Origin: a virus
Length of the DNA stretch: 64,000 nucleotides
Virus record (IMG/VR): IMGVR_UViG_3300008050_000026
Coordinates: 33,075-97,074 of that record
Strand: one strand, 5' to 3'
Shown here: piece after piece, positions 1 through 64,000 of the stretch
Numbering within the stretch: position 1 is the stretch's first letter
How the letters are laid out: the number at the start of each line of letters is the position of its first letter
Translations under genes and position numbers: made by a program
Notes under the pieces: model-generated
What the model was told of the DNA's origin: nothing
Seen by the model: the letters and a program-made list of their open reading frames with translations, nothing else
Databases searched by the model: none

Positions 1-2
1 TT

Positions 3-35
3 GACAATGAGACGAGTCAGTACTTCCAAGTATGA
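3..35 (+). CDS. C-terminal end of an upstream gene (partial)
   Basis: An open frame enters from the left edge and ends in TGA at 33-35, giving a ten-residue C-terminus (DNETSQYFQV). The stop overlaps the ATG at 32 in an ATGA arrangement, the same coupling used throughout the window, so this is probably the tail of a real gene in the same operon. Nothing can be said of its function; in contractile-tailed phages the gene before the neck and tail-completion genes is often another head-completion protein. Confidence 0.5.
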   Translation, partial: DNETSQYFQV

Positions 36-811
36 TACCAATAGTAATAGATACCAGACCATTAGTCGAACAGTTTGCCCTTAGTAGATCAGAAGTCGAT
101 ATCCTTATCGATGAGTCAGTAAAATACGTTGTATCAAAATTTGCTGAATATTGGGAACTTGCAGCTCAACAGAAATTAAAGAAAACACGTCAAAGGTATA
201 TCAATAGCCTGAAGGTTATAGATACAGGTAGGATGACAGGTGCAGTAGTACTTGATTATACCCAAGACAAGATTGTACGTTTCGTTGAAGAAGGCATAGG
301 TGCTTTTGATATGAAAGCAGGATTTGAACGTTCTGCCAAAAAGAAGTTCACAAAGAAAGGAGGATGGTACTTGACTATTCCTTTTACGTATGCTACACCT
401 GATGCTATTGGCGAATCTTCAGTTTTTAATGCTAAATTGCCTTTCTCAATACATGAGGTGGCTAAGGAGCTGGATGGCGTACCTGTACAAATAGGTGATA
501 TTCCAAACAAATACCAGATAAAGAAAGTAAGGCCACCTATTACAAATCTTGGGTTGCGTGAGTCATTTGATAAATATGCCCATAAGACAAATATTTACCA
601 AGGTGTTGCGAAAAGAGGTAATTTTGATGGTAAGCCAACCTATATGTCTTTCAGAAGAGTTTCAAGCAATTCAGATGATCTTAGTTGGATACATACTGGA
701 ATAAACGCTTATAATCTTGCAACTGATGCAAAAAGTACGTTGGATAGGAATTTTGAGGATGTGATGGGGGAAGCAATAAACAAGGCTTTAGAACACATGG
801 GCTATGAATAA
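32..811 (+). CDS. Putative neck/tail-completion protein
   Basis: A 259-residue protein without a motif I can name with certainty. It is soluble, has no signal peptide or membrane segment, and mixes charged helices (residues 20-70) with a more beta-rich centre. It is first in the visible late operon, four genes ahead of the tail sheath, where contractile-tailed phages place head-tail connector and tail-terminator genes. The assignment rests on position only; an unrelated virion protein is equally possible. The ATG at 32 overlaps the upstream stop, and the gene ends in ATGAATAA, overlapping the next start. Confidence 0.6.
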   Translation: MIPIVIDTRPLVEQFALSRSEVDILIDESVKYVVSKFAEYWELAAQQKLKKTRQRYINSLKVIDTGRMTGAVVLDYTQDKIVRFVEEGIGAFDMKAGFERSAKKKFTKKGGWYLTIPFTYATPDAIGESSVFNAKLPFSIHEVAKELDGVPVQIGDIPNKYQIKKVRPPITNLGLRESFDKYAHKTNIYQGVAKRGNFDGKPTYMSFRRVSSNSDDLSWIHTGINAYNLATDAKSTLDRNFEDVMGEAINKALEHMGYE

Positions 812-1124
812 GGATTGGATAAAAAATAATTTGATGTGGTTAACACCAGTTGTTTTATCGGCTTTAGGTGGTGCAGGTACTGGAATAACCTATGCAGCAA
901 AATCGTTTATTTCTTATGAACAATCTGCTGGATATGAACAAGCAAGAAAAGATTTTCAACCAAAAATAGATACATTACGAAATGAAAAACATGCGATCTA
1001 TGAGAAGTATAATGGTTCAATGCTTGATGCTATGCGCTTGCGTGTTAAGCTCGAACATTGTGAAGGCTCAGAAACAACAGAGCCAGAAGATGAACAATGG
1101 GACTTTTCGGGGGTACAACCTTGA
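804..1124 (+). CDS. Small membrane-anchored coiled-coil protein, candidate inner-membrane spanin
   Basis: A 106-residue protein with one N-terminal hydrophobic segment (about residues 9-33, LMWLTPVVLSALGGAGTG) followed by a charged helical region (about 40-90) likely to form a coiled coil, then an acidic tail. This matches the architecture of Rz-type i-spanins, which sit in the inner membrane and span the periplasm at lysis. A second reading frame encoding a possible lipoprotein begins inside it in the +1 frame, as Rz1 does inside Rz. The location among tail genes is unusual, and a tail-associated membrane protein is the alternative. Confidence 0.55.
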   Translation: MNKDWIKNNLMWLTPVVLSALGGAGTGITYAAKSFISYEQSAGYEQARKDFQPKIDTLRNEKHAIYEKYNGSMLDAMRLRVKLEHCEGSETTEPEDEQWDFSGVQP

Positions 1125-1290
1125 AACTGAGAATATCATAATTTACGATTATGAAACTTTGACACCTGTTGATAGTTTACACATTACTGAAGAGTTGAGG
1201 AAAATCCAAGGTATTAAGGATCCAGACTTTAGGAATGAAGAAATAGAGGACGTATACGAAACAGTTAAAGAAGCAAAAAATCCAGAATGA
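982..1290 (+). CDS. Overlapping-frame protein, candidate outer-membrane spanin lipoprotein
   Basis: A 102-residue frame starting inside the preceding gene, in its +1 frame. The N-terminus has basic residues (MKNMRSMR), a hydrophobic stretch (about 10-27) and a lipobox-like L17-C18-A19-C20, as expected of a lipoprotein. The remainder is hydrophilic and acidic. If translation instead begins at ATG 1090 (MNNGTFRGYN), the product is a 66-residue soluble protein overlapping its neighbour by 35 bases. The sequence alone cannot decide. The C-terminal part is certainly coding, because its stop is tightly coupled to the next ATG at 1287. Confidence 0.55.
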   Translation: MKNMRSMRSIMVQCLMLCACVLSSNIVKAQKQQSQKMNNGTFRGYNLETENIIIYDYETLTPVDSLHITEELRKIQGIKDPDFRNEEIEDVYETVKEAKNPE

Positions 1291-1985
1291 TAGTACCAGA
1301 ACAAATCGTAAGGGATGCATTAGAAAAGATCTTGGATTTCATTAAAACAGATTTTGATACTGCATCTAATGAAAGTGAAAGTTATCTGCATAGAGTGTTG
1401 GGTCTTGATGATGACTTGAAATTGACTAACAGGTATGAGTTCTATAAACAAGCAAAAGCGCTATTTACAGATCAACCTGATGGTAGACGAAGATTGAAAA
1501 CTCATTTGTTCTTCAATGCTGAACGACATGGAGCACCTACAATGCATATCATGCCTTCAAATGATACACCTACACCAAGTGGAATTGGTTTGAACCAAGG
1601 AAATTATGAAGGAATTGTGTCTGGAGATGAAGATGGATATTTGAACGAGTTGATGACAAGGGCATATACTTCACAGATGCCAATGGTATTCACATCAGAT
1701 AATCCTTCTGAAGTTCTCATGATGTATTATTTCGTAAGACAGCTTCTAATACCAATGTTCAATCATTTTGAAATGAAAGGTTTGAAGAACTGTACAGTTA
1801 GTGGTGCACCAATTAATATAGAAGAACATTTAGTACCAAAAGGAATTTTTGCGAAACAGTTAACTATGACCTATTATAATGAACTGAATTCGGTAAACTT
1901 TTATACTTTAGCAAAAATCAATGATCTCAATTTCATTCAAATAATTCAGGATGCCTTCGAAGACAATTCCATTAGCGGCTCGTAA
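1287..1985 (+). CDS. Putative tail-completion/neck protein
   Basis: A 232-residue soluble protein starting in an ATGA overlap with the previous gene. The N-terminal third is helical and charged; a central segment (HLFFNAERHGAPTMHIMPSN) and a beta-rich C-terminus follow. I recognise no domain. Its place three genes before the sheath and its size suit a connector or tail-terminator protein (T4 gp13, gp14 or gp15 positions), but that is inference from order only. Confidence 0.6.
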   Translation: MIVPEQIVRDALEKILDFIKTDFDTASNESESYLHRVLGLDDDLKLTNRYEFYKQAKALFTDQPDGRRRLKTHLFFNAERHGAPTMHIMPSNDTPTPSGIGLNQGNYEGIVSGDEDGYLNELMTRAYTSQMPMVFTSDNPSEVLMMYYFVRQLLIPMFNHFEMKGLKNCTVSGAPINIEEHLVPKGIFAKQLTMTYYNELNSVNFYTLAKINDLNFIQIIQDAFEDNSISGS

Positions 1986-2469
1986 AGGAGTTCAAGTAGA
2001 AGATGGCAAAGTAATTGCTGTCTATCAAAGAGGAGATAGTTGGAAACCATATTCAGATCAAGAGTCTGATAATGCTATCGAACTAATTGACAAATACCTT
2101 GATGGATTGAAAGGACCTAAAGCAACTGAGGCTTCTGAAGTCAGTAAGACGACTGAAGATAAACTTCAGGACAAAATTGAAGATCTTGAAGAAACTATTG
2201 ATGCAGTTGAAGACTTGGTTGAAGATCTTAAGGCTGAAAAAGCCAGACGCCCACGAAATATTCAGGAGCAAGTAACGAGTCATATTCGTGAAATTGGTGC
2301 AGAGCAGTTGTTATTGGATAACCCAGTAAACCTATCTACAGTTCTTCGTCAAGTTACTATTGCTCAACCAAATTCGGTAAGATTTCTTAAGAAAAAGTAT
2401 GGTAATGCTACATTCACATACTCTCAATGGAAAGAACTTTTCCTAAAAGAAAACGTCATCGATAGTTAA
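1951..2469 (+). CDS. Coiled-coil virion-associated protein of unknown function
   Basis: A 172-residue protein with an acidic coiled coil at about residues 60-105 (repeated L/I with D/E/K), then a compact C-terminal part ending in a W-K-E-L-F-L helix. The ATG at 1951 overlaps the upstream gene by 35 bases; there is no nearer start, so the overlap is probably real. It is the last gene before the sheath promoter. Function is unknown; a tail-associated adaptor is a guess from context. Confidence 0.55.
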   Translation: MPSKTIPLAARKGVQVEDGKVIAVYQRGDSWKPYSDQESDNAIELIDKYLDGLKGPKATEASEVSKTTEDKLQDKIEDLEETIDAVEDLVEDLKAEKARRPRNIQEQVTSHIREIGAEQLLLDNPVNLSTVLRQVTIAQPNSVRFLKKKYGNATFTYSQWKELFLKENVIDS

Positions 2470-2475
2470 AATGAT

Positions 2476-2483
2476 TATATTTG
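2476..2483 (+). promoter_or_regulatory. Bacteroidota-type -7 box (TATATTTG) before the tail sheath gene
   Basis: TATATTTG matches the TAnnTTTG -7 consensus of Bacteroidota vegetative promoters. It lies in the 52-base gap before the sheath gene, the most expressed tail gene of such phages. I see no good TTTG at the expected upstream spacing, so a phage activator or sigma factor may be needed. The gap lacks the AATAATAA arm found upstream of non-structural genes. Confidence 0.45.
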
Positions 2484-2521
2484 ACACAGATAACATCGGT
2501 CTTTTTGAAGATAATTAGATA

Positions 2522-4174
2522 ATGGCAACAGAGTTCACGTTTGACGGAAAAACGATAATCATCCCAGGTACTCATTCACGTTTAGTTAGTGGAGTAAAGA
2601 ACCAACCAGTAGAACTTTCTTATGGAACAGCACTTTTCATTGATACTGGAAGTGGTGCAGGATACGGAGGAGGTGCTGGAATAAATGGGGTTACAGCTGA
2701 TAGGAAAGATGCTTTTTACGAATTTGACAATCTTCGCGATTTTCAAAATTTCGTTGGGGGAAACCTACCTTGGTTACTTGCTACACCATTATTCAAACCT
2801 GCAGGATCTGGTATTCAAGGTCTTTCAAAACTTATTTACGTACGAGCTGCCAGAACAGCCCCCGGAACTTTAACAATTGAATTTGTAGGTGATGGAACGG
2901 CTTCAGTATCTACTTCAATCAACAATGGTGGATCATTAACCATAAGAACAAAATACGAAGGGCTTACTGCAAATGGTGCTTTATCACCAGACCTATCAAG
3001 ATTGTCAAGAGGTTTTGGTGTAACAATGGAAGCCGGCATTGATGATACTGCAAAATTTGTATTAAAATTCTGGCGAGGTGCTTTCACTGGAAACGATGCA
3101 AATGGATTTCCACATGATGGAATTGCTGAAAATGATGGTAATCCAATTCTTCTTACAACAAGTCCAGAATTTGACAACGTTGCTGAATTGGTAACATGGA
3201 TGCAGGGTGATTTTGAATTCAATGGTTTCTTTGAACTTACAGGTTCAGCAGTAAATGGTACAGGTGCTGTTGATCAATACGACCTTTTAGATTTTGGAAC
3301 AATTCAATTGTTTACAGGGGGAGCAGAAACATTTGGATCAACAAGTTTAGATGATGTTCTTGAAGATATTGCAAACATGGATTTCAGTTTCATTCTTTGT
3401 GATAGATATGGTACTGAGTCACAGCATGGAAACAATTTCAGAATTGCTGCCGCTGCAAACGATCACAAATACGAACCAGAAGTTTACATAGCATCTCAGG
3501 ATGATAGATCTGGTTTTGCTTTATCAAAAGCTGATTGTGTATACTATGATAATGAGAACACTACTGTAGTCCATGGTGCTGTAAGGATTTCAAATCGAAA
3601 TTCAGCATTGGGTTATAGGGTCTATTCATCGATATACAAAGCAGCTGGACTATTAGGGCGTGAAGCAGGTCGTCCACCACAAGTACCTTTGACAAACAAA
3701 AATATTGCAATCTCTGGTGAGGAGCATGCACTATCGGAAAAAGAAGCTAAGCAGGCTTTGAAGATAGGTTTGCTTGTAACATGGAAAGACAATGGTAAGT
3801 TCGTTTGTATCAAAGGTGTAAACTCACTTCAAAAAAATACTTACTTGTTGAACGAGGATGGAACAACCCACTCTAAGCAATTGCGAAGAATGGGTCGTCA
3901 ACTCAACAAGGAGATCATCATCAATTCAAAAGCTCAATTGCTTGATCAAGAAGAAGGAGTTAACAGAAATACACTTTCTGAAGCTGATGTGAAAACATGG
4001 TTATTCGGTTATTTGAAACTGAAAACAGCTGACTCTGAAACTGATAACTTGGTGATCTCACAAAGAAATATAACAGTTACGAGAAATCAGGATTTATACG
4101 ATGTCGAATATGAGGTTGTAATGAATACTGAAATATCGTTCATCTTATTCACAGGTAAAATCGTAGATTTGTAA
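2522..4174 (+). CDS. Tail sheath protein
   Basis: A 550-residue protein I assign as the contractile tail sheath. The size fits, and the C-terminal third has the sheath-like layout: a lysine-rich helix (about 405-420, KQALKIGLLVTWKDNGK), a conserved-looking V-x-R-x-x-D-R/N type strand-helix region with 'RRMGRQLNKEI', and a final beta hairpin ending FTGKIVDL that would donate a strand to a neighbouring subunit. The N-terminal half carries Gly-rich loops and beta-rich insertions. It is followed after 12 bases by the tube gene, the standard sheath-tube order. A promoter-like TATATTTG precedes it. Confidence 0.82.
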   Translation: MATEFTFDGKTIIIPGTHSRLVSGVKNQPVELSYGTALFIDTGSGAGYGGGAGINGVTADRKDAFYEFDNLRDFQNFVGGNLPWLLATPLFKPAGSGIQGLSKLIYVRAARTAPGTLTIEFVGDGTASVSTSINNGGSLTIRTKYEGLTANGALSPDLSRLSRGFGVTMEAGIDDTAKFVLKFWRGAFTGNDANGFPHDGIAENDGNPILLTTSPEFDNVAELVTWMQGDFEFNGFFELTGSAVNGTGAVDQYDLLDFGTIQLFTGGAETFGSTSLDDVLEDIANMDFSFILCDRYGTESQHGNNFRIAAAANDHKYEPEVYIASQDDRSGFALSKADCVYYDNENTTVVHGAVRISNRNSALGYRVYSSIYKAAGLLGREAGRPPQVPLTNKNIAISGEEHALSEKEAKQALKIGLLVTWKDNGKFVCIKGVNSLQKNTYLLNEDGTTHSKQLRRMGRQLNKEIIINSKAQLLDQEEGVNRNTLSEADVKTWLFGYLKLKTADSETDNLVISQRNITVTRNQDLYDVEYEVVMNTEISFILFTGKIVDL

Positions 4175-4186
4175 TAACGAAACACA

Positions 4187-4690
4187 ATGGATAGAGTATT
4201 AACAGGCGCGATAGCATTGGTCAAGAGTAACGGAGTGGTTATTGGCAAAATGCGTGACATTAACATTCAGGAGAATAATCAACGTCAGCGAATTGGTGGA
4301 ATAGGAACTATACTACCAAAAGAAATTGCTGCCACGATGTGGTCAGGAACCTTATCATGCTCATTCTTTGAAGTTGACTTTAAGAAATCAGGTATACCAA
4401 AAGCAATAAGGAGAGATACCGATGGAGTTGCTGCATCTCAGGCTGGAGGAACTAATAACCCCTCCTTTGAAGATCAAATTGTCCTTGATGAAGTTGGTGT
4501 CCAAGTTGATGTTTTCAAAAAGGTCACAGATGTGATAGATCCTACTACAGGATTGATCAGGCCAAAACTCGAACCATACGCAGTAGTTGGAAGATGTTTC
4601 ATCGAAGGTGATGGCGTTCAAATTGCTGATGGTCAGGTTTCAGGAAGAAATCAGTCATTCCAATATATGGATCCAGTTCTCGAACTATAA
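4187..4690 (+). CDS. Tail tube protein
   Basis: A 167-residue beta-rich protein of the size of contractile-tail tube subunits. The opening (MDRVLTGAIALVKSNGVVIGKMRDINIQ) and the centre (GTILPKEIAATMWSGTLSCSFFEVD) resemble the XkdM/DUF2001 type of tube protein, whose rings stack inside the sheath. It lies directly after the sheath and before the chaperone pair and tape measure, which supports the call. A weak hairpin follows the stop, which would let sheath and tube be transcribed as a short abundant unit. Confidence 0.78.
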   Translation: MDRVLTGAIALVKSNGVVIGKMRDINIQENNQRQRIGGIGTILPKEIAATMWSGTLSCSFFEVDFKKSGIPKAIRRDTDGVAASQAGGTNNPSFEDQIVLDEVGVQVDVFKKVTDVIDPTTGLIRPKLEPYAVVGRCFIEGDGVQIADGQVSGRNQSFQYMDPVLEL

Positions 4691-4720
4691 TCCAACCCTT
4701 TATTTTCCAGTTGACACTGT

Positions 4721-4750
4721 GGACGCCTCCAAATGGGGCGTTTGCTTTGT
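4721..4750 (+). terminator. Possible weak terminator after the tube gene
   Basis: The inverted repeat ACGCC..GGCGT, with a small A-rich loop (around 4723-4741), is followed by TTTGCTTTG. Pairing is imperfect (one bulge) and the U-run is interrupted, so this may attenuate rather than stop transcription. It overlaps the -33-like TTTG of the next promoter. Confidence 0.4.
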
Positions 4751-4771
4751 AATAAAAAATGATTATTTTTG
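4741..4771 (+). promoter_or_regulatory. Promoter: TTTG-N19-TATTTTTG before the tail chaperone genes
   Basis: TTTG at 4741-4744 is followed after exactly 19 bases by TATTTTTG at 4764-4771. This is a full match to the Bacteroidota vegetative consensus (TTTG, 19-21 bases, TAnnTTTG). The spacer contains the AATAA...ATGATTATTTTT version of the element repeated elsewhere in the window. The downstream start is at 4790, about 18 bases beyond the box. Confidence 0.7.
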
Positions 4772-4789
4772 CTTCAAATAAATCGGAAA

Positions 4790-5173
4790 ATGAAAACACC
4801 TGAAAGAACAATCAAAGTAAAACTATTAGAAAAGGAATACGAGGTTGAATTTCCAGCCACAAGAGGCCTTATCGAAATCAGTATCCAGAAAGCTAATATC
4901 TCAAGACAGACGTATGATGCCATTTCGGCTTCAGGATCTGCTGATGATACATATTCAAGGTTCACAATTGATATGATAGCAACATTTCGGGTAATGATCA
5001 AAGACATTGAAAAAGATCTGAATGTTAGTAATTTCTTGGATCTTGATCCTTTACATGCTAAACAGTTCTTAAGCGTGTATCTTAAAGAGGTTCTACCTTG
5101 GATTGTTGAATGGCAAAAAGTTCTGAACGCAGAACCTGAAGAGAAGAAAGAACCTTCAGATGGCCAATCATGA
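4790..5173 (+). CDS. Tail assembly chaperone, first gene of the pair
   Basis: A 127-residue protein beginning MKTPERTIKVKLLEKEYEVEFPATRG. I chose ATG 4790 over the upstream in-frame TTG at 4769 because the promoter's -7 box ends at 4771. A beta-rich N-terminus and a helical C-terminus suit the small chaperones (lambda gpG, XkdN type) that coat the tape measure protein during tail assembly. The gene lies between tube and tape measure, overlaps the next gene by 14 bases and ends in an acidic tail. I see no canonical X-XXY-YYZ slip site in the overlap. Confidence 0.65.
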   Translation: MKTPERTIKVKLLEKEYEVEFPATRGLIEISIQKANISRQTYDAISASGSADDTYSRFTIDMIATFRVMIKDIEKDLNVSNFLDLDPLHAKQFLSVYLKEVLPWIVEWQKVLNAEPEEKKEPSDGQS

Positions 5174-5501
5174 TAATTTTCTAAGCAAAATTGAAGATAT
5201 TCGTGGCTTTCTGATTGAATGGAACAATACTTATCCATTTGATAGAATATACAGGAAGAAATATAATATCCCGTTTGGTTCTGAGGAACACCTCAGCATA
5301 AATCAAATAGACGTATATTTGGATATCGCTGAGGATAGGCTATTCAATAATCTGTTCGTTGACCTGTCAGAAGTAGATAGTGGTAGAAAGAAATACAAGC
5401 ACGGTGAAATCTATCGCGAAGAAAAAGAGTCAGAAGAGGTAATCTCTGAATTGTTCGACAAGATCGACATTAACGATATACAAGACAATGGCGGACAATA
5501 A
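5160..5501 (+). CDS. Tail assembly chaperone, second gene of the pair
   Basis: A 113-residue acidic protein in the +1 frame relative to the preceding gene. In many phages this downstream frame is reached by ribosomal frameshifting (gpG-gpGT). Here it has its own ATG at 5160 inside the upstream gene, and its frame is open back to 5127, so a +1 shift within the last 15 codons of the upstream gene is possible but has no recognisable slippery signal. It ends overlapping the tape measure start by 14 bases. No enzymatic motif is visible. Confidence 0.6.
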   Translation: MANHDNFLSKIEDIRGFLIEWNNTYPFDRIYRKKYNIPFGSEEHLSINQIDVYLDIAEDRLFNNLFVDLSEVDSGRKKYKHGEIYREEKESEEVISELFDKIDINDIQDNGGQ

Positions 5502-7425
5502 AACAGTAAACTTTAAGGGAAAAGATGGTGGCATCAATCAGTTGATGGACCAGTATAAGCGTAAAGCTGATACGATGTATTCAAACATGAAGCGTGATGC
5601 TGATAGTTTGAACATGTCCTTAGAGAAGCAGGTCAAGTTTATGAACCAACAGGTTGATACCCTTGAAAAACAATCACGTCTCATTAAACAACGCTTAGTA
5701 GACCAAGCAGCATCAGATTTTCAAAGTGAGTCATTCAATTCAAGGAATGCTCAACAAAGGGAACAAGCCAATATAGGTTATAGAACTACCATTGAAGGTG
5801 CTGAGTCAAAAAGAACAGAAGATAGGGAAGTAATTGGGTTGCTCCGTGAAATGATCAGAGCTAATGAGGACGATGAATTTGTAGATGAAGCACGAAGTTC
5901 TGGTCCAAATGGTCCCAATGGGAATATTATGGACATTCTGAAAAGAATGGAGAAGGAACTCAAAGGTATTAATAAGAATACAGGTATTACTGCTGGAGTG
6001 GGTGGAGCTGCTGGAGGTGCGGCAGGTGGGTTCTTTGGAAGTCTATTTGGAAATCGCGCTTCAGGTGCTGGCGGAGGTTTTGGAGGCGGAGGTGCTGGCG
6101 GAGGTTTTGGAGGAGGTCATGGAGGAGGCAGTCATGGTATTTTTGGAGGAATGCTTCGAGCCAATATGGTAGAAAATCTTGCTAAGAAACTTGGTAAGAT
6201 GGGTAATGTTAAAAGTGAAAATGAGATGATAGGATCTTGGGCTGGCTTAATGGCTCAAGGTGCAATATCAGCCCCATTGGTAGCAGCTGCTGCATTAGGT
6301 GATATGTTTGGATATGAAGGAGGTACTGATCTTGCCTTAAAATTAGGTGAAGTAGGGGGCGAGGTTGTAGGTGAAGCTAAATCAAGAGAACTTGAGGAGT
6401 TTGAACAATATGAAATTCCAATGTTCAAATTAGGAGCAACAACTGGACAAAGAACTTCTAAAGATCTTTCTGGGTTAGGTATTGAACGAAGTAAATCAGT
6501 ACAATTATCATTAGAACTTGCAAAAGCACAAATGAGTAGAAATGCTTTACTATCAAGGACAAATCTTGTTGCAAGAGGTGAAGCTGGTTTAGGTTTAGAT
6601 AGAAGTACAATGCTTGGTCTTGCTGGAATGTCAAGAATGACTTCTGGTGATATGTTAGAAAACATGTCTGGTTTGTATGGTAATATGAGGTCACAAGGTC
6701 TAATGGGATCTTCAAATATGTTGCCATTTCATGAAGCTATGCAATTTCAATTGGCTTTTGGTCAACAAAAAGGAAGTTCATTAGAAAGTTTGAATTCAGG
6801 TGATCTATCGGGGGCTGTAACAATGATGAGAGGAATAGGGGGAGGTTTTGGTGATCAAAGAGGACTTGGAAGAATGACACAAATAGATCAAGGGCTTGCA
6901 AAACCAGGGAATGATTATCAAAAAGCAAGATCTTTTTCTGCATTGTCAAAACTCAATCCTAATGCTTCGTATTTTGAATTACTCGAAATGCAAGAAAAAG
7001 GAGTTATGCAAGAAGGTTATCTTGGTGCTATGTTGAAACAACTTGAAGGTGAAGTTGGTGGAGGACAAAATCTTATGATGGGAGCAATGTCAGAATTTGG
7101 TGTATCACCTGAAGTAAGTAGATCATTAGTTGAAAAGTTTGAAAAGGATAGAACATATTTTGACAAATTTGCAGGTAGTACTGAAGATGCTGCTACAATG
7201 GCTGGTTTCAAAGGCGAGTTAGGTGGGAAATTAGCAGGTTCAGAACAATGGGTAACACACATGGAAGTTTCAGTAGCAAAAATTGCTGATGCTTTTGTAG
7301 AGTCTTGGCATAAAGGTATTACTGAAGCATTTTCATATAGTGGTCATAAGATGTCAAAAGAATTAAAACGAGAAATAGATAAATTATTCCATTCTGAACA
7401 TGGAACTCATCATCAAATTCACTAA
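5488..7425 (+). CDS. Tail tape measure protein
   Basis: A 645-residue protein with the features of a tape measure: a long charged coiled-coil start (residues 10-75), a Gly/Ala-rich flexible segment (about 170-220, many GGG and GGFGG units), then extended helical and amphipathic regions. Tape measures set tail length at roughly 0.15 nm per residue, so a tail near 100 nm is inferred, which is modest for a phage with this gene content. It sits right after the chaperone pair and before the baseplate hub, and ends in TAATG with the next gene. Confidence 0.8.
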   Translation: MADNKTVNFKGKDGGINQLMDQYKRKADTMYSNMKRDADSLNMSLEKQVKFMNQQVDTLEKQSRLIKQRLVDQAASDFQSESFNSRNAQQREQANIGYRTTIEGAESKRTEDREVIGLLREMIRANEDDEFVDEARSSGPNGPNGNIMDILKRMEKELKGINKNTGITAGVGGAAGGAAGGFFGSLFGNRASGAGGGFGGGGAGGGFGGGHGGGSHGIFGGMLRANMVENLAKKLGKMGNVKSENEMIGSWAGLMAQGAISAPLVAAAALGDMFGYEGGTDLALKLGEVGGEVVGEAKSRELEEFEQYEIPMFKLGATTGQRTSKDLSGLGIERSKSVQLSLELAKAQMSRNALLSRTNLVARGEAGLGLDRSTMLGLAGMSRMTSGDMLENMSGLYGNMRSQGLMGSSNMLPFHEAMQFQLAFGQQKGSSLESLNSGDLSGAVTMMRGIGGGFGDQRGLGRMTQIDQGLAKPGNDYQKARSFSALSKLNPNASYFELLEMQEKGVMQEGYLGAMLKQLEGEVGGGQNLMMGAMSEFGVSPEVSRSLVEKFEKDRTYFDKFAGSTEDAATMAGFKGELGGKLAGSEQWVTHMEVSVAKIADAFVESWHKGITEAFSYSGHKMSKELKREIDKLFHSEHGTHHQIH

Positions 7426-10139
7426 TGAGGGAAGAATTATTTGAATACACTCATCAAGATAAGTCTCAAGCTGTATTGGGTGACATCGTTGAAGATCTTG
7501 CTTCTGTATTGTATGGTTCGCTATTACATGAAGTACTTCTTGTCAAAGATGATAATGGTGTTGATAATATATCCCGCCTTGTTGAGTTCTATACTGAGGA
7601 TGATCTTCAAACAAACTCAGAAGACTCGATCAGATCGTTTGCGGAAGCGATAAAAGAAACAAAGGCAACTGAGAATGATGATCAATTAAAAAATCTTAAG
7701 GTCTACAACCAGACAGTATTCATGGTCGATATGCATCTTGTTGAAAGGATGCTTGTATTTACACAATCAACTCAACAAGTTGATCAATCGTCATATAATG
7801 CATTTATGTCAGAGGCGCATTATCGTTTGCTTCGAAGTCCATTACATCAACAGGTTCTTGAGTCAAAAAATGTTTCAAGAGGTGTTGCAAAGAATTTATT
7901 TGTACATGCTTCTGTATGGGGGTGGTCAAAAACGCTTTCACTTGATAATGATGGAAACTATAAAGATGTAATTGTAAATTGCTCGCCTTTCCTGTTTGAT
8001 CTTACAACTGAAACAAATGAAAATGGTGGAAGTTTTCAAATGTCATTAGCTCCAGTTCAAGCTGAATATAGAGATGATAATTGGCAGATCAAAGATGGTT
8101 CATTGAAAGGATCACCTGACAATCGTATTTCACATTCCAATTTGCATACCAATAATTTTAACAGGTCTGATTATTATTTTGAAAAGATATTTCAGGAAAA
8201 TGACGTGATTTTCATCAGGTTTGAAACACTTGAGATAGAAAAACAATCAAGATATGATAATGCAAGGAAATTATTCATAGATAAGACTGAAATACCAAAC
8301 AAGCCTTATGATATGATAGCCCTCATTGATGGTGTTGATATAACAACTGATCCTGAGTCAAATGAAGTTTCTGTTAAAATAAGAGGTAGGGATCTTACAA
8401 AATTACTTATTGAGGATGGTGTGTATTTCTATCCACAGTTATTTGCAACAGGTGGAATGTTCGCTAACATATCAGATGACGATAAGCTTAAGAGATATGA
8501 CGGACAATTACAGAGTCTGTTTGTGTTTTCATTCAAGAACGTTTCGACAACGTTAAAATTCATCATGAATGCACTTTCAAATATTGAAATCGTTTCCGAT
8601 AAATTATTTGAACCATATAGTAACAGTAAAGACTTTGATGGGAATATTAAGGATAGACGAAATTATTTCTATTCTGAAAAGGAATTGACAGAAGCCTTAG
8701 CGTATGAAAAACGTGATACTGATGTCAAAAAGGTAATATCAGAAATTGAAGATGCAAGGGCATTAAGGGGGTTAATAAATTCAACACCTCTTGCAATATT
8801 ACAGAATTTGAACTTATTTGTTGCTCATTTGATAAAATATGATTTGTTCAATGTAGTAGATGGAGGAGATTTTGTTGGATTACCTAAAGGTTGGGGAGCT
8901 ACTACGTATGATGGTCAAAATCTAAAGGCTAATGAACTTCCTTTATTTTCTAAGGATACTTTGATGTCAAAGTTACCTGGGCTCAATAGGATGATTTTGA
9001 ATTTGACGAAACCCACATTGATAACTTCTCAAGGTACAATACATCAAGACATTGACGTACTTGGAATAGTAACACTTGTTCGAGAAAATCTTGTTTCTGT
9101 GGGTGTGACAAGTAATTTTAGACAATTACCCACTGAAAATCCTGCTAAAGGAATTTGGCAGATCATAAATCTTGTAATTGATGAGTCGGTTCAACAAAGA
9201 CGTTTGACTGACTCAAGTATTGGAAATGAGCATGGTAGTCTCATTAATGCTGTTAAAAAGATTTGTCAATCACCTTTTGTAGAGTTTTTTACAGATACAT
9301 ATTATGATAAATTTTATTTCGTAGCAAGAAAACAACCTTTCGATAGGAAATCATTGGAAAGTGTTTTGAATGGTACAGTTGTAATTGATACCACAAAAGA
9401 AAGTTACGGGAATGATTATGGTCCTCTTATTGTTGATATTAATGAAGAAGATATTCTTCAAGAAAACATAACGTATGGTGATACTGCATTTTCATGGTAT
9501 TACTTGAGACCTATAAATATGTTGAATGGTGGTGTAAATGATATGAACTTTGCTTATTTGAAAGCAGTTTATTTCAAACGCTATGCTGAGATATGGGGGT
9601 CCAAGCCTTATGACATTTCGACGAATTACATTGATTACTATTCAGTTCAGGATAAGGAGTTGAGAAACTCAGTTGGTCGATACATAAAACAAGGTATCTA
9701 TGATCTGAAATTCATTATTGACATTCACGCGCATTTACCTTTTACAAGAAAAGGGAACATAACAATAACACCCAACCGTAGAATAAAACGAGCAAATTAT
9801 GTACGTCTTGTTTCAACAGGTGAGATATTCTATGTTGATGGAGTGGAACAGAATATGGCTGTTACTAATAGTGAAATAACAAGAAGCACAAATCTTACTA
9901 TTTCAAGAGGTATGGTTGAGAAACATATCAACCCACCTGAATTAAGTCCAAATCAAGATAGTGGTCTTTATTCGTATTTTGACATCATAAATACAGACAT
10001 TCCAGAAGGTATTTTTGAACAAAAGTCAGATGATGGTCAAGCGTTAAGTGCTAACGAATACAACGAAAAGATCTTGGCTAACTGGGGTGTAAATGATGAT
10101 GTATTTGATTTTTTCTTAAAAAAGAAACAATTTCTATAA
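7425..10139 (+). CDS. Baseplate hub protein (gpD/gp27/XkdQ-like)
   Basis: At 904 residues this is the second longest protein in the window. The central part contains 'IDGVDITTDPESNEVSVKIRGRDLTKLLIEDG', the pattern by which late-control-D/XkdQ-like hub proteins are recognised (V-x-G-R-D followed by L-x-K-L-L). A second beta-rich region near 760-850 (TRKGNITITPNRRIKRANYVRL) resembles the hub's other barrel. Such hubs form the centre of the baseplate, joining tube and spike. It is long for the family, so extra domains are present, including the helical N-terminal 150 residues. Confidence 0.7.
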   Translation: MREELFEYTHQDKSQAVLGDIVEDLASVLYGSLLHEVLLVKDDNGVDNISRLVEFYTEDDLQTNSEDSIRSFAEAIKETKATENDDQLKNLKVYNQTVFMVDMHLVERMLVFTQSTQQVDQSSYNAFMSEAHYRLLRSPLHQQVLESKNVSRGVAKNLFVHASVWGWSKTLSLDNDGNYKDVIVNCSPFLFDLTTETNENGGSFQMSLAPVQAEYRDDNWQIKDGSLKGSPDNRISHSNLHTNNFNRSDYYFEKIFQENDVIFIRFETLEIEKQSRYDNARKLFIDKTEIPNKPYDMIALIDGVDITTDPESNEVSVKIRGRDLTKLLIEDGVYFYPQLFATGGMFANISDDDKLKRYDGQLQSLFVFSFKNVSTTLKFIMNALSNIEIVSDKLFEPYSNSKDFDGNIKDRRNYFYSEKELTEALAYEKRDTDVKKVISEIEDARALRGLINSTPLAILQNLNLFVAHLIKYDLFNVVDGGDFVGLPKGWGATTYDGQNLKANELPLFSKDTLMSKLPGLNRMILNLTKPTLITSQGTIHQDIDVLGIVTLVRENLVSVGVTSNFRQLPTENPAKGIWQIINLVIDESVQQRRLTDSSIGNEHGSLINAVKKICQSPFVEFFTDTYYDKFYFVARKQPFDRKSLESVLNGTVVIDTTKESYGNDYGPLIVDINEEDILQENITYGDTAFSWYYLRPINMLNGGVNDMNFAYLKAVYFKRYAEIWGSKPYDISTNYIDYYSVQDKELRNSVGRYIKQGIYDLKFIIDIHAHLPFTRKGNITITPNRRIKRANYVRLVSTGEIFYVDGVEQNMAVTNSEITRSTNLTISRGMVEKHINPPELSPNQDSGLYSYFDIINTDIPEGIFEQKSDDGQALSANEYNEKILANWGVNDDVFDFFLKKKQFL

Positions 10140-11059
10140 TGTTTGGAAATCGTAAATATGGAGTAACAACGCAAAGGGCTGGAACCAGATATTATACTGG
10201 GTTTGGATACGTTGCTTTACCTAAAGATCTTGATAGGGATAAATACATCAACAACTGTTTGAGAACAAATTCTATTACAATATTGTTTGAAAATGGGGGA
10301 TGGGCTGATAATGTACCTGTTGCAAAAGGATTATTCGAACACATAGAATTTCCAGACGATCCTGAAAAATTAGGTAGTCAAGTTGTTTATTCAAGCCTTA
10401 ACGCTACAGGTTGGTTGTTTATTACAGCAGTTCTTCCTAAAAACAACGAGGTTGTTGTTACCAATGAACTTCAATTTGTAAAGCAAAGAAGTGGTTCTAA
10501 CGGAGTAGTATCAATAGTAGGCGATGCTTTGAAGCAATTTGTGAATATCACAGTGTCGAGTTTCAAAAAAGGAATGGGTTCATTCAATTTATCTGTATCA
10601 AATCCAGATAAGACAGCTGAATTGAACGTTAGGGTAAAAGGTTCAAAGAATTCAGATATTGAAGGTTCCGAAAATAAGGAGATCCTTGGTACAAAGACAA
10701 CAACTGTTTCAGATAAATACGTCATAAATGTAAGTGAAGATGATACACTTACAACCATTACCATAGAAAAGGATGTTGGAGTAATAATTGAAGATCAATA
10801 TGACAATAAGTTAGAGTTGAAGAAAGATGGTGTTTTCTGGAATGGTGGGGATAACGGTGGTTTGATAAATATTTCAGACATTGTTGCTCAAATGAATAAG
10901 AATGAAAAGCTCACAAATAATCTGTTGGCTGCATTACAAGGGGTTGTAGTTCCACTTGCTCCATCTGGAACGTATCCTTTTGCTCCATTGTTCTCTGCTT
11001 ATCAACCTCTCGCTGAAACTCAGAAGGATCAAATTGAAGATACTAAAGTCAATCATTAA
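10139..11059 (+). CDS. Baseplate spike/OB-domain protein
   Basis: A 306-residue beta-rich protein directly after the hub. The start (YYTGFGYVALPKDLD) and the body suggest an OB-type domain, followed near residues 195-250 by regularly spaced short strands (TTTVSDKYVINVSEDDTLTTITIEK, DNKLELKKDGVFWNG) as in gp5/gpV-type trimeric spikes with beta-helical stems. The C-terminus is a helix plus a proline-rich segment. A central spike is the best reading; a different baseplate component cannot be excluded. Confidence 0.55.
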   Translation: MFGNRKYGVTTQRAGTRYYTGFGYVALPKDLDRDKYINNCLRTNSITILFENGGWADNVPVAKGLFEHIEFPDDPEKLGSQVVYSSLNATGWLFITAVLPKNNEVVVTNELQFVKQRSGSNGVVSIVGDALKQFVNITVSSFKKGMGSFNLSVSNPDKTAELNVRVKGSKNSDIEGSENKEILGTKTTTVSDKYVINVSEDDTLTTITIEKDVGVIIEDQYDNKLELKKDGVFWNGGDNGGLINISDIVAQMNKNEKLTNNLLAALQGVVVPLAPSGTYPFAPLFSAYQPLAETQKDQIEDTKVNH

Positions 11060-11062
11060 ACA

Positions 11063-11070
11063 TATATTTG
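11063..11070 (+). promoter_or_regulatory. TATATTTG -7 box before the peptidase-like gene
   Basis: TATATTTG (TAnnTTTG consensus) occurs in the short gap after the spike gene, with the next ATG 13 bases further on. No clear TTTG lies at 19-21 bases upstream. The match is the same octamer as before the sheath gene, so it may belong to a late class. Confidence 0.4.
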
Positions 11071-11083
11071 TAAAAACATCGTT

Positions 11084-11590
11084 ATGAAATATAGTTCAGG
11101 AAATAAATTCGGTTCAAGATCAAAAGAAATTCTTGCAACGTGTCATGCTGATCTTCAACTTATTCACAATACAGCAATAGGACAATGTCCCGTTGATTAT
11201 GGTCCACATGCTGGCGCCAGAACAATTCCTGAACAGCAAAAATATTTTGATGAAAGTAAATCGAGAATAAATCCGAAATCATATCCTTCACCAGAAGCTT
11301 TGGCTAAGGTAGCCAAGCATATCACTATTCCTGATCATCCAGAATACGATAAAAGTAGAGCAACTGATCATCATGTTGCTGAAAAGCATAATGGAAAGGC
11401 ACTTACTTGGGATGAAATTCATCTTGCTTTTACTGCCGGCTATTTAATACGCGTTTCTCACGAATTACACAACGCTGGGAAAATCCAACATATTTTACGT
11501 TGGGGCGGAGATTGGGACTCAGATGGGGTCATCGCATTGGACCATAAGTTAAAGGACATGCCTCATTTGGAACTAATCAAAGTTAAATAA
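11084..11590 (+). CDS. M15-like cell-wall peptidase (candidate endolysin or tail lysin)
   Basis: A 168-residue protein resembling L-alanyl-D-glutamate/VanY-type M15 peptidases, which cut peptidoglycan stem peptides. Visible features are the N-terminal 'ADLQLIHNTAI' helix, 'GARTIPEQQKYFDES', the C-terminal 'RWGGDWDSDG' and 'MPHLEL', the last containing the conserved third zinc histidine. The usual S-x-H-x-x-G-x-A-x-D motif is not present in standard form; 'DHHVAEKHNGKALTWDE' occupies its place with altered spacing. It lies between spike and baseplate genes, so it may be a tail-borne lysin, although the TATATTTG element before it could express it separately as the lysis enzyme. Confidence 0.65.
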   Translation: MKYSSGNKFGSRSKEILATCHADLQLIHNTAIGQCPVDYGPHAGARTIPEQQKYFDESKSRINPKSYPSPEALAKVAKHITIPDHPEYDKSRATDHHVAEKHNGKALTWDEIHLAFTAGYLIRVSHELHNAGKIQHILRWGGDWDSDGVIALDHKLKDMPHLELIKVK

Positions 11591-12336
11591 TGGCATCAAC
11601 GATAGAGTCGGTAAGGGAAGTTTACAAAAACTTAAGAGGTAGTTACGGTAAGGTTGGATTGAATGCCGTATTTCCTAATGATTTTGAAGCCTATATGATG
11701 GGCCTCGAACTTGTGAATGGATCTGGAGAGGTTGAAGAGTATTTCGTATTTCCTATCAATCCAAATCAACTTGTGGAGGTTTCTAAAAGGATTACATCCA
11801 TTAGAAAAACGTTGGGAGGTGTTTCAATACACTCAACAGAAAAATTCATACCTACAGATATTACTATGCAAGGAACCTTTGGTAGGAAATTGAAATTTCT
11901 TATTGGTGATGATATAATCAACTTTGCAGGATTGTCATTTGGTTTCAAAAAGAATAGGTTCAAATTTGATTTCAACACGAACGCTGCAGCAAGGGAACTT
12001 ACAAGGCAGGTAAAAACTGGTTACGGTTGTATTAAGGTATTGGAGTCAGTATGTAATCGGAGTGAAACACTTGATGAGAATGGAAAACCTTATGAGTTGT
12101 ATTTGTACAACCTTGCTTTAGGGAATAGTTATCTTGTAAAGGTACTTGATCTTACTTTTTCACAAAGTGAACAAATGAATATGATCTGGAGTTACAATCT
12201 TGTATTAAAATCAATCGCACCAATTGATCAGGTAAAAAGAAGATCAGCATTGAACCTGATAAGAGCGATGGGTGCTGGTTTTGTACAAAGTACAGCAAAT
12301 GCACATTTGCCTAAATTGCTTAAGATGCTTGGCTAA
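11590..12336 (+). CDS. Baseplate/tail-tube initiator-like protein
   Basis: A 248-residue protein with the pattern 'YFVFPINPNQLVEVSKRITSIRKTLGGVSIHSTEKFIPTDITMQGTFGR', which resembles the N-terminal region of XkdP-type or DUF6046-like baseplate proteins (F-P-x-N-P, then a T-x-x-G-G turn and G-x-F-G). Such proteins sit where the tube meets the baseplate. It starts in a TAATG overlap with the peptidase-like gene and ends the same way. The family name is my recollection of a pattern; the baseplate role is supported mainly by position. Confidence 0.5.
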   Translation: MASTIESVREVYKNLRGSYGKVGLNAVFPNDFEAYMMGLELVNGSGEVEEYFVFPINPNQLVEVSKRITSIRKTLGGVSIHSTEKFIPTDITMQGTFGRKLKFLIGDDIINFAGLSFGFKKNRFKFDFNTNAAARELTRQVKTGYGCIKVLESVCNRSETLDENGKPYELYLYNLALGNSYLVKVLDLTFSQSEQMNMIWSYNLVLKSIAPIDQVKRRSALNLIRAMGAGFVQSTANAHLPKLLKMLG

Positions 12337-13262
12337 TGGATATTACTAAAGACATATTGGAAGAATTTGAAGAAATAACTAATTTCGATGCTATTTCGTT
12401 CATTCAGGCGTATGTTGATTTTTTACAAAAAGATCTATCAAAAATCCAACTGTTCTTTAGTGGTCAAATAAAGAATAATTCGCAAGATGCATTTGATAAT
12501 TTGAAGCAATTAAGAATAACAGTTGAAGATTTTTATTCCACCTTTAGATCATTTGAGACACAGTTGTGGTCATTCAAATGGTGGGATCTATTGGAAGAGA
12601 TTGAAAGAATAGAACATACGATCAGTTTGATGGAGAACATGTCAAAATGGATGCGTAGTAGTATTTTGAATTCAAGTTTTTCTCAGGATCAACTGGCTGA
12701 CTCAAATCTTATTCAAGGAGAAACCCTTGCTGATTTTTCAAGAACACGTGAAGGTTCTTCTGACCCTAATAATGATTGGTATGAGCTTGCGTTGTTGAAT
12801 GACCTTACTGAAGAGGAATATACAACCGATGGTGGTAATTTACTGTACTACAAAAAAAGGAATGGACCTATCCTATTCATTGAGTCAGTAGTAGATAATA
12901 TCGTAGGTGAAACTATATTGGGTCTTGATATTCAACAAACAATGGAGTTTGCTGATGATGATCTTGTAGTTTTATCACATAAGGACACATTTTATCAAGC
13001 AGTTGATATTTTAGCTACGTTAAAGAAAGGCGATAACCCAGAATTCTATGAAATTGGATTACAACCCGGAGTTACAGCAGGTTCAAATATCAACTCAATA
13101 GGGTTTCCTGTAATTTTGAGACAAATGAGTGAGTCGTTTGGTACAGATGATACGATAAGAACATCAGAAGTAACGGAAATTAGAAGAGACCAAGATGCGT
13201 TGTTCATTGATTTTGAAGTTGAAAGTATGAATAGCGATACAACCATTGCGTCAGTAAATTAA
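12336..13262 (+). CDS. Baseplate protein of unknown type
   Basis: A 308-residue protein between the tube-initiator-like gene and the baseplate J-like gene. The N-terminal 120 residues are predicted helical with several aromatic residues (FRSFETQLWSFKWWDLLEEIERIEH). The C-terminal half is beta-rich and ends in a 'FIDFEVESMNSD' strand. I recognise no family. Its place inside the baseplate cluster makes a wedge component the likely role, for instance the gp25/gp46-type position, but its length is not diagnostic. Confidence 0.5.
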   Translation: MDITKDILEEFEEITNFDAISFIQAYVDFLQKDLSKIQLFFSGQIKNNSQDAFDNLKQLRITVEDFYSTFRSFETQLWSFKWWDLLEEIERIEHTISLMENMSKWMRSSILNSSFSQDQLADSNLIQGETLADFSRTREGSSDPNNDWYELALLNDLTEEEYTTDGGNLLYYKKRNGPILFIESVVDNIVGETILGLDIQQTMEFADDDLVVLSHKDTFYQAVDILATLKKGDNPEFYEIGLQPGVTAGSNINSIGFPVILRQMSESFGTDDTIRTSEVTEIRRDQDALFIDFEVESMNSDTTIASVN

Positions 13263-13267
13263 AAGAC

Positions 13268-14473
13268 ATGGCACTTAATATTAGACCAAGTACAAGCAAA
13301 GAAAGAAAGGAACTATTTGTCGAAGCTATGCTTAATAAGACAGATAAGGTTACTAAGGTTTCGCCAAATTCAGTTTTGAGTGGAGTTGCTTTTGGTGTAG
13401 GTAAGATTGCAGGAAAGGCTGAAAAAGACATTTTCCTTGCTGTGGCCCAATTATTTCCTGATCATGCGTATGGTGAACAATTGGATCAGGTGGCTGAAAA
13501 TTTTGGTATTGCTCCAAGGTTTTTGCAATCTGGATCATCAACCTATTTAAGATTAGTTGGTGATGTTGGTACACAATATGCTATAAACACTCACATTTTT
13601 TCAGGTACTAATGGTATTCAATTCCAACTTGAAGAAGATGTTACGATAGGGGCTGCAGGATTTACATATACCAAAGTTAGAAGCGTTGATACTGGAGTTC
13701 AATCAAATGTAAACCCAGGAGATGTTTCCAACGTTACACCTGTACCTGTAGGACATACATACGTCGTGAATGAATACATTTCAACAGGTGGTAGAGAAAA
13801 TGAGTCAGATGAGGATTTTCGAAATAGAATAAAGGAGGGAGCCAATATTCTTGGAAAGGCAACAATTTCATCACTTGAACAGGCGATGATGAAGATCAAC
13901 ACAAATGTTCTTCGTGTATTTTTCTATGGACGTGATGATAATGGCAAATTGGTTCTTGCAATCCAATCACAAAATGGAATTGATTTCAACGAACAGGAAC
14001 TTGATGAATTGCTTGATAAAGCTGATAAGTACATGGCTTTTACAGAACTCAGGCCTTATGGTACACAAAGTTTTGGTGTGAAACTAAGAAACGTTGAATA
14101 TGATCCTCTTGATATTTCGTTCAGATGTAACCTATTCAATAACTTTGATCCAGATGCTGTAAGAAAAGAAATTCAGATCAACATCAGTAAATACCTTGAT
14201 TTTAGAAACTTTACTCAAGGTGGGATTGTTGAATGGGATAATATACTGGAGATTGTGAAAAAAACAAAAGGTGTGAAGTACGTGCCAGACCAATTCTTCT
14301 ATCCTAATAATGATATACAAACAAGTAGGGTGAAGATCATGCGCCTCAGGGGCTTCCTAATGTTAAACCTTGAAGGAACAGTTATCAGTACGCTTCAAAA
14401 TACATTGTCGCCAGTTTACTATCCCCAAGAGGCAGATTTTTCATTCCAACAAACTGTATTAGCTGAAATATAA
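13268..14473 (+). CDS. Baseplate J/gp47-like wedge protein
   Basis: A 401-residue protein with the Baseplate_J layout. There is an N-terminal helical part with 'LFPDHAYGEQLDQVAENFGI', a beta domain with 'PVGHTYVVNEYISTGGRENESDEDFRNRIKEGA' (the family hallmark is a Gly-Gly-x-x-x-E-S-D-E-x-[FL]-R-x-R segment, here at about 175-193), then 'ISSLEQAMMKINTNVLRVFFYGRDDNGK'. In T4-like and P2-like phages this protein forms wedges around the hub and transmits the contraction signal. Length and position both fit. Confidence 0.8.
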   Translation: MALNIRPSTSKERKELFVEAMLNKTDKVTKVSPNSVLSGVAFGVGKIAGKAEKDIFLAVAQLFPDHAYGEQLDQVAENFGIAPRFLQSGSSTYLRLVGDVGTQYAINTHIFSGTNGIQFQLEEDVTIGAAGFTYTKVRSVDTGVQSNVNPGDVSNVTPVPVGHTYVVNEYISTGGRENESDEDFRNRIKEGANILGKATISSLEQAMMKINTNVLRVFFYGRDDNGKLVLAIQSQNGIDFNEQELDELLDKADKYMAFTELRPYGTQSFGVKLRNVEYDPLDISFRCNLFNNFDPDAVRKEIQINISKYLDFRNFTQGGIVEWDNILEIVKKTKGVKYVPDQFFYPNNDIQTSRVKIMRLRGFLMLNLEGTVISTLQNTLSPVYYPQEADFSFQQTVLAEI

Positions 14474-14802
14474 TGGGAAAAGGAATAGCAAAAGTTCATC
14501 AAACGTATTCCTTTCCAAGGATAAAGCCTACTGTAGAAGATGCATCAAATTTGAGTATAACAAATGAAGATATGACCACGTATCCTCATTGTGGTTTTAA
14601 TATAATGGATGTTGAACCTAAAGGGATCAATTATGTTGAAACTTTGGAAGGTGAGCTTATGACAGTTTCGAGGGATGAATATCCAAATGGTGTCAATTTT
14701 TATATTGATAACATGGGTAACATGATTGTATACACTGATGATGAAACATTTAAGAATTTTTCCATTGATGAGATGGGTAACGTAATTTATACAACACCAT
14801 AA
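14473..14802 (+). CDS. Small baseplate-region protein of unknown function
   Basis: A 109-residue protein starting in TAATG overlap with the baseplate J-like gene. Two short repeats with the pattern 'DNMGNMIVYTDDETFKNFSIDEMGNVIYTT' suggest a beta-hairpin repeat at the C-terminus, each built around a D/E-x-M-G-N turn. This could be an adaptor that joins the wedge to fibres. No known family is recognised. Confidence 0.5.
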   Translation: MGKGIAKVHQTYSFPRIKPTVEDASNLSITNEDMTTYPHCGFNIMDVEPKGINYVETLEGELMTVSRDEYPNGVNFYIDNMGNMIVYTDDETFKNFSIDEMGNVIYTTP

Positions 14803-15329
14803 TGGCTTCTGGTTCAAAAAATCTTGGTCTCGTAAAAGCAATTCATGCTGGAAATACTGCTCCAGCGAATACTGCCATGATCTGGTATAACACTTTAACA
14901 TTCAGGCACTACTATCATAATGGAACAATTTGGGTTCTTTTTGGTACTGGAGGAGGAGCTGGTGGAACGCCAAAAGTAACCGTTGAAATGGGTTATACAA
15001 CCAACGTTTCAATAAATGGTCAGCAAAATGGTATAAATTTTGATCCTACTTTCAAAATATCAACTGCGCCAAAACCAGTACCTGTACCTTTTAGAGTTAG
15101 CGTTGACAGAAATGGAAATGATGGGGAAGTTGAATTAACGTTTACAGATGCAGCAGGAGGTATGCATAATATGGATGGTGTATCGTATACTATGCCAGCA
15201 AATATGAGTGAAGTACTTTTCATGTTTGAAACTACACAAGCAAATCCAGTAGGTGTTTATACATTGGAAGTAAATTGTGTTTTGGGATCTTATTCGTTTT
15301 CACGAGAATTAACGATAGAAATTATTTAA
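14802..15329 (+). CDS. Tail fibre/adhesin-like protein A
   Basis: A 175-residue protein whose first 50 or so residues (MASGSKNLGLVKAIHAGNTA..., ending GTGGG) are nearly identical in protein sequence to those of the next gene. The shared segment, with its 'MIWYNT...HYYHNGT.WV' core, looks like a short attachment or chaperone-like domain found at the start of phage fibre genes. The rest is a compact beta sandwich (about 65-175). The duplicated N-terminus and differing C-termini suggest two alternative adhesins fixed to the same site. Confidence 0.6.
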   Translation: MASGSKNLGLVKAIHAGNTAPANTAMIWYNTLTFRHYYHNGTIWVLFGTGGGAGGTPKVTVEMGYTTNVSINGQQNGINFDPTFKISTAPKPVPVPFRVSVDRNGNDGEVELTFTDAAGGMHNMDGVSYTMPANMSEVLFMFETTQANPVGVYTLEVNCVLGSYSFSRELTIEII

Positions 15330-15330
15330 G

Positions 15331-16419
15331 ATGGCTTCAGGTACAAAAAATCTTGGTTTAGTTAAAGCAATACACGCAGGAAATACTGCGCCTGCTAATA
15401 CATATATGATCTGGTACAATACACTTGCATCAAGGCATTATTATCACAATGGGTCAAGCTGGGTCGAATTAGGTACTGGAGGATCTGGAGCATTTGAAAC
15501 AATTCCACATTTTGTTTATCAGCCTCTTGGAGTTGATAGTGGTATGGTCTATAATGATTTTGAAATCATGATGGATGATGTTATTGAACAGAAAGGCAAG
15601 AAAACAATCTATTTTGATAGAACATTTTTATCAGCTTTGGATGCAATGGAAATACCAGTCAAATCTGGTGGTGGTTCTTGGGATTTTATAGATGTTTCGT
15701 TTCAGTGGTTATTTGAGTCAGTTTACGATACATCAAACATTACAATAAGCGTAGCAGATGGAAATTTATGGGAAAATTTTCCAGACAATTTCTCTTTTAT
15801 AAGGTTAATCTTTAATAACACTTCTTTTCCAGTCTATTCAGATAGTTCTGGACAAAAACTCAGCCTTTTAGACTCAGCTACAACGTTTGAAAACCTTGGT
15901 TCTGTTGAAGTTATGAATTTGTCAGGTTCAGCGGAATTTGTTTTTGGTTTGGAAGAAGGTTCAAAGATGAAAAATGGTTCTTATGAGATTTTCAATTTAG
16001 TTGGAAATTCGTCTATAAATCTTGCGTTGATTGGTGCTGGAGAAATTGAACAAGACGTCATAAGAGGAGCGATAACAGCTTATGTCGATATAAATTTGAC
16101 CCACGGAGGGTCAAGTTATAAAGAAACGCAAACCAATTATGCTGGTACAGTTGAATTACAAAGTAAAAATGCTTCAAGAATTATGTTTGGTGTTTTACCA
16201 AATTTGGGTTCAATATCTTTTGCACATAATTTTGGTAATGAGTTTTTGCACATCGAAGTTTATAGAAACTCGGGTTTTCCAAAAATAAGATTAGGGACTG
16301 TTTCGGAAGTAAGAGTTCAAATAGATGATGATGATAATATTACAATAACAGATCTTTTTGGGTTAGGCGGAATAAACATTCAAGTAGTCATTGCATCAAA
16401 ACCTCAACAGATAGACTAA
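15331..16419 (+). CDS. Tail fibre/adhesin-like protein B
   Basis: A 362-residue protein sharing its first 50 residues with the preceding gene product (MASGTKNLGLVKAIHAGNTA...). The unique part is beta-rich with Ser, Asn and Gly runs, including 'SYEIFNLVGNSSINLALIGAGEIEQD', as in receptor-binding fibres with repeated strands. Codons for the shared part differ at many third positions, so the duplication is old and the domain is under selection. No enzymatic motif is visible. Confidence 0.6.
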   Translation: MASGTKNLGLVKAIHAGNTAPANTYMIWYNTLASRHYYHNGSSWVELGTGGSGAFETIPHFVYQPLGVDSGMVYNDFEIMMDDVIEQKGKKTIYFDRTFLSALDAMEIPVKSGGGSWDFIDVSFQWLFESVYDTSNITISVADGNLWENFPDNFSFIRLIFNNTSFPVYSDSSGQKLSLLDSATTFENLGSVEVMNLSGSAEFVFGLEEGSKMKNGSYEIFNLVGNSSINLALIGAGEIEQDVIRGAITAYVDINLTHGGSSYKETQTNYAGTVELQSKNASRIMFGVLPNLGSISFAHNFGNEFLHIEVYRNSGFPKIRLGTVSEVRVQIDDDDNITITDLFGLGGINIQVVIASKPQQID

Positions 16420-18263
16420 TGGCAGTAATAGACAATCGTTTGACAGAAGTTGGTGATGTTCTTGTAATACAGACAGAAATCCCGCTTGTAGGAATAATTG
16501 CGCTACTTGGCTTTACAGATCTTACTACAGGAGAAGTACCCGGGTCTCGTGAATTTGATAAGAAGTTCAGGTATTCATTTGATGGAGGAGTAAATTGGTC
16601 TGACTTTGTTGACCTTACAACTTCAAATATTCTTGAAATACCAATTCAGGATACTGACCTCTTCATTTTAGAATATCTATACATAAGAACAGGTACTGAT
16701 AGTTCAGGTGAATTGACAGTTGAAGCTGTACAATTGAATTCACAAACTATTTTAGGAACTTCTGATGATGTATATGGTAATTCAATTTTCAAAGAGTTCT
16801 ATAATAGCTACAGTATCTGTACGCTTGCATGGTCAATCAATGTGCTTGAAAAACTATACAGAGATGGAATAGTACCTAAGTACATAAAACGAGGAAAAAG
16901 AAACGATACTCGAGAGGATCAGGATTATCTTGATTTTTGGTTTACTGTATCATTGTTCTATTCATATTATGTATGTCTGGCTCGTGAGTTCAAAGATTTC
17001 TATACAAATTCTGATTTGTTAAGGGAGTTCCTTATTGAAAGGAACATGTTCATGTGTAATGATATTCAGATGGCTGATATGCTTTACATCATGAGAATGT
17101 ACCACAGTGAAATGTCTCATAGAGGAACAGAACAGATATTCCTTAAAAAAGGCGTCTCATCATACGAAGATGAAGATAATTCATTTAGTGAAAGTTTCAG
17201 TCAAAGCCTAAGTGGTTCATTTAGTCATAGTTACAGTTCAGTAGATCCATTTTTCTATCGTCAGGTAGATGGGGAACTTTTAAGATTGATTTGCTATAGT
17301 TTATGCGATGAATTCATTTGGGGACTTGGAAGGGCTGAACACACAAGTTGGAATATGGGTAATGGAAGTCCATGTTATAGAGGATTGATGCCTCAACACC
17401 AATTCAGTAAAGGTTATGAAATAACAGAAGATGTTATCGATCTATCTGTATACCCTTTAATTGAAGATCAACTCATTTCTATTGCAGCTGATGGCGATAA
17501 GTATGTAATGGATATTGATGTACCTGTACTTGGTCCTTTTCCAGCAGGAATAGGACAACTTACAAATCAAGACATTGATAAAATGTTTGTTGTTGAACCT
17601 AATATGTCATATCAACTGACTTTTCAAATAAAAATAGGGCCAAAACTTGATAAGATTATGAATATTGGGTTTTCAATGGTGGATCAATTTGAAAACAATA
17701 TAATACCAACTTCTTTTGTAACTGGAACGTCTACAAATTATGCTATACAAGCTGAAGCATTATCTCGAAGTGATGTTTATTACAATATTCGTGTAATTCT
17801 TTGGGCTGCAAATCAAGGTAACGCTTGGGATCCAGCTGAAATTTATGAGAAAGAACGTATTGTTGAGCATAGTGGTAATTATTACGTATCAGAAAAGGTT
17901 ACTAATTTTGGAATAACACCCGGAACTACTTCTGATTGGAGATTGGTAGATACTGAAGGTTTAGTTTCAATAGGACAACCAAGTATTAAAGCAGGTGAAA
18001 ATCTTAAAATGAGTTCAAATGTATGTAAGGTAATGCCAATCATACATAGTTCAGTACCTGCTAATCCAGCATCTATAAGAATACACAACTTGAAATTCAA
18101 ACCTCTTCATTTTGAATACAGCCATTATTTCATCAATGTGAAGAATTTCGTCCATATATTTATGGAACAAAACAATGGGCGTTATACGAACGAAGAAGTA
18201 GAAGAAATAATGAGGCGTTATTTGTTTCCGTACAATACCTCGTTTAGAAACACTTATTTATGA
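16419..18263 (+). CDS. Large baseplate/fibre protein with Ser-rich linker and carbohydrate-binding-like module
   Basis: A 614-residue protein in three parts. A beta-rich N-terminus and a helical, aromatic middle (about 125-240) are joined by a serine-rich linker at about 255-271 (SFSESFSQSLSGSFSHS) to a C-terminal half. In that half, 'NAWDPAEIYEKERIVEHSG' then 'YYVSEKVTNFG' and 'SDWRLV' resemble a CBM5/12-type sugar-binding fold (W..Y..G..V.Y.G..Y.A......P....W). Together with adjacent fibre genes this suggests a baseplate protein that touches surface glycan. The linker resembles tails of two other proteins in the window. Confidence 0.55.
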   Translation: MAVIDNRLTEVGDVLVIQTEIPLVGIIALLGFTDLTTGEVPGSREFDKKFRYSFDGGVNWSDFVDLTTSNILEIPIQDTDLFILEYLYIRTGTDSSGELTVEAVQLNSQTILGTSDDVYGNSIFKEFYNSYSICTLAWSINVLEKLYRDGIVPKYIKRGKRNDTREDQDYLDFWFTVSLFYSYYVCLAREFKDFYTNSDLLREFLIERNMFMCNDIQMADMLYIMRMYHSEMSHRGTEQIFLKKGVSSYEDEDNSFSESFSQSLSGSFSHSYSSVDPFFYRQVDGELLRLICYSLCDEFIWGLGRAEHTSWNMGNGSPCYRGLMPQHQFSKGYEITEDVIDLSVYPLIEDQLISIAADGDKYVMDIDVPVLGPFPAGIGQLTNQDIDKMFVVEPNMSYQLTFQIKIGPKLDKIMNIGFSMVDQFENNIIPTSFVTGTSTNYAIQAEALSRSDVYYNIRVILWAANQGNAWDPAEIYEKERIVEHSGNYYVSEKVTNFGITPGTTSDWRLVDTEGLVSIGQPSIKAGENLKMSSNVCKVMPIIHSSVPANPASIRIHNLKFKPLHFEYSHYFINVKNFVHIFMEQNNGRYTNEEVEEIMRRYLFPYNTSFRNTYL

Positions 18264-18271
18264 TAAATTTG
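18264..18271 (+). promoter_or_regulatory. TAAATTTG -7 box before the long fibre gene
   Basis: TAAATTTG (TAnnTTTG) falls in the 12-base gap between two fibre genes. ATG 18276 follows the last base of the box after four bases, so transcription from here would start almost at the start codon. The very short gap makes a chance match possible. Confidence 0.35.
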
Positions 18272-18275
18272 TAAC

Positions 18276-20747
18276 ATGTCGATCTTAAAATTTGCACCAG
18301 ATCTATTTCTTGAACAACAGGAGCTTAATAGGTTAAGAAAGTTCCTTGATGATGAAGGCTTTAGAATAAATCTAATTGACAATACTCAGAAATGGGGATT
18401 GATTGATAAGCAAAGTTTCTATCCAGATAATTCTGTAAAGGATCAATTCACAAATGCATTGATCACTGAGGATGTTGGTTTAACAATCAAGCATAATCCA
18501 ATACGAGCATTGAATGCTGATGGAAGACTTATTTATAGGGCTGCCACAAATCAGATTGCTGTTACAGGTGATAATAACTGGTATTGGGTTAAGATCTCGT
18601 GGGTTGCCTCTCCTATTGAACTTGGTGTTTGGGCATTGGATGCTGATGGAAATCTTACAGGAACAGGTGGAGAACTTCTTACGATATTAAGAGGTGAACC
18701 TAATTTTCCTTCAAGAATAAAATTCACGAATGCTATAAATAACACTGCTGAATATGATGTTGTTGAAGTCATTGATGACAATAACGCTATTCTAAATGGG
18801 GTATCTGGTACATTCAATGTTGAAACAGGTTTAGAATTAGCAGTTGTTGGAACATTCACTGAAGGAGTAGCCCCACCAGCTGCAAATAAATATCCATTCC
18901 AATATGATAGTTGCGTATTTGAATTAATCCTTGAAGCAACACCAAACACACCACCTACATTAGTTGAAGGTCAAGAATTCGTTATTGCTCGTGTAAAGAG
19001 TGATGGTGTAACAATGGTTATCCAAGATAAAAGGGTTGAAAGATGGACAACGAAAGCAAATTATAGGCTTTCAAAAGTTGATGAAGTAGATAACCCTTTA
19101 ATAGGAGTTGGTAGAATAATGTTCGACCACGAATATTCTACAAAGGATAGGAATAAGGTTTTCATGCAATGGGCATTTCAATCTACAAACTATACTGTAA
19201 ATACAAATTTGAATATCATAACGATCAACGCTGGATCTGGTGGTAATTTCAAAACTGTTGCTGATTTTACAGATGGTGATTTCAATGGATGGAGATTGTA
19301 TGCTACCAACGGAAAATACTTGAGGATCGTAAATTCTGTTCTTACAGGAGGTCAGATCAATTGTTATTTTGACAGTCTCGAAGTTGATTATTTCTCGACC
19401 GATGGAGGTTCAACATTTACAGGTTCTCAAATTGTAATCACACCTGATGCTGAAAAGATTGAAATTGTATTCGATGCTCAGGATATTTCTTCAACATCAG
19501 TTGTAGAGACATTTCCAAATCTTGAAGAAACGTTTGAATTCAATATCAATGAAGTAGAAGCATTGTGTCCACTGTTAGTATATGATGATCCAGTCGCGTA
19601 TTATTCTGCTAAATACAGATACAAGACAAATGATACATATACTGAATATGTAGATCTTCCTGAAGATACATCGTTTGGGTATTATACTGAAAACGCATAC
19701 GAGGATGATGGTTCATTGAAACCAATTGTTCTTGCAAATAGTTATGCTCAAAACGTAGCTCAAGGATACATCAAGACATATACTGGAGGCGTTATTGAAC
19801 TCATTTTACATGGTACAGCTTACTATCCTCTACTTGCAACAATTGTTACAGGTGATAGACTTGGTGTAGATCGTGTAACATTAAATCCTGCAATTACTCC
19901 ACCTTACACATTGGTTGTTGGTGCAAATAGGATCTATCAGTACTTTGAAGGGGGACCTTTTTCTTTGACACAGGATTTTTTCATCAATATTGAAAACACA
20001 GGTGCTATAAATGGTAACAGGTTTTTCTTACATTTTGCCAATGAACCCCAGTTAAATGGTTTTAGGTTAAGAATAGTTACAAATTTCGTTAACATTTCTA
20101 CATTTGATCTAATTGAGGAGTTCACAACCTTTGATGATACATTTGCTTCGTTGGGACATCCTGTTCAGTTTGAAGTAAGACATGATGGAACACAATGGGA
20201 AGTTGAACATAGCACCTATGATAGAGGACTTGTTGCTTTGGAATACCTACAAATACTGTTTGTAAACGCATTGGTTGCAGCAAACGCTGCCGATATTACA
20301 GCACTTCAAGCTTTCCAAGCCGATGTTGAAAGTGCATGGACTTCTTTTTCAAGCCCAACAACCAGATACATAGACCAATTTGGTTTACCTGTTAATGGTA
20401 CTGTACTACTCACTTCAGGAGGATATAAAATAGTCGGTAGAGTTGCTACAATTCAAATACAAGTAACTATTGATACAATTACGGGTAATTCTGGCACTGG
20501 ATTTCAGTGGATCGAGGTTGATTTACCAGCAGCTTTAGAAAACTTTGGTGGAGCCGCTGAACCAGTTGGAATGTGTAAAGGTGCAAGAAATGGTACAAAC
20601 ATTTTCGAATGGCAAATGACAACTACGATGGTAGCTGGCGGTGGAAGTACTGTTAGATTTGTTTATGGTAATAGTATGACTGATGTTTCACCAATTGGTT
20701 CAGGTTCTCAAACTATTAGAGCAACCTTTCAAATAGGCGTATTATAA
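18276..20747 (+). CDS. Long tail fibre protein
   Basis: An 823-residue protein with a short helical start (residues 1-30) followed by long stretches of beta-rich sequence with many Thr, Val, Asn and Gly, typical of trimeric tail fibres. The C-terminal 120 residues (TTRYIDQFGLPVNGTVLL... to QTIRATFQIGVL) look like a beta-sandwich tip, the usual place of receptor recognition. The helix at about 660-690 (VNALVAANAADITALQAFQADVE) looks like a coiled-coil trimeriser before the tip. No hydrolase motif is obvious. Confidence 0.65.
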   Translation: MSILKFAPDLFLEQQELNRLRKFLDDEGFRINLIDNTQKWGLIDKQSFYPDNSVKDQFTNALITEDVGLTIKHNPIRALNADGRLIYRAATNQIAVTGDNNWYWVKISWVASPIELGVWALDADGNLTGTGGELLTILRGEPNFPSRIKFTNAINNTAEYDVVEVIDDNNAILNGVSGTFNVETGLELAVVGTFTEGVAPPAANKYPFQYDSCVFELILEATPNTPPTLVEGQEFVIARVKSDGVTMVIQDKRVERWTTKANYRLSKVDEVDNPLIGVGRIMFDHEYSTKDRNKVFMQWAFQSTNYTVNTNLNIITINAGSGGNFKTVADFTDGDFNGWRLYATNGKYLRIVNSVLTGGQINCYFDSLEVDYFSTDGGSTFTGSQIVITPDAEKIEIVFDAQDISSTSVVETFPNLEETFEFNINEVEALCPLLVYDDPVAYYSAKYRYKTNDTYTEYVDLPEDTSFGYYTENAYEDDGSLKPIVLANSYAQNVAQGYIKTYTGGVIELILHGTAYYPLLATIVTGDRLGVDRVTLNPAITPPYTLVVGANRIYQYFEGGPFSLTQDFFINIENTGAINGNRFFLHFANEPQLNGFRLRIVTNFVNISTFDLIEEFTTFDDTFASLGHPVQFEVRHDGTQWEVEHSTYDRGLVALEYLQILFVNALVAANAADITALQAFQADVESAWTSFSSPTTRYIDQFGLPVNGTVLLTSGGYKIVGRVATIQIQVTIDTITGNSGTGFQWIEVDLPAALENFGGAAEPVGMCKGARNGTNIFEWQMTTTMVAGGGSTVRFVYGNSMTDVSPIGSGSQTIRATFQIGVL

Positions 20748-21361
20748 TGATAGAACTACGATATACAGGGGCTACTAATAGTTCAGATACTCAGACTATT
20801 GCTTCAAAGTCATTGGGGGGTTATGTTTCACCTTCGAAAGTACCAAATGATGATTTTAGCAATTTGTTTGATGAGATATCGTTGATGTCAAAACAGTTGA
20901 AGAAAAGGGAAGCAAGGTTGATTGCTATTGTAAACATTTCATCAACAGAAGACTATGGTTCATTATCAGCCATGTTCACATTGCAGAATAATTCGGATGT
21001 AAAATACAAAGTTGCTTTTGTGGCTCCATCAGAAGATAGTGATGGACTGTATTTTGAACGATTGAATTCACAACGTGAATTACCAGCATACGCAACATTC
21101 CAAGACATAGTTACTCTTCAAACATTGAACCTTGGAACACTTAATGCTGGGAAGGCCTTGGGAATGTGGTTAATAAGGGAACTTACAGATGAGTTTGTTG
21201 CACCAGTAGATTGTCAAGAACTTTATGACAATTACAAAGCTGAAACATCTCGTGAAACTGAAGAAAAACTTGCATTGACAATATCTTATGGTGATGACTC
21301 AGTATCAACATCTGTATCAACATCTGTATCGTCTTCTGGATCATTATCAAAGGTTCTATAA
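20747..21361 (+). CDS. Virion-region protein with Ser/Val-rich C-terminal tail
   Basis: A 204-residue protein coupled to the fibre gene by TAATG. The main part is a mixed alpha/beta fold without recognised motif. The end is a serine/valine repeat (SVSTSVSTSVSSSGS at about 184-198). The gene at 54429 has a similar ending. It is the last gene of the late block, so a fibre chaperone or capping protein is plausible, but this is inferred from order only. Confidence 0.5.
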   Translation: MIELRYTGATNSSDTQTIASKSLGGYVSPSKVPNDDFSNLFDEISLMSKQLKKREARLIAIVNISSTEDYGSLSAMFTLQNNSDVKYKVAFVAPSEDSDGLYFERLNSQRELPAYATFQDIVTLQTLNLGTLNAGKALGMWLIRELTDEFVAPVDCQELYDNYKAETSRETEEKLALTISYGDDSVSTSVSTSVSSSGSLSKVL

Positions 21362-21384
21362 CCTTAATTGCAACATTAGTTTCC

Positions 21385-21410
21385 AATAATAAATTTTTAT
21401 TTTATTTTTG
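21385..21410 (+). promoter_or_regulatory. Promoter element before the 214-residue gene and helicase operon
   Basis: AATAATAAATTTTTATTTTATTTTTG-type element ending in TATTTTTG (21403-21410), a full TAnnTTTG match. TTTC at 21380-21383 stands 19 bases upstream, one mismatch from TTTG. ATG 21416 begins five bases after the box, so the mRNA would be leaderless or nearly so. It is the first of the non-structural series after the tail block. Confidence 0.6.
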
Positions 21411-21415
21411 TCCTT

Positions 21416-22060
21416 ATGGACTATGATACTCTGCTCAAATGTGTAGAAATTGTTTATTCTTATTTATATTCGTTGACGTATGGTAATTCTAAGTACTACT
21501 ATAATTGGAATGAAAGATCAATCCTTACTTTCAACAATTTTGCAGGTCATATTGATAATAGGTATAAGCTGATTACAGTAGGTAAGAATTTCATGGTAAA
21601 TTATTTCTTGTTCCATTATGCAAGGTTGGTTGAAACGGAATTTGAAAGATATTCATCAAAGGATGCAAAAGGAAACATCACTGCTCATGGTAGGTTCCAG
21701 ATCTATGATTTCATTTCAAAGAAATCATTTGAAACATTTGTAAATAGAAATAGGAAATTCGATTTCTGTATCCTTACAAATAGAAAGTTCGATAAGTATG
21801 TAGTTAGTGTATCGACTATGCTTAAAGCATTGGACGCTATCATCAATCCTAATGATATAAGCTTTGAACTATTTGAAGAAACTGTCAAGCATCGTTATTT
21901 TGGAACCTCATCATGTTTTGTGTATTGTATTTCAGAAACAACTCTGTACAATCCAGACTCAGTGATGTGTCCAAAATGTCCATTTCGGAAAGAGTGTATA
22001 AAATTGTTGGAAAAAAAGTATCCAAAAATCTATAAAGAAAGAGAATGTCAGATAAGTTAA
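21416..22060 (+). CDS. Unknown protein with C-terminal Cys motif
   Basis: A 214-residue protein, first gene of the replication operon. The C-terminus has 'CPKCPFRKEC' (C-x-x-C-x5-C), which may bind zinc or an iron-sulfur cluster and is close to the cysteine pattern in the Cys4-type clusters of Cas4/RecB-like nucleases; but I see no nuclease acidic residues to go with it. The N-terminal half is aromatic-rich and helical. It overlaps the helicase by 16 bases. A replication accessory role is inferred from position only. Confidence 0.55.
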   Translation: MDYDTLLKCVEIVYSYLYSLTYGNSKYYYNWNERSILTFNNFAGHIDNRYKLITVGKNFMVNYFLFHYARLVETEFERYSSKDAKGNITAHGRFQIYDFISKKSFETFVNRNRKFDFCILTNRKFDKYVVSVSTMLKALDAIINPNDISFELFEETVKHRYFGTSSCFVYCISETTLYNPDSVMCPKCPFRKECIKLLEKKYPKIYKERECQIS

Positions 22061-23403
22061 CTTATGATTTCCTTGTTGAATTGATAGCACAGTGTTTCAC
22101 ATCAAGGACGTTTTCAGAAATAGTAACATCAAATCTAAAATATGAATACCTACCCACAGAAGCCACAAAATTAGTTTTCAAAGAAATTGTTGATACACTT
22201 GAGCTTGAGGATCGAGTTTCTACGATAGGTACCATTTCGCAAAAACATTCTGATCATGAAGAAGTAAAACAGTTCCTAAAGGAGATCAAAAAAGTAAAAC
22301 TCAGCAATTCAAAGGACCAATTATTAGATACACTTGAAGATTATGTCAAGGAAAGCATGTTCGTTGAACTATATGATGAAATTGCTGAGGAGTATAATAA
22401 AGGTGACAAATCGGAAGCTATAATTACGCTTTCACAGCGAGCAACGGATATTGCTGAATTTTCAATTAAACAAGCAACTGTAGGTAGGGTATTTAAGGAT
22501 TTTGATAAAAGGAACCAGAAACGACAGAATAAGACAGAAACCAACGAAGCCAAAATACCTACAGGAATACATCCATTTGATTTCTACACATTCGGTGGTA
22601 TAAAAGCAGGAACCTCATTACTTGCCTTGGGTAGATCTGGTGGAGGTAAATCAACATTCTTAAAGTGGTTAGGAATACATGCTGCAAGGTTAGGTTATAA
22701 TGTTGTTCATTTTCAAGCTGAAGGTACAGAAGATGAAGCATTCGATAACTATGATGCTGGATGGACAGGTATAAGTACAGTTGATATTGAGGAGGGGTAT
22801 ATTCCACCAGATAAGCTTAAGAAAATAAAAATAGCCCACAAGGACTTATTATCACAAAAAGGTGAGATTTTCATAAAATCATCAGAGCAATTCGATGAAA
22901 TGTACCTTGATGATTGTCGCGATTATCTAATTGAATTGGAAAGGTCAGTTGGTAAAATACATTTGGTTTTGTTTGACTACCTTGAACTATTCATGTTAAA
23001 AGGTAAAAGATTTTCGCAATCTGAGTCTGGTGAAAGAAGAAGACGAGAATTGATTGCCAATAGAATTACCAATATAGCAACAGAAATGAAATGTGCTACA
23101 GCTACTGTAACACAGGCAAATGATATTAAGACGGAAAAATACAATGATCCAGATTATGTCATGACAAGATCTGATATTGCTGAATTCAAAGGCGCTGTAA
23201 AACCTTTCAGTTATTTTCTAACATTAAATCAAACTGATGACGAATACGACTCTGGATCTATGAGGGTATTCATTGATAAGATGAGAAAGTACAAAGGTAG
23301 AAGATTATTCACAATTGCCCAATCAATGGACAATGCAAGGTTCTACAATAGCAACAAGACACTTGATTACTTCTGGGATGAACATAAACACAAACCTAAG
23401 TGA
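22045..23403 (+). CDS. Replicative DNA helicase, DnaB/gp41-like
   Basis: A 452-residue RecA-fold helicase that would unwind the replication fork. An N-terminal helical domain (1-150) precedes the ATPase core, with Walker A 'GRSGGGKST' at about 196-204 and Walker B-like 'IHLVLFDYLELF' at about 305-316 containing D311. Downstream 'ATVTQAND' and 'FKGAVKPFSYFLTLN' fit the later DnaB motifs. The primase gene follows with an overlap of four bases, the classic helicase-primase pairing. Length matches phage DnaB-like proteins. Confidence 0.88.
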   Translation: MSDKLTYDFLVELIAQCFTSRTFSEIVTSNLKYEYLPTEATKLVFKEIVDTLELEDRVSTIGTISQKHSDHEEVKQFLKEIKKVKLSNSKDQLLDTLEDYVKESMFVELYDEIAEEYNKGDKSEAIITLSQRATDIAEFSIKQATVGRVFKDFDKRNQKRQNKTETNEAKIPTGIHPFDFYTFGGIKAGTSLLALGRSGGGKSTFLKWLGIHAARLGYNVVHFQAEGTEDEAFDNYDAGWTGISTVDIEEGYIPPDKLKKIKIAHKDLLSQKGEIFIKSSEQFDEMYLDDCRDYLIELERSVGKIHLVLFDYLELFMLKGKRFSQSESGERRRRELIANRITNIATEMKCATATVTQANDIKTEKYNDPDYVMTRSDIAEFKGAVKPFSYFLTLNQTDDEYDSGSMRVFIDKMRKYKGRRLFTIAQSMDNARFYNSNKTLDYFWDEHKHKPK

Positions 23404-24344
23404 AATTATCGAAAGATAAAATCCTTGAACTTATTAAGAAATCTCGAGTATCAAGGGATGGAAAAGATGTGTATGGGGTATGCCCATGGTGTGGGCATGA
23501 TGAGTTTGGTATTTCACTTTCAGATAATCACCAATTCAATTGCTTTAGAAAAAAGAAATGTGGTGAGACAGGTAATATATATACATTACTTAAGTTCTTA
23601 AAGGAATATTCATTTTTCAATAAGACATACCAACCAAAAGATACGTTAGCAAAACTTTCAGTTGAAGAAGATGAAGAATTCAGTATTGAGGTGCCTACAA
23701 TCAAACTTCCAATTGGTTTTATGAGAACCAGTAAATCAAACTATCTTGATGATAGAGGTTTCAAAGCGTATGATAAATATGGTGTAGGTAGGACAAAACT
23801 CATATACAGTTTGAAGAAATACATCATTTTTCAGGTTTTTGAAGATGGTGAGCTTAAGGGATACCTTGGAAGATTTGAAAGCGATGAAAAAGTCAAACGA
23901 AAATATAGAAATTCAGAAGGCACTGATTTTGCCAAACTCGTATTAGGTCTTGATGAACTAAATGAGAGCATTGAAGAAATACTAATGGTTGAGGGTGTAT
24001 TTGATAAGGAAAATGTAGACGAAGAATTGAACCTTGAAGAAAATGAAATAAGAAAATGCGTTTGTACGTTTGGGGCAAGATGTACTGATGAACAGCTTAT
24101 CAAGATAATGATGAGGGCTCCTAATTTGAAAAGGATCTATGTAATGCACGAATCTGACGTTATCAATTCTGTGAAGAAAACTGGGTTGAGATGTCAGAAT
24201 TATGTCAAGGATACAAAGGTTTGTCATCTTGATGAAAAAGACCCAGGTGATATGTCTGAAAAAGAATTAGTAAATTGCCTGTCCCTTTCCAAAGATCCTT
24301 TAGCATTCAATGTTGGGACAGTTAAGAAAGGTATTTTACGTTGA
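23400..24344 (+). CDS. DNA primase, DnaG/gp61-like
   Basis: A 314-residue primase that would lay down RNA primers at the fork. An N-terminal zinc finger uses C28, C31, C48 and C54 (CPWC...CFRKKKC). A Toprim-like segment follows, with 'EEILMVEGVFDKENV' carrying the conserved glutamate, then 'VCTFGARCTDEQLIKIM' and an acidic 'VMHESDVIN'. It starts at GTG 23400, overlapping the helicase stop as GTGA, which argues for translational coupling. At 314 residues it is short for DnaG and lacks a large helicase-binding tail, like T4 gp61. Confidence 0.85.
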   Translation: MKLSKDKILELIKKSRVSRDGKDVYGVCPWCGHDEFGISLSDNHQFNCFRKKKCGETGNIYTLLKFLKEYSFFNKTYQPKDTLAKLSVEEDEEFSIEVPTIKLPIGFMRTSKSNYLDDRGFKAYDKYGVGRTKLIYSLKKYIIFQVFEDGELKGYLGRFESDEKVKRKYRNSEGTDFAKLVLGLDELNESIEEILMVEGVFDKENVDEELNLEENEIRKCVCTFGARCTDEQLIKIMMRAPNLKRIYVMHESDVINSVKKTGLRCQNYVKDTKVCHLDEKDPGDMSEKELVNCLSLSKDPLAFNVGTVKKGILR

Positions 24345-24346
24345 TT

Positions 24347-24814
24347 ATGGGATCAAGAAAACTATCGTTATCCGAATTACTTAAAAATCTACAGTACGAA
24401 TATATTTGTTGTGAAATCAGGTCGAAGACTTATGTTCATGAAAAACATCGAATATATTGGGAAAAAGTAGCAGGATATAAAAAAGAGAAGATCATCAATA
24501 TTGCTGAAAAGCAAAATGCGTCTTCCATATTTTCAGATGATAACATCAATAAGTCGTTTAAGGACATGATCTATTCAGGTTATGGACTACCTGCATTTGT
24601 GTATAAGAACGAACAGGATCGTGAAGTTCAGGAACAGTGGGATATTTTGAATTTTTTCTACAGGGGAACAGAAGTCGAATTTGTTATTGATGGAAACATA
24701 AAGAAAGGAAAAGCTATGTTTACAGACTCTGAAAAAAGACGAGTAGAAATTAAGGAATTTGATGGTGAAAAATACAATGTGTTCTTTGAGTCCATCAAAC
24801 GAGATATTTGGTAA
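24347..24814 (+). CDS. Unknown protein between primase and polymerase
   Basis: A 155-residue mostly helical protein (MGSRKLSLSEL...). I chose ATG 24347 over TTG 24341, which overlaps the primase stop. The C-terminal part contains a small beta domain (FFYRGTEVEFVIDGNIKKGKAMFTDSEK). No motif is recognised. It stands directly upstream of the polymerase promoter and may be a replication accessory protein, but nothing in the sequence proves that. Confidence 0.55.
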   Translation: MGSRKLSLSELLKNLQYEYICCEIRSKTYVHEKHRIYWEKVAGYKKEKIINIAEKQNASSIFSDDNINKSFKDMIYSGYGLPAFVYKNEQDREVQEQWDILNFFYRGTEVEFVIDGNIKKGKAMFTDSEKRRVEIKEFDGEKYNVFFESIKRDIW

Positions 24815-24833
24815 TAAAAATTTATTATTTTTG
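24812..24833 (+). promoter_or_regulatory. Promoter element before the DNA polymerase gene
   Basis: TAATAAAAATTTATTATTTTT followed by G. The last eight bases (24826-24833) are TATTTTTG. The upstream gene's stop codon TAA is the first three bases of the element. ATG 24839 follows the box after five bases. A TTTG occurs at 24807-24810, but only 15 bases from the box, so the -33 fit is poor. Confidence 0.6.
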
Positions 24834-24838
24834 GCAGC

Positions 24839-27800
24839 ATGAATGCTGATACAATCGTTGAATTACAATCTTGGCTTGAGACTAATAAGTTACAAGCAAC
24901 AATTGAAAAAAACATAGTTGAATGTGCTGATAAGAAATTCCTGTTCATAGAGGATAAGGATGGTACGTTGATCAACAAGAAATTCCAACTGATAGTTACA
25001 CAACCTGAGTTTAATCAAACTCCACATGTTGACTATTATCTATTCAAGTTTGGATCATTTTTCTACTATTCAGAAATTGACAAACTCAAGCTTAATAAAT
25101 TCAAGTATTTAGGTGAAGCAGATGATGATCTTTTTGATTTCAGTTTGCCTTTCCTTGGTATTCATGGAAAATATGAGCTATGTAATGGAACAAGGCATTA
25201 TGATGATTGGTGTATAAAAGCAAAATTCTTAGGTTACAAATCATTGGCAATTTGTGAAAAGAATACATTGGCTGGAATACTTCACTTTCAAAAATCTTGT
25301 GAGGATCAGGATATTAAGCCAATTCTTGGTGCATCGTTCGATATAAATATTGGAAGTGAGAAGGTAGATACCAAATTTTATGTCAAATCCAAAGAAGGTT
25401 GGATGAGCATATTAAGGTTACTTCATGAAGCTAACTCTGGAGATGATATGAGTATCACATTTGATGATCTCATCGAAAATTCAAAAGACTTGGTTATAGT
25501 CATACCTGCATCATGTAAGAATTACAAGAAGTTCATTGCTTTACCTGAAGATGTTTATGTTCAGTTTGATACTACAGAATTCAATTCAAATGAAACCGAT
25601 ACGAAAAGGTTAAATGATCTGAAGACAGTTTACAACTCAAATCTCAATCCTGTATTAGTAAGTGACGCATTTTATCTCGACAAAGAAGATCATGTAATAA
25701 AGGATGTGATAAATACAGTTGGAAAAGTCAATTTCCAATTTAGTTCATCTGATCAGTATTTCAAAAGTAAGCAGGAATTGGTTGAAAAAGCTGAAGGTTT
25801 GTTTGCTGACGATGATAAAGCTGTTGAATTTGTAAAGAAACTCATAAAGAATACAAGGGAAATTGATGAATTGTGTGATTATACATTGCATGAGAAGAAA
25901 AGTCATTTGCCTGAGTATGAAATGAATGAAGATGAAGTTGATCTGGCTGATACGAATATAGATCTTTTCTACCATTATATAGAATTGGGATTTGCAGAAA
26001 AAATTGCAGGTAAGGACAACGAGAAGGAATACAAGGAAAGGTTAGATTATGAAATAAGTGTTCTTATTGAAGGAAATGTCATCGATTATTTTCTGATCCT
26101 ATTTGATATTGTAAACTGGTGTAAGAAAAACAACATCCTCCCGGGAATAGGTAGAGGATCAGCTGCAGGCTCACTTGTATCATATCTAATGGGGATCACT
26201 GGTTTGGATCCTTTGGAACATGGATTACTATTTGAAAGATTTTTGAATAAAGCAAGGATGCTTACTGGAGCATTACCTGATATTGATCAGGATGTTCCTT
26301 CAGCTCACAGGCAGGACATAATTGAATATGTCAAAACAAAATATGGTAAGGATCAAGTTGCATGTATAGGTACTTCACAGAATTTCAAGTTGAAGTCACT
26401 TCTAAAGGACATGCTTAAGCTCAAGAATGTTGATTTCAAGGAGCAAAATTTCATTACGTCGATGCTAACAAAGGAATATGACTTTGCAGATGTAGGTGGG
26501 TTATTCGAATTGGCTACCAAGGAACCTAAGATCCTTGAGGTGATAAATGATCATTGGGAAAATATCGAAATGATGGATTTATGCATGTTCCAACCAAGAT
26601 CATTTGGTATTCACGCAGCTGCAATCATCGTTGTACCAAAACATAATGAGGGTAGAAGAACGTATGTTTGGGATTATACCCCTGTTCGAATGCATAATGG
26701 ACAATGGGTTACAGAATGGGAAAAGGACCATATTGAACAAGTAGGACTATTAAAAGAAGACATCCTTGGATTACTTCAACTTGATAAGCTCATGAGAATG
26801 GTGATGCTTATAAAGGAAAATAAGAATATCGAGATTGATGTCCTTAAAATACCTGTTGACGATCCAGAAGTGTATGAGTTATTTGCTAAGGGGATAAATC
26901 AAGACATTTTTCAATTTGGTTCACCTGGGCAAAAGGTATATACGACTGAATTGAAACCCGATAATATCAGTGACCTCATAGCAACTGTAGCTTTATATCG
27001 CCCAGGAGCCATGGAGAACAATTCACATAATAAATATGTGAAGATGAAGAATGGTGAACTTGAACCAGTTTTACCTAAGAACCTTGAAGAATTTTCGGAG
27101 GAGACATTTGGTTTGTATATCTATCAGGAACAAGCAATGCTTTCATATCAGAAGATCACAGCCTGTGAACTTGAAGAAGCTGATAAATTCAGAAAGGCAC
27201 TTACAAAACTCAAGCCTGGGTTTAGAAATCCTGAAATAGAAATCTACGAGAAGATATTCAAGGACAAGTATTTTGCAATGATACATGATAAAGATCATGT
27301 TCAATATGTTTGGGACCTCATTGTTGGTTTCAGTAGTTATGGTTTCAATAAATCACACGCTGCAGCATACGCAATAACTGGATATTATGCTCAGTGGTTC
27401 AAAGCCCATTATCCTCTTGAGTTCTATGTTACAGCTTTGGAATTTGCTGACGATAAAACAATATCCGATGTGATACATGAGATCCAACATAATAGTAAAA
27501 CTGAATTGAAACAACCAGACATCAACAAATCAGCTACGCATTTCACTTATGATGATGAACTCAATGAAATATATTGGTCATTCAATTCAATAAAATATGT
27601 TACTGAAAGATCAATCGATGTCATAGTTGAAGAAAGGAATAAATCTGGTGCATTTTTTACGTTTGAGGAGTTTCTATCAAGAGTTAAGATCAACAAACAA
27701 GCTGTTGAAAATCTAATCCTTGCTGGTGCGTTTGATACAATTGAAAAACATGTTGATGCATACGATAGATTTTCGTTACTTCAAAGATACTATACAGCTA

Positions 27801-28237
27801 TCAAAAGGTTAGACTCGCTTGAAAAAATACCTGAGGAGTTCAGGATGAAAAATTGGTGGTGGCAATTACAATCAAAGAACAATTGTGGTTATGGGTTCAT
27901 TGATTACAGGGGTATTTTCATGAGAAAGGCTAATACGACAACTTATCATCATCCTGATCAATTTCAAAAAGAAGATGCAGAAGGGTATTACATAACTGGA
28001 GGTATTGTAACCAATATCATCAAAAGAAATTCGAAGAAAGGACCTTTTGTCCAACTTAATATAGATCACAATAATATCGAGATCATTTTTACTGTATGGA
28101 ACGATGCCTATAGTAAAATAAGAAAGGATCTTGCTGAGAACAGATTGATCGTTTTCAAAGCTGATTTATCTTGGGATGGATACAAAAAGAAAAACACTTT
28201 CAAAAGTGGCAAAAAAACATTCATACATTTTGTATGA
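24839..28237 (+). CDS. dnaE-like: DNA polymerase III alpha-like polymerase (C family)
   Basis: At 1132 residues this is the main replicative polymerase. The palm has 'PDIDQD' at about 480-485 (D483 and D485, the paired aspartates of PolIIIα) and a third aspartate in 'GLLKEDILGL' at about 637-646. The nucleotide-binding 'LPGIGRGSAAGSLVSYLMGITGLDPL' precedes. The helix-hairpin region and 'FNKSHAAAYAITGYYAQWFKAHYPLEFYVTAL' follow, and an OB-fold (YYITGGIVTNII...) lies near the C-terminus. The PHP domain (about 104-170) has 'HGKYELCNGTRH' where active PHP domains have H-x-H, so its own proofreading is probably lost. A DnaQ-like exonuclease encoded at 55805 could supply that. Confidence 0.9.
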   Translation: MNADTIVELQSWLETNKLQATIEKNIVECADKKFLFIEDKDGTLINKKFQLIVTQPEFNQTPHVDYYLFKFGSFFYYSEIDKLKLNKFKYLGEADDDLFDFSLPFLGIHGKYELCNGTRHYDDWCIKAKFLGYKSLAICEKNTLAGILHFQKSCEDQDIKPILGASFDINIGSEKVDTKFYVKSKEGWMSILRLLHEANSGDDMSITFDDLIENSKDLVIVIPASCKNYKKFIALPEDVYVQFDTTEFNSNETDTKRLNDLKTVYNSNLNPVLVSDAFYLDKEDHVIKDVINTVGKVNFQFSSSDQYFKSKQELVEKAEGLFADDDKAVEFVKKLIKNTREIDELCDYTLHEKKSHLPEYEMNEDEVDLADTNIDLFYHYIELGFAEKIAGKDNEKEYKERLDYEISVLIEGNVIDYFLILFDIVNWCKKNNILPGIGRGSAAGSLVSYLMGITGLDPLEHGLLFERFLNKARMLTGALPDIDQDVPSAHRQDIIEYVKTKYGKDQVACIGTSQNFKLKSLLKDMLKLKNVDFKEQNFITSMLTKEYDFADVGGLFELATKEPKILEVINDHWENIEMMDLCMFQPRSFGIHAAAIIVVPKHNEGRRTYVWDYTPVRMHNGQWVTEWEKDHIEQVGLLKEDILGLLQLDKLMRMVMLIKENKNIEIDVLKIPVDDPEVYELFAKGINQDIFQFGSPGQKVYTTELKPDNISDLIATVALYRPGAMENNSHNKYVKMKNGELEPVLPKNLEEFSEETFGLYIYQEQAMLSYQKITACELEEADKFRKALTKLKPGFRNPEIEIYEKIFKDKYFAMIHDKDHVQYVWDLIVGFSSYGFNKSHAAAYAITGYYAQWFKAHYPLEFYVTALEFADDKTISDVIHEIQHNSKTELKQPDINKSATHFTYDDELNEIYWSFNSIKYVTERSIDVIVEERNKSGAFFTFEEFLSRVKINKQAVENLILAGAFDTIEKHVDAYDRFSLLQRYYTAIKRLDSLEKIPEEFRMKNWWWQLQSKNNCGYGFIDYRGIFMRKANTTTYHHPDQFQKEDAEGYYITGGIVTNIIKRNSKKGPFVQLNIDHNNIEIIFTVWNDAYSKIRKDLAENRLIVFKADLSWDGYKKKNTFKSGKKTFIHFV

Positions 28238-28239
28238 TG

Positions 28240-28261
28240 TAATAAAATATTATTATTTTTG
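28240..28261 (+). promoter_or_regulatory. Promoter element before the nucleotide-metabolism operon
   Basis: TAATAAAATATTATTATTTTT then G, with TATTTTTG at 28254-28261 and TTTG at 28229-28232, 21 bases upstream. The spacing fits the Bacteroidota consensus (19-21). The start codon at 28267 lies five bases after the box. It drives the flavoprotein gene and probably the coupled gene after it. Confidence 0.65.
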
Positions 28262-28266
28262 AAGCA

Positions 28267-29199
28267 ATGAAAGACGATCTCATCTTAGGTGCTGGTACAG
28301 CTGGTATAATTACTTCACTTTTCACAAAAGCAAAAATGATAGATCCTAAGCCACTTGGTGAGCTGGGGTTACCTTTTTCACCTGGGATAAGGATCTTCAA
28401 ATGGGAACTTGAAGTTGTACAATTTATTTCATACTGGCTTCCTAAGTGGTATCCAGAATTTAGCATCAAAAGGGAAACTTTGAAAATAGGCTATAAAACT
28501 GATGATGGGGTTTTTAATTGTGCCACTGAAAAATTCAAGGAAACATATTCCTTAATAACAAGAGGAAAACAAGAATATGAACCAAGTTTTTTATCGTCTG
28601 GTCAAAATAGTATTTCATACGTATCAATCAATGGTTTAGGATACGAAGGTTCTTATGAATTCTTTTTCAAATCAGCACTTGAGTACTTGAAAACAAAAGG
28701 TAAGTTAATTGAAGAAAAAGTAACATTTGTTGATATAGGATCAAAAACAGTAAGGTGTGGTGATAAAAAATACAACTATAAGCATTTGTATTCCTGTATC
28801 AAAAGACCAATTCTTGAAAGACTTATGGATAAGATTTCAGGTGAAGATTTTTCAACAACTAAGAAATCATTTTACAGAACTATCAAAATGATAGATGGTG
28901 GTATCATGGGTTATGCTTACATCTACAGTATAACAGATGAATGGACAAGAAAAACTGAGTTTGGTCGTTACTATGTTTATGAAACAACTAAGCCAATTTT
29001 AAGTGATCATTTTGAACATGACAATGAAATAACTGATACATTTGAGGATATTCCTTTGCAAATACAGAAATCACTATCACAAACAAACTACTATGGTGTA
29101 GAACTTGTTGGTAGGTATGCAGAATGGAACCATGCAATAAAAGCAAACGAAATAATTCAAAGGTTTGCGCAACGATTAAAATTCAAAGTAAATGGGTGA
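28267..29199 (+). CDS. FAD/NAD-binding oxidoreductase resembling UDP-galactopyranose mutase or amine oxidases
   Basis: A 310-residue protein beginning with a dinucleotide-binding motif (LILGAGTAGIITSL, G-x-G-x-x-G at about 7-12) and ending with 'VELVGRYAEWNHAIKANEIIQRF', a Gly-Arg-tyrosine-aromatic C-terminal pattern seen in UGM and other flavin-dependent amine-oxidase-like proteins. Known family members convert UDP-galactose rings or oxidise amines. The middle is divergent, so substrate cannot be named. It starts a promoter and is coupled by ATG overlap to the next gene, in a block of nucleotide enzymes; it could act on a nucleotide sugar or on a modified base. Confidence 0.6.
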   Translation: MKDDLILGAGTAGIITSLFTKAKMIDPKPLGELGLPFSPGIRIFKWELEVVQFISYWLPKWYPEFSIKRETLKIGYKTDDGVFNCATEKFKETYSLITRGKQEYEPSFLSSGQNSISYVSINGLGYEGSYEFFFKSALEYLKTKGKLIEEKVTFVDIGSKTVRCGDKKYNYKHLYSCIKRPILERLMDKISGEDFSTTKKSFYRTIKMIDGGIMGYAYIYSITDEWTRKTEFGRYYVYETTKPILSDHFEHDNEITDTFEDIPLQIQKSLSQTNYYGVELVGRYAEWNHAIKANEIIQRFAQRLKFKVNG

Positions 29200-30145
29200 T
29201 AGATTAAGTGAGATATTTCGTATTCAAATCGAGTTCAGTAAAACTTGGCTTAAGAATGAAAAGAACATTGACATTTTTGATATGTCAAGGAACGACAGGA
29301 TAAAATGGAGCAAGGAATACATATTAGCAGCAGTAAATGAACTATGTGAAGCCTTAAATGAGTTGAAGTGGAAAACTCATCGCGAATTTGAAAAACAAGA
29401 CAACATAGATAATTTTAACGAGGAATGTATTGATGTTTTTAAGTTCCTTATGAACCTCCTTCTAATAAATGGTATCAAGGAGGATGATTTCTATCAAAAG
29501 TTCATTGATAAAAGTGAAATCGTCCAATTGAGGTATGAGCAGGAAAAAGCAATGACTTTGTTGAAGTTGGACCCAAACGCAAGAATTGCCATTGTTGACA
29601 TTGATGGATGCTTGAATAACTACCCGTATCACTTTCTTGAATTTACAGAAGCTGCCACAGGATTGGATTACAAAACTGTTCCAGACTTCAAAGAAGCTGA
29701 CATAGTAAATTACAATAAAGCAAAGGCCTCATATAGATTATCAGGAGGAGAACGAGGAAACGTACCTAATGAAGAAACATTCAAATTCCTACATGATCTA
29801 AAGGCACATGGTTACACGGTTGTTCTTTTATCATCAAGGCCTTATGAAAAGATCAAAAGGCTATATTCGGATACTGTTCATTGGTTGAATAGTTACAAGT
29901 TTCCTTATGATTATCTGGTATTCAATAAAAATAAGGACACCTACATAATAGACAACCTAAAAGATTGTAATGTAGAATTTTGTGTAGATGATGATTTCAA
30001 CAATGCTCAGAACCTTTCTTATCATTTTCCAACTTATTTGATGGTTAACAAGGGCCTCTACTCGTTGGAAGCCTATCTACATGCACCAAAGAAAGTAAAG
30101 GTTATAGACTCACTATTAAAAATTGAACTTACAGGTATGAAATAA
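29192..30145 (+). CDS. Fusion: all-alpha NTP pyrophosphatase (dUTPase/MazG type) plus HAD phosphatase
   Basis: A 317-residue two-domain protein. The N-terminal domain (about 1-120) has the E-x-x-E...E-x-x-D metal motif of all-alpha pyrophosphatases (E50, E53; E78 and D81 in 'NEECID') with 'LNELKWKTH'. Such enzymes hydrolyse dUTP, dCTP or other NTPs to monophosphate. The C-terminal domain (about 130-290) has HAD motif I 'VDIDGCL' (D136, D138), motif II 'LLSSRP' (S214/S215) and motif III 'VDDDFNN' (D266-D268), as in 5'-nucleotidases. Together they would turn a dNTP to nucleoside. The start overlaps the preceding gene. I know this as a plausible but unusual fusion. Confidence 0.7.
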   Translation: MGDRLSEIFRIQIEFSKTWLKNEKNIDIFDMSRNDRIKWSKEYILAAVNELCEALNELKWKTHREFEKQDNIDNFNEECIDVFKFLMNLLLINGIKEDDFYQKFIDKSEIVQLRYEQEKAMTLLKLDPNARIAIVDIDGCLNNYPYHFLEFTEAATGLDYKTVPDFKEADIVNYNKAKASYRLSGGERGNVPNEETFKFLHDLKAHGYTVVLLSSRPYEKIKRLYSDTVHWLNSYKFPYDYLVFNKNKDTYIIDNLKDCNVEFCVDDDFNNAQNLSYHFPTYLMVNKGLYSLEAYLHAPKKVKVIDSLLKIELTGMK

Positions 30146-30160
30146 TAAATTATTATTTTT
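30141..30160 (+). promoter_or_regulatory. Promoter element inside the nucleotide-metabolism block
   Basis: AATAATAAATTATTATTTTT (30141-30160), one of the cleanest copies: inverted repeat arms AATAATAA and TTATTATT around one A. The upstream stop TAA is inside it, and ATG 30167 follows the T-run after six bases. The base after the T-run is A rather than G, so the TAnnTTTG match is one base short. Confidence 0.6.
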
Positions 30161-30166
30161 ACATAC

Positions 30167-30496
30167 ATGAAAGAAACAAAAACATATTGCTTTTATCAAG
30201 AAGGTGCTGCAGAAGTTGAATTGGACTTTTGGGAAAGCATGCAAAAACAGTTTTTGAAAACAGAAGTTGAGTTCAAAGGAAAAAAGTTAAGAATTTATGC
30301 TTTGGATAAAACACCAAGGAAACAAGAAATAGAACACATGATCTGTATTCCAGATACTATTGGCATCAATGCAGAACTTCACAATTTCTTGAATAACATC
30401 AGGCCAGCAGAATACAAGAAGACATTATATTTTGGAAAGATAACTTCTGAATATGCACAAATACTTAGTAACTTTATAAAGGCTTGTAAAAAATGA
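30167..30496 (+). CDS. Unknown small protein
   Basis: A 109-residue protein starting six bases after a promoter element. It has a beta-rich front (FEKGKKLRIYALD-like) and a helical end (YAQILSNFIKACKK). There is no motif I recognise. The stop overlaps the next gene by ATGA, so it is co-translated with the kinase/UDG fusion and may be an inhibitor or partner of it. Confidence 0.5.
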   Translation: MKETKTYCFYQEGAAEVELDFWESMQKQFLKTEVEFKGKKLRIYALDKTPRKQEIEHMICIPDTIGINAELHNFLNNIRPAEYKKTLYFGKITSEYAQILSNFIKACKK

Positions 30497-31446
30497 GTGA
30501 TGTAGTTCAAATCATACACATTGATGGACCAGACAAATCTGGCAAAGATGCTATCAAGCGTGAGATAATAAAAAGAACAGGTGGGGCTGTAATGGTAATT
30601 GCCAGATCGTTCCTTTCACAAACTGTTTATGCAAGTATCTATGGTCGAGATATAAATTCTGAAGGATATTGGTTAAAAGCAAAGCAAGCTTTTCAAAGAG
30701 GTGAAACACTCATATATCTTCGTCCAGAAAAGAACTTAGGTGAAATTGAAAGGAGGTTCAAGGAACATGATGAAAAAGACATGGACTTTGAAAATTATAC
30801 CTTACATAGAACTTGGTTTGATAGAACAGTATCGTTATTGGGACACCAAGGATGTAGATATTTACAAATAGATACAACAGCACATGATATTAGTAAATGT
30901 GTTGACATTATCTTACACAAGGCACTTTCAGATTATACAAAATTCTGTTCAAATTGTTTGCTTCATACTTTGGATGTCAATCAAATGGAGGCTAAACATG
31001 GATATGGGAAGCTTGTTCCAAAAAGAAATGATGGAACTGAGTTCATGATAGTGGGAATAAATCCATCTAACAAAAGAATACCATATAATCAAAACCCTTT
31101 TGAACTTACTAACGATCCACAAACACATAAGAACAAACCTTTTTGGGATGCTCTTTGGGACCTTGGCATCGGAAATAGATCATACATTACAAATGCAGTT
31201 AAATGTAGTACAAAAAACAACAAGTTAAAAACTGTAGATTTCAAATGCTGCGAACATATTCTTCAAGCGGAAATTGAATTCATGAGACCAAAGATTATAG
31301 TCGCAGTTGGAAAAGAAGTTGCAGCATATCTAAAAGGTAAACTTGATAGACACATTATTGAAATTCAAGATCCTGAACACCATAATTTCACACATTCATC
31401 AGTATACACACTTGACGTAATAGAAAAACTAAAACATCATGTCTAA
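30493..31446 (+). CDS. Fusion: P-loop dNMP-kinase-like domain plus Fe-S uracil-DNA glycosylase-like domain
   Basis: A 317-residue protein. Residues 7-140 carry a P-loop 'GPDKSGKD' (12-19) and a LID-like basic region, as in thymidylate/dNMP kinases. Residues 150-310 resemble family 4/5 uracil-DNA glycosylases: paired cysteines C152 and C155 (FCSNC), then C238 (NAVKC) and C252/C253, the spacing of the four [4Fe-4S] ligands, a GINPS motif (188-192) at the catalytic loop position, 'CEHILQAEIEFMRPKIIVAVGKEVA', and 'THSS' where the family has HPS. The kinase part phosphorylates a dNMP; the other removes uracil or a related base. Joining these in one chain is unusual. The block context suggests control of dU or of a modified base. 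Confidence 0.72.
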   Translation: MSDVVQIIHIDGPDKSGKDAIKREIIKRTGGAVMVIARSFLSQTVYASIYGRDINSEGYWLKAKQAFQRGETLIYLRPEKNLGEIERRFKEHDEKDMDFENYTLHRTWFDRTVSLLGHQGCRYLQIDTTAHDISKCVDIILHKALSDYTKFCSNCLLHTLDVNQMEAKHGYGKLVPKRNDGTEFMIVGINPSNKRIPYNQNPFELTNDPQTHKNKPFWDALWDLGIGNRSYITNAVKCSTKNNKLKTVDFKCCEHILQAEIEFMRPKIIVAVGKEVAAYLKGKLDRHIIEIQDPEHHNFTHSSVYTLDVIEKLKHHV

Positions 31447-32398
31447 AAGAATATTCATAACTGGAGAAAGTGGTGTAATACCAAAAGCAATCATGGCGCT
31501 TTGTGAAAACTCAAACCATGTGGTTGTAAATACACATCTTAATAAAGATCTGGATGGATTACGATGGCATCAATCATTCAAGGTTAGACATCCTGAAATT
31601 GATTTCACAAACGATAGTGTAATTGAAGAGGCATTTCGAAGATCACAACCTGAAATAGTAATACATTCAGGTGCTTATGTTGGAACAGATTATTGTGCAA
31701 GTTCAAAAGATGAAGCAGTAAGATCCAATGTATATGGTACACAGAAAATTGTTGACCTGTGTAATGAACATGGGTGTAAGTTAATCTATTTTTCAACAAC
31801 GGCTATTTTCGATCCAAAAGCTTATAATAAGTATAAGTATATGACTGGACAAACTCGAATTGATCCTCAAACATTATATGGTATCACGAAATACGCTGGG
31901 GAACTGATTGTTAAGAACTTGTGCAAAACACCTTTCACCATCGTTAGACCAGTATTTGGTTTTGGTGATTATCCAGATGATCTACATTCAGCTTTGACTA
32001 AGTACATCTATTCCATAATAAATGGAAATCCTTTGACGATCCTACTTGATAGAAAAATAGGCAAGAACTATTTTAGGGTTGAGAACATTGCACAAATTGT
32101 AATGAACATCATCAATCAAAATTATTTTGGTTCTATATTCAATATAGGTGAGAATTACGACCTTAGGAAAAATTGGAATGAGATTGATGAAGTCATTGAA
32201 AGTAAGTTAGGTAAGTTTGACAATAGTAAAATCACTTTTGTACCAGAAAAGGATTACCTGCACTGGCACAATATAGATAACAGGAATTTGAAGACATTGG
32301 GGTTGTATTATGATCTACCTATCATGTTTGAACAAGGAATAGAAATGACAATCAAATCAGTTAAGGAAAATCTTGACAAAAAACCATATTGGATATGA
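31439..32398 (+). CDS. NAD-dependent epimerase/dehydratase, RmlD-like
   Basis: A 319-residue extended short-chain dehydrogenase. The nucleotide motif is 'ITGESGVIP' (third Gly replaced by Pro), the catalytic residues are S119 in 'YFSTTAIF' and Y147-x-x-x-K151 in 'YGITK'. The sequence around 'VDLCNEHGCKLIYFSTTAIFD' and 'GDYPDDL' is closest to dTDP-4-dehydrorhamnose reductases, which reduce a nucleotide-activated keto sugar. It overlaps genes on both sides by ATGA. In this operon it may use a dTDP-sugar, though the modified Rossmann Gly may change cofactor binding. Confidence 0.7.
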   Translation: MSKRIFITGESGVIPKAIMALCENSNHVVVNTHLNKDLDGLRWHQSFKVRHPEIDFTNDSVIEEAFRRSQPEIVIHSGAYVGTDYCASSKDEAVRSNVYGTQKIVDLCNEHGCKLIYFSTTAIFDPKAYNKYKYMTGQTRIDPQTLYGITKYAGELIVKNLCKTPFTIVRPVFGFGDYPDDLHSALTKYIYSIINGNPLTILLDRKIGKNYFRVENIAQIVMNIINQNYFGSIFNIGENYDLRKNWNEIDEVIESKLGKFDNSKITFVPEKDYLHWHNIDNRNLKTLGLYYDLPIMFEQGIEMTIKSVKENLDKKPYWI

Positions 32399-32901
32399 AA
32401 CCAAGAATGCGATATATTCAGTTCAAACAAGAACTTGATGATCAGATTGATATTATCAAAGTTGGTGGTCGTGATACCAAGGAAATTGTATCACTTGTAA
32501 TTGACTATGAGATCAATACCATGTCAGAAGAAGTTAACAGCTTTTTAACAGAGAAATTAACAGCTCAATCTAAAGATGATGTGAAGGAAAGAAAAATGAT
32601 CATGTTGGAACTTACAAAAACTATCATTGATCTTAGAGAGGATCCAAATTCAAGACAGATGTTAGTAAGGCCAAACTACATCGGGAACGAAAGGCTTTCA
32701 GCATGTATATCACTTGTGCATGTCTTATTTAGGAAAGGGAAGATCATTATGAATGTATATCAACGAAGTCAGAATATTGATAACTTCTTATATGACCAGC
32801 AAACATTCTTTTTCCTTGCGAAGATGGTCGCAAATACATCAGCTGTTGACAAATGCGAAATAAATGTGATCATAGGGTCACTACACAAATACTTAGACTA
32901 A
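32395..32901 (+). CDS. Short thymidylate-synthase-fold protein with dCMP-type specificity residue
   Basis: A 168-residue protein that aligns by eye to the C-terminal half of thymidylate synthase. Catalytic cysteine C104 (LSAC) is followed 19 residues later by 'YQRS' (Y122-S125), the same spacing as C146 to QRS in E. coli TS. D134 stands at the position of N177, where TS has Asn and phage dCMP hydroxymethylases (T4 gp42) have Asp. H164 and Y166 (LHKY) match H207 and Y209. The N-terminal TS half, with its Arg21 and substrate loop, is missing, so an inactive or partner-dependent enzyme is possible. It starts at ATG 32395, overlapping the upstream stop. Confidence 0.65.
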   Translation: MKPRMRYIQFKQELDDQIDIIKVGGRDTKEIVSLVIDYEINTMSEEVNSFLTEKLTAQSKDDVKERKMIMLELTKTIIDLREDPNSRQMLVRPNYIGNERLSACISLVHVLFRKGKIIMNVYQRSQNIDNFLYDQQTFFFLAKMVANTSAVDKCEINVIIGSLHKYLD

Positions 32902-33710
32902 TGGATTTCAAAGAAATAGAAGACCTGAGAAAAGCAACTGGAACATTGCCTTCGGAAAGGCCAATGAAAAATACCAATGTGTTACAATTACCAGTTGCAT
33001 TGAAAGTAACACTTGAAGATCATTCAGCAAATCCATATAAAGCCATGTTCGTTACAGCAACGAGTACATGGGGTGATAATAATTTTGAACAGAAGTGGCC
33101 AATTACTTCACCTGAAGGAAAACTGGAAGTGATAAAAGCTGTACTTACTCATAATACATTACCTCAGGCTAAGGAAATGGTCCAATTTGTATTTCGAGTA
33201 AAAGGGGTACCAAGATGGTTGTTTGATTATCATGCAACGACTGTGAAATTTGCTTCATTCATGTCCATCGGTTGTAGAGATAACAATAAGATTGACTCAG
33301 ATGTCATAACAATGGATCAAGTTGGTTCAGCAGAAATGGCAGTTTTTAGGGAATTGAAAGATCTATATGAACTGGCACTTGGTTCTGATCAAGCAAGTTG
33401 GCAATCAGCGAGAACATTCTTACCTCAATCATATTCACATTCATACCACTTTGGACAAAATTTACTATCATTGATTTCAACCAGAGGATTTCATGCATCA
33501 AAGTTCTTTGGTAATGATTTCAAAGAAGAGGCAATACAATATTTGTATCATACCATTGTAAAAGAAGTAAAACAGCACTTTCCTTTACTTGGTTTGTATT
33601 TGAACATGATGTTTAGCCATGAGGTTAAGAAAACAGTAATGGATCAACTTCATAAATTGAAGCTTGAGGATCTAAACGAAAAAGACATTGAACTATTAAA
33701 TAGGATATGA
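32901..33710 (+). CDS. Divergent ThyX-like flavin-dependent thymidylate synthase fold protein
   Basis: A 269-residue protein from ATG 32901 (MDFKEIEDL). The alignment to ThyX is visible in 'VKFASFMSIGCRD' at about 115-127, where the signature RHRxxSxNxxSxRY is degraded (RHR becomes TVK, the Asn and second Ser are lost; S119 and R126 remain). The C-terminal 'ARTFLPQSYSHSYHFGQNLLSLISTRGF' at about 170-197 matches the AR..LP...N.R..L..R block. The missing residues make ordinary dTMP synthesis doubtful. It starts in TAATG overlap with the TS-like gene, so the two TS folds are co-translated. Confidence 0.6.
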   Translation: MDFKEIEDLRKATGTLPSERPMKNTNVLQLPVALKVTLEDHSANPYKAMFVTATSTWGDNNFEQKWPITSPEGKLEVIKAVLTHNTLPQAKEMVQFVFRVKGVPRWLFDYHATTVKFASFMSIGCRDNNKIDSDVITMDQVGSAEMAVFRELKDLYELALGSDQASWQSARTFLPQSYSHSYHFGQNLLSLISTRGFHASKFFGNDFKEEAIQYLYHTIVKEVKQHFPLLGLYLNMMFSHEVKKTVMDQLHKLKLEDLNEKDIELLNRI

Positions 33711-34396
33711 TGAAAAAAGAAGCAGTCATTTTTGCAAAAGGAGTAGAAGCGTTAGTGGTAGATATTATTTCTGCAGATGAAACTGGTGTCACATACCATG
33801 TAAAAGGAACCCCCATTTGCCAATATGATCAACATAGTCGAGCAAGAATAGGGGTTGAGTTCTTTGATTACAAGGTTGAAGAAAAACCTGTGTATGTCGT
33901 TTATACAGCAGTTGCAAATCACATGACATCAGATAATGCTGATAAGATTTCAAGTGCATTGTGGAAGTTGGAAGCATTAAGAAACAAATCACCTTATAAA
34001 GATCAGTACAATCTCATGACAAGGTCATGTGAATATAAGGTTAAGCAATCATGGGGATCCTTACGTGGACAAATGATGAGGAGGTTGAAATTCTGTGAAG
34101 AAGAATTCATTGTAGGTTTACATTGGTTATTGAGACATAAGCTTATAGACATGGGCTTCAAACAAGCAGAAAGTTTCCTACCTGGGTGTGATAATGCAAA
34201 AGATTGTGACTATGCTTCGGCAGATTACCTATCAAATATGTTTGGTTGTTTATTCGCTGGATGTAATAGATGGGAGTCGCATGCCAAATACGCTTCATTC
34301 AACGAGTCGTGTACAACACCTGAACTATTGGAACAACAATTAGCATCATATCACCTTAGAATACCAAGGTCTACATACGAGCTTGAAAAAAAATAA
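33707..34396 (+). CDS. Unknown Cys-containing protein at the end of the TS-like operon
   Basis: A 229-residue protein starting ATGATG, overlapping the ThyX-like gene. It has a small beta-rich front and a helical back with several cysteines (LPGCDNAKDC, FGCLFAGC). I cannot place it. Its tight coupling to the two TS-like genes suggests a common task, for example as a partner subunit. The cysteine pattern could bind metal, but it is not a standard zinc finger. Confidence 0.55.
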   Translation: MMKKEAVIFAKGVEALVVDIISADETGVTYHVKGTPICQYDQHSRARIGVEFFDYKVEEKPVYVVYTAVANHMTSDNADKISSALWKLEALRNKSPYKDQYNLMTRSCEYKVKQSWGSLRGQMMRRLKFCEEEFIVGLHWLLRHKLIDMGFKQAESFLPGCDNAKDCDYASADYLSNMFGCLFAGCNRWESHAKYASFNESCTTPELLEQQLASYHLRIPRSTYELEKK

Positions 34397-34427
34397 AAAA
34401 TTATTTCATAGATACAGAAAAAAGTTG

Positions 34428-34435
34428 TAGATTTG
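34428..34435 (+). promoter_or_regulatory. TAGATTTG -7 box before the lysine-rich protein gene
   Basis: TAGATTTG (TAnnTTTG) sits 36 bases before ATG 34472, a normal leader length, in a gap that also holds AAATAAAAAATTATTT (34391-34404). No TTTG is found at 19-21 bases upstream. A real leader here contrasts with the nearly leaderless starts at several other promoters. Confidence 0.45.
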
Positions 34436-34471
34436 ACTTGTCAATTGGTTATTAACTAAAAATAGAAGATC

Positions 34472-34984
34472 ATGACAAAAATCGATGCAAGGGAGACAAC
34501 AAAAAGGTCTCTCAAGAAGTACACCTCGGATCAGCTGATTAAGAAGCTGGAAGGTGGCAAATTACTTTCCTTATCTAAGGAATTGGCTTTTGAAATCCTT
34601 AAAGATCGTGAGGTTGAACTACCTGACAGTTTAAAGGATGGTTCACCTGAACCTGTGAAAAAGAAAAAAGCTGCTCCAAAGGCCAAGGTTGAAAAAAAGG
34701 AAGATGCCCCTAAGGACGAGAAAAAGGAAACCGCTCCAAAAGCAAAAGCGGAAAAATCTGGTGGAACACGGGATGTTTCAAATGAAAATCCTGACCTTGT
34801 GGTTGGAACAAAGGTTTCATTTGAACAACGAGTTTCAAAGGACACAGTTACTGGTAAGATCATCAGTTTCTATGACTGGACCACCAAGAAGGATGTAACG
34901 AAAGAAGCTGCCAACATCTCAGTTGAGGTTGATGGAAAAGCTAAAAAGTTCGTGAAAAATGTTTCGGCTTTGACCAAGGCATAA
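34472..34984 (+). CDS. Lysine/alanine/proline-rich, histone-H1-like small protein
   Basis: A 170-residue protein with a helical N-terminus (about 1-55), a Lys/Ala/Pro-rich linker (about 58-100 with repeated K-A-P-K/E patterns, as in histone H1 tails) and a small beta-rich C-terminal domain (VGTKVSFEQRVSKDTVTGKIISFYDW..., SH3/KOW-like in look). A nucleic-acid-binding role is likely. It has its own promoter and a strong terminator downstream, so it is probably made in quantity as a single-gene unit. Confidence 0.6.
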   Translation: MTKIDARETTKRSLKKYTSDQLIKKLEGGKLLSLSKELAFEILKDREVELPDSLKDGSPEPVKKKKAAPKAKVEKKEDAPKDEKKETAPKAKAEKSGGTRDVSNENPDLVVGTKVSFEQRVSKDTVTGKIISFYDWTTKKDVTKEAANISVEVDGKAKKFVKNVSALTKA

Positions 34985-35005
34985 GCAATATCCCAATCAT
35001 TTTTG

Positions 35006-35035
35006 AAAAGGTCACCAATTTGGTGACTTTTTTTT
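35006..35035 (+). terminator. Rho-independent terminator after the lysine-rich protein gene
   Basis: GTCACC-AATTT-GGTGAC hairpin (35011-35027), flanked by A-rich sequence on the 5' side and a run of nine T on the 3' side. It is one of the clearest terminators here and isolates the upstream gene from the exonuclease operon, whose promoter lies immediately after. Confidence 0.8.
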
Positions 35036-35053
35036 TGCAAAATTGTTTCTGTT

Positions 35054-35075
35054 TAATAATAATTTATTATTTTTA
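35054..35075 (+). promoter_or_regulatory. Promoter element before the exonuclease operon
   Basis: TAATAATAATTTATTATTTTT, with TATTTTTA at 35068-35075 (one base from TAnnTTTG). ATG 35080 follows four bases later. It lies right after the terminator and begins the repair block (exonuclease, membrane protein, UvsY-like). Confidence 0.6.
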
Positions 35076-35079
35076 TTGC

Positions 35080-35976
35080 ATGAACTTAATCTTTGATCTA
35101 TCACACGCCTACTACAAGTCATACGCAGTTTTCAAATCAAGGTACCCAGGGGTTGAATTAACCAACCATGATAGCCAAAAACAACTTATCAGAAAGTTCC
35201 TTACAGATTTTTGTTATTCAATCAGATTGTTTGAAAGTACAGGAATTGATCGAGTTATCTGTTGTATGGATGGTAGGAACAATTGGAGGAAAAATGTTGA
35301 TCCTGAATATAAAGGAAATAGGGAACGAAAGGAACCTGAATTTTATCAGGTAAGAGAAGAATGTGCAAGGTACCTTAAGAATGCAGGTTTCATAATATCA
35401 CACGATGCTATGTTGGAAGCTGATGATCTGGTGGCTATATGGAGTAAGTTCATTTCTATAAATGGTGAAGAATGTTTGATCCTATCTTCAGATAAGGACA
35501 TCAGGATGCTCGTTAATGAAAACGTGGCAGTTTACTCAAACAATAGTAAATTGGCTGAGATTTATTACAAGGAACCCCTATCATGGTTTGGGAATTTTTC
35601 TTCATCTCAGTTAATTACATATCAAGAGGTTTCACCAAAGTGGATAGTTTTTGAAAAAACACTCATGGGTGACTCTGGGGACAATGTTCCTAAGATCCTT
35701 AAAAGAGGGGTTGGATATAAAAGATGTGTCAAGCTGTTCAATGATTGCAAGTCACATCTAAGCGATTATGGAAAGGTCTATGAAATATGTAAGGAACAAG
35801 ACGTCTTTGATGATGACCTTACTGAGAAGCTATTCCTGAGAAATAAAAAATTGATTGATCTAACAAGTTTCAATGGTCCACTCAACGTAGTTAAAAGGAT
35901 GTACGAGGAAGCTATTGATAAATCCACTGAATATGATTTTGATGATGACTATGTTCTTAGTAAAATTTATGTCTAA
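35080..35976 (+). CDS. 5'-3' exonuclease / flap endonuclease (T4 RNase H family)
   Basis: A 298-residue FEN-family nuclease, starting at ATG 35080 rather than upstream in the terminator. Metal-binding residues are visible: D6 in 'IFDLSHA', D64 in 'CCMDGRNNWR', E113/D115/D116 in 'EADDLV', D138 and D140 in 'SSDKDIR', and the 'MGDSGDN' loop near 216-222. In T4, RNase H removes lagging-strand primers; the same job is likely here, next to the helicase-primase-polymerase set. It is followed by overlapping small genes in the same operon. Confidence 0.88.
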   Translation: MNLIFDLSHAYYKSYAVFKSRYPGVELTNHDSQKQLIRKFLTDFCYSIRLFESTGIDRVICCMDGRNNWRKNVDPEYKGNRERKEPEFYQVREECARYLKNAGFIISHDAMLEADDLVAIWSKFISINGEECLILSSDKDIRMLVNENVAVYSNNSKLAEIYYKEPLSWFGNFSSSQLITYQEVSPKWIVFEKTLMGDSGDNVPKILKRGVGYKRCVKLFNDCKSHLSDYGKVYEICKEQDVFDDDLTEKLFLRNKKLIDLTSFNGPLNVVKRMYEEAIDKSTEYDFDDDYVLSKIYV

Positions 35977-36283
35977 CCCATTTTATTGGCTTTGGGTACC
36001 TGCATTATTGGCATTTATATTGATTGTCTATGCTGCACGTAAAATTGAATGGCCTACAGAAAAGAAAATATGGGATCATTCCAAAGAAAAGGAACAAGCT
36101 GATAAGTTTGTTGCCAACGATGGTAAGAAATGGGTTTCTGAAAATAAGTATTATATCTGGAATGTTCGCAAAGGACTTTTTGAAAAATTTACAAGAACTG
36201 ATGGAAAAGATACTCAATCTGGTTGGGATATTTATTCCAACGTTGAAAAACAATCGAAACAATGGGCAAAGAACTCCAAGTAG
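35969..36283 (+). CDS. Single-pass membrane protein of unknown function
   Basis: A 104-residue protein, start chosen at ATG 35969, overlapping the exonuclease stop. There is one N-terminal transmembrane segment (about 4-23, FYWLWVPALLAFILIVYAA), followed by a charged soluble domain (tryptophan and lysine rich). No family is recognised. Such short membrane proteins next to replication genes sometimes anchor factors to the inner membrane. Confidence 0.5.
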   Translation: MSNPFYWLWVPALLAFILIVYAARKIEWPTEKKIWDHSKEKEQADKFVANDGKKWVSENKYYIWNVRKGLFEKFTRTDGKDTQSGWDIYSNVEKQSKQWAKNSK

Positions 36284-36474
36284 ATGACAAATTCAGAACT
36301 AATCCTTTGAGCCACCAACCAGGGGGCCATGAGGTAAAAGTTCAAAAAAGAGATAATTCAATCTTTAAGTATGATAAAATCAAAAATCCAAAAGCATACA
36401 TCAAGAAATTAAAATTCGTTGAAGAAATAATTGCCGTTTGGGTTGATGGCGTAGAACTTACAGCATGGCGTTAG
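36262..36474 (+). CDS. Small hypothetical protein
   Basis: A 70-residue basic protein starting inside the preceding gene (overlap 22 bases) and ending in overlap with the next. It has alternating K/hydrophobic residues (KYDKIKNPKAYIKKLKFVEE). It is too short for a firm call. The chain of overlaps on both sides supports its being translated. Confidence 0.45.
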   Translation: MGKELQVDDKFRTNPLSHQPGGHEVKVQKRDNSIFKYDKIKNPKAYIKKLKFVEEIIAVWVDGVELTAWR

Positions 36475-36998
36475 AAGATTATGAACAGTTGGTAACACTC
36501 CAACTACCTACAAAAATAGTCGTTTTAAGATTGCGAGATTTTGATACTGACATTGATGTAGATGAATTGACACAAATCCACTACCATAATTTAATGGGAG
36601 AACTATTAACTTGTTCTGTAGCAATGAACAGAATAGGAAATCTTCTTGCTGATTATGAAAGCATGGTAAGTGAAGCCAAACTTGATATTAGTATCTATGA
36701 GGCTCAACGAGATGCTGAGGAAAGGAAAGAAATGGTCAACAATAATGAAAGGATCAGTAATGAAAAAGTGGAAATGGCAATTAGGAGATCACCTGAATGG
36801 AAAGTAAAGAAGAAAGAACATATCAGGCTTTCAAAGGAATGGGGATACCTCAATTCATTGTATTGGGCGATTAAGTCAAAAGACGAAAAATTGAACAAGC
36901 TTACTGATAAATTGAGACCTGAAGATTTTGAAGCAGAAATCGTCGAAGAAAAAATTAACGGAATAATGATAAAATTGCAGGATAAAGCCGTTATGTAA
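36465..36998 (+). CDS. UvsY-like recombination mediator candidate
   Basis: A 177-residue helical, acidic/basic protein that overlaps the preceding gene. The central coiled coil (about 60-95) is followed by 'SPEWKVKKKEHIRLSKEWGYLNSLYWAIKSKDEKLNKL', which resembles the end of T4 UvsY (a helix with conserved aromatic and K-S residues). UvsY loads UvsX recombinase on gp32-coated DNA. The next gene is the gp32-like protein, which strongly supports the role. No UvsX-like gene is visible in this window. Confidence 0.5.
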   Translation: MALEDYEQLVTLQLPTKIVVLRLRDFDTDIDVDELTQIHYHNLMGELLTCSVAMNRIGNLLADYESMVSEAKLDISIYEAQRDAEERKEMVNNNERISNEKVEMAIRRSPEWKVKKKEHIRLSKEWGYLNSLYWAIKSKDEKLNKLTDKLRPEDFEAEIVEEKINGIMIKLQDKAVM

Positions 36999-37017
36999 TA
37001 AAAAATTATTATTTTTA
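36996..37017 (+). promoter_or_regulatory. Promoter element before the ssDNA-binding protein gene
   Basis: TAATAAAAAATTATTATTTTT then A; the upstream stop TAA is its first codon. The next ATG is at 37043, giving a leader of about 26 bases after the T-run, longer than at most other copies. A highly expressed protein such as an SSB would need such a leader. Confidence 0.6.
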
Positions 37018-37042
37018 ATGTCATAAATCAACATAAACAAAA

Positions 37043-38371
37043 ATGGGAATAGAAAGAGACAAGTTTCGAGATACCACTCGAGTTGAAGACCTGAAAAAGG
37101 CCGACCAGAAAGTCGAAAAACTCAACAGGACACAAACGTCCGATTATGCTGGCTATCTAACCATTGAAGATGGGGAGAATAAGTTCAGAATTTATCCACC
37201 TCACCCTAACAAGGATAATCATCCATTTGTACAAGCAAAACAGCTTTGGTGGTTACCTTGGGTATACGAACAAAAGGATGACGATGGTAATGTCATAAAG
37301 GATAAAAAAGGAAATCCTAAAATGCAAGATGGCAAGAAAAGGATTTTCGATGCTCGTATCCATTCCAAAGCTGGTGTCGATGTTGTTTCAGAATACATTG
37401 ATTTCTACAAGAAAATGTGTGAAGATGCTGGAATGAGTGAAGATGAAGTAACGGAAGCAATGTTACCAATCTATGGTAGTTACCAGAAAAAGATCCAAGG
37501 AATTGTTGGAAAACCTGGGTGGGTAATTTATGCAGATAAACACAACAATGCTGGAGGTAAGGAGTTCGGTAGATTGGAAATTGGTAAAGCTGTTAAATAC
37601 AGATTGAATGACATCATTGCACGAGAAAGTGATGATGAACCTGTAGGCACAGTTTCACAAAATCCATTCACTGATCTTGATGATGGTCGATTGTTGATCG
37701 TAACCTATAATGGGGATGCGAAGAAAGCAGCTGATTACTACAAAACTGAGATTGACAGTTCGTTCGATAAGAAAACCAAGCAAGTAAATCTCGTACCATT
37801 ATCGGATGAAGAATTGGAAACCTTCTCAAAATATCCATCGTTGCATAGTTTGTTCGTTGATGTCTATACATCAGAAGATTTTGAATATGCTGTAACAGGT
37901 TTGAAACTATTTGATGATAAGGAAGAACTTGGTGTATTCGAACATGAAGAATGGAATGAAAAGGTTGCCAAGATGGCTGAGTTGTATCCAGATCCTGATG
38001 ATGACGATGAAGAAAAACCTGAAGAGGAGAAAGCAGAAGAAACTGAAGGTGATGGTAATATGAATGATGGAGGTCCTGAATATTCTGGAGGTGATGATGA
38101 AAAAAATGAAGATGAGGAACCACCAGAAGAAGTTGAAGAGGTTGATGATGGTATTCCACCAGAACTTGAAGGGGACGATTACGATGACATGGAAAGGAAC
38201 GATTTGAAGATATTCATTCGTGACAATGCCATTCCAATAGTTGTAAAGAAATCAATGACAGATGATGCCATTCGCGATCTTATCAGAAAGCATGTTGCGG
38301 AACTTGAAGGTGGAGGGGATACCAAAGCTGAAAAGCCGGCAAAATCTTCATTGAAAGATAAGTACAAATAA
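37043..38371 (+). CDS. Single-stranded DNA-binding protein, gp32-like, with acidic linker and C-terminal HeH/SAP-like domain
   Basis: A 442-residue protein. The core (about 30-300) has the aromatic and charged pattern of gp32-like ssDNA-binding proteins (KFRIYPPHPN, WWLPWVYEQ, GKPGWVIYADKHN). A strongly acidic stretch covers about 317-384 (D/E runs). It is followed not by an end but by a small helical domain (NDLKIFIRDNAIPIVVKKSMTDDAIRDLIRKHV, about 386-418) resembling HeH/SAP-type DNA-binding domains, then a basic tail. In T4 gp32 the acidic tail is terminal; here a further domain is added. It is placed with UvsY-like and gp46/47-like genes. Confidence 0.7.
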   Translation: MGIERDKFRDTTRVEDLKKADQKVEKLNRTQTSDYAGYLTIEDGENKFRIYPPHPNKDNHPFVQAKQLWWLPWVYEQKDDDGNVIKDKKGNPKMQDGKKRIFDARIHSKAGVDVVSEYIDFYKKMCEDAGMSEDEVTEAMLPIYGSYQKKIQGIVGKPGWVIYADKHNNAGGKEFGRLEIGKAVKYRLNDIIARESDDEPVGTVSQNPFTDLDDGRLLIVTYNGDAKKAADYYKTEIDSSFDKKTKQVNLVPLSDEELETFSKYPSLHSLFVDVYTSEDFEYAVTGLKLFDDKEELGVFEHEEWNEKVAKMAELYPDPDDDDEEKPEEEKAEETEGDGNMNDGGPEYSGGDDEKNEDEEPPEEVEEVDDGIPPELEGDDYDDMERNDLKIFIRDNAIPIVVKKSMTDDAIRDLIRKHVAELEGGGDTKAEKPAKSSLKDKYK

Positions 38372-38386
38372 GGAAGCTAATTACCA

Positions 38387-39427
38387 ATGGCGAAGAAGAG
38401 ACAACCTGTCGGTTTACTAATTACTGACACACACCTTAAAGATGGAAATGAAGATCTTGTTTTATCGATTTTTCAACAAGCTATCAAAATCTGTCAGGCC
38501 CATGGTTTATCAACGATCTATCATTTAGGTGATTGGTTTACCAGCAGGAAGTCTCAATCTTTATCTGTACTACTTACAACTGTAAGGATTAAAAATGCAA
38601 TCGAGGAAGCTGGATTGATCTTGGAAGTAACACCAGGGAACCATGATAAAACTGACTTAAACTCAGATCATAGTTTTCTGGATTTTTTCTATGACCATGA
38701 ATGTTTTAGAGTGATTGATTGTTTTCATAGAAGTAAGATTACAGATAAGATCAAAGTTCTATGGTGCCCATATTATAAGGTAGACCTTTGGAAAGAAAAA
38801 CTTGATGAAAAAATCAAAGAGGGGCTTGATAAGGATTTCAAATGGGTTTTGTTTGGACATCAAGCTGTTAATGGAGCTGTTAATAACGATGGCTCTAAGG
38901 TTAAGAATAAGTTGACAAAAAATGTATTCAAAGATTTTGATGCAACATTCTTTGGACATTACCACAACCAGTCTGGACCTTATTTAGGTTCAGCATACCA
39001 ATCTAATTTTGGTGAGGACACTAATAAAGGTGTCACATTGCTTTATTCAGATTTGAGCACAGAACATATTCAATTGGAATTTCCTGCCTATGTGAAGTAT
39101 GTTGCTGATCCAACAAACGAAAAGCAATTCAAATCAATAACAAAAAAGGTTCTTGATTTCAAACTTAAGAATAAACAACACGTCGTTCGTATAGAACTTA
39201 CAGGCGATCGTGATAAGATAATTTCATTAGACAAAAGCTTATTTGCAGAAGCTGGCGTTCAAGTTACTTCAAAATTCGATGATGCTAAGGTTTCTATGGA
39301 CTATGAAGAAGGTGAATTCAAGGTGTTTGATAATGAAACAATCATTCAAGAATTCAGTGAATTTGCAGAGGAAGAAAAACTCGATGTTGAACAAGGAATA
39401 GGTTTCATAGAAAAAGCAGTTAAATAA
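38387..39427 (+). CDS. SbcD/gp47-like nuclease subunit
   Basis: A 346-residue calcineurin-type metallophosphatase. Motifs in order: 'ITDTHLKDG' (D-x-H), 'YHLGDWFTSRK' (GD), 'VTPGNHDKT' (GNHD), 'VLFGHQAV' and 'FFGHYHNQ' (GH-x-H). In T4 it pairs with gp46 as an Mre11/Rad50-type complex that processes DNA ends for recombination-dependent replication. The SbcC-like partner follows directly, coupled at TAATG. Length is normal for the family. Confidence 0.85.
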   Translation: MAKKRQPVGLLITDTHLKDGNEDLVLSIFQQAIKICQAHGLSTIYHLGDWFTSRKSQSLSVLLTTVRIKNAIEEAGLILEVTPGNHDKTDLNSDHSFLDFFYDHECFRVIDCFHRSKITDKIKVLWCPYYKVDLWKEKLDEKIKEGLDKDFKWVLFGHQAVNGAVNNDGSKVKNKLTKNVFKDFDATFFGHYHNQSGPYLGSAYQSNFGEDTNKGVTLLYSDLSTEHIQLEFPAYVKYVADPTNEKQFKSITKKVLDFKLKNKQHVVRIELTGDRDKIISLDKSLFAEAGVQVTSKFDDAKVSMDYEEGEFKVFDNETIIQEFSEFAEEEKLDVEQGIGFIEKAVK

Positions 39428-41523
39428 TGTGGTCAATTGAAAGTATAAAAGCCCAAAACGTAATATCCTTTGAAAGTCTTGAGTTTGTTGTCCAGAATGG
39501 ACAAGCATTACCTATCGTAGGTCAGAACATTGATGATCTTGGCCAAGAAGCTAATGGTGCTGGAAAATCTGCCTTGTTTGAAATCGTATCCATGGGGATT
39601 ACTGGGGACTCGATGAGAAAGGTAAGTGTAAAGGAAAACATACAGGATGGTTTTGATGAAGCTTATGTTGAAATCTTATTGAATAACTCGACTATTAACA
39701 GTTCTTTGTTAATAACTAGAACGTTCAGGACAAAGAAATCTACTGTAATTTCAGTTGAATTGAATGGTAAGACACCCAATATCAAAACATCAGATAGTGG
39801 TGATCTTGATGGGCGTGAGGCTAATTTGTTCATTTTGGACACATTGGGGGTTACACGAGAAGATCTTTTCAATTACTATTTGATCTCACAGCAGAATTTC
39901 GTTTCATTCCTACAGGCTTCTGATACCAAGAAAAAGGAGATCATAAGTAGATTTTCAAATACCCAAACCATTGATAAGGTAATAGATTACATAGGTAGTG
40001 AACATATAGATCCACTTGGTGAGAAGCTTACAATCATTGAACAGCAACAAGTTGCCATAAATGCTAAGATCAGTGTAAGGAAAGAACAACTTGAAGAATT
40101 GAACGAAGGTGAGTTTGAAAGGTTGAAAAAGGAAAAGATCGATCAGCTCAAAGGAAATATAGAAGCATCAAAGATTTCCATAAAAAACCAAGGTGAAAAG
40201 ATTGATAGAATTATTGAACATTCAAAGGCAATAGATAAAGAGATCCTTGATATTGAAAAGAAACTTGAAACCGAAAAAGTAACGCTTGGTAAAATTGAAG
40301 ATGCTGGTAAGAAAGCAAAGGAAAAAAGCGATCAACTTCAAAGTAGTTTCCAAACTGAACGCGAAACACTTTTGAAATCAAGGACTGGAAAAATAAATGA
40401 GGCCTTAAACGAAGCAAAAGAAGATAATCAACTTCAAGATGGTGAGATTTCAAAATTGAAATCAGAATTAAGATCTATTGAAAATAGGTTGATGGGTTCC
40501 ATTACTTGTCCTGAATGTGAACATGAATTCAAGTTAGGTGAAGAGGTTTCAATGAAAGACCTATTGATCCAGAAACAAAAACTCAAAACTTCAATAGAAG
40601 AAGCTGAAGTCATTTCAGGTAAAATTGTCAATGCAATTGAAGCCAAACAAAAAGAACTAAATGAAGCTACCTTGGTTGTTACTAAGGAACTTGATCAATC
40701 ACGTGATGCAATTGACAAGCAGAAAGACGCCATTGACGAAATCAGGAATGATTTTAGAAATCAAGAGGTTGCTGTATTTGAAATCAAACATAAGTTACGT
40801 GCTGAAAATGCCAAGATAGTAACCAATAACAGTAGTATAAAATCAATTGAGGGGTACATTGATCAAGAAAAAGAAGGAATTGAAAGTTACCTACGAGCCA
40901 TTGAAATTGAACAAGAAAAAACATTAGGTACTAAGAAGGAGGAGATTGAAAATAAGATCGAAGAACTTGACGATGAATATCTTGACAAGGTAAATGAATT
41001 GGGAAGCCTTTCAGAAGAAAAGGACGAATATGACAATTGGATCCTTAGTTTCATGAAATTCAAGACCAGATTGGCTAACAATTCAATTAAGACAATTGAA
41101 ACTTTCGCCAACTTTTACCTTGGTAAAATGAAATCCAATATCAGGATAAGAATTGATGGTTATAAGACACTTGCATCAGGTCAGGTACGTGAAAAAATAT
41201 CAACAACAGTATTTAGAGATGGCATTGAAAAAGGAAGCTATGGAAAGTTTTCGGCAGGGGAACGTGCAAGGATCGATATTGCTGTAACAGCAGCATTGCA
41301 AAGCATTATCAATTCAGCATCAACATCTGGAGGTTTGAATATGTTATTCATGGATGAAATACTTGATGCAGTTGATACTTTGGGATTGAAAAGCATTACA
41401 CATGCACTTCAAAATCTTGGTATTACAATCATGATAGTAACCCAGAATACTATAGACCAACTTGGTGAAGGTTGCCTATTGGTTCAAAAGGAAAATGGGA
41501 AATCAAAAATATTGATACGATGA
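39427..41523 (+). CDS. SbcC/Rad50/gp46-like SMC ATPase
   Basis: A 698-residue split ATPase. Walker A is 'EANGAGKSAL' (about 41-50). A long coiled coil follows on either side of a zinc hook 'CPEC' (C361, C364). The C-terminal signature is 'FSAGERARIDIAVTAAL' and Walker B is 'MLFMDEILDAVD'. It forms the ATP-driven clamp of the gp46/47 complex. It starts at TAATG from the SbcD-like gene and ends ATGA to a small gene. The hook is shorter than in chromosomal SbcC, as in phage versions. Confidence 0.88.
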   Translation: MWSIESIKAQNVISFESLEFVVQNGQALPIVGQNIDDLGQEANGAGKSALFEIVSMGITGDSMRKVSVKENIQDGFDEAYVEILLNNSTINSSLLITRTFRTKKSTVISVELNGKTPNIKTSDSGDLDGREANLFILDTLGVTREDLFNYYLISQQNFVSFLQASDTKKKEIISRFSNTQTIDKVIDYIGSEHIDPLGEKLTIIEQQQVAINAKISVRKEQLEELNEGEFERLKKEKIDQLKGNIEASKISIKNQGEKIDRIIEHSKAIDKEILDIEKKLETEKVTLGKIEDAGKKAKEKSDQLQSSFQTERETLLKSRTGKINEALNEAKEDNQLQDGEISKLKSELRSIENRLMGSITCPECEHEFKLGEEVSMKDLLIQKQKLKTSIEEAEVISGKIVNAIEAKQKELNEATLVVTKELDQSRDAIDKQKDAIDEIRNDFRNQEVAVFEIKHKLRAENAKIVTNNSSIKSIEGYIDQEKEGIESYLRAIEIEQEKTLGTKKEEIENKIEELDDEYLDKVNELGSLSEEKDEYDNWILSFMKFKTRLANNSIKTIETFANFYLGKMKSNIRIRIDGYKTLASGQVREKISTTVFRDGIEKGSYGKFSAGERARIDIAVTAALQSIINSASTSGGLNMLFMDEILDAVDTLGLKSITHALQNLGITIMIVTQNTIDQLGEGCLLVQKENGKSKILIR

Positions 41524-41780
41524 ATACTCAACTCGCAACACCTGAGAAAGTAGAAGACTGGTTATTAAGGTTTGATAGATACAGACCTGAATTTGAATGG
41601 TTCATGAAAGATTTTACGCCTGAGGATTATTCAAAGTTACTTGATGCAAGGGTAGAAAAGAAATCACAGTTGATGATGGATATTATGTGTAAGGTGTGGT
41701 TTGTACTACCAGACAACCAATTTAACATCATTAAAAATCCGAAGGGGTGGGGACCATTTTTAAGCTTAATTGAGCAATAA
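41520..41780 (+). CDS. Small hypothetical protein downstream of the SbcC-like gene
   Basis: An 86-residue protein starting at ATG 41520, overlapping the SbcC-like stop (ATGA). It is acidic and aromatic, with helix-like segments (EDWLLRFDRYRPEFEWFMKDF). No family is recognised. A regulator of the gp46/47-like pair is conceivable from coupling only. Confidence 0.5.
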   Translation: MNTQLATPEKVEDWLLRFDRYRPEFEWFMKDFTPEDYSKLLDARVEKKSQLMMDIMCKVWFVLPDNQFNIIKNPKGWGPFLSLIEQ

Positions 41781-41851
41781 TGAAGAAAATGCTAAAAATC
41801 CGCGTTGAGACTGGGCGCTATAACAGAGTTTTACAACAACGCTTGATATAA
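41780..41851 (+). CDS. Tiny peptide, candidate
   Basis: ATG 41780 overlaps the preceding stop (TAATG) and opens a 23-codon frame encoding a basic peptide (MKKMLKIRVETGRYNRVLQQ, then RLI) that ends at TAA 41849. It is short enough to be chance. The coupled start and following 13-base gap to the next gene are the only support. Confidence 0.25.
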   Translation: MKKMLKIRVETGRYNRVLQQRLI

Positions 41852-41864
41852 TATATAAGGAAAA

Positions 41865-42089
41865 ATGGCTGATTTTTGTACAAAGTGTTCAAAGGATATG
41901 GGATTTCCAAAACCTGATATTGATGTTAAAAAGAAATTCGATGACCTTAAGAAAGGATATTTCATAAATGTTGGAGTTTGTGAAGGATGTGGTATGTTGG
42001 GTATTCAAAAAACAGAAGAAGGAAATATGCAAATTGCCTTCGCTGATAAACAGGATTGGGTTGACGCTAAAATCGAGGATTATGAGTAA
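41865..42089 (+). CDS. Small zinc-ribbon-like protein
   Basis: A 74-residue protein with two CxxC pairs, 'CTKCSK' near the start and 'CEGCGM' in the middle, a spacing suited to a small zinc ribbon. The C-terminus is acidic. It is preceded by a purine-rich AAGGAAAA, and its end overlaps the RuvC-like gene by eight bases. DNA- or RNA-binding, or a protein-interaction zinc knuckle, are possible; nothing narrows it. Confidence 0.55.
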   Translation: MADFCTKCSKDMGFPKPDIDVKKKFDDLKKGYFINVGVCEGCGMLGIQKTEEGNMQIAFADKQDWVDAKIEDYE

Positions 42090-42630
42090 ATTGTACATAG
42101 GAATAGACCCTGGGAAAAATGGTGGCATTGTCGCCAAGATAGATGGGCAAATAGTTGAAAGCATAGTTATGCCAACAAAAGCAAAATTCTACTTGACTGG
42201 TGAGATCAATGGAATATTCACTAACTTAATTGAAACGTTCTCAGAAGATGGGGATGTTCTTGTATGTTTTGAGGATATACATTCGATGCATAGAAATGGA
42301 GCATCTGCTAATTTTGGTATGGGTTTTGCTTCTGGTTATCTTGAAGGATTATGTACAGGTATGGGATTGCCTTTCGTAAAGGTCCAGCCAAAGAAGTGGC
42401 AGGAATATTGTTGGCAAGGTATTCAACCCATCAAGATCAATACTGGTGAGAAAACAGCAAAAGGAAATATCAAATACAAAATTGATACAAAAGGAACATC
42501 ATTAGTAGCAGTTCAAAGGTTATATCCAACTGCAGATCTAACAGGACGAGGAAGAGATCGAGCAACAAAACCCCATGATGGTGTAGTAGATGGATTATTG
42601 ATATGTCATTATGCTGAAAACAATTTGTAA
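42082..42630 (+). CDS. RuvC-like Holliday junction resolvase
   Basis: A 182-residue nuclease starting at ATG 42082, with overlap onto the upstream stop. The RuvC acidic residues are visible: D9 in 'IGIDPGKNGG', E64 in 'VCFEDIHSMH', and H165/D166 plus D170 in 'KPHDGVVDGLLI'. The 'VKVQPKKWQ' segment is also typical. It would cut branched recombination intermediates before packaging. It is followed in TAATG by an unknown gene. Confidence 0.85.
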   Translation: MSKLYIGIDPGKNGGIVAKIDGQIVESIVMPTKAKFYLTGEINGIFTNLIETFSEDGDVLVCFEDIHSMHRNGASANFGMGFASGYLEGLCTGMGLPFVKVQPKKWQEYCWQGIQPIKINTGEKTAKGNIKYKIDTKGTSLVAVQRLYPTADLTGRGRDRATKPHDGVVDGLLICHYAENNL

Positions 42631-42890
42631 TGCACAAATCAAAGGAATTGGTAACTTTCAAATACGACAACATAACAGTTGGGCTTATAGAAACTCCTGT
42701 TACTAATGGTTGGGGTAGGTTGAGGGGTTATTCAAAAAATGTAGGTTGGAAAGTAGATGGTGCACATGGTTATTGTTTGATATATGACTTAACGTTTAGA
42801 GATAAGAAACTTGAAACGCTTATGAAAACATTCAATAATATGGTAAAAGAAGTAAGAAACGGAAAAATCAAATTTTCATGCAAAAAATAG
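42630..42890 (+). CDS. Unknown small protein after the resolvase gene
   Basis: An 86-residue protein in TAATG overlap with the resolvase gene. The look is of a small alpha-beta domain with a Trp/Tyr-rich beta sheet (GWGRLRGYSKNVGWKVDGAHGYCLIYDL) and a helical basic tail. There is no recognised family. It overlaps the next start by 13 bases. Confidence 0.5.
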   Translation: MHKSKELVTFKYDNITVGLIETPVTNGWGRLRGYSKNVGWKVDGAHGYCLIYDLTFRDKKLETLMKTFNNMVKEVRNGKIKFSCKK

Positions 42891-43222
42891 ATGCCGAAAT
42901 AGGCAAGAACGGATTTAAGTACAAGCAAGTTCATGAAGGTGAGAACTTCTACATCTACGAACAACGAATACCTGAGAATGGTAATAAGATCATTGCTTAT
43001 GAAGTATTCGAAAAGAAAATAGCCAAGGAACGAGAAACTGAATGGGCAAACATGCCAGAACGAGAAATATTTCCATCAAATGAAGCATTTGGTGTATGGG
43101 CGTGGTCCATGGCTGTCAAAGGTGACAACGCCGAAAAAGGGCTCGCGCGCGCTATGGAGAGGGGGTTGGAAATTAACGAGAGGATAAAACTAAGAGAAAA
43201 TGAGCAGGAAGCAACTACGTGA
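42878..43222 (+). CDS. Unknown protein with charged helical C-terminus
   Basis: A 114-residue protein whose ATG lies within the previous gene's last codons. It has a beta-rich first half (KYKQVHEGENFYIYEQRIPENGNKIIAYEVFE) and a helical second half. Around 43141 the DNA becomes notably GC-rich (a GCGCGCGC run), unlike the rest of the operon. No motif is recognised. Confidence 0.5.
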   Translation: MQKIDAEIGKNGFKYKQVHEGENFYIYEQRIPENGNKIIAYEVFEKKIAKERETEWANMPEREIFPSNEAFGVWAWSMAVKGDNAEKGLARAMERGLEINERIKLRENEQEATT

Positions 43223-43520
43223 ATGGGAGTTCAAGTGCAACAATAAAGATTGTGAAGTTGACAAGATCAAGAAGTACAAATGGTCTGACAACGAAGAACA
43301 AGAGCAATGTCCAGAATGTGGGGAAGAACTAAGGTTGCACATTGAGTATGTCAATGAAGGTCCTATGATCATGACATCGAAGTTCAAGAACAAGGGAAGA
43401 CCACGAGCTGAAGCACGTTCAAGAAGTCTCAATCATTTCAAGAAGGATGTTTATGATACATTACCAATGTGGGAAAGGAAACATTTCGCAAAGAAGCACG
43501 GTTGGAGCCTAAAGCGATAA
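43200..43520 (+). CDS. Zinc-ribbon regulatory-type protein
   Basis: A 106-residue protein with two cysteine pairs, 'CNNKDC' and 'CPECGE' separated by about 18 residues, forming a zinc ribbon, then a basic C-terminus (KNKGRPRAEARSRSLNHFKKD). The charged tail would bind nucleic acid. It overlaps genes on both sides. A transcription or DNA-binding accessory role is inferred. Confidence 0.55.
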   Translation: MSRKQLREWEFKCNNKDCEVDKIKKYKWSDNEEQEQCPECGEELRLHIEYVNEGPMIMTSKFKNKGRPRAEARSRSLNHFKKDVYDTLPMWERKHFAKKHGWSLKR

Positions 43521-44332
43521 AATACCTGAAAGGTTCATTTAAGCACGCTAACGAACTGGGGTGTGTAAAGGAACTTTTGATGTACTTGCAGTTGAAGCAA
43601 GTGAACCCCCATGGTAAGATCATGTATGGCAAATCCATTGAGACAATCATGGGGTTGACTGGTTATTCGTCAGGCGGGACATGCAAAACGCTTCGATCAA
43701 CTATTGATAAAGGTTTCATCAAGGAATTTAAGACCAAGGACGGTAAAACTTATTGTTACCAGTTAGTTTCATACGTCCACGCATACAGGAGGATCCTGAT
43801 GATGAAGTTCAGACTTGATCGGGGAGCAATTCCAGAACATAGACTAATAAGGATAAAAGCAAAATTCATAAATGATAGCAAACAATTAAAGAAGATCATC
43901 CAAGCATCGGAGATCAAGAACAACATTGATCGCCAACTGTTCAGGTTCGAGCAGAAGGAACAGCTAAGGAAATACTCAAAGAACGACATCGTTTCGCAGG
44001 TGGAAGAACATGAATGTGTCAAAGCCGCAATATCCTGTCGACGATTACGAGAAATTCTTGGGTACAAGACCACAGCTGCAATTCTGAAAGTGCTAAAACA
44101 ATTGGAAGAGTGTAGTTTGTTAATAGTTACCAGACAAGGTATTCAGGACATAGTAAAGATGAGCTATCAGAAGTTCAAGGATACTGGAAGCCTAAAGAAC
44201 TATTCATTCAAATCGGGCCACGCATATCGGTACGGTTGTAATTTGTTGCAGATTGACAGCAAGCTTGAATATATCTATTTACACAACTCACACTCTAATG
44301 ATTTCGATACTCGAAATTATCAGCATGTTTGA
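43469..44332 (+). CDS. Winged-helix-like protein (regulator or replication accessory candidate)
   Basis: A 287-residue protein starting at GTG 43469 (GTGGGAAAG), 52 bases inside the preceding gene; a later TTG at 43502 is possible. The sequence has two helix-turn-helix-like regions: 'GKSIETIMGLTGYSSGGTCKTLRSTIDKGFIKEFKTKDGK' (about 53-92) and 'SCRRLREILGYKTTAAILKVLKQLEECSLLIVTRQG' (about 187-222), each ending in a wing-like strand. Phage replication or middle-gene regulators often have this double winged-helix form. It ends in a terminator-like hairpin. Confidence 0.55.
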   Translation: MGKETFRKEARLEPKAIKYLKGSFKHANELGCVKELLMYLQLKQVNPHGKIMYGKSIETIMGLTGYSSGGTCKTLRSTIDKGFIKEFKTKDGKTYCYQLVSYVHAYRRILMMKFRLDRGAIPEHRLIRIKAKFINDSKQLKKIIQASEIKNNIDRQLFRFEQKEQLRKYSKNDIVSQVEEHECVKAAISCRRLREILGYKTTAAILKVLKQLEECSLLIVTRQGIQDIVKMSYQKFKDTGSLKNYSFKSGHAYRYGCNLLQIDSKLEYIYLHNSHSNDFDTRNYQHV

Positions 44333-44352
44333 AAAGGTGATTTTCACTTTTG
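44331..44352 (+). terminator. Terminator-like hairpin after the winged-helix gene
   Basis: The sequence after the stop reads AAAAGGTGA-TT-TCACTTTT, a hairpin with one bulged G, followed by TG and flanked by GTTT/AAAC arms at 44327-44357. Stem GC content is low and the U-run short, so strength is moderate. Transcription from the next promoter would be separated by it. Confidence 0.5.
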
Positions 44353-44364
44353 TAAACTATCATA

Positions 44365-44380
44365 TTAGCATAAATGCTAA
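44365..44380 (+). promoter_or_regulatory. Inverted repeat TTAGCAT-AA-ATGCTAA, operator candidate
   Basis: A perfect 7-bp inverted repeat with a 2-base centre, in the 70-base gap before the 125-residue gene and the SF1 helicase. Its size fits a dimeric repressor site. It directly follows the winged-helix gene, a plausible source of that repressor. Confidence 0.45.
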
Positions 44381-44401
44381 TTAGTAAAAAGCAAAGCTTG
44401 T

Positions 44402-44779
44402 TTGAAACAAAGAAAAGAAGACGTACGTAAGTTCACTGAAGAGGAAAAGGAAGACATGATATTCAAGCATGTCTATGAAGACTGGTCTATAGCGAGTTTA
44501 CAGCATAAGTACTACGCGTCTTATGGAGAAATAAATAAAGCACTTTCATTTAATCTTGATAGAATATCGAAAGACAAAGACTTCAAGACATATATTGAAA
44601 ACAGACGATATATAGTACTCATAGAAAGACTTGAAAAAAGAATTGATAGTTACGTTAGTTACTTACTATCAGAAGAAGGCCAATTAGAAATAACTGCAAA
44701 GCAATACAAAAAGATAGCAGATGAAATATCCAAAATTCAAAAGATGATCAATAAACATAAAGCAAAATCGGTAATATGA
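44402..44779 (+). CDS. Small helical DNA-binding-like protein
   Basis: A 125-residue protein starting at TTG 44402 (an alternative ATG at 44456 gives a shorter form). It is helical with HTH-like segment 'DWSIASLQHKYYASYGEINKALSFNLDRI' (about 27-55) and a coiled-coil end. It overlaps the helicase start by ATGA. This could be a small regulator or a helicase loader; there is no decisive motif. Confidence 0.5.
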   Translation: MKQRKEDVRKFTEEEKEDMIFKHVYEDWSIASLQHKYYASYGEINKALSFNLDRISKDKDFKTYIENRRYIVLIERLEKRIDSYVSYLLSEEGQLEITAKQYKKIADEISKIQKMINKHKAKSVI

Positions 44780-46248
44780 AATTTTCAAACCTACAAGAGA
44801 ATATCTTCAATGCAATAATCTATACAGAACATGACGTGTGCGTCAATGCAGCGCCTGGGTCAGGTAAAACAACAACTATTGTTGAAGCCTCCAGAAGAGT
44901 AGCCCCAAGCCTCGCATCCTTGTTCTTGGCTTTCAACAAGGGAATTGTTACTGAACTGACCGAGAAATTACCTCCACACGTCGAATGCAGTACACTCCAT
45001 TCGAAAGGAATGAAGGCACTCATTAAGACCTATGGTAAATTGGCAGTCAGTGAGTCTAAGACGTTCTTCCTTTCCGAACATATTATCAACAAGAAATCTG
45101 GATTGAACGAAAAGAAGAAGATAATCTTAAGGTTAAGGCTTCAAGATCTTATGAATTATGCCCGCCTTCATTTAGTAGATAAGACCAAAGAAGCATTTGA
45201 AACTATTTGTATCAGGTATGGACTTGACTATGATGATGAATTCATTCAGGATGGATTTGAAATGTGGGATTACCTGAAAGAATACAATGAAAGGTTCAGG
45301 TATGGTTCAAATCAGATTGACTATACAGATATGATCTACCTGCCAGTCACAGATGAAGATGTCCTACTCGATAGTTATGATGTCATATTTGTAGATGAAG
45401 GCCAAGATCTAAATAAGTTACAACATACATTTGTCAGGATGATGTCCGAAAAAGGACGTGTGATACTTGTTGGAGATAAGAACCAAGCAATCTATGCGTT
45501 CTGTGGAGCAGATATTGACAGCTTCATAAATTTTGAGAACTCGAACAATACAGTTTCACTACCTTTGTCCATTTCATACAGATGTCCGAAGCTTGTAGTT
45601 GAAAAGGCACAGGAGGTCTATAAATCAATCGATCCTTTTGAAGATCAGGAACAAGGCATTGTAAGAAATGGCATTCCTGAAGAAATCAAGGATGGTGATT
45701 TTGTATTATGCAGGAACGTGCGTCCATTGGTACTCATGTTCTTCAGGTTATTGGAAAGGGGCCTCAAAGCAGAGATCAAAGGACATGAGGTATTAGAAGC
45801 TATCAAACGGGAAATCAAAGCACAGATCGCCCACGATGTTGATAAAGGAGTTGACAAGATGTTGGAAAAGCTGGGGAGGATCCACGAAGAACTGAAGAAG
45901 AAGAATATCAAATCACCATTGAAACACCCCAAGTTTGTCAATCATCAGGAGAAAATCCAAATTGTAAGGCACTTGATAAATTGTACAGGCGTGAGATCCA
46001 TGCGTGCATTGTTCCAAGAATTCAATTCTATGCTTGAGGCTAAAGGAACAATCAAACTCATGACAATCCATAAGTCTAAGGGACTTGAGAATGATAGGAT
46101 ATTCCTGATTGAAAGATTTGAAGGCAAAAGACTGATACCAAGTCAATATGCCACCACCCCTGCCCAATTAAGGCAAGAAAACAACCTTTTGTTTGTAGCA
46201 TATACCAGATCCATGAAGGAATTGATCACAATACCCAATTTTGAATAA
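44776..46248 (+). CDS. SF1 DNA helicase, UvrD/Dda-like
   Basis: A 490-residue helicase. Motifs in order: 'AAPGSGKTTT' (I, about 25-34), 'LFLAFNKGIV' (Ia), 'IFVDEGQDLN' (II), 'VGDKNQAIYAFCGAD' (III), 'ISYRCPKLVVEKA' (IV), 'LMTIHKSKGLENDRIFL' (V) and 'LLFVAYTRSMKELI' (VI). SF1A helicases remove proteins from DNA and drive branch migration in phage replication. The length is short for UvrD, so accessory 2B domains are reduced. It starts in ATGA overlap with the small helical gene. Confidence 0.87.
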   Translation: MKFSNLQENIFNAIIYTEHDVCVNAAPGSGKTTTIVEASRRVAPSLASLFLAFNKGIVTELTEKLPPHVECSTLHSKGMKALIKTYGKLAVSESKTFFLSEHIINKKSGLNEKKKIILRLRLQDLMNYARLHLVDKTKEAFETICIRYGLDYDDEFIQDGFEMWDYLKEYNERFRYGSNQIDYTDMIYLPVTDEDVLLDSYDVIFVDEGQDLNKLQHTFVRMMSEKGRVILVGDKNQAIYAFCGADIDSFINFENSNNTVSLPLSISYRCPKLVVEKAQEVYKSIDPFEDQEQGIVRNGIPEEIKDGDFVLCRNVRPLVLMFFRLLERGLKAEIKGHEVLEAIKREIKAQIAHDVDKGVDKMLEKLGRIHEELKKKNIKSPLKHPKFVNHQEKIQIVRHLINCTGVRSMRALFQEFNSMLEAKGTIKLMTIHKSKGLENDRIFLIERFEGKRLIPSQYATTPAQLRQENNLLFVAYTRSMKELITIPNFE

Positions 46249-46250
46249 AA

Positions 46251-46300
46251 AAATAATAAATTATTATTCTATGTCAAGATAATTGTTTATTTTAGATCTG
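46251..46300 (+). promoter_or_regulatory. Long promoter element, type II (first copy)
   Basis: AATAATAAATTATTATT (46253-46269) is followed by C-TAT-G-TCAAGAT and then TTGTTTATTTTAGATC. A copy of the same layout is at 47724. Here the TATTTTTG end is absent and a TTGTTTATTTTAG box, one base from TAnnTTTG, lies about 15 bases downstream. I read the palindrome as an upstream element and the second box as the -7. Confidence 0.55.
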
Positions 46301-46315
46301 TAATTAAAACAGATC
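46295..46315 (+). promoter_or_regulatory. GATCTGT-N7-ACAGATC hairpin or operator in the leader
   Basis: A 7-bp inverted repeat with a 7-base A/T loop, ending four bases before ATG 46319. As DNA it could be an operator overlapping the transcription start; as RNA it would form a hairpin next to the start codon and may control translation. Confidence 0.45.
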
Positions 46316-46318
46316 GAT

Positions 46319-46618
46319 ATGAACGCAACACAGGCATACAAAAAAGTGGACGAATTCGGGGTTGATTTCAGCTTCGCCACTCCGTCCGATTTCGAACAAG
46401 CTAAAAAGGATAGATATGATTTCGATTTCACAGGGGCTCGGATCCATATAAAATGGAAGGGCTTAAGTGGAACACATTCGTTTCCATTGAACTCTCGCGA
46501 AGAGGCTGCATTCACGGTCCTTGTTTTGGATCTGAAAAAGGAATATGAAACTTGGAACCTATCACAGGAAACCAGCTTCCACCTTAGGGGTGATGATACT
46601 TTAGAACTACAATCTTAA
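46319..46618 (+). CDS. Unknown small protein
   Basis: A 99-residue alpha-beta protein after the long promoter. The sequence 'AYKKVDEFGVDFSFATPSDFEQAKKDRYDFDFTGARIHIKWKGLSG' is compact, and 'EEAAFTVLVLDLKKEYETW' suggests a helix. The codon choice is richer in C than in its upstream neighbours. No family is recognised. Confidence 0.5.
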   Translation: MNATQAYKKVDEFGVDFSFATPSDFEQAKKDRYDFDFTGARIHIKWKGLSGTHSFPLNSREEAAFTVLVLDLKKEYETWNLSQETSFHLRGDDTLELQS

Positions 46619-46628
46619 AACCATAGAT

Positions 46629-47216
46629 ATGAAAAAGAAACAATCGTTAATCTACTCGATGCTCAACCAATGGGTTGACAAAAAATTCGGTGGCCAATTC
46701 GAGGGCCATTACACTGGGATCGAAACCCTGGAGGTCAAAGGACCTTTTGGTGGGAACCAATTCATATATATCCAACGGGATGCCAAAACCCACGACCTCA
46801 ACTACCTCAGGTTTGACCTGACTATCAGACCATTCAAGGAACGATGGAAATCATTCGGTATCAACAACCTTGGTTTCAAATGGAAATACACCAACGAACT
46901 GGAAAGATGGTGGATGCATGTTTCATTTGTCAAAAGCTTGGATGTAACAGGCATGCACTGGAAAAAGGTTTTTCCAAAGATCCACGAATGGTGGACTGAT
47001 TACAACAACCCATATACTTTTATGGATCACAATGAGGAAACAGGGGAACCAATTCCATTAGATAAACCCCCGCTTTGGAAATACTTTTACCAGATGTGGA
47101 AAATGGAAAAATTCCAAAAAGTATGTACTCACCCAAACGCAGAAATGGAAGATTACTACTCGGAGTCTCAAGGTCGAGTTACTAACTTCTACTGCCCAAC
47201 ATGTCACTTATCATAA
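46629..47216 (+). CDS. Unknown Trp-rich protein with C-terminal CPTC
   Basis: A 195-residue protein with many Trp, Phe and Lys, and 'YCPTCHL' at the end, which with an earlier 'VCTHPN' may form a zinc-binding pair. It has an aromatic beta-rich centre (GGNQFIYIQRDAKTHDLNYLRFDLTIRPFKERW). I recognise no family. The gene starts 10 bases after the previous one, and its codons share the GC-richer style of this block. Confidence 0.5.
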   Translation: MKKKQSLIYSMLNQWVDKKFGGQFEGHYTGIETLEVKGPFGGNQFIYIQRDAKTHDLNYLRFDLTIRPFKERWKSFGINNLGFKWKYTNELERWWMHVSFVKSLDVTGMHWKKVFPKIHEWWTDYNNPYTFMDHNEETGEPIPLDKPPLWKYFYQMWKMEKFQKVCTHPNAEMEDYYSESQGRVTNFYCPTCHLS

Positions 47217-47218
47217 TC

Positions 47219-47728
47219 ATGGGACAAAAACGAAAAGATTGGAAAAAGAAAAATTCACCTCAACCTTGGGGTGAATGGGAGGATGGTTTCGTACCAGCCA
47301 AAGCCATTGAATTATCACCCAGGCTTGAAGGTAGTACAATTAAGATGAATAACCACTTTCAGGTTTGGATCCGAGAAGAAAAAGGAAAAGAAGGTTGGCC
47401 TGATATGATATGGTTGTCAATCAAGCGCCATGATAAGGAAGCATTTCACGACTGGCGTATTTTCCAAAGAATAAAGAATGAATTGGTTGGGGAGGAAAAT
47501 GAGGCAGTGGAGATCTATCCTGCAGAGTCAAGGAAAGTGGACACAGCCAACCAATATCACCTGTGGGTAATGAAAGATCCAGAAGTCAGGTTTCCTTTTG
47601 GTTTCTTTGATGGAAGAATTGTGGATTACACAGGTGAACTACAAAAGGATCTGGCACCAAACGCCAAACAACGCCCTTTGGATAGCAACTCAAATTACAT
47701 TAGGGATATCGAAATTGAAAAAAAATAA
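47219..47728 (+). CDS. Unknown protein, tryptophan-rich
   Basis: A 169-residue protein from ATG 47219, just past the previous stop; ATG 47201 overlapping it is the alternative. It has motifs such as 'WGEWEDGFVPAKAIELSPRLEGSTIKMNNHFQVWIREE' and 'WHLWVMKDPEVRFPFGFFDGRIVDY'-like aromatic beta strands. No family is recognised, but a short helix-plus-strand style is shared with other phage genes near this site. Confidence 0.45.
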   Translation: MGQKRKDWKKKNSPQPWGEWEDGFVPAKAIELSPRLEGSTIKMNNHFQVWIREEKGKEGWPDMIWLSIKRHDKEAFHDWRIFQRIKNELVGEENEAVEIYPAESRKVDTANQYHLWVMKDPEVRFPFGFFDGRIVDYTGELQKDLAPNAKQRPLDSNSNYIRDIEIEKK

Positions 47729-47767
47729 TAAATTATTATTTTATATCAAAAAATTGTTTAATTTAGG
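47724..47767 (+). promoter_or_regulatory. Long promoter element, type II (second copy)
   Basis: AATAATAAATTATTATTTTAT, then ATCAAAAAATTGTTTAATTTAGG. The layout matches the copy at 46251 through about 45 bases, including the TTGTTTAATTTAG box. ATG 47771 follows the end of the element by three bases. The two copies differ from the shorter TATTTTTG type and suggest a second promoter class. Confidence 0.55.
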
Positions 47768-47770
47768 ATC

Positions 47771-47962
47771 ATGAAAAAACATCAAACAGGCCCACATCAG
47801 AAGAAAGCTATACAGCGATTAACCTCCCGACATGATGGAGCGTATTTAACAGGACTTCAAGATATGTGCATATTGATGCATTTTCAACATGATCCAAAGA
47901 AAAAGCCTCTTACAGTTGAACAGGCTAATAATAGGATTGCATTATCAATACTTTATAACTAA
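47771..47962 (+). CDS. Small basic protein of unknown function
   Basis: A 63-residue protein starting three bases after the second type II element. It is basic at the N-terminus (KKHQTGPHQKKAIQRLTSRH), then amphipathic. Too short to place. Its close promoter suggests it is expressed with the DUF932-like gene that follows 10 bases later. Confidence 0.45.
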   Translation: MKKHQTGPHQKKAIQRLTSRHDGAYLTGLQDMCILMHFQHDPKKKPLTVEQANNRIALSILYN

Positions 47963-47972
47963 ATCATAAATC

Positions 47973-48797
47973 ATGAAAACAGATCGCAAAAAAATGTTGC
48001 TCCCTGTGGAGATGGTTGATACCAAAACGGTGTTACCAAACTTCGCAGTAACACACAAAAGGGAAAAGACGATTATCGTCACAAAAAAAGAAGGCCCAAA
48101 AATTGTTCATTTCGCTGGACCCAAATACAATCTGGTTCCAATGTCTGAAATTTTACTACCTTTCGAAAGGGATTTGAAATCTCTTGGTAAATTCGAATGT
48201 AAATACAATGTCTATGATGATGCTGTATTTTACCTTGATTATGTATTCACAGATAATGTGTTTTCGGTTGGAAAGGAAAGAAAGTACAAGAAATCTGATG
48301 GGATAACACCCAAACTCAAATTAGCCCATTCCTATAATGGTTGGATCAAATTCAACTTGAAGTTCGGATACGAAAGGCTCGTTTGTGAGAATGGTCTAAC
48401 GGTTTTCGACTACAAAGGAGGTTTCAGCGTAAAGCACACCGAACAACTTGCTGAAGGTAATGCCTTCAAAATGTGCAAGGAGGCAATTCAGGAATTTCTG
48501 GATGAGTCAAAGATCCTTTGGAAACCATACGAGGAACTATCAACTCAGGTAGTTACCAATTGGGAAGAAAGGATCCTCGAAATCATCACAGCTGTACCTG
48601 GGTTACCAAAAAGGGAAGCTGGCCAGAATTACATCAAGGAAGTTGTGGCTCGGGAAATGGATCATTTCGGTGTCAAAGAGGCTGATGATTGGTTGATTTA
48701 CAATGGAATTAACAATTTCATTAACCACGAATCTACTGCGGACCAAGAATACAAACAAAAACTGGATGCTAAGGTTCTTGAATTTGTGATGGCATAA
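47973..48797 (+). CDS. DUF932-like protein
   Basis: A 274-residue protein with 'GYERLVCENGLTVFDYKGGFSVKHTEQ' (about 133-159), the Cys-x-Asn-Gly pattern of the DUF932 family found in many phages and plasmids, of unknown function. The N-terminus has a lysine-rich beta domain; the C-terminus is helical. It ends shortly before a strong terminator, so it is the last gene of this small operon. Confidence 0.6.
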   Translation: MKTDRKKMLLPVEMVDTKTVLPNFAVTHKREKTIIVTKKEGPKIVHFAGPKYNLVPMSEILLPFERDLKSLGKFECKYNVYDDAVFYLDYVFTDNVFSVGKERKYKKSDGITPKLKLAHSYNGWIKFNLKFGYERLVCENGLTVFDYKGGFSVKHTEQLAEGNAFKMCKEAIQEFLDESKILWKPYEELSTQVVTNWEERILEIITAVPGLPKREAGQNYIKEVVAREMDHFGVKEADDWLIYNGINNFINHESTADQEYKQKLDAKVLEFVMA

Positions 48798-48823
48798 CAA
48801 TCACATCTTCTATTTTCTTAATC

Positions 48824-48846
48824 AAAGGGGCTTTGCCCCTTTTTTT
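48824..48846 (+). terminator. Rho-independent terminator after the DUF932-like gene
   Basis: AAAGGGGC-TTT-GCCCCTTT hairpin (48824-48842), followed directly by TTTT. The stem is GC-rich, eight base pairs. It closes the 46.3-48.8 kb unit just before the next promoter element. Confidence 0.85.
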
Positions 48847-48867
48847 AATAAGTAATGATTATTTTTG
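48846..48867 (+). promoter_or_regulatory. Promoter element before the packaging/sugar operon
   Basis: TAATAAGTAATGATTATTTTT followed by G, with TATTTTTG at 48860-48867. It is directly behind the terminator. ATG 48874 lies six bases after the box; ATG 48868 is adjacent to it, which makes 48874 the better start. It would drive the candidate small terminase, the sugar genes and the large terminase. Confidence 0.65.
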
Positions 48868-48873
48868 ATGTCA

Positions 48874-49530
48874 ATGGAAATCAACAATTTCAAAGTATCT
48901 AAGCCAACATTCATTAAATCAAAGGAACAATGGAGGTTGATCAAACGAGATAATAATGACAAGGTACTTGAAAGGTTGTTCTTTGATACAAAAGAGGAGG
49001 CCGATACTATTTACATCCATTTGAAAACAGAACAAGGTGCAAAGATCAAGGCTGACGAGATTTCTTCTTCTGATAAAAACAAATCATTAGCAAAAACTGG
49101 AGATGCTAAGATCAAGGTACTTACAGCCCACGATACTATGTTTGATATGTTAGTGTCTGGTTCTGCAAGATCTACTATTGTTGAAAAATGCATGGTTGAT
49201 TTTAAGATCAATAGAAGCCAAGCGTTATTGATCCTGAAAGAAGTACTTGATACTGTGACATTATTCACACTTTCAAATATTGATGATATTATACCCATCC
49301 ACGTAAAAAGATACGAGGACATTTATGCTGCTGCTGAAACTGCTGGCTTTGATAAGTTGGCTTTGAAAGCATTGAATGCTAAGGAAAAATTGATTGGAAT
49401 GTCCAACAATAATGTTGAGGTTATCATCAACCAAGACAATTTCATTCAGGAATACAATTTTGACGATATTATTTTGAATAAGGAGGAGACAAATAAATTT
49501 GACCAAATCATGAAAAAAGCAAAAATCTAA
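48874..49530 (+). CDS. Candidate small terminase subunit
   Basis: A 218-residue protein starting at ATG 48874, chosen because 48868 directly abuts the promoter box. It is mostly helical. The C-terminal 'IPIHVKRYEDIYAAAETAGFDKLALKALNAKEKLIGM' looks like the oligomerising helices of phage small terminases, with a possible HTH region at 'STIVEKCMVDFKINRSQALLILKEVLD'. Small terminases recognise the packaging site and stimulate the motor; the large terminase lies three genes further on in the same transcription unit. Confidence 0.55.
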   Translation: MEINNFKVSKPTFIKSKEQWRLIKRDNNDKVLERLFFDTKEEADTIYIHLKTEQGAKIKADEISSSDKNKSLAKTGDAKIKVLTAHDTMFDMLVSGSARSTIVEKCMVDFKINRSQALLILKEVLDTVTLFTLSNIDDIIPIHVKRYEDIYAAAETAGFDKLALKALNAKEKLIGMSNNNVEVIINQDNFIQEYNFDDIILNKEETNKFDQIMKKAKI

Positions 49531-50150
49531 TGGCATGTTATTTGATAAGGGATAAAGAAGGCAATCCAAAAGTTGGGTTCATCCACATCTATAAGAATGG
49601 TGGAATGTCTGTAAGAAAAGAAATTGATAGGATATGCAAAGACCGAGGGTATACTCAGGAAGTTGTTGCCCAAGATGAAGGATCTTTATTTCTGAATAAA
49701 CAGGCTTTTGAACATTGGGGAGATGATTGGGGGCATGCATATAAGTTTGCAATTGTCCGATTACCTTATTCAAGAATGGTTTCATTGTATCATTTCATAA
49801 TTCAAAGAAAACAAAAACCTTTGTTTGATATGATCAAAGGAAAAAGTTTCAAGCAATTCATGCAAATGACATTTGAACATAAAACTGGAGCTAATGTAAA
49901 GCAAAAGGATTATGTTCTGGTTGACAACGTGATGCGTGTTCAACATATATGCCACCTTGAAACACTTGAACAGGATCTGAAAGTTGTAAATGCACAAACA
50001 GGTCTTGATTTTAAGATCAAACATGACAACAAGTCTCAACACAAACACTGGTCTCAGTATTTTCCAAAATCAGTATTGAATGCTACTTTTAAGTTCTTCA
50101 AAGAAGACTTCGAGCTATTCGGATACACAAAACAAGGAAACCTATCATGA
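49530..50150 (+). CDS. Sulfotransferase-like protein 1
   Basis: A 206-residue carbohydrate-sulfotransferase-like protein. The 5'-phosphosulfate-binding loop is seen in 'FIHIYKNGGMSV' (17-28; family pattern K-x-G-G/S-x-S-hydrophobic), and the 3'-phosphate site in 'FAIVRLPYSRMVSLYHF' (about 73-89; family R-x-P-x-x-R-x-x-S-x-Y). Such enzymes move sulfate from PAPS to a sugar hydroxyl. It starts in TAATG from the candidate small terminase and is coupled by ATGA to the fucose pathway genes. A second such gene lies at 63161. The natural target is unknown. Confidence 0.65.
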   Translation: MACYLIRDKEGNPKVGFIHIYKNGGMSVRKEIDRICKDRGYTQEVVAQDEGSLFLNKQAFEHWGDDWGHAYKFAIVRLPYSRMVSLYHFIIQRKQKPLFDMIKGKSFKQFMQMTFEHKTGANVKQKDYVLVDNVMRVQHICHLETLEQDLKVVNAQTGLDFKIKHDNKSQHKHWSQYFPKSVLNATFKFFKEDFELFGYTKQGNLS

Positions 50151-51076
50151 AGAAAACATCAAGGATTTTAGTAATTGGTGCCAATGGGATGGTTGGGTCT
50201 TCTTTAATGAGATTTTTGAAAAGAAAAGGTTTCAAATCTGTAATAGGTTCAACAAGGGATGATACTAATTTATTAGACTTGAAGCAGGTATCGTCTATGT
50301 ACAGAATGGCATCTGCAGAATATGTTTTCATGTGTGCAGGTAAAGTAGGAGGTATAAAGGCTAATAACGAGCAACGTGTGGAGTTCATGGAACAAAACAC
50401 ATTGATAGCAATAAATACTATTTCACAGGCATACGCTCAAGGTGTAAAGAAATTCTTGTATTTGGGATCTTCTTGTGTATATCCAAGATCTGTGGATACA
50501 CCTATTGCTGAAAGTTCTTTATTATCAGGTCCTTTGGAACAAACAAACGAACCTTACGCTTTGGCTAAAATACTTGGTATCAAGTTATGTGAAAACTATC
50601 GTTCTCAACATAACGCTGATTTCATTTCATGCATGCCTTGTAATTTATATGGCCCAGGTGATAATTATGATCTTGACTCAAGCCATGTGATGGCAGCAAT
50701 GATCAGAAAATTACATTATGCAAAAGAGGAAAATCTGAATGAAGTTACTTTTTGGGGTACTGGAAATCCTCTTCGTGAATTTGTTTATGTTGATGATCTT
50801 GCTGAAGCACTTCAGTTCTTAATGGAAAACTATTCTGAACAAGAAACAATAAACGTAGGTGCATACAGTGATTTTCATATAAAAGATCTTGCTGAAGTTG
50901 TTGCTAAGGTTATTGGATATGAAGGTGCAATTGAATTTGATCATGTTCATCCAGATGGAACTATGAGAAAAAAGGTTTCAACATCTAAAATGTCAAAACT
51001 TGGATGGACACCTAAGACAATGATTTTTGATGGAATAAAAAGAACTTACGAACAATACATAAAAACGTTAAAATGA
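50147..51076 (+). CDS. fcl: GDP-L-fucose synthase (WcaG/Fcl-like)
   Basis: A 309-residue NADPH-dependent bifunctional epimerase/reductase. The Rossmann motif is 'IGANGMVGSSL' (9-19), the catalytic residues S108/S109 and Y137-x-x-x-K141 (YALAK), and 'SSCVYP', 'MPCNLYGPGDNYD' are typical of Fcl. It turns GDP-4-keto-6-deoxymannose into GDP-L-fucose, the product of the next enzyme, encoded directly downstream. It shares ATGA overlap with both neighbours. Confidence 0.87.
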   Translation: MKKTSRILVIGANGMVGSSLMRFLKRKGFKSVIGSTRDDTNLLDLKQVSSMYRMASAEYVFMCAGKVGGIKANNEQRVEFMEQNTLIAINTISQAYAQGVKKFLYLGSSCVYPRSVDTPIAESSLLSGPLEQTNEPYALAKILGIKLCENYRSQHNADFISCMPCNLYGPGDNYDLDSSHVMAAMIRKLHYAKEENLNEVTFWGTGNPLREFVYVDDLAEALQFLMENYSEQETINVGAYSDFHIKDLAEVVAKVIGYEGAIEFDHVHPDGTMRKKVSTSKMSKLGWTPKTMIFDGIKRTYEQYIKTLK

Positions 51077-52068
51077 AAATAGCATTGATCTATGGTGTTA
51101 CAGGAATGGATGGTTCACATCTTGCTGAACTATTATTGGAAAAGGAATATGTCGTACACGGCGTAATAAGAAGATCTTCTTCTTTTAATACTGGGAGAAT
51201 TGATCATATAATCAAGGATTTGAATTTGCATTACGGGGATATTACAGATCCAAATTCTGTCAACAGTTTGATTAGTAAAATCCAACCAGATGAAATCTAT
51301 AATTTAGCGGCTCAATCTCATGTGGCTGTTTCATTTGAAATGCCTAACTATACAGGGCAGGTTGATGCAATGGGAACTACAAACATACTTGAAGCAGTAA
51401 GAAATTTGTCTCACCATTCAAAGTTCTATCAAGCATCAACATCTGAGTTATTTGGAAAAGTTGTTGAAACACCTCAAAAAGAAACAACTCCCTTTTACCC
51501 ACGAAGTCCATACGCTGTTGCCAAACTATATGGATATTGGATTACAAAAAATTATCGTGAAGCGTATGATTTGTTCGTTTGTAATGGTATTTTGTTCAAT
51601 CATACGGGTCCAAGACGCGGGGGAACCTTTGTAGAGAAGAAAATTGTTGATGGATTATGCAAATTCATTGAAGGAGGGCGAGGAATAAGACTTGGGAACA
51701 TCTATTCCAAGCGAGATATTGGTTTTGCACCTGAATATGTGGAAGGTATGTGGCGAATGCTTCAACAAGATGATCCTGATGACTACGTTCTTTCAACTGG
51801 GATTACAACTACAATAAAGGATATTGTAATTGAAGTCCTTTCGATTTTAGGAATAGAACATAAGTGGTTAGGTGAAGGCTTAAATGAAATTTGTGTTGAA
51901 AAAGGAACAGACAAAATAATCGTATCAATTGATGAGAGGTATTTCAGACCAACAGAAGTTGACTTATTACTTGGTGATAATTCAAAAGCAAAAGAGAAAT
52001 TAGGTTGGGAACCTACATACGATCTGAATAAGATACTTCATACAATGATAAAAATGGCACAGGAATGA
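51073..52068 (+). CDS. gmd: GDP-mannose 4,6-dehydratase
   Basis: A 331-residue dehydratase. 'IYGVTGMDGSHLAELLLEKEY' (G-x-x-G-x-x-G) is the NADP motif; 'STSELFG' and 'YPRSPYAVAKLYGYW' hold the catalytic Thr/Ser, Glu and Tyr-x-x-x-Lys; 'RRSSSFNTGRIDH' is diagnostic for GMD. It makes GDP-4-keto-6-deoxymannose from GDP-mannose, feeding the Fcl encoded just upstream. The pair is sufficient for GDP-L-fucose (GDP-mannose supplied by the host). Confidence 0.9.
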   Translation: MKIALIYGVTGMDGSHLAELLLEKEYVVHGVIRRSSSFNTGRIDHIIKDLNLHYGDITDPNSVNSLISKIQPDEIYNLAAQSHVAVSFEMPNYTGQVDAMGTTNILEAVRNLSHHSKFYQASTSELFGKVVETPQKETTPFYPRSPYAVAKLYGYWITKNYREAYDLFVCNGILFNHTGPRRGGTFVEKKIVDGLCKFIEGGRGIRLGNIYSKRDIGFAPEYVEGMWRMLQQDDPDDYVLSTGITTTIKDIVIEVLSILGIEHKWLGEGLNEICVEKGTDKIIVSIDERYFRPTEVDLLLGDNSKAKEKLGWEPTYDLNKILHTMIKMAQE

Positions 52069-53522
52069 TTGCTGTAGACAAGGAACTTGAAATTGAGTTG
52101 CTTAAGGAGGTATACAAACGAAGCTATTATGAATTTTTCAAAGATGCTTTCGCTTTATTACACCCAGGGGAACCTTATGATGACAATTGGCATATTGAAC
52201 ACTTATGTAATAGATTACAGCAGGAGTTATTCAGGATAAGAGCTCGAAAGAAAAGGCAACGCGATATCATTGTAAATATGCCTTTTAGATCAAGTAAAAG
52301 TTTGATCGTCACAGTAATATATCCTGCATGGGTCTGGTCTCAGGATCCTCAAGTAAAATTTATATGCACATCATTCTCCGATCCACTTTCATTAGAACAT
52401 GCTTCAAGATCAAGAACCTTGATAATGTCAGAATGGTATCAAACGCTATATGGTGACAAGGTTATTTTAAGATCAGATGAAAACACGAAATCGTTCTTCT
52501 CAACTGATCGTTATGGATTTAGAAAATCTGTAGGTACTGGTGGACAAATTACAGGATCAGGTTCTGACATCATAATAATTGATGATCCACAAAATCCTAA
52601 GAAAGCATCATCGGAAGTTGAACGACAGAATACTATTGATTTTTACGATTTTACATTATTCTCAAGATTGAACCAACCAGACATTGGAGTAAGAATAATC
52701 GTAATGCAAAGACTACATGAAGAAGATCTATCTGGACACTTAATTGAAACAAGACCCGATGATCATGAACACATTTGTTTTCCTGCTGAACTTACACCAA
52801 AAACAAGGGAATATGTTTCGCCTGAAAGTGTATTGAAACATTATCGCGATGGATTATTCTGGCATACAAGGTTCAGTAAAAAGCAACTTATTGCTTATGG
52901 TGCAGCTTTAGGATCAGTACAATATGCTGGACAACTTCAACAATTACCTGCACCAGAAGAAGGGAACATAATTAAACGAGATTGGTTTGAGATAGTTCCA
53001 GCGCATACTGTTGAAAGGGACGAATACAAGCATCCTATAAAGTTCTACCTTGATACAGCCGAAACAGAGAAACAAGAAGGTGATGCAACAGGAATTTGTG
53101 CATGTTTCAAAAAGGACAACAGGTTGTATATCACAAATGTGATCGAGGTCAGAAAAGAATTTCATCAACTCATTAAGTACATACCTGTTTTCGCTAAAGC
53201 AAATATGTATACAGGAGGTTCACAAATAAAGGTTGAACCAAAATCATCAGGTAAGTCAATTGTTTCTCAGTTAAGAACAGAAACTCAATTGAATATTTCT
53301 GAACTACCTGCACCAACAGATGATAAATTGACAAGAGCCACTGCTGTTACACCTATCATTGAAAGTGGTAGAGTTATTTTGATCCAAGGTGCATACTTAT
53401 CAAATTTCATGGCACAATTAACATCATTTCCAAACGCTAAACATGATGATATGTTTGATGCATTCATCCATGCAGTAACAGACCAGTTGGCTGGAGGGGA
53501 TTTTGACTTCGCATTTGTATGA
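52065..53522 (+). CDS. terL: Terminase large subunit
   Basis: A 485-residue packaging motor. The ATPase has a Walker A at 'NMPFRSSKSL' (about 71-80; the usual G before K is Ser) and a Walker B in 'DIIIIDDPQNP' (about 168-178). The C-terminal nuclease has D in 'FYLDTAETEKQEGDATG' (about 325-341) and 'KHDDMFDAFIHA' (about 462-473), the RNase H-like metal site. It pumps DNA into the prohead and cuts concatemers. It is the best marker of the phage in this window. It overlaps the GMD stop by ATGA. Confidence 0.87.
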   Translation: MIAVDKELEIELLKEVYKRSYYEFFKDAFALLHPGEPYDDNWHIEHLCNRLQQELFRIRARKKRQRDIIVNMPFRSSKSLIVTVIYPAWVWSQDPQVKFICTSFSDPLSLEHASRSRTLIMSEWYQTLYGDKVILRSDENTKSFFSTDRYGFRKSVGTGGQITGSGSDIIIIDDPQNPKKASSEVERQNTIDFYDFTLFSRLNQPDIGVRIIVMQRLHEEDLSGHLIETRPDDHEHICFPAELTPKTREYVSPESVLKHYRDGLFWHTRFSKKQLIAYGAALGSVQYAGQLQQLPAPEEGNIIKRDWFEIVPAHTVERDEYKHPIKFYLDTAETEKQEGDATGICACFKKDNRLYITNVIEVRKEFHQLIKYIPVFAKANMYTGGSQIKVEPKSSGKSIVSQLRTETQLNISELPAPTDDKLTRATAVTPIIESGRVILIQGAYLSNFMAQLTSFPNAKHDDMFDAFIHAVTDQLAGGDFDFAFV

Positions 53523-54436
53523 TAACACAAGACGACATACAGGCATATTCAGATAGACGAAAAGAGCTATTGAATAACAAGGCATTCAAGTCTGAATGTG
53601 GAAAATGCAATGGTGCAGGGGTGGTAATAAAGAAACGAGGAGGGGCTAAGAATAATATCTTCAGAAAATGTTCAATCTGTAGAGGATCTGGTGAAATAAC
53701 AAAAAAGGAATTTGGTGCTAAGACTATTGCTTTATCTGAGTTGTTCTATAAAGGATATACAAGGAGTGATTTGAGGCACATGCTGATAAAAACTTTCAGG
53801 TTAAATCCAGCAACTGCTGAAATGGATGTATCACGTGCTTTTCATTATATTGAAAACGAACATTCTACAAATAAAAAGGATGTCCTGTCAATTCATTACA
53901 GGAGGTATGAAAGGATCTTCAGAAAATATGCTGAATTAGATATTGAATTGGTGCCAAAACATTTACGTGGTTTGAGAATGTTTGAAGCGCTGTCAATAAT
54001 GATCGAAACCCTTCAATCAAAAGAACGTGCATTTGGAATGCATGCACAGAATTTTTCACTTAAGATCAACCAATTCAACATAGCACAAAAGAAAGTAGCA
54101 ACAAGAAATAAGTATGACTTCAAAAAATTATCATTGGAGGAACTCGTTGAAATCAAAACACTGATTGATGTTGCTAAGAAAAGAACTCAAGCAAGCATGG
54201 TTGTTGACTCAGATGTGGCTGCAGATATGGAGTTTGAAAAGATGACAAGCGCTAAAAGGCGAAAAGAAGAGGTTGAATACGATCATCCAATTCAAAAAGT
54301 AAAGACAAAAAAGCATCGAAAGGAAAAGGAATTTCAACATGTTCCTATGAAGACTGCTGATGATATTAAGAAAAAAATCAACGAGAGCTTAAAAAATAGT
54401 ATTATTGTTAGTATGAATAAGAAGAAAAATGGCTGA
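53519..54436 (+). CDS. DnaJ-type zinc-finger protein after the large terminase
   Basis: A 305-residue protein in ATGA overlap with terL. Two CxxCxGxG units (CGKCNGAG at about 27-34 and CSICRGSG at about 51-58) form half of a DnaJ-type zinc finger. A helix-rich middle (FYKGYTRSDLRHMLIKTFRLNPATAEMDVSRAFHYIE, HTH-like) and a basic C-terminal tail (KKHRKEKEF...) follow. Together with its place next to terL, it might be a DNA-binding packaging factor or an alternative small terminase. Function is not established. Confidence 0.55.
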   Translation: MITQDDIQAYSDRRKELLNNKAFKSECGKCNGAGVVIKKRGGAKNNIFRKCSICRGSGEITKKEFGAKTIALSELFYKGYTRSDLRHMLIKTFRLNPATAEMDVSRAFHYIENEHSTNKKDVLSIHYRRYERIFRKYAELDIELVPKHLRGLRMFEALSIMIETLQSKERAFGMHAQNFSLKINQFNIAQKKVATRNKYDFKKLSLEELVEIKTLIDVAKKRTQASMVVDSDVAADMEFEKMTSAKRRKEEVEYDHPIQKVKTKKHRKEKEFQHVPMKTADDIKKKINESLKNSIIVSMNKKKNG

Positions 54437-54965
54437 AAAAACAGAACTTCGAGATAAAGTTAGACCTTTTGTATTATCACTTACTAACAAGGTAAGTGAT
54501 CAACGGTGGGGAGTTACACCTGAAACACTGGTAAATATTAGTAGAGGAGCATTTGATCTTTACAAAGATATTTTATCTGAAGGTGATCGTGATCTACTTG
54601 GTGCTGTGATCATGCTATTCTTCATACCTGATGATTACAAAATTGATTACATCGATGTTAGAAATGACGTAAGCATTGAAGTTGGAAGAATACTTGAAAC
54701 TGCAAAAACAATTACTACTGATACAATCAAAGGTGATTATGATCAAAATTTCATTTTTTTGATTTCAGAAATCATTCAAGGTAATATCATAAAAATGACT
54801 GATCCAACTTTGTATGGTACGAAGCAGGCAGCATATCCAGCACTTAGGGCTATTCATTCTCGTTCAGATCAACAAGTTCTCATATCAACCCTTGACGTTA
54901 TTTATCTATACTCAGAGTCAAGTGTATCAGTTTCATCCTCAGGATCCAGTGTTAGCACACCTTGA
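54429..54965 (+). CDS. Unknown protein with Ser/Val C-terminal tail
   Basis: A 178-residue helical protein, start overlapping the preceding gene by eight bases. The C-terminus is 'SVSVSSSGSSVSTP', a low-complexity tail close to that of the virion-region gene at 20747 and to the linker in the 614-residue baseplate protein. Shared tails suggest a common processing or assembly context, perhaps a structural protein. The body has no recognised motif. Confidence 0.5.
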   Translation: MAEKTELRDKVRPFVLSLTNKVSDQRWGVTPETLVNISRGAFDLYKDILSEGDRDLLGAVIMLFFIPDDYKIDYIDVRNDVSIEVGRILETAKTITTDTIKGDYDQNFIFLISEIIQGNIIKMTDPTLYGTKQAAYPALRAIHSRSDQQVLISTLDVIYLYSESSVSVSSSGSSVSTP

Positions 54966-55531
54966 TGGAAATAGGTCAATGTAAAAAATGTCCAACAGGA
55001 CAAAAGAAACCCATAGTTAATAGAACACATTGGTTGTGTGATGATCATAATTATATGAGGCTTCATGGTGGTAAAACACGTCATGAGGCTCAGTTGGAGA
55101 AGGCTAAGGCTCAACAAAAGGTAAGGAAACCAATTGTATTCAAAAAGACACCCAGAAAACCTATAAAAAGGAGGAAAAGACCTATTGATGTTGAGTATTC
55201 AATTTTGATAAGAGAAATCGCAAGTGAAAGGGAAAAAGTATGTACAGGTTGTGGTAGACCCCAAGGAGGTGACATAAGACTTTCAAATAGTCATCTCATT
55301 TCAAGAAAGCATTGTCAGGAAATTGGACGTATGGATCTAATTGCTGATAAGAACAACATTACTTACCATTGTATGGACTTCGGAAATAACGAAGGTTGCC
55401 ATAGAAAATGGGAGGGTCCTCGAAAAATAGAGTTGCTTGATTACCACATGAACATGACGTATGTGAAATCTATTAACATTCAACTGTTCACAAGATTAAA
55501 AATTTCAGCGGAAAGTTTTTCTAATAAATAA
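54965..55531 (+). CDS. HNH-type nuclease-like protein
   Basis: A 188-residue protein from ATG 54965 (TGATG overlap). Four or more cysteine sites are visible: 'GQCKKCPTGQKK' near the start, 'CTGCGRPQGG' in the middle and 'CMDFGNNEGCHRKWE' at the end, with 'SNSHLISRKHCQEIG' (H-x-x-x-R). This is a zinc-bound HNH/NinG-like layout, in which the histidine and asparagine-containing strand holds the metal. A site-specific nick or packaging accessory role is possible. There is a basic linker (PRKPIKRRKRP) that could bind DNA. Confidence 0.6.
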   Translation: MEIGQCKKCPTGQKKPIVNRTHWLCDDHNYMRLHGGKTRHEAQLEKAKAQQKVRKPIVFKKTPRKPIKRRKRPIDVEYSILIREIASEREKVCTGCGRPQGGDIRLSNSHLISRKHCQEIGRMDLIADKNNITYHCMDFGNNEGCHRKWEGPRKIELLDYHMNMTYVKSINIQLFTRLKISAESFSNK

Positions 55532-55547
55532 AATTTTATTATTTTTG
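55522..55547 (+). promoter_or_regulatory. Promoter element before the small gene and DnaQ-like exonuclease
   Basis: TAATAAATAAAATTTTATTATTTTTG, with TATTTTTG at 55540-55547 and TTTT at 55517-55520 (19 bases upstream, one base from TTTG). The upstream stop is within it. ATG 55591 is 43 bases further on, one of the longer leaders of the series. Confidence 0.6.
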
Positions 55548-55590
55548 TGTACGAACAACAAATAATCGTTCATTATTGAAGTAACTGAAG

Positions 55591-55812
55591 ATGAGATTGA
55601 ATTCAAACGAATACACATTTGAAACACTGGTTGAGCATCTTACCGAAAAACATGGTAAGAAATCAACAGGTGAGGATTTTAATAAGAGCGATGTAGCTCA
55701 GTATTTGATACGAGGAAAACTCCCAAAAAAGTATGGTGGTCATAAGATTGAGAAATCTTCTCAACACGGTATTGCTATCATCACTATGTCAAAGGCAAAA
55801 GTTGATGCTTAA
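55591..55812 (+). CDS. Unknown small basic protein
   Basis: A 73-residue protein (MRLNSNEYTFETLVEHLTEKHGKKSTGEDF...) after a 43-base leader from the promoter. The pattern of a short helical domain with a 'SDVAQYLIRGKLPKKYGGHKI' segment resembles small DNA-binding or adaptor peptides. It overlaps the DnaQ-like start by eight bases. Confidence 0.45.
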   Translation: MRLNSNEYTFETLVEHLTEKHGKKSTGEDFNKSDVAQYLIRGKLPKKYGGHKIEKSSQHGIAIITMSKAKVDA

Positions 55813-56515
55813 AAACCACACTTTTGTCTGTTTTGACTTCGAAACTGGAGGAGTTGATAAGAAAGAAAACAAACATGCTACAAAATTTCCTATCACTGAA
55901 GTGGGGATGGTTGCTTATGATATGAACTTTGAACATATCTGTGAGTATCGTGACTATATAAAAGGTCAGGAAATTGATGGTGTATATGTAGGCTATGATC
56001 CAGATCTTCATTATCAACAGGAAGCATTACGTTATACTGGTATTACAATTGAAAAACTTGAGAACGAAGGAATTGATTACAAACAGGTAGTCAAGAACAT
56101 AGTTAATGTATTCAAACAGGCTGATGCTGGAGCAAGATATAAGAAACCAATTCTTGTAGGACACAATGTTGCCTATGATGTTGGATTTCTTCTGTACTTA
56201 TTTGCTTACGCTAAGGTTGATCTCAGTAAACTTGTAGCAGGATACTTTGATCATTTCGATACATTTCATCCAACATTTTTGGATACCATGTATATGAGTA
56301 GAATTAGTGATCCACATAATCGGTTGAAACATGGACTTGGGGATGCTTGTAAGCGAGCAGAAATTGAATTGTTTGATGCTCACACTGCTTTAGCGGATAC
56401 AAAGGCAACGGCAAAACTTCATCAGTGGTTCACAACTCGAATGAGGTCTGGATCTACAGAAGCAGTTGAAACGACAGAAAATAGAACACGTGACCATTTC
56501 AAAATAGAAGGATGA
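55805..56515 (+). CDS. DnaQ-like 3'-5' exonuclease (DEDDh)
   Basis: A 236-residue exonuclease. Exo I is 'FDFETGG' (D11, E13), Exo II 'GHNVAYDVGFL' and Exo III 'HTALADT' (H-x-x-x-D), the DEDDh pattern of PolIII epsilon and RNase T. It probably proofreads for the DnaE-like polymerase, whose PHP domain looks degenerate. I chose ATG 55805 over the longer frame at 55733 because of homology start. It overlaps the stop of the small gene upstream. Confidence 0.85.
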   Translation: MLKNHTFVCFDFETGGVDKKENKHATKFPITEVGMVAYDMNFEHICEYRDYIKGQEIDGVYVGYDPDLHYQQEALRYTGITIEKLENEGIDYKQVVKNIVNVFKQADAGARYKKPILVGHNVAYDVGFLLYLFAYAKVDLSKLVAGYFDHFDTFHPTFLDTMYMSRISDPHNRLKHGLGDACKRAEIELFDAHTALADTKATAKLHQWFTTRMRSGSTEAVETTENRTRDHFKIEG

Positions 56516-56820
56516 ACAGAAAAAACAAATTGCCAAAACCTATTGGCCAACTTCATGGGTATAAATTCAGAAACATCGGTGGAGGTATATTCATCTTCGC
56601 TGGTAAGAAATCTTTGTCAAAAGATAATCCTCCAAAAGGTTTTTTCAATCTTGGAAATGCAAAGAAATATGTTGAAGTTCTCATGTCTGAAAAGAATGAC
56701 ACAAAGTTAATTGAAACAGCAACAAATCCTTATCTATCAAGTTTAGGGTCAGCAAGAAAAAGACTTGAAGAATATAAGAAAACAAAAAAATCGTTAAGAA
56801 ATGCGCATAGACCTATCTAA
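56512..56820 (+). CDS. Unknown small protein
   Basis: A 102-residue protein in ATGA overlap with the DnaQ-like gene. It begins with a beta-rich part (LHGYKFRNIGGGIFIFAGKK) and ends in a basic helical region (SARKRLEEYKKTKKSLRN). Its 3' end overlaps the AAA+ gene by 20 bases. No family is recognised. Its beta-domain may be an adaptor of the ATPase that follows. Confidence 0.45.
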   Translation: MNRKNKLPKPIGQLHGYKFRNIGGGIFIFAGKKSLSKDNPPKGFFNLGNAKKYVEVLMSEKNDTKLIETATNPYLSSLGSARKRLEEYKKTKKSLRNAHRPI

Positions 56821-58378
56821 AAGGCTTTACAATCTATTAAGAAAAGAGCCTCATTCACTCATTCATGGTTACTATGATTATGACAACAACAAGATCGATG
56901 ATCGTGTAGAGTCATTAAATCTTGCTGAATTTAATCAGCCAAAAATTGAGAAGTTCATTGCTGCTATTGAAAAGGCAAATCATCCATCTTTCAAAACACC
57001 CTTGCGTCAATGTAAAAAATGGCTTGAAGTTCTCAAAGATCCATTGAATACATCTGTAGGTTCAGTATCTGGTTTCAAAACTGTAATGGAAACCTATGTG
57101 AAACAAACAAAGTCTGGATACATATACAGTTTGAATGAGGATGGAAATTATATGCCATATTGTATTGAGGAGGTAAAAGCTACTCGAGATGATGATGATG
57201 GTTATTATGTATTCATCAAAACAAAATACATTGGTACTTCACTTGATCGTGACGAATGGTCCTCAAGGAGCAAAAGCTTTGAAGAAAAATCAAGATATTT
57301 TTATTTCTATGGTGATGCATTTGATGAGAAACTATCATTGATTGATATTCTTTCAAAACAAAATCTTCATATCGAAACCCAAGAATACATAGATAATTAT
57401 GCTATGCAAATTGAGGATTTCAAAATACTAATAAATAAAGGCCAGAACAAACAATACAGAGGATTAGGTTCAGCTTTGGTTTCTGATGGTGATAGATGGT
57501 ATGCGAGAAACCGATGGATTTCAATTGATAGTAATGTTATACTTGATGCAATTCCAGATGAATTGAAAAGGAAAGCAACTGTTTCAGGTAAGAAAAGACG
57601 TATACCAATTCATCCATATTTCAAATGCTTTGATCTACAAACTCATAAGTGGTGTTTGCTTCATCCAAATTCATTAGAGGATTATGAATATAGTAAGGAG
57701 CAAATGGATAAGCTCGTCCTTGATCAAGATCTAAAAGATACGTTGAATAAGGTTCTTGCAAGTGAAGCCAAATTCAATGACATCATAGCAAATAAAGGAA
57801 AGGCTATGATTGTTTTATCAACAGGAGTACCCGGAGTTGGTAAGACACTAACTGCAGAGGTCTATTCCGAATACCATGAAATGCCATTGTACAAGGTTCA
57901 AGCCTCAAGTCTTGGTAGTAAACCAGAGGACATTGAAAAGAATTTGAAGATCACACTTGAAAGGGCATACAATTGGAATGCAGTTCTATTGATCGATGAA
58001 GCTGATACCTATGTAATGCAACGAGGAACTGATCTTGTTCAAAATGTCATCGTGGGAATATTCCTAAGATTGCTTGAATATTACAATGGTGTCCTGTTCA
58101 TGACTTCAAATCGAGTTGATGAAATTGACAATGCAATCAGGAGTAGATCTACATTGGTTATCAATTATCAACTTCCAAATGATAATCAAAGACACGAAAT
58201 TTATAAGATCTTGTTGAAACAAAATGAATTTGAATATGATGAAAATGAATTGGTTCAAATACTTCCAAGTTCTGAAGGTGACTCTGGGCGAGACATCAAA
58301 AACATAATACACAAGTTATTACTTTTGGACCTTCCACTTAATTTGACTAATGTTGAAAAAGTAAAGAAATTCATGTAA
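56801..58378 (+). CDS. AAA+ ATPase with long N-terminal domain
   Basis: A 525-residue protein. The C-terminal AAA+ module has Walker A 'GVPGVGKT' (342-349), Walker B 'LLIDEAD' (396-402), sensor-like 'FMTSNRVDEIDNAIRSR' and a C-terminal helical lid. The N-terminal 300 residues are of unknown fold. Single AAA+ modules of this type (CDC48/Bcs1-like by look) can remodel protein complexes or unfold substrates. It is flanked by the unknown 102-residue gene and a methyltransferase gene, which gives no firm clue to the substrate. Confidence 0.75.
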   Translation: MRIDLSKRLYNLLRKEPHSLIHGYYDYDNNKIDDRVESLNLAEFNQPKIEKFIAAIEKANHPSFKTPLRQCKKWLEVLKDPLNTSVGSVSGFKTVMETYVKQTKSGYIYSLNEDGNYMPYCIEEVKATRDDDDGYYVFIKTKYIGTSLDRDEWSSRSKSFEEKSRYFYFYGDAFDEKLSLIDILSKQNLHIETQEYIDNYAMQIEDFKILINKGQNKQYRGLGSALVSDGDRWYARNRWISIDSNVILDAIPDELKRKATVSGKKRRIPIHPYFKCFDLQTHKWCLLHPNSLEDYEYSKEQMDKLVLDQDLKDTLNKVLASEAKFNDIIANKGKAMIVLSTGVPGVGKTLTAEVYSEYHEMPLYKVQASSLGSKPEDIEKNLKITLERAYNWNAVLLIDEADTYVMQRGTDLVQNVIVGIFLRLLEYYNGVLFMTSNRVDEIDNAIRSRSTLVINYQLPNDNQRHEIYKILLKQNEFEYDENELVQILPSSEGDSGRDIKNIIHKLLLLDLPLNLTNVEKVKKFM

Positions 58379-59040
58379 TGGACAATTGGTTAAAAGAAAT
58401 CAAGAACAGTAACTTCAAGAAATATTCTCAATTTGGAGAAGAAGGACATCTGTTATTTATTCTTGCTCAAATTCCAGAATGTGGTAAAGACCAATTTCTT
58501 GTTGATATTGGTGCAGGTAAGAATTACTACCTCTCAAACACTAAACACTTCAAGGATATTGGATATTCAGGAATTTGGATTGATGGTGATATAAGTGAAT
58601 TGCATCCTGAAATCAAGCAACATTGGGTTACACGAGAGAACGTATGTGATCTACTTCAAATGTACAAATGTCCCCATGAGTTTGATTTGCTTTCAATTGA
58701 CCTTGATGGAAATGATCTATTCATACTTGAAAAGATCCTTGTTTATTACAGGCCAAGAGTTATTGTAGCTGAATTCAATGCTAATGTTCCTCATGGTGAA
58801 ATCAAAACGATAAAATATGATCCTCAACATGAGTGGGGAAAGGATGATTATTTTGGCTTCAGTTTTGAGGCAGGAAAGTTACTTGGAAAGATGTTTGGAT
58901 ATAAGATTGTCTACAACAATGCTGATCATAATCTTTTCTTCATAAGGGAAGATCTAATAGTTGGCCTTGAAGTACCTGAAATTACATACCACCACAGGCA
59001 GTGGCATAAGAAGTCTAACAGAAAAATGATTGACTGGTGA
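58378..59040 (+). CDS. FkbM-family-like SAM-dependent methyltransferase
   Basis: A 220-residue protein with 'YSQFGEEGHLLFILAQ' (16-31) and 'LVDIGAGKNYYLSNT' (41-55), the SAM-binding motif I, followed by 'LLSIDLDGNDLFIL' (104-117). FkbM-type enzymes O-methylate sugar or polyketide hydroxyls; the Ser-Gln-Phe-Gly-Glu-(E/D)-Gly start is characteristic. It overlaps the AAA+ stop and is coupled to a second methyltransferase-like gene, so they may modify the same glycan. DNA methylation is unlikely because no DPPY or PC motif is seen. Confidence 0.65.
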   Translation: MDNWLKEIKNSNFKKYSQFGEEGHLLFILAQIPECGKDQFLVDIGAGKNYYLSNTKHFKDIGYSGIWIDGDISELHPEIKQHWVTRENVCDLLQMYKCPHEFDLLSIDLDGNDLFILEKILVYYRPRVIVAEFNANVPHGEIKTIKYDPQHEWGKDDYFGFSFEAGKLLGKMFGYKIVYNNADHNLFFIREDLIVGLEVPEITYHHRQWHKKSNRKMIDW

Positions 59041-59651
59041 ATTACGAAGAAAATATAGAACAGGGATTGGAGAACAAAGGTAGATACAGATTACCTTTCA
59101 ACAACGATGAGTTCATTAAGGATATGGTTGTTCAATTGAAAAAACAACACAACCTGAAAATAGCAATAGAAACAGGTAGTTTCATGTATACTACATCAAG
59201 GTTCTTTGCCAATCTTTTTGAGAAGTTCATAACATTTGAGAAATCAAGTAAGTTATTCAATGAGTTCAATCACATCATTGCAGGACATACAAATGCAATA
59301 GGCCTCTGTATTGATAGTGTAGATGGATTGAAAAAATATTCACCTCAAATAACTTCTGAAACACTTATTTATCTGGATGCACATTGGGATGATAATTTTC
59401 CATTGTTAGAGGAGCTAAAGGTCATTGCTGATACAGGTGAAAAACCTCTTATCATGATCCATGATTTCAAAGTTCCTGACACAGATAGGTTCTTCTATAC
59501 ATTTAATGATGTAGATTTAGATCTTGATTATGTAGAAGAAAGTCTCGATAAAATCTATGGTAAAGACAAATATTCAATCATGTATCCTGCACAAGTTGGA
59601 ATTGAAAACGTAGGTTGTGTATTCATAATTCCTGAAAAAAGTGGAAGTTGA
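59037..59651 (+). CDS. Second methyltransferase-like protein (class I fold)
   Basis: A 204-residue protein starting at GTG 59037, in overlap with the FkbM-like stop. 'KIAIETGSFMYTTSRFFANLFEKFITFEKS' (about 41-70) matches motif I-II of SAM methyltransferases of the CmcI type, with the acidic Glu in motif II. 'LIYLDAHWDDNFPLLEELKVI' further on is similar to the DAH motif of that group. Activity on a sugar or small molecule is likely. A catalytic metal site may use the D-A-H. Confidence 0.6.
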   Translation: MNYEENIEQGLENKGRYRLPFNNDEFIKDMVVQLKKQHNLKIAIETGSFMYTTSRFFANLFEKFITFEKSSKLFNEFNHIIAGHTNAIGLCIDSVDGLKKYSPQITSETLIYLDAHWDDNFPLLEELKVIADTGEKPLIMIHDFKVPDTDRFFYTFNDVDLDLDYVEESLDKIYGKDKYSIMYPAQVGIENVGCVFIIPEKSGS

Positions 59652-60090
59652 AGACAAAATAAAATTGCTTAAAGCGTATCCTCCAATAATTGAGGTGCGT
59701 GTACCTGAGAAGTATGCGTATTCACCTCTTTTCAAACATGCAATGAGTGATGAGATGAAAAAATTATGGGGTGATGATAAATACTTGATCGTCATAATGC
59801 CTATTGAACACATGCCTGCTGTTATCAATATCAAAACAACAGAAATTTCAGATGAAGCATTACAAGAATTTGCTAAAAAATGGTCAGAGGTCGTCCAAAC
59901 AAATAGACCTACATACATAGTACCAGATGCTGACAATGATCCAGAATTCAGTCTTGTCAAGCCAAGTTTCATCAAAATCCATTCAGTTTTAGAGGATGGA
60001 GAAGATCTATTCAGAGAGAAGATGGAACGAATGGATGAATATGTAGTCAACAAGATCCAATCAGATAATGAAAAAAAGTTGTTGAATTGA
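59641..60090 (+). CDS. Unknown protein at the end of the methyltransferase operon
   Basis: A 149-residue protein starting at GTG 59641, overlapping the previous gene by 11 bases. It is helical/beta mixed with 'YLIVIMPIEHMPAVINIKT'. There is no family I can name. Its coupling to the two methyltransferase-like genes suggests a common process. Confidence 0.45.
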   Translation: MEVEDKIKLLKAYPPIIEVRVPEKYAYSPLFKHAMSDEMKKLWGDDKYLIVIMPIEHMPAVINIKTTEISDEALQEFAKKWSEVVQTNRPTYIVPDADNDPEFSLVKPSFIKIHSVLEDGEDLFREKMERMDEYVVNKIQSDNEKKLLN

Positions 60091-60096
60091 CTGTAG

Positions 60097-60120
60097 AATA
60101 ATAATTTATTATTATTTTTA
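60097..60120 (+). promoter_or_regulatory. Promoter element before the Cys-rich protein gene
   Basis: AATAATAATTTATTATTATTTTTA, the TATTTTTA end one base from TAnnTTTG. ATG 60142 is 21 bases after it, giving a short leader. It lies directly behind the previous stop. Confidence 0.6.
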
Positions 60121-60141
60121 CATCATATTAAATCAACAACA

Positions 60142-60543
60142 ATGGATTATTATTGCGATAAATGTAAAGGAACTACAAAATGTGTGGATTATTGTGATAA
60201 TCCAAGCTGTCCAGAACAACCATGCTGTTTCAAACCATTGAAAGATTGTGATTGCAATCCTTTAACTGAAACAAGGCTAAAGGAAATGGATGATTATCAG
60301 ATTTTTGCTCGAGGTGAAATTGTAAACGAACAGGAAAAAACTTGGTTATACAACTTTGATCCAGACATTAAGTTAATATGGTATGCAAAGCGAGGGTTGG
60401 TGCATGACTGGACAATATATGTTGGTCCAGCTAAAAATGGCAAAGAATGGGTCCTTTCTTATGGTAACAAGTTCACAGATGAGAAACTTGTTAAGGAATT
60501 GGTACCTATGTTGGACTCAGCTTGGAAATTATACAGGCGATGA
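60142..60543 (+). CDS. Cysteine-rich small protein
   Basis: A 133-residue protein with at least nine cysteines in the first 40 residues (CDKCKG, CVDYCDNPSCPEQPCC, CDCN), probably a pair of zinc sites, followed by a beta-rich, Trp-containing domain (TWLYNFDPDIKLIWYAKRGLVHDWTIYVG). It could be a nucleic-acid or protein binding adaptor. It is overlapped at its stop by the next short frame. Confidence 0.5.
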   Translation: MDYYCDKCKGTTKCVDYCDNPSCPEQPCCFKPLKDCDCNPLTETRLKEMDDYQIFARGEIVNEQEKTWLYNFDPDIKLIWYAKRGLVHDWTIYVGPAKNGKEWVLSYGNKFTDEKLVKELVPMLDSAWKLYRR

Positions 60544-60695
60544 AAAAGAAAATACAGGATTTGAAAAATAAAGTTGATAAAATGACTTTGATTGATGTTG
60601 AAAAAAGACTTCAATTTATTTCAATGTTCTGTATAGAACCTGGGTTGTTGACGTTGGTAGAAATAAGATTACTAACTGATAGAATTTTGAAATGA
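60540..60695 (+). CDS. Small basic peptide gene
   Basis: A 51-codon frame in ATGA overlap with the preceding gene. Its stop (TGA 60693-60695) overlaps the ATG of the next gene. The peptide begins MKKKIQDLKNKVDKMT, is lysine-rich and amphipathic, and may form a coiled coil. The two-sided overlap supports translation. Confidence 0.45.
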   Translation: MKKKIQDLKNKVDKMTLIDVEKRLQFISMFCIEPGLLTLVEIRLLTDRILK

Positions 60696-61201
60696 TGGAA
60701 ATAGAAATAATCGAACGAGCATTTATGGTGGCAAGATTGGCTCACGCCAACCAAATGTATGACATATATCCATACGAATACCACTTACGTGAAACACTTA
60801 AGGTGGCCAAAGGAATTGCTTTGTCTGAAGATATTCAAGTTGCTTGTGTTTTACACGATGCACTTGAGGACACTTCATTATCATACAACGACATCAAGAA
60901 AGCTTTTGGTAAAAATGTTGCTGAGATTGTTTACAGTGTAACCGATGAATTGGGTAGAAACAGAAAGGAGCGAAAGGAAAAAACATACCCAAAAATAAGG
61001 GGAAGCGTTGATGCAGTTCTTGTTAAACTATGTGACAGAATTGCTAATGTGAAACATTCAAAGGGATACAATGAAAGGCTCTTTAACATGTATGTCAACG
61101 AACATTCAAATTTCAAAAACAACATTGTCGTTGATCATCTTACAAATGTGAATGTTGAAATGCTATCACTAACGTTAGAAAATCTATATGTTACTGATTG
61201 A
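60692..61201 (+). CDS. MESH1/SpoT-type (p)ppGpp hydrolase-like HD protein
   Basis: A 169-residue HD-fold protein. With ATG 60695 as residue 1, the metal and catalytic residues match MESH1-type hydrolases: H30 in 'YPYEYHL', H54/D55 (VLHD), E58/D59 (ALEDT), D114 and N118 (LCDRIAN). These small alarmone hydrolases remove the 3'-pyrophosphate of ppGpp and similar molecules. In a phage this could blunt the stringent response or counter toxins that make alarmones. No synthetase domain is present. Confidence 0.75.
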   Translation: MMEIEIIERAFMVARLAHANQMYDIYPYEYHLRETLKVAKGIALSEDIQVACVLHDALEDTSLSYNDIKKAFGKNVAEIVYSVTDELGRNRKERKEKTYPKIRGSVDAVLVKLCDRIANVKHSKGYNERLFNMYVNEHSNFKNNIVVDHLTNVNVEMLSLTLENLYVTD

Positions 61202-61208
61202 TGGTAAA

Positions 61209-61295
61209 ATGGCGATCGATTTCCAATTCCTTATCGGGGGTGGGATCTTGATCGTCTATTTTGAAGATGATGAATTCAAATTTAAGATTGTGTGA
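61209..61295 (+). CDS. Very small hydrophobic peptide, candidate
   Basis: A 28-codon frame from ATG 61209, peptide start MAIDFQFLIGGGILIVYF, a probable membrane segment, followed by an acidic tail. The stop TGA overlaps the ATG of the next gene. Its size is at the limit, but the packed overlaps make a real gene plausible. Confidence 0.35.
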   Translation: MAIDFQFLIGGGILIVYFEDDEFKFKIV

Positions 61296-61483
61296 TGACA
61301 TCCAGATCTAAAATATACACAGTTGAAATTGAAATGGACTCATTTGAATGTGAGGTCGTTGCAAAGAACATAACTGAAGCAAAACAAAAGGCTTTGAAAC
61401 GTCTTGGTAAAAGGAAACCAAGTGGATTGGTTAAAAAGGATTGGAAGACAAGAAGAAAAGCAATTTGGGTTGATGAGAAATGA
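61295..61483 (+). CDS. Small basic protein
   Basis: A 62-residue protein starting at ATG 61295 (GTG 61292 also possible). It is basic (KALKRLGKRKPSGLVKKDWKTRRKAIW), with a short beta-like start. The start overlaps the small hydrophobic peptide and the stop overlaps the next ATG. No family is recognised. A nucleic-acid-binding role is suggested by charge. Confidence 0.45.
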   Translation: MTSRSKIYTVEIEMDSFECEVVAKNITEAKQKALKRLGKRKPSGLVKKDWKTRRKAIWVDEK

Positions 61484-61686
61484 ACGTAGCATTCTACTTA
61501 CTAACAGCAATTGAAACCATGGGAATAAGAAAATCTACATTGAAAGGATGCTTTCTTTGGATCTTGATTTTTATATTTATTGCAATATGTATTGCAATTT
61601 GGAACTTGGACGATGAAGTTTGTACTACCTGTAGTTTGTGTGTTATATATAGCAATCAAGCTAATTATCTTAATCAGAAACGATAA
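61480..61686 (+). CDS. Small membrane protein with Cys-rich C-terminus
   Basis: A 68-residue protein with a strong hydrophobic segment (about 22-41, LKGCFLWILIFIFIAICIAIW) followed by an acidic 'NLDDEVC' and 'CTTCSLC'. It may be a small inner-membrane protein such as a holin-like or regulator peptide. It follows other tiny coupled genes. Confidence 0.4.
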   Translation: MNVAFYLLTAIETMGIRKSTLKGCFLWILIFIFIAICIAIWNLDDEVCTTCSLCVIYSNQANYLNQKR

Positions 61687-61714
61687 CAATCACAATAATT
61701 ATTAGATTAGCACT

Positions 61715-62113
61715 ATGAAAAACCTCTATTCAATCCTATTTGTGTTGATGACATTCTCGGCATCAATAGGCGTGGGTATCGCTGGAAACAGTGGCACTTT
61801 CGACAATCCGTCTGAGGAGAAAGTATCTCCCTCAATTGTTGATTTGTTTGTAACTTCAGCTTATGCCCAAGAGGCAGATGAACCAGCTGATACAGATGAA
61901 TTGATTTCCGAAATAATCGCGAACTATGACTGTGAAGAAGCCCAAGCAATTGCGGTGGAAGTAGCAGAAGTTTTCGAGGATATGCCGGCTTCAGGATCAG
62001 ATGCCAATAGTTGGGTATCTTGGGTAACTGGTTTGGCTGCAGTAATCGGAGGAGCAGTAACGTATATTGTACAATTGATTGTCAGGCGGAAAAGTAAAGC
62101 CGCAGCTGGGTGA
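61715..62113 (+). CDS. Membrane protein with signal peptide and C-terminal transmembrane segment, holin candidate
   Basis: A 132-residue protein with a hydrophobic start (about 4-23, SILFVLMTFSASIGVGIAG), a probable signal peptidase site around 'SAYAQ-E', an acidic middle and a C-terminal transmembrane segment (about 100-124, WVSWVTGLAAVIGGAVTYIVQL) with a basic end. The gene stands alone before a strong terminator, which suits a lysis-timing protein, but its link to lysis is inferred. Confidence 0.45.
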   Translation: MKNLYSILFVLMTFSASIGVGIAGNSGTFDNPSEEKVSPSIVDLFVTSAYAQEADEPADTDELISEIIANYDCEEAQAIAVEVAEVFEDMPASGSDANSWVSWVTGLAAVIGGAVTYIVQLIVRRKSKAAAG

Positions 62114-62136
62114 GCCAGCAGATTAAACATCTAATG

Positions 62137-62164
62137 AAAAGGTCTATTTCGGTAGACCTTTTTT
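62137..62164 (+). terminator. Rho-independent terminator after the membrane protein gene
   Basis: AAAAGGTCTA-TTTCGG-TAGACCTTTT, a ten-bp stem with a six-base loop, followed by TT. It separates the small-gene block from the last promoter. Confidence 0.85.
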
Positions 62165-62185
62165 ATGCAATAAAGTGAGCCAAGT

Positions 62186-62207
62186 TAATAATAATTTATT
62201 ATTTTTA
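62186..62207 (+). promoter_or_regulatory. Promoter element before the last gene block
   Basis: TAATAATAATTTATTATTTTTA with TATTTTTA at 62200-62207 (one base from consensus). ATG 62231 is 23 bases past it. A closer ATG at 62212 is in another frame and reads into a stop after about 30 codons. Confidence 0.6.
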
Positions 62208-62230
62208 CTGTATGGTTAATATGCAAAATA

Positions 62231-62590
62231 ATGGATCGCGAAAGTATATATCTAAGACAATGTCTGGATTGCAATTGCAACGATTGCAAGTTCCTGATAC
62301 GTCGTCTTGATGTGCTTAACGAATATAAGCAGAAAAACAGAGATTATTATGCATGGTCATATAGGATAAGGAGAAAGAAATTTTGGGATGATGCACAAAA
62401 AGCATTTAAGAATGGACAAATCAAAAGGTATGAAGCTTTGTTAAAAGAAAGAACGAAAGTATCTCTTGATACCACATACAAAAGTGGATTATCTTATGGT
62501 GATTGTACCAAGTTCAATAAGCCGATATCGTTCATAGCCAACACATTGCAATTAGATACACAAGAATGCTTCATTCATAGAAAAGATTAG
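62231..62590 (+). CDS. Cysteine-containing small protein
   Basis: A 119-residue protein with 'CLDCNCNDCKF' at residues 11-21 and further cysteines at 'YGDCTKF' and 'QECF', probably zinc-binding. The centre is basic and helical (YRIRRKKFWDDAQKAFKNGQIKRYEALLKERTK). It may bind nucleic acid. It is the first gene after the last promoter. Confidence 0.5.
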   Translation: MDRESIYLRQCLDCNCNDCKFLIRRLDVLNEYKQKNRDYYAWSYRIRRKKFWDDAQKAFKNGQIKRYEALLKERTKVSLDTTYKSGLSYGDCTKFNKPISFIANTLQLDTQECFIHRKD

Positions 62591-62767
62591 ATGAAAATAG
62601 TTAAGATCCAAATGAAGTTGATAGTAACAGATGAATACTATGAGGGAGATATGAAAGAATGGGTTGAGGGACTTAAGACAGGTGTATCACAAAAGGAACT
62701 AATGAAAGATGCTGAGAAAGGCATTAAGAAAGTAACTGCATCAGCAACTGTAACCGATAGGAAATGA
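62591..62767 (+). CDS. Small hypothetical protein (58 residues)
   Basis: A 58-codon frame starting directly after the preceding stop (ATG 62591) and ending in ATGA overlap with the next gene. It has a beta-rich start (MKIVKIQMKLIVTDEYYEGD) and a helical, lysine-rich end (KELMKDAEKGIKK). No family is recognised, but the tight overlap argues that it is translated. Confidence 0.5.
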   Translation: MKIVKIQMKLIVTDEYYEGDMKEWVEGLKTGVSQKELMKDAEKGIKKVTASATVTDRK

Positions 62768-62988
62768 AAAAACTGATAAAAAAATTCAAGGAATGGTTAG
62801 ATGATAACTTTCCAAAGTATGAGATACTTGAAGAGAAATGCGTGTCATATCTTGAAGCAGATAAGCTAATGAAAGCTTGTAACAACGATGATGATACAAC
62901 AAAACATTGGGTAATTTCTGACCTTGAAGACATCAACAAAGCATACGGTTGGGTCTGGATATGTAGAAAGAAAAAAGTTAAGAGATGA
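62764..62988 (+). CDS. Small hypothetical protein
   Basis: A 74-residue, helical protein (MKKLIKKFKEWLDDNFPKYEILEEKC...), with a basic N-terminus and a Trp-containing C-terminus (KAYGWVWICRKKKVKR). It overlaps both neighbours by four bases. It could bind nucleic acid by charge. Confidence 0.45.
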   Translation: MKKLIKKFKEWLDDNFPKYEILEEKCVSYLEADKLMKACNNDDDTTKHWVISDLEDINKAYGWVWICRKKKVKR

Positions 62989-63161
62989 TACAGAAAGCAG
63001 GAAAACCAAAAGCAGGTACAGTACATCCTTCAATTAAGAAATTTGATTGGAATATAGTAACTGGAAATACTGGTAAATGTATATGTGCAAGACCAAAAGC
63101 AATGAGTTATGGTAGAATGATCTCGTGCAATGGTTGTGGAAAACTAATATCAAGTTTCTAA
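62985..63161 (+). CDS. Small zinc-ribbon-like protein (58 residues)
   Basis: A 58-codon frame whose ATG at 62985 overlaps the previous stop. It ends at TAA 63159, overlapping the ATG of the sulfotransferase gene. Cysteines at 'KCICARP' and 'ISCNGCGK' (C-x-C ... C-x-x-C) suggest a mini zinc ribbon. Function is unknown. Confidence 0.45.
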   Translation: MIQKAGKPKAGTVHPSIKKFDWNIVTGNTGKCICARPKAMSYGRMISCNGCGKLISSF

Positions 63162-63799
63162 TGGTTGTTTCAGATAAATACAATTTCATCTTTGTTCATA
63201 TACCTAAAACAGGAGGTAGATCAATAAGAACAATACTGAAAGATCATATAGAAATATCTACTCATCATCGATTAGAAAATATGAATAGAAATCGAATACA
63301 TGCTCATCTTACATTATACGAGATAAGAAAGTATTTGAATGGCTATAGTTTTGATAATAAAGGCAATGTAAAACCATTACAAGATCCTATCAAGCGATTT
63401 GAAGGGAAAAAGATCTTTACTGTAATGAGAAATCCATGGGATTGGGTAGTAAGTTACTATGAATTCATAAAGAGTAGAAGACGTCATCCAAAATATTTTG
63501 AAGTAAATGCAATGAGCTTTAAGGATTTTATAAAGTCAGATTATGTCAAACCTCAAGTAAATTACATTTGGAATTTTACAACAAATAGTATCTGGCCAGA
63601 AACTAAGATAATTCGTTTCGAAGATCTTCAAAAAGGATTTAATGAAATGCTGCTGGAAGTTGGTCTTCATCAAATGCAATTACCTCATTTACATAAAACA
63701 AAAAGAGGAAAATATCATGAGTATTATGATGAAGAAACAAAATCGTTAATAGCCAATAAGTTTGCAAAGGAAATAGAACTATTAAAATACGAATTTTAA
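63161..63799 (+). CDS. Sulfotransferase-like protein 2
   Basis: A 212-residue carbohydrate sulfotransferase-like protein. The 5'-PSB loop is 'FVHIPKTGGRSI' (11-22), an excellent match to the family (x-H-I-P-K-T-G-G-x-S), and the 3'-PB region 'IFTVMRNPWDWVVSYYEF' (about 85-102) matches R-N-P-x-D/R-x-x-x-S-x-Y. It would transfer sulfate from PAPS to a glycan. The start at ATG 63161 (TAATG overlap) is preferred to the long frame at 63125. It is more canonical than the sulfotransferase-like protein at 49530, with which it shares the fold but not close sequence. Confidence 0.8.
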   Translation: MVVSDKYNFIFVHIPKTGGRSIRTILKDHIEISTHHRLENMNRNRIHAHLTLYEIRKYLNGYSFDNKGNVKPLQDPIKRFEGKKIFTVMRNPWDWVVSYYEFIKSRRRHPKYFEVNAMSFKDFIKSDYVKPQVNYIWNFTTNSIWPETKIIRFEDLQKGFNEMLLEVGLHQMQLPHLHKTKRGKYHEYYDEETKSLIANKFAKEIELLKYEF

Positions 63800-63800
63800 G

Positions 63801-64000
63801 ATGAAGACAAAAATAGATCTAAAACTGTACGTATTGATACAAGTCATACGTGAAATAAGAATATCATCCAACGAGAATAGATTTGGAGGAGGAACAAAAG
63901 GATTTTCAATCACTACACCTATGGCAGGTCTCATGCTTAAGGAGGATTGGGAATACCTGAAGGAATTCATGGCTATTAAAATGGAAGACGTGATAATGGA
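63801..64000 (+). CDS. Unknown gene, cut by the window end (partial)
   Basis: An open frame from ATG 63801 runs to the right edge without a stop; start MKTKIDLKLYVLIQVIREIR, then a Gly-rich short loop and 'LMLKEDWEYLKEFMAIK'. The upstream gene ends two bases before. It appears to be a real coupled gene of the same operon. No family can be named from the visible part. Confidence 0.5.
   Translation, partial: MKTKIDLKLYVLIQVIREIRISSNENRFGGGTKGFSITTPMAGLMLKEDWEYLKEFMAIKMEDVIM

Follow-up and report, generated by a model that had tools for sequence, protein, structure and literature searches.

What is the function of genes for nucleotide-sugar synthesis and sulfation that lie between the packaging genes of a phage? 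We investigated this question in the virus record IMGVR_UViG_3300008050_000026 (97,074 bp). The window, that is, the whole stretch of DNA that was analysed, comprises 64,000 nucleotides (bases 33,075-97,074 of the record), and a further 33 kb of the record lies outside it. Positions below refer to the window unless they are marked as genome positions.

Three genes are inserted in the packaging operon

A terminator-like hairpin, AAAGGGGCTTTGCCCCTTT followed by a T tail (48824..48842, + strand), was located just 5' of the operon. Three hairpins of this type were found compared with 2.4 expected in shuffled sequences, so that the hairpin by itself is weak evidence. The operon was encoded on the + strand. 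TerS1, a TerS-like gene (48865..49530), was followed by ST1, encoding sulfotransferase 1 (49530..50150), an fcl-like gene for a predicted GDP-L-fucose synthase (50147..51076), gmd, encoding GDP-mannose 4,6-dehydratase (51073..52068), and terL, encoding the large terminase (52065..53522; PHROG 38, 1.5e-82; Pfam Terminase_6C). Downstream of terL was TerS2 (53519..54436), a second TerS-like paralogue with a zinc-ribbon-like N-terminus. ST1, the fcl-like gene and gmd occupied exactly 49530-52068, and all three frames were intact. The overlap was 1 nt between TerS1 and ST1, and a 4-nt ATGA at each of the ST1/fcl, fcl/gmd and gmd/terL junctions. The sequence-only reading, which had placed a sulfotransferase-like gene, fcl and gmd in coupled frames between a candidate small terminase and terL, was exact in coordinates and frames. 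Its small-terminase label needs a caveat: TerS1 is retained on the upstream side of terL in two relatives, but matched no terminase small-subunit family in Pfam or PHROGs. TerS1 is a putative small terminase, and its position beside terL supports this role only indirectly. TerS2 was a distant paralogue of TerS1 (24% identical over 118 aa, E 1e-5), with a DnaJ_CXXCXGXG match (5e-5) below the Pfam cut-off.

The whole record was collinear in the opposite orientation with Chryseobacterium phage MA9V-3 (PV245944.1). Identity to MA9V-3 was 46% for terL, 35% for DNA polymerase III alpha and 61% for a protein of about 490 aa that was taken as the major capsid protein. MA9V-3 is a strictly lytic myovirus, and the halos around its plaques have been interpreted as polysaccharide-degrading activity (PMC13120357). 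A Shine-Dalgarno-like motif was present in only 11 of 98 genes and the leaders were A-rich, a pattern in keeping with the Bacteroidota. This lytic phage probably infects a member of that phylum. The record showed no terminal repeat, and neither Rfam matches nor tRNAs were found in the 64-kb window.

TerL identity to the relatives ranged from 46 to 54%, with 54% for G004 and 50% for G005 in addition to the value for MA9V-3. The distance from the TerS1 homologue to terL was about 254 bp in G004 and about 296 bp in G005, and the cassette was absent from both. The cassette was also absent from MA9V-3, in which the TerS1 homologue adjoins a UvrD-like helicase 6.3 kb from terL. Since TerS1 and terL are only about 0.25-0.3 kb apart in G004 and G005, the 2.5-kb cassette is an insertion in the studied phage. 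Base composition gave no support to a foreign origin of the cassette: both fcl and gmd matched terL and the genome in GC and GC3.

Gmd and the Fcl-like protein would supply GDP-L-fucose

Gmd scored 465.1 bits against TIGR01472, above the curated equivalog cut-off of 415, and it matched GMD in the PDB (4e-112). The catalytic motifs were present as STSELF at 122 and YAVAKLY at 147 (Ser/Thr-Glu, YxxxK). The Fcl-like protein was full length, and NF047922 was by far its best model. The score of 389.3 bits was below the curated cut-off of 500, and we therefore use the label fcl-like. The best PDB match was GDP-fucose synthetase (4e-82), and S108, C110, Y137, K141 and H180 aligned with catalytic residues of E. 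coli GFS. The family and PDB scores exclude a chance origin of the identities of the cassette genes. Synthesis of GDP-L-fucose from host GDP-mannose, which had been proposed earlier, is a well-supported prediction on which family, full length and catalytic residues agree.

ST1 and ST2 are predicted sulfotransferases

ST1 matched Sulfotransfer_2 (PF03567) with E=4e-9 and 37.3 bits against a gathering cut-off of 22, and also PHROG 3347. A second gene, ST2 (63125..63799, + strand), matched Sulfotransfer_2 (9e-6; 26.4 bits against the cut-off of 22) and PHROG 3347 (2e-11). In an alignment of 28 phage homologues, H19, K22, G25 and S27 (HIxKxGGxS) and R77, P79 and S85 (RxPxxxxxS) of ST1 were conserved. 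These motifs correspond to the residues that bind the 5'-phosphosulfate and the 3'-phosphate. The structure model of ST1 had a pLDDT of 93.5 and its top PDB fold matches were sulfotransferases, at modest values (best E 2.6e-3, TM about 0.4-0.5). Family, motifs and modelled fold are consistent with a PAPS-dependent sulfotransferase and make sulfation plausible. No APS kinase was encoded in the studied phage, and PAPS must therefore be supplied by the host.

No close relatives of ST1 were found in annotated phages, or in viral contigs by a single-protein search. A search with an alignment of ST1 and ST2 gave 70 viral contigs with relatives, often as tandem runs of two to seven copies. Of eight records that were searched for Sulfotransfer_2, several of which are fragments, only that of the studied phage contained it.

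We then compared the neighbourhoods of these genes. Gmd or fcl was present in 10 of 70 sulfotransferase loci and in none of 26 random viral stretches, which also held no sulfotransferase (p=0.035, uncorrected); after removal of near-duplicates, the p value was 0.06. The gene order was fcl, gmd, sulfotransferase and GT11 in contig L187, while FkbM, gmd and sulfotransferase were adjacent in L174, and a sulfotransferase was combined with gmd in L129 and L131. We rejected a general association of sulfotransferases with gmd in phages: in the 80 contigs that carry the nearest relatives of gmd, no sulfotransferase was encoded nearby, so the pairing is uncommon. The combination of a sulfotransferase with GDP-fucose genes recurs in a few unrelated phage contigs and is not general.

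Methyltransferases and candidate glycosyltransferases in the same genome

Two overlapping genes on the + strand encode putative methyltransferases, MTx (58378..59040), which is FkbM-like with a Pfam FkbM match of only 0.046, and MTy (59037..59651), which had no family match. A homologue of MTx adjoined fcl-gmd in phage contig L020 (4e-27), whose Gmd was the closest found to the studied Gmd (65%), and another was found with gmd in L027. In L020, L026 and L027, homologues of MTy were located beside gmd and a homologue of MTx.

The sequence-only reading had seen no glycosyltransferase in the window and had called for a search of the full genome. The first statement stands as far as families can be recognised, but the window covers only part of the genome and candidates are encoded in the 33 kb outside it. 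The full-genome search gave a pair of GT-A-like proteins and one Stealth_CR2-like protein as candidates, but no GT11. A fusion of a GT-like protein and an FkbM methyltransferase (genome 8762-10123) is followed by a homologous stand-alone GT-like protein (genome 10116-10805) and by the Stealth_CR2-like protein (genome 12809-13546; 35.3 bits, below the cut-off of 39.4). All three genes are located between the portal and capsid genes. ST2, MTx/MTy and these proteins outside the window had not been noticed in the earlier reading.

The GT-like pair was not recognised by family libraries and had no sequence match in the PDB. An initial alignment found no relatives in viral contigs, and an alignment of the GT-FkbM fusion found them. 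The fusion was also present in an Acidobacteriota MAG (30% over 427 aa), where its neighbour has GT2 domains. A further case was found in the contig of an unrelated phage, 5' of a gene for a GpA-type terminase. In L192, the gene for a relative of the stand-alone protein overlaps a GT10 fucosyltransferase gene and adjoins an FkbM gene. The model of this relative (pLDDT 75.5) has the fold of a nucleotide-diphospho-sugar transferase and matched nucleotidyltransferases and GT-A enzymes. An N-x-D motif was invariant among five aligned members of the GT-like family. These relatives and the modelled structure point to candidate GT-A glycosyltransferases, with a nucleotidyltransferase role as the alternative. 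The fucosyltransferase family GT11 (PF01531) had no match in the studied record, compared to two in G004, and GT2 was not found in the studied record.

Relatives carry different glycan gene sets

The portal-capsid interval of G004 held two GT11 alpha-1,2-fucosyltransferases, GT2, GT25, an epimerase, three FkbM genes and a Stealth-like gene. That of G005 held Gmd, a DegT aminotransferase, GT2, a TOD1-type GT, FkbM and Stealth-like genes; Gmd together with DegT would be a possible route of the GDP-perosamine type. None of the glycan families of G004 and G005 was seen in the portal-capsid interval of MA9V-3. Comparison of these sequences supports an exchange of glycan gene sets between relatives in this lineage.

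A proposed pathway for a sulfated, fucose-containing glycan

Our preferred but tentative reading, to which we give somewhat less than even confidence, is that a modular pathway encoded by the phage itself makes a methylated and sulfated glycan that contains fucose, with a virion protein as the likeliest acceptor. Gmd and the Fcl-like enzyme would convert host GDP-mannose to GDP-L-fucose. A short glycan would then be assembled by phage transferases, for which the GT-A-like pair (genome 8.8-10.8 kb) and, at 12.8 kb, the Stealth_CR2-like protein are the best candidates. This glycan would be methylated by an FkbM-type enzyme and possibly also by MTx/MTy, and ST1 and ST2 would sulfate it with host PAPS. 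Transfer to a capsid or tail protein would give the particle a charged, lineage-specific coat. The genes of such a pathway would be split over several sites among the late and packaging genes. We infer both the action of all of the enzymes, including the sulfotransferases, on one common fucosylated glycan and the virion as its acceptor. Three features favour the virion: the apparently lytic lineage, the location of the genes in late structural and packaging modules, and a variation of the gene sets as expected for an exposed coat. Since MA9V-3 is strictly lytic (PMC13120357), a role within the infection or on the virion is favoured over lysogenic conversion.

The same enzymes might instead remodel LPS, capsule or exopolysaccharide on the infected cell, for example to block superinfection or to reduce the sticking of released virions to debris. 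The gmd-fcl-fucosyltransferase clusters of cyanophages, such as that of S-SRM01, have been interpreted in this way (PMC9602691). The Stealth_CR2-like gene recalls capsule-type sugar-phosphate transferases, and the plaque halos of MA9V-3 indicate that surface glycans matter for the lineage (PMC13120357). However, the lineage looks lytic, and late expression of glycan genes from the packaging and head modules would leave little time to rebuild a surface. In addition, no polymerase, flippase or polysaccharide export genes were recognised. We consider remodelling of the cell surface rather doubtful.

It is unlikely that the cassette is merely a passenger (moron) from another phage or a bacterium, with no single pathway and with ST1 acting on an unrelated small molecule or protein. 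Relatives lack the cassette at the TerS1-terL site, many phage contigs have sulfotransferase arrays that lack gmd, and the substrate of a sulfotransferase cannot be read from its sequence, all of which agree with a passenger. On the other hand, three intact and tightly overlapping frames are maintained inside an essential operon, the composition of fcl and gmd is that of their surroundings, and the genome also carries MTx/MTy, ST2 and the GT-like genes, which suggest a common theme.

Attachment of the sugars to phage DNA, as a base hypermodification against host nucleases, would be in line with known DNA-modifying phage glycosyltransferases (as cited in PMC12619734). Genes of the replication module could form a thymine-modification set, namely those for a dUTPase/HAD protein (29192-30145), a dTMP-kinase-like/UDG fusion (30493-31446), a thymidylate-synthase-like fragment (32389-32901) and a Thy1-like protein (32853-33710). 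The DNA is nevertheless a very unlikely acceptor, because the glycan genes are not clustered with the replication module, the GT10, GT11 and FkbM partners in relatives suit oligosaccharides rather than bases, and we know of no sulfotransferase that acts on DNA.

If a virion glycan is made, natural phage particles may differ in surface sugars and charge, which would affect adsorption, persistence and immune recognition. Such a coat would be the equivalent, in phages, of variable surface antigens, and it would give phage sulfotransferases a function. Many environmental phage contigs carry sulfotransferases, and the GDP-fucose context turns them into a testable question of a sulfated, fucosylated virion glycan. 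MA9V-3, a cultured member of the lineage without such genes, offers a contrast for this question. The broader proposal, that tailed phages of Bacteroidota place sulfated, fucose-containing and methylated glycans on their own virions with sugar sets interchangeable between close relatives, is speculative and, in our judgement, rather unlikely.

Comparison with known systems

The sequence-only reading knew of no described phage system for a sulfated deoxysugar. Separate parts of such a system had already been reported, namely cyanophage gmd-fcl with fucosyltransferases and phage sulfotransferases, but the combination was new. In our literature search, the terms phage, sulfotransferase and GDP-L-fucose occurred together only in a selectin review. 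Like the studied phage, the cyanophages S-SRM01 and S-SCSM1 (Synechococcus) and P-SSM2 (Prochlorococcus) encode gmd and fcl or a second nucleotide-sugar epimerase, and they also encode an FkbM methyltransferase and glycosyltransferases (PMC9602691). In S-SRM01, these genes are contiguous, in a single cluster that includes genes annotated as fucosyltransferases (NodZ, alpha-1,2) and in which no Sulfotransfer_2 is named. In the studied phage, in contrast, the genes are scattered, in part between the TerS-like gene and terL, and there are two sulfotransferases and no recognised fucosyltransferase.

Known sulfotransferases of phages (PHROG 3347, OM43 phages, marine viral contigs) belong to the same family or superfamily as ST1 and ST2. 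The function of sulfotransferases in phages has been called unclear (PMC10580990, on the Sulfotransfer_3 type), whereas the studied phage has two copies in a genome with a GDP-fucose pathway.

Glycans on virus particles have precedents. The glycosyltransferases of mycobacteriophages Che8, Rita and related F1 phages have been proposed to decorate virion proteins, and glycans were found on the capsid and tail tube (as cited in PMC12619734 and PMC11256854). No GDP-fucose pathway or sulfotransferase is mentioned for these phages, and in the studied phage a virion glycan is a prediction. Chlorovirus PBCV-1 produces GDP-L-fucose with a GMD and a GMER of its own, and its capsid glycan contains fucose (PMC5408694). 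PBCV-1 is a virus of eukaryotic algae for which no sulfotransferase is mentioned, and its pathway is supported by functional evidence, whereas that of the studied phage is predicted. Each component was therefore known before, and what is new is the combination of GDP-fucose synthesis with sulfotransferases, the insertion site, and the swapping of gene sets between relatives.

Nucleotide metabolism region

Four consecutive genes lie at window positions 29192-33710, encoding a dUTPase/HAD protein, a dTMP-kinase-like/uracil-DNA-glycosylase fusion, a thymidylate-synthase-like fragment and a Thy1-like product. These genes may form a thymine DNA hypermodification set. The nucleotide metabolism region also contains an RmlD/epimerase-type nucleotide-sugar reductase gene (31439-32398). 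A 310-aa protein is encoded at 28267-29199, with a dinucleotide-binding-like motif (LGAGTAG) at its N-terminus, and family searches with this protein returned no match.

Shared N-terminal stretches

Outside the window, several proteins encoded between portal and capsid have in common a stretch of 36-52 aa near the N-terminus (GELDKSGKNIKTANGWVPVK; identity up to 80-85%), while the remainder of each protein differs. A second stretch of this kind is common to three further proteins. The proteins with common N-terminal stretches are encoded at genome positions 13578-18856 and 24499-27771 (loci L001:13578-17000 and L002). The 36-52 aa stretch might serve these proteins as a shared tag for targeting or packaging.

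Comparison with other viral contigs

Six viral contigs (L127, L128, L132, L136, L140, and L153) each carry an array in which a sulfotransferase-like gene is present in two to seven copies, and these copies appear to diversify in place. In the cultured relative MA9V-3, a Chryseobacterium myovirus, a tmRNA is annotated between the TerS1 homologue and terL (L003:22766-23124). Neither ARAGORN nor Rfam found a tmRNA in our 64,000-nt window. In the unrelated phage contig L189 (L189:5971-11492), the small and large terminase genes are flanked by a GT-FkbM fusion (a glycosyltransferase-like protein fused to an FkbM methyltransferase) and another glycosyltransferase-like gene. Glycan-type genes occupy the same terminase neighbourhood in L189 as in our phage.

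Follow-up and report, generated by a model that had tools for sequence, protein, structure and literature searches.

Our analysis revealed that ST2 (63161-63799, + strand) is a genuine phage sulfotransferase and an ordinary addition to a known family. The reading we favor, with a probability of about 0.6, is that it catalyzes the O-sulfation of a glycan made or altered during infection, using PAPS from the host. The virus record is 97,074 bp long, and the window, that is, the whole stretch of DNA analyzed, takes up its right-hand 64 kb (record positions 33075-97074); the right end of the record lies about 200 bp beyond ST2. The locus contains the following features, in window positions:

62985-63161, + strand: 58-aa ORF with CxC/CxxC cysteines, seen in the sequence, whose stop overlaps the ST2 ATG (TAATG)
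63161-63799, + strand: ST2, a 212-aa sulfotransferase of the Sulfotransfer_2/PHROG_3347 kind, with the conserved active-site residues all present
63194-63223, + strand: 5'-phosphosulfate-binding loop (residues 12-21, VHIPKTGGRS), with K16 and S21 conserved in relatives
63305-63307, + strand: codon of His49, located between the two motifs and conserved in 42/44 aligned proteins, a candidate catalytic base by analogy
63428-63454, + strand: 3'-phosphate-binding block (RNPWDWVVS), with R90 and S98 invariant in 44/44 aligned proteins

The intact ST2 reading frame would be longer if started from a GTG at 63125; the ATG at 63161, also the start in the preliminary description, is judged the better one from the sequence because it overlaps the TAA of the 58-aa ORF. 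This overlap suggests coupled translation, and because the 58-aa ORF also overlaps its own preceding ORF, ST2 forms part of a tightly packed + strand gene run. The assignment of ST2 as a sulfotransferase, originally proposed from HIPKTGGRS and RNPWDWVVSYY, was borne out by the presence of both motifs in an intact gene and by the agreement of family, profile, and model evidence. In Pfam, ST2 exceeded the cut-off of 22 for PF03567 Sulfotransfer_2 (26.3 bits, E 9.8e-6) but did not reach the same cut-off for PF00685 Sulfotransfer_1 (19.7 bits), and PHROG_3347 matched nearly the whole protein (E 2.1e-11). Single-protein scans returned no close relatives of ST2 in viral and genome contigs and none of ST1, the other sulfotransferase of this phage, in viral contigs; a family alignment was needed to find relatives. 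A profile was built from 42 viral relatives, leaving out both sulfotransferases of the window; against it, ST2 scored 166.4 bits (E 2.5e-50) and ST1 111.3 bits, with all other ORFs of the record at or below 6.6 bits and a top score of 12.3 bits among 2000 shuffled ST2 sequences. The AlphaFold2 model of ST2 (pLDDT 93.7, pTM 0.88) predicted the corresponding fold, since its 21 PDB matches at E <= 0.001 were all sulfotransferases, many of them PAP-bound; the PDB sequence search yielded SULT4A1 only, at E 0.5.

In the alignment of 44 proteins used to count residue conservation, the PAPS-binding residues were not lost in homologues: besides the invariant R90 and S98, K16 was found in 43/44, and position 21 was Ser in 42/44, as in ST2, and Thr in the other 2/44. 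ST2 would be a soluble, PAPS-dependent enzyme of the small Sulfotransfer_2 type, carried as a phage accessory gene, in which the PKTGG loop and the RNPWD...S block would hold PAPS between them. A histidine acts as the catalytic base in other sulfotransferases, and by this analogy His49 probably activates a hydroxyl of the sugar acceptor, giving an O-sulfate. PAPS itself would be drawn from the host, because no APS kinase was recognizable in the record with a model that matched all 14 control genomes.

The record is that of a tailed phage, most likely with a Bacteroidota host, because its terminase shares 46% identity with the Chryseobacterium phage MA9V-3 protein and about 40% with that of Croceibacter phage P2559Y, and because the record is collinear over much of its length with MA9V-3. 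The latter is a contractile-tailed phage (PMC13120357). Four genes of the record run as follows:

49530-50150, + strand: ST1, a divergent sulfotransferase with HIYKNGGMS, without the conserved Pro and His
50147-51076, + strand: fcl, GDP-L-fucose synthase-like
51073-52068, + strand: gmd, GDP-mannose 4,6-dehydratase, over the TIGR01472 cut-off
52065-53522, + strand: terminase large subunit, a backbone gene immediately following the ST1-fcl-gmd cassette

The ST1/fcl, fcl/gmd, and gmd/terminase junctions each overlap by 4 bases. MA9V-3 contains no match to ST1, fcl, gmd, ST2, or any ORF from 56512 to the right end, whereas it does have matches to the terminase, the polymerase, the helicase, and many genes in the left arm of the record, and on this comparison ST1, fcl, gmd, and ST2 are identified as accessory genes. 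The gmd product scored 465 bits against an equivalog cut-off of 415; fcl scored 389 bits against a strict equivalog cut-off of 500, and its best PDB matches were GDP-fucose synthases. A third SDR-family protein, RmlD-like, is encoded at 31439-32398. An Rfam search of the window gave no match, including to the wcaG-motif type RNA annotated beside gmd/fcl in S-SCSM1.

ST2 had been described as the second and more canonical sulfotransferase of the window, and both points proved right, given that ST1 is the other copy and that only ST2 retains His49 alongside its intact cofactor-binding residues. In the 44-protein alignment, ST1 carries Gln for His49, Tyr for the loop Pro, and Leu for Asn91, and because the family's conserved His and Pro are missing, ST1 activity cannot be assumed from its sequence. 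These substitutions, together with the longest branch by far in the trees (2.35 and 3.6 changes per column), are what a degenerate or non-catalytic ST1 would display, leaving ST2 as the sole working sulfotransferase of the phage; nevertheless, ST1 keeps the cofactor-site K, S, R, and S, and its intact ORF was modeled with a sulfotransferase fold like that of ST2 (pLDDT 92.2), so that we regard its degeneration as a tentative and rather unlikely explanation. The two proteins share 26% identity in pairwise alignment. Because the tree is unresolved and a common ST1+ST2 clade was neither supported nor rejected (p-AU 0.486), duplication and separate gain cannot be told apart by these sequences.

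The profile search detected no third sulfotransferase in the whole 97,074-bp record, neither to the left of the window nor in the short remainder beyond ST2. The two genes had been taken to imply sulfation at more than one position or on two targets, an argument that falls because viral records with genes of this family usually carry several of them, and ST1 moreover lacks the conserved His and Pro. At least two matches (E <= 1e-5) were present in 34 of 43 related viral records, with a maximum of 12; this count, which excludes the present record and MA9V-3, is not a population frequency, since the records were chosen for having at least one sulfotransferase and a single gene sometimes accounts for more than one match. 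The 12 matches, the highest number among the records searched, belonged to a single 222-kb viral record. Relatives are encoded by at least 434 stretches of viral contigs, and Rhodobacterales, Planctomycetota, and Verrucomicrobiota are frequent sources of cellular relatives, one of the 80 retained coming from Saprospiraceae (Bacteroidota). Taken alone, ST2 is one more member of a known family, of a kind common in phages and often present several times per genome.

The flanks of the viral relatives indicate what such genes accompany. Among 102 ORFs flanking 21 of these relatives, Sulfotransfer_2 was the commonest family (21); GDP-mannose dehydratase, epimerases, GT2, and GT92 came next (4 each), and GT10, GT11, and GT29 glycosyltransferases were fewer. 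These are raw counts, taken without a background set, and a glycan setting is their plain reading. The preliminary description had likewise placed both sulfotransferases in a distributed glycan-tailoring set, citing two methyltransferases:

58378-59040, + strand: possible FkbM-like methyltransferase, below every cut-off
59037-59651, + strand: protein formerly called a methyltransferase, matching no methyltransferase model

No family model confirmed either of them, the first reaching 14.3 bits against FkbM (PF05050; cut-off 22.7), and both may still be methyltransferases; a relative of the first in Synechococcus phage S-SM2 sits in a sugar-nucleotide gene cluster. Apart from these two proteins, glycan tailoring by phage genes is plausible by way of the ST1-fcl-gmd cassette, the relatives' neighbors, and two genes to the left of the window. 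The product of one (record 8741-10123) is 460 aa long and has a clear FkbM methyltransferase domain at its C terminus (62.6 bits); the other (record 12809-13546) encodes a Stealth-CR2-like protein just under the cut-off (35.3 bits). Both lie in a stretch unmatched in MA9V-3 and flanked by MA9V-3-matching genes.

The acceptor of ST2 would most likely be a glycan, possibly one with L-fucose or a related 6-deoxy sugar, because the phage encodes the steps from GDP-mannose to GDP-fucose beside ST1. Since ST2 is 11-13 kb from fcl and gmd, its connection to fucose is that of a shared genome, not a shared operon, which weighs against the link. No GT11 fucosyltransferase was found in the record, and no GT10 fucosyltransferase either, the latter absence being weak since the GT10 control matched nowhere. 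The benefit to the phage could be a receptor change that blocks superinfection or the masking of the virion. The sulfated glycan may belong to the host or to the virion.

In a virion-directed form of the reading we favor, sulfation of a glycan or protein on the phage particle itself, such as the tail fiber or capsid, could alter adsorption or protect the virion. The overlaps that join ST1, fcl, and gmd to one another and to the terminase gene represent a late-gene setting that fits this possibility, as do the FkbM methyltransferase and the Stealth-like protein in the left part among MA9V-3-ordered genes. However, ST2 resides in the right arm, away from the structural genes, and no modified virion protein is known in this phage, making a particle target unlikely, if worth keeping in view. 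Quite improbable, in our estimate, is a more elaborate scheme of phage-made, sulfated fucose-type decoration, in which the phage would produce its own GDP-fucose, place the sugar on the particle or host surface, and sulfate it through ST1 and ST2 with host PAPS; if true, a sulfated glycan of a Bacteroidota host system would be specified by the phage. Phage sulfotransferases are widespread, and what they do has been stated to be unclear (PMC10580990). With two sulfotransferases and GDP-fucose genes here and none of them in the collinear MA9V-3, whose host genus Chryseobacterium is culturable, the two phages offer a natural comparison for a sulfated target.

Small molecules and proteins are also acceptors for sulfotransferases with the fold of ST2, and the cytosolic SULT enzymes are not known to act on glycans, which weighs against a glycan acceptor. 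A host small molecule or lipid as the ST2 acceptor, in a metabolic or counter-defense role, would agree with these SULT enzymes, which act on small molecules, being the closest solved folds, but the sequence family is Sulfotransfer_2 rather than Sulfotransfer_1 and the viral relatives sit among glycan-synthesis genes, so that we consider this explanation improbable. The SULT enzymes (e.g., mouse SULT7A1, 5x2b) have the core fold in common with ST2, although they are larger and align with TM-scores of only about 0.4-0.57.

Among the closest known systems are several from phages. The phage moron genes of the PF03567/PHROG_3347 group annotated as 'Galactose-3-O-sulfotransferase' resemble ST2 in the near-full-length profile match, cofactor motifs, His, and size; however, identity between ST2 and the relatives found is only about 24-41%, and the galactose 3-OH acceptor, a label of the PHROG annotation, should not be transferred to it. 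The sulfotransferases of the huge phages LR756500 and LR756508 are 24-26% identical to ST2 over the whole protein. Three consecutive sulfotransferase genes occur in LR756508 (L012:3335-5201) amid glycosyltransferase-like and methyltransferase-like ORFs, unlike the present record, in which 13 kb separate ST1 from ST2 and none of the tested glycosyltransferase families was found; these huge genomes also measure 462-484 kb (LR756508, 484 kb) compared with 97,074 bp. In BFVD, the sulfotransferases of Ralstonia phage RSL1, Roseobacter phage SIO1 (gp5.1), Prochlorococcus phage P-SSM7, and Synechococcus phages ACG-2014f and S-SCSM1 share the predicted fold of ST2 (Foldseek E 4e-8 to 9e-3), albeit with only 11-18% identity and in phages of other hosts. 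In S-SCSM1, gmd and fcl occur beside fucosyltransferases, in addition to its BFVD-listed sulfotransferase.

Elsewhere in the window, the ORF directly after the terminase gene (53519-54436) gave a DnaJ-type CxxCxGxG zinc-finger match of 24 bits, below the cut-off. The region 29192-32398 forms a nucleotide-metabolism block, encoding a dUTPase_2 domain fused to a HAD/polynucleotide-kinase-phosphatase-like domain, a second protein that matches uracil-DNA glycosylase clearly and thymidylate kinase weakly, and the RmlD-like SDR; the occurrence of dUTPase and uracil-DNA glycosylase in one phage may have a bearing on uracil in its DNA.
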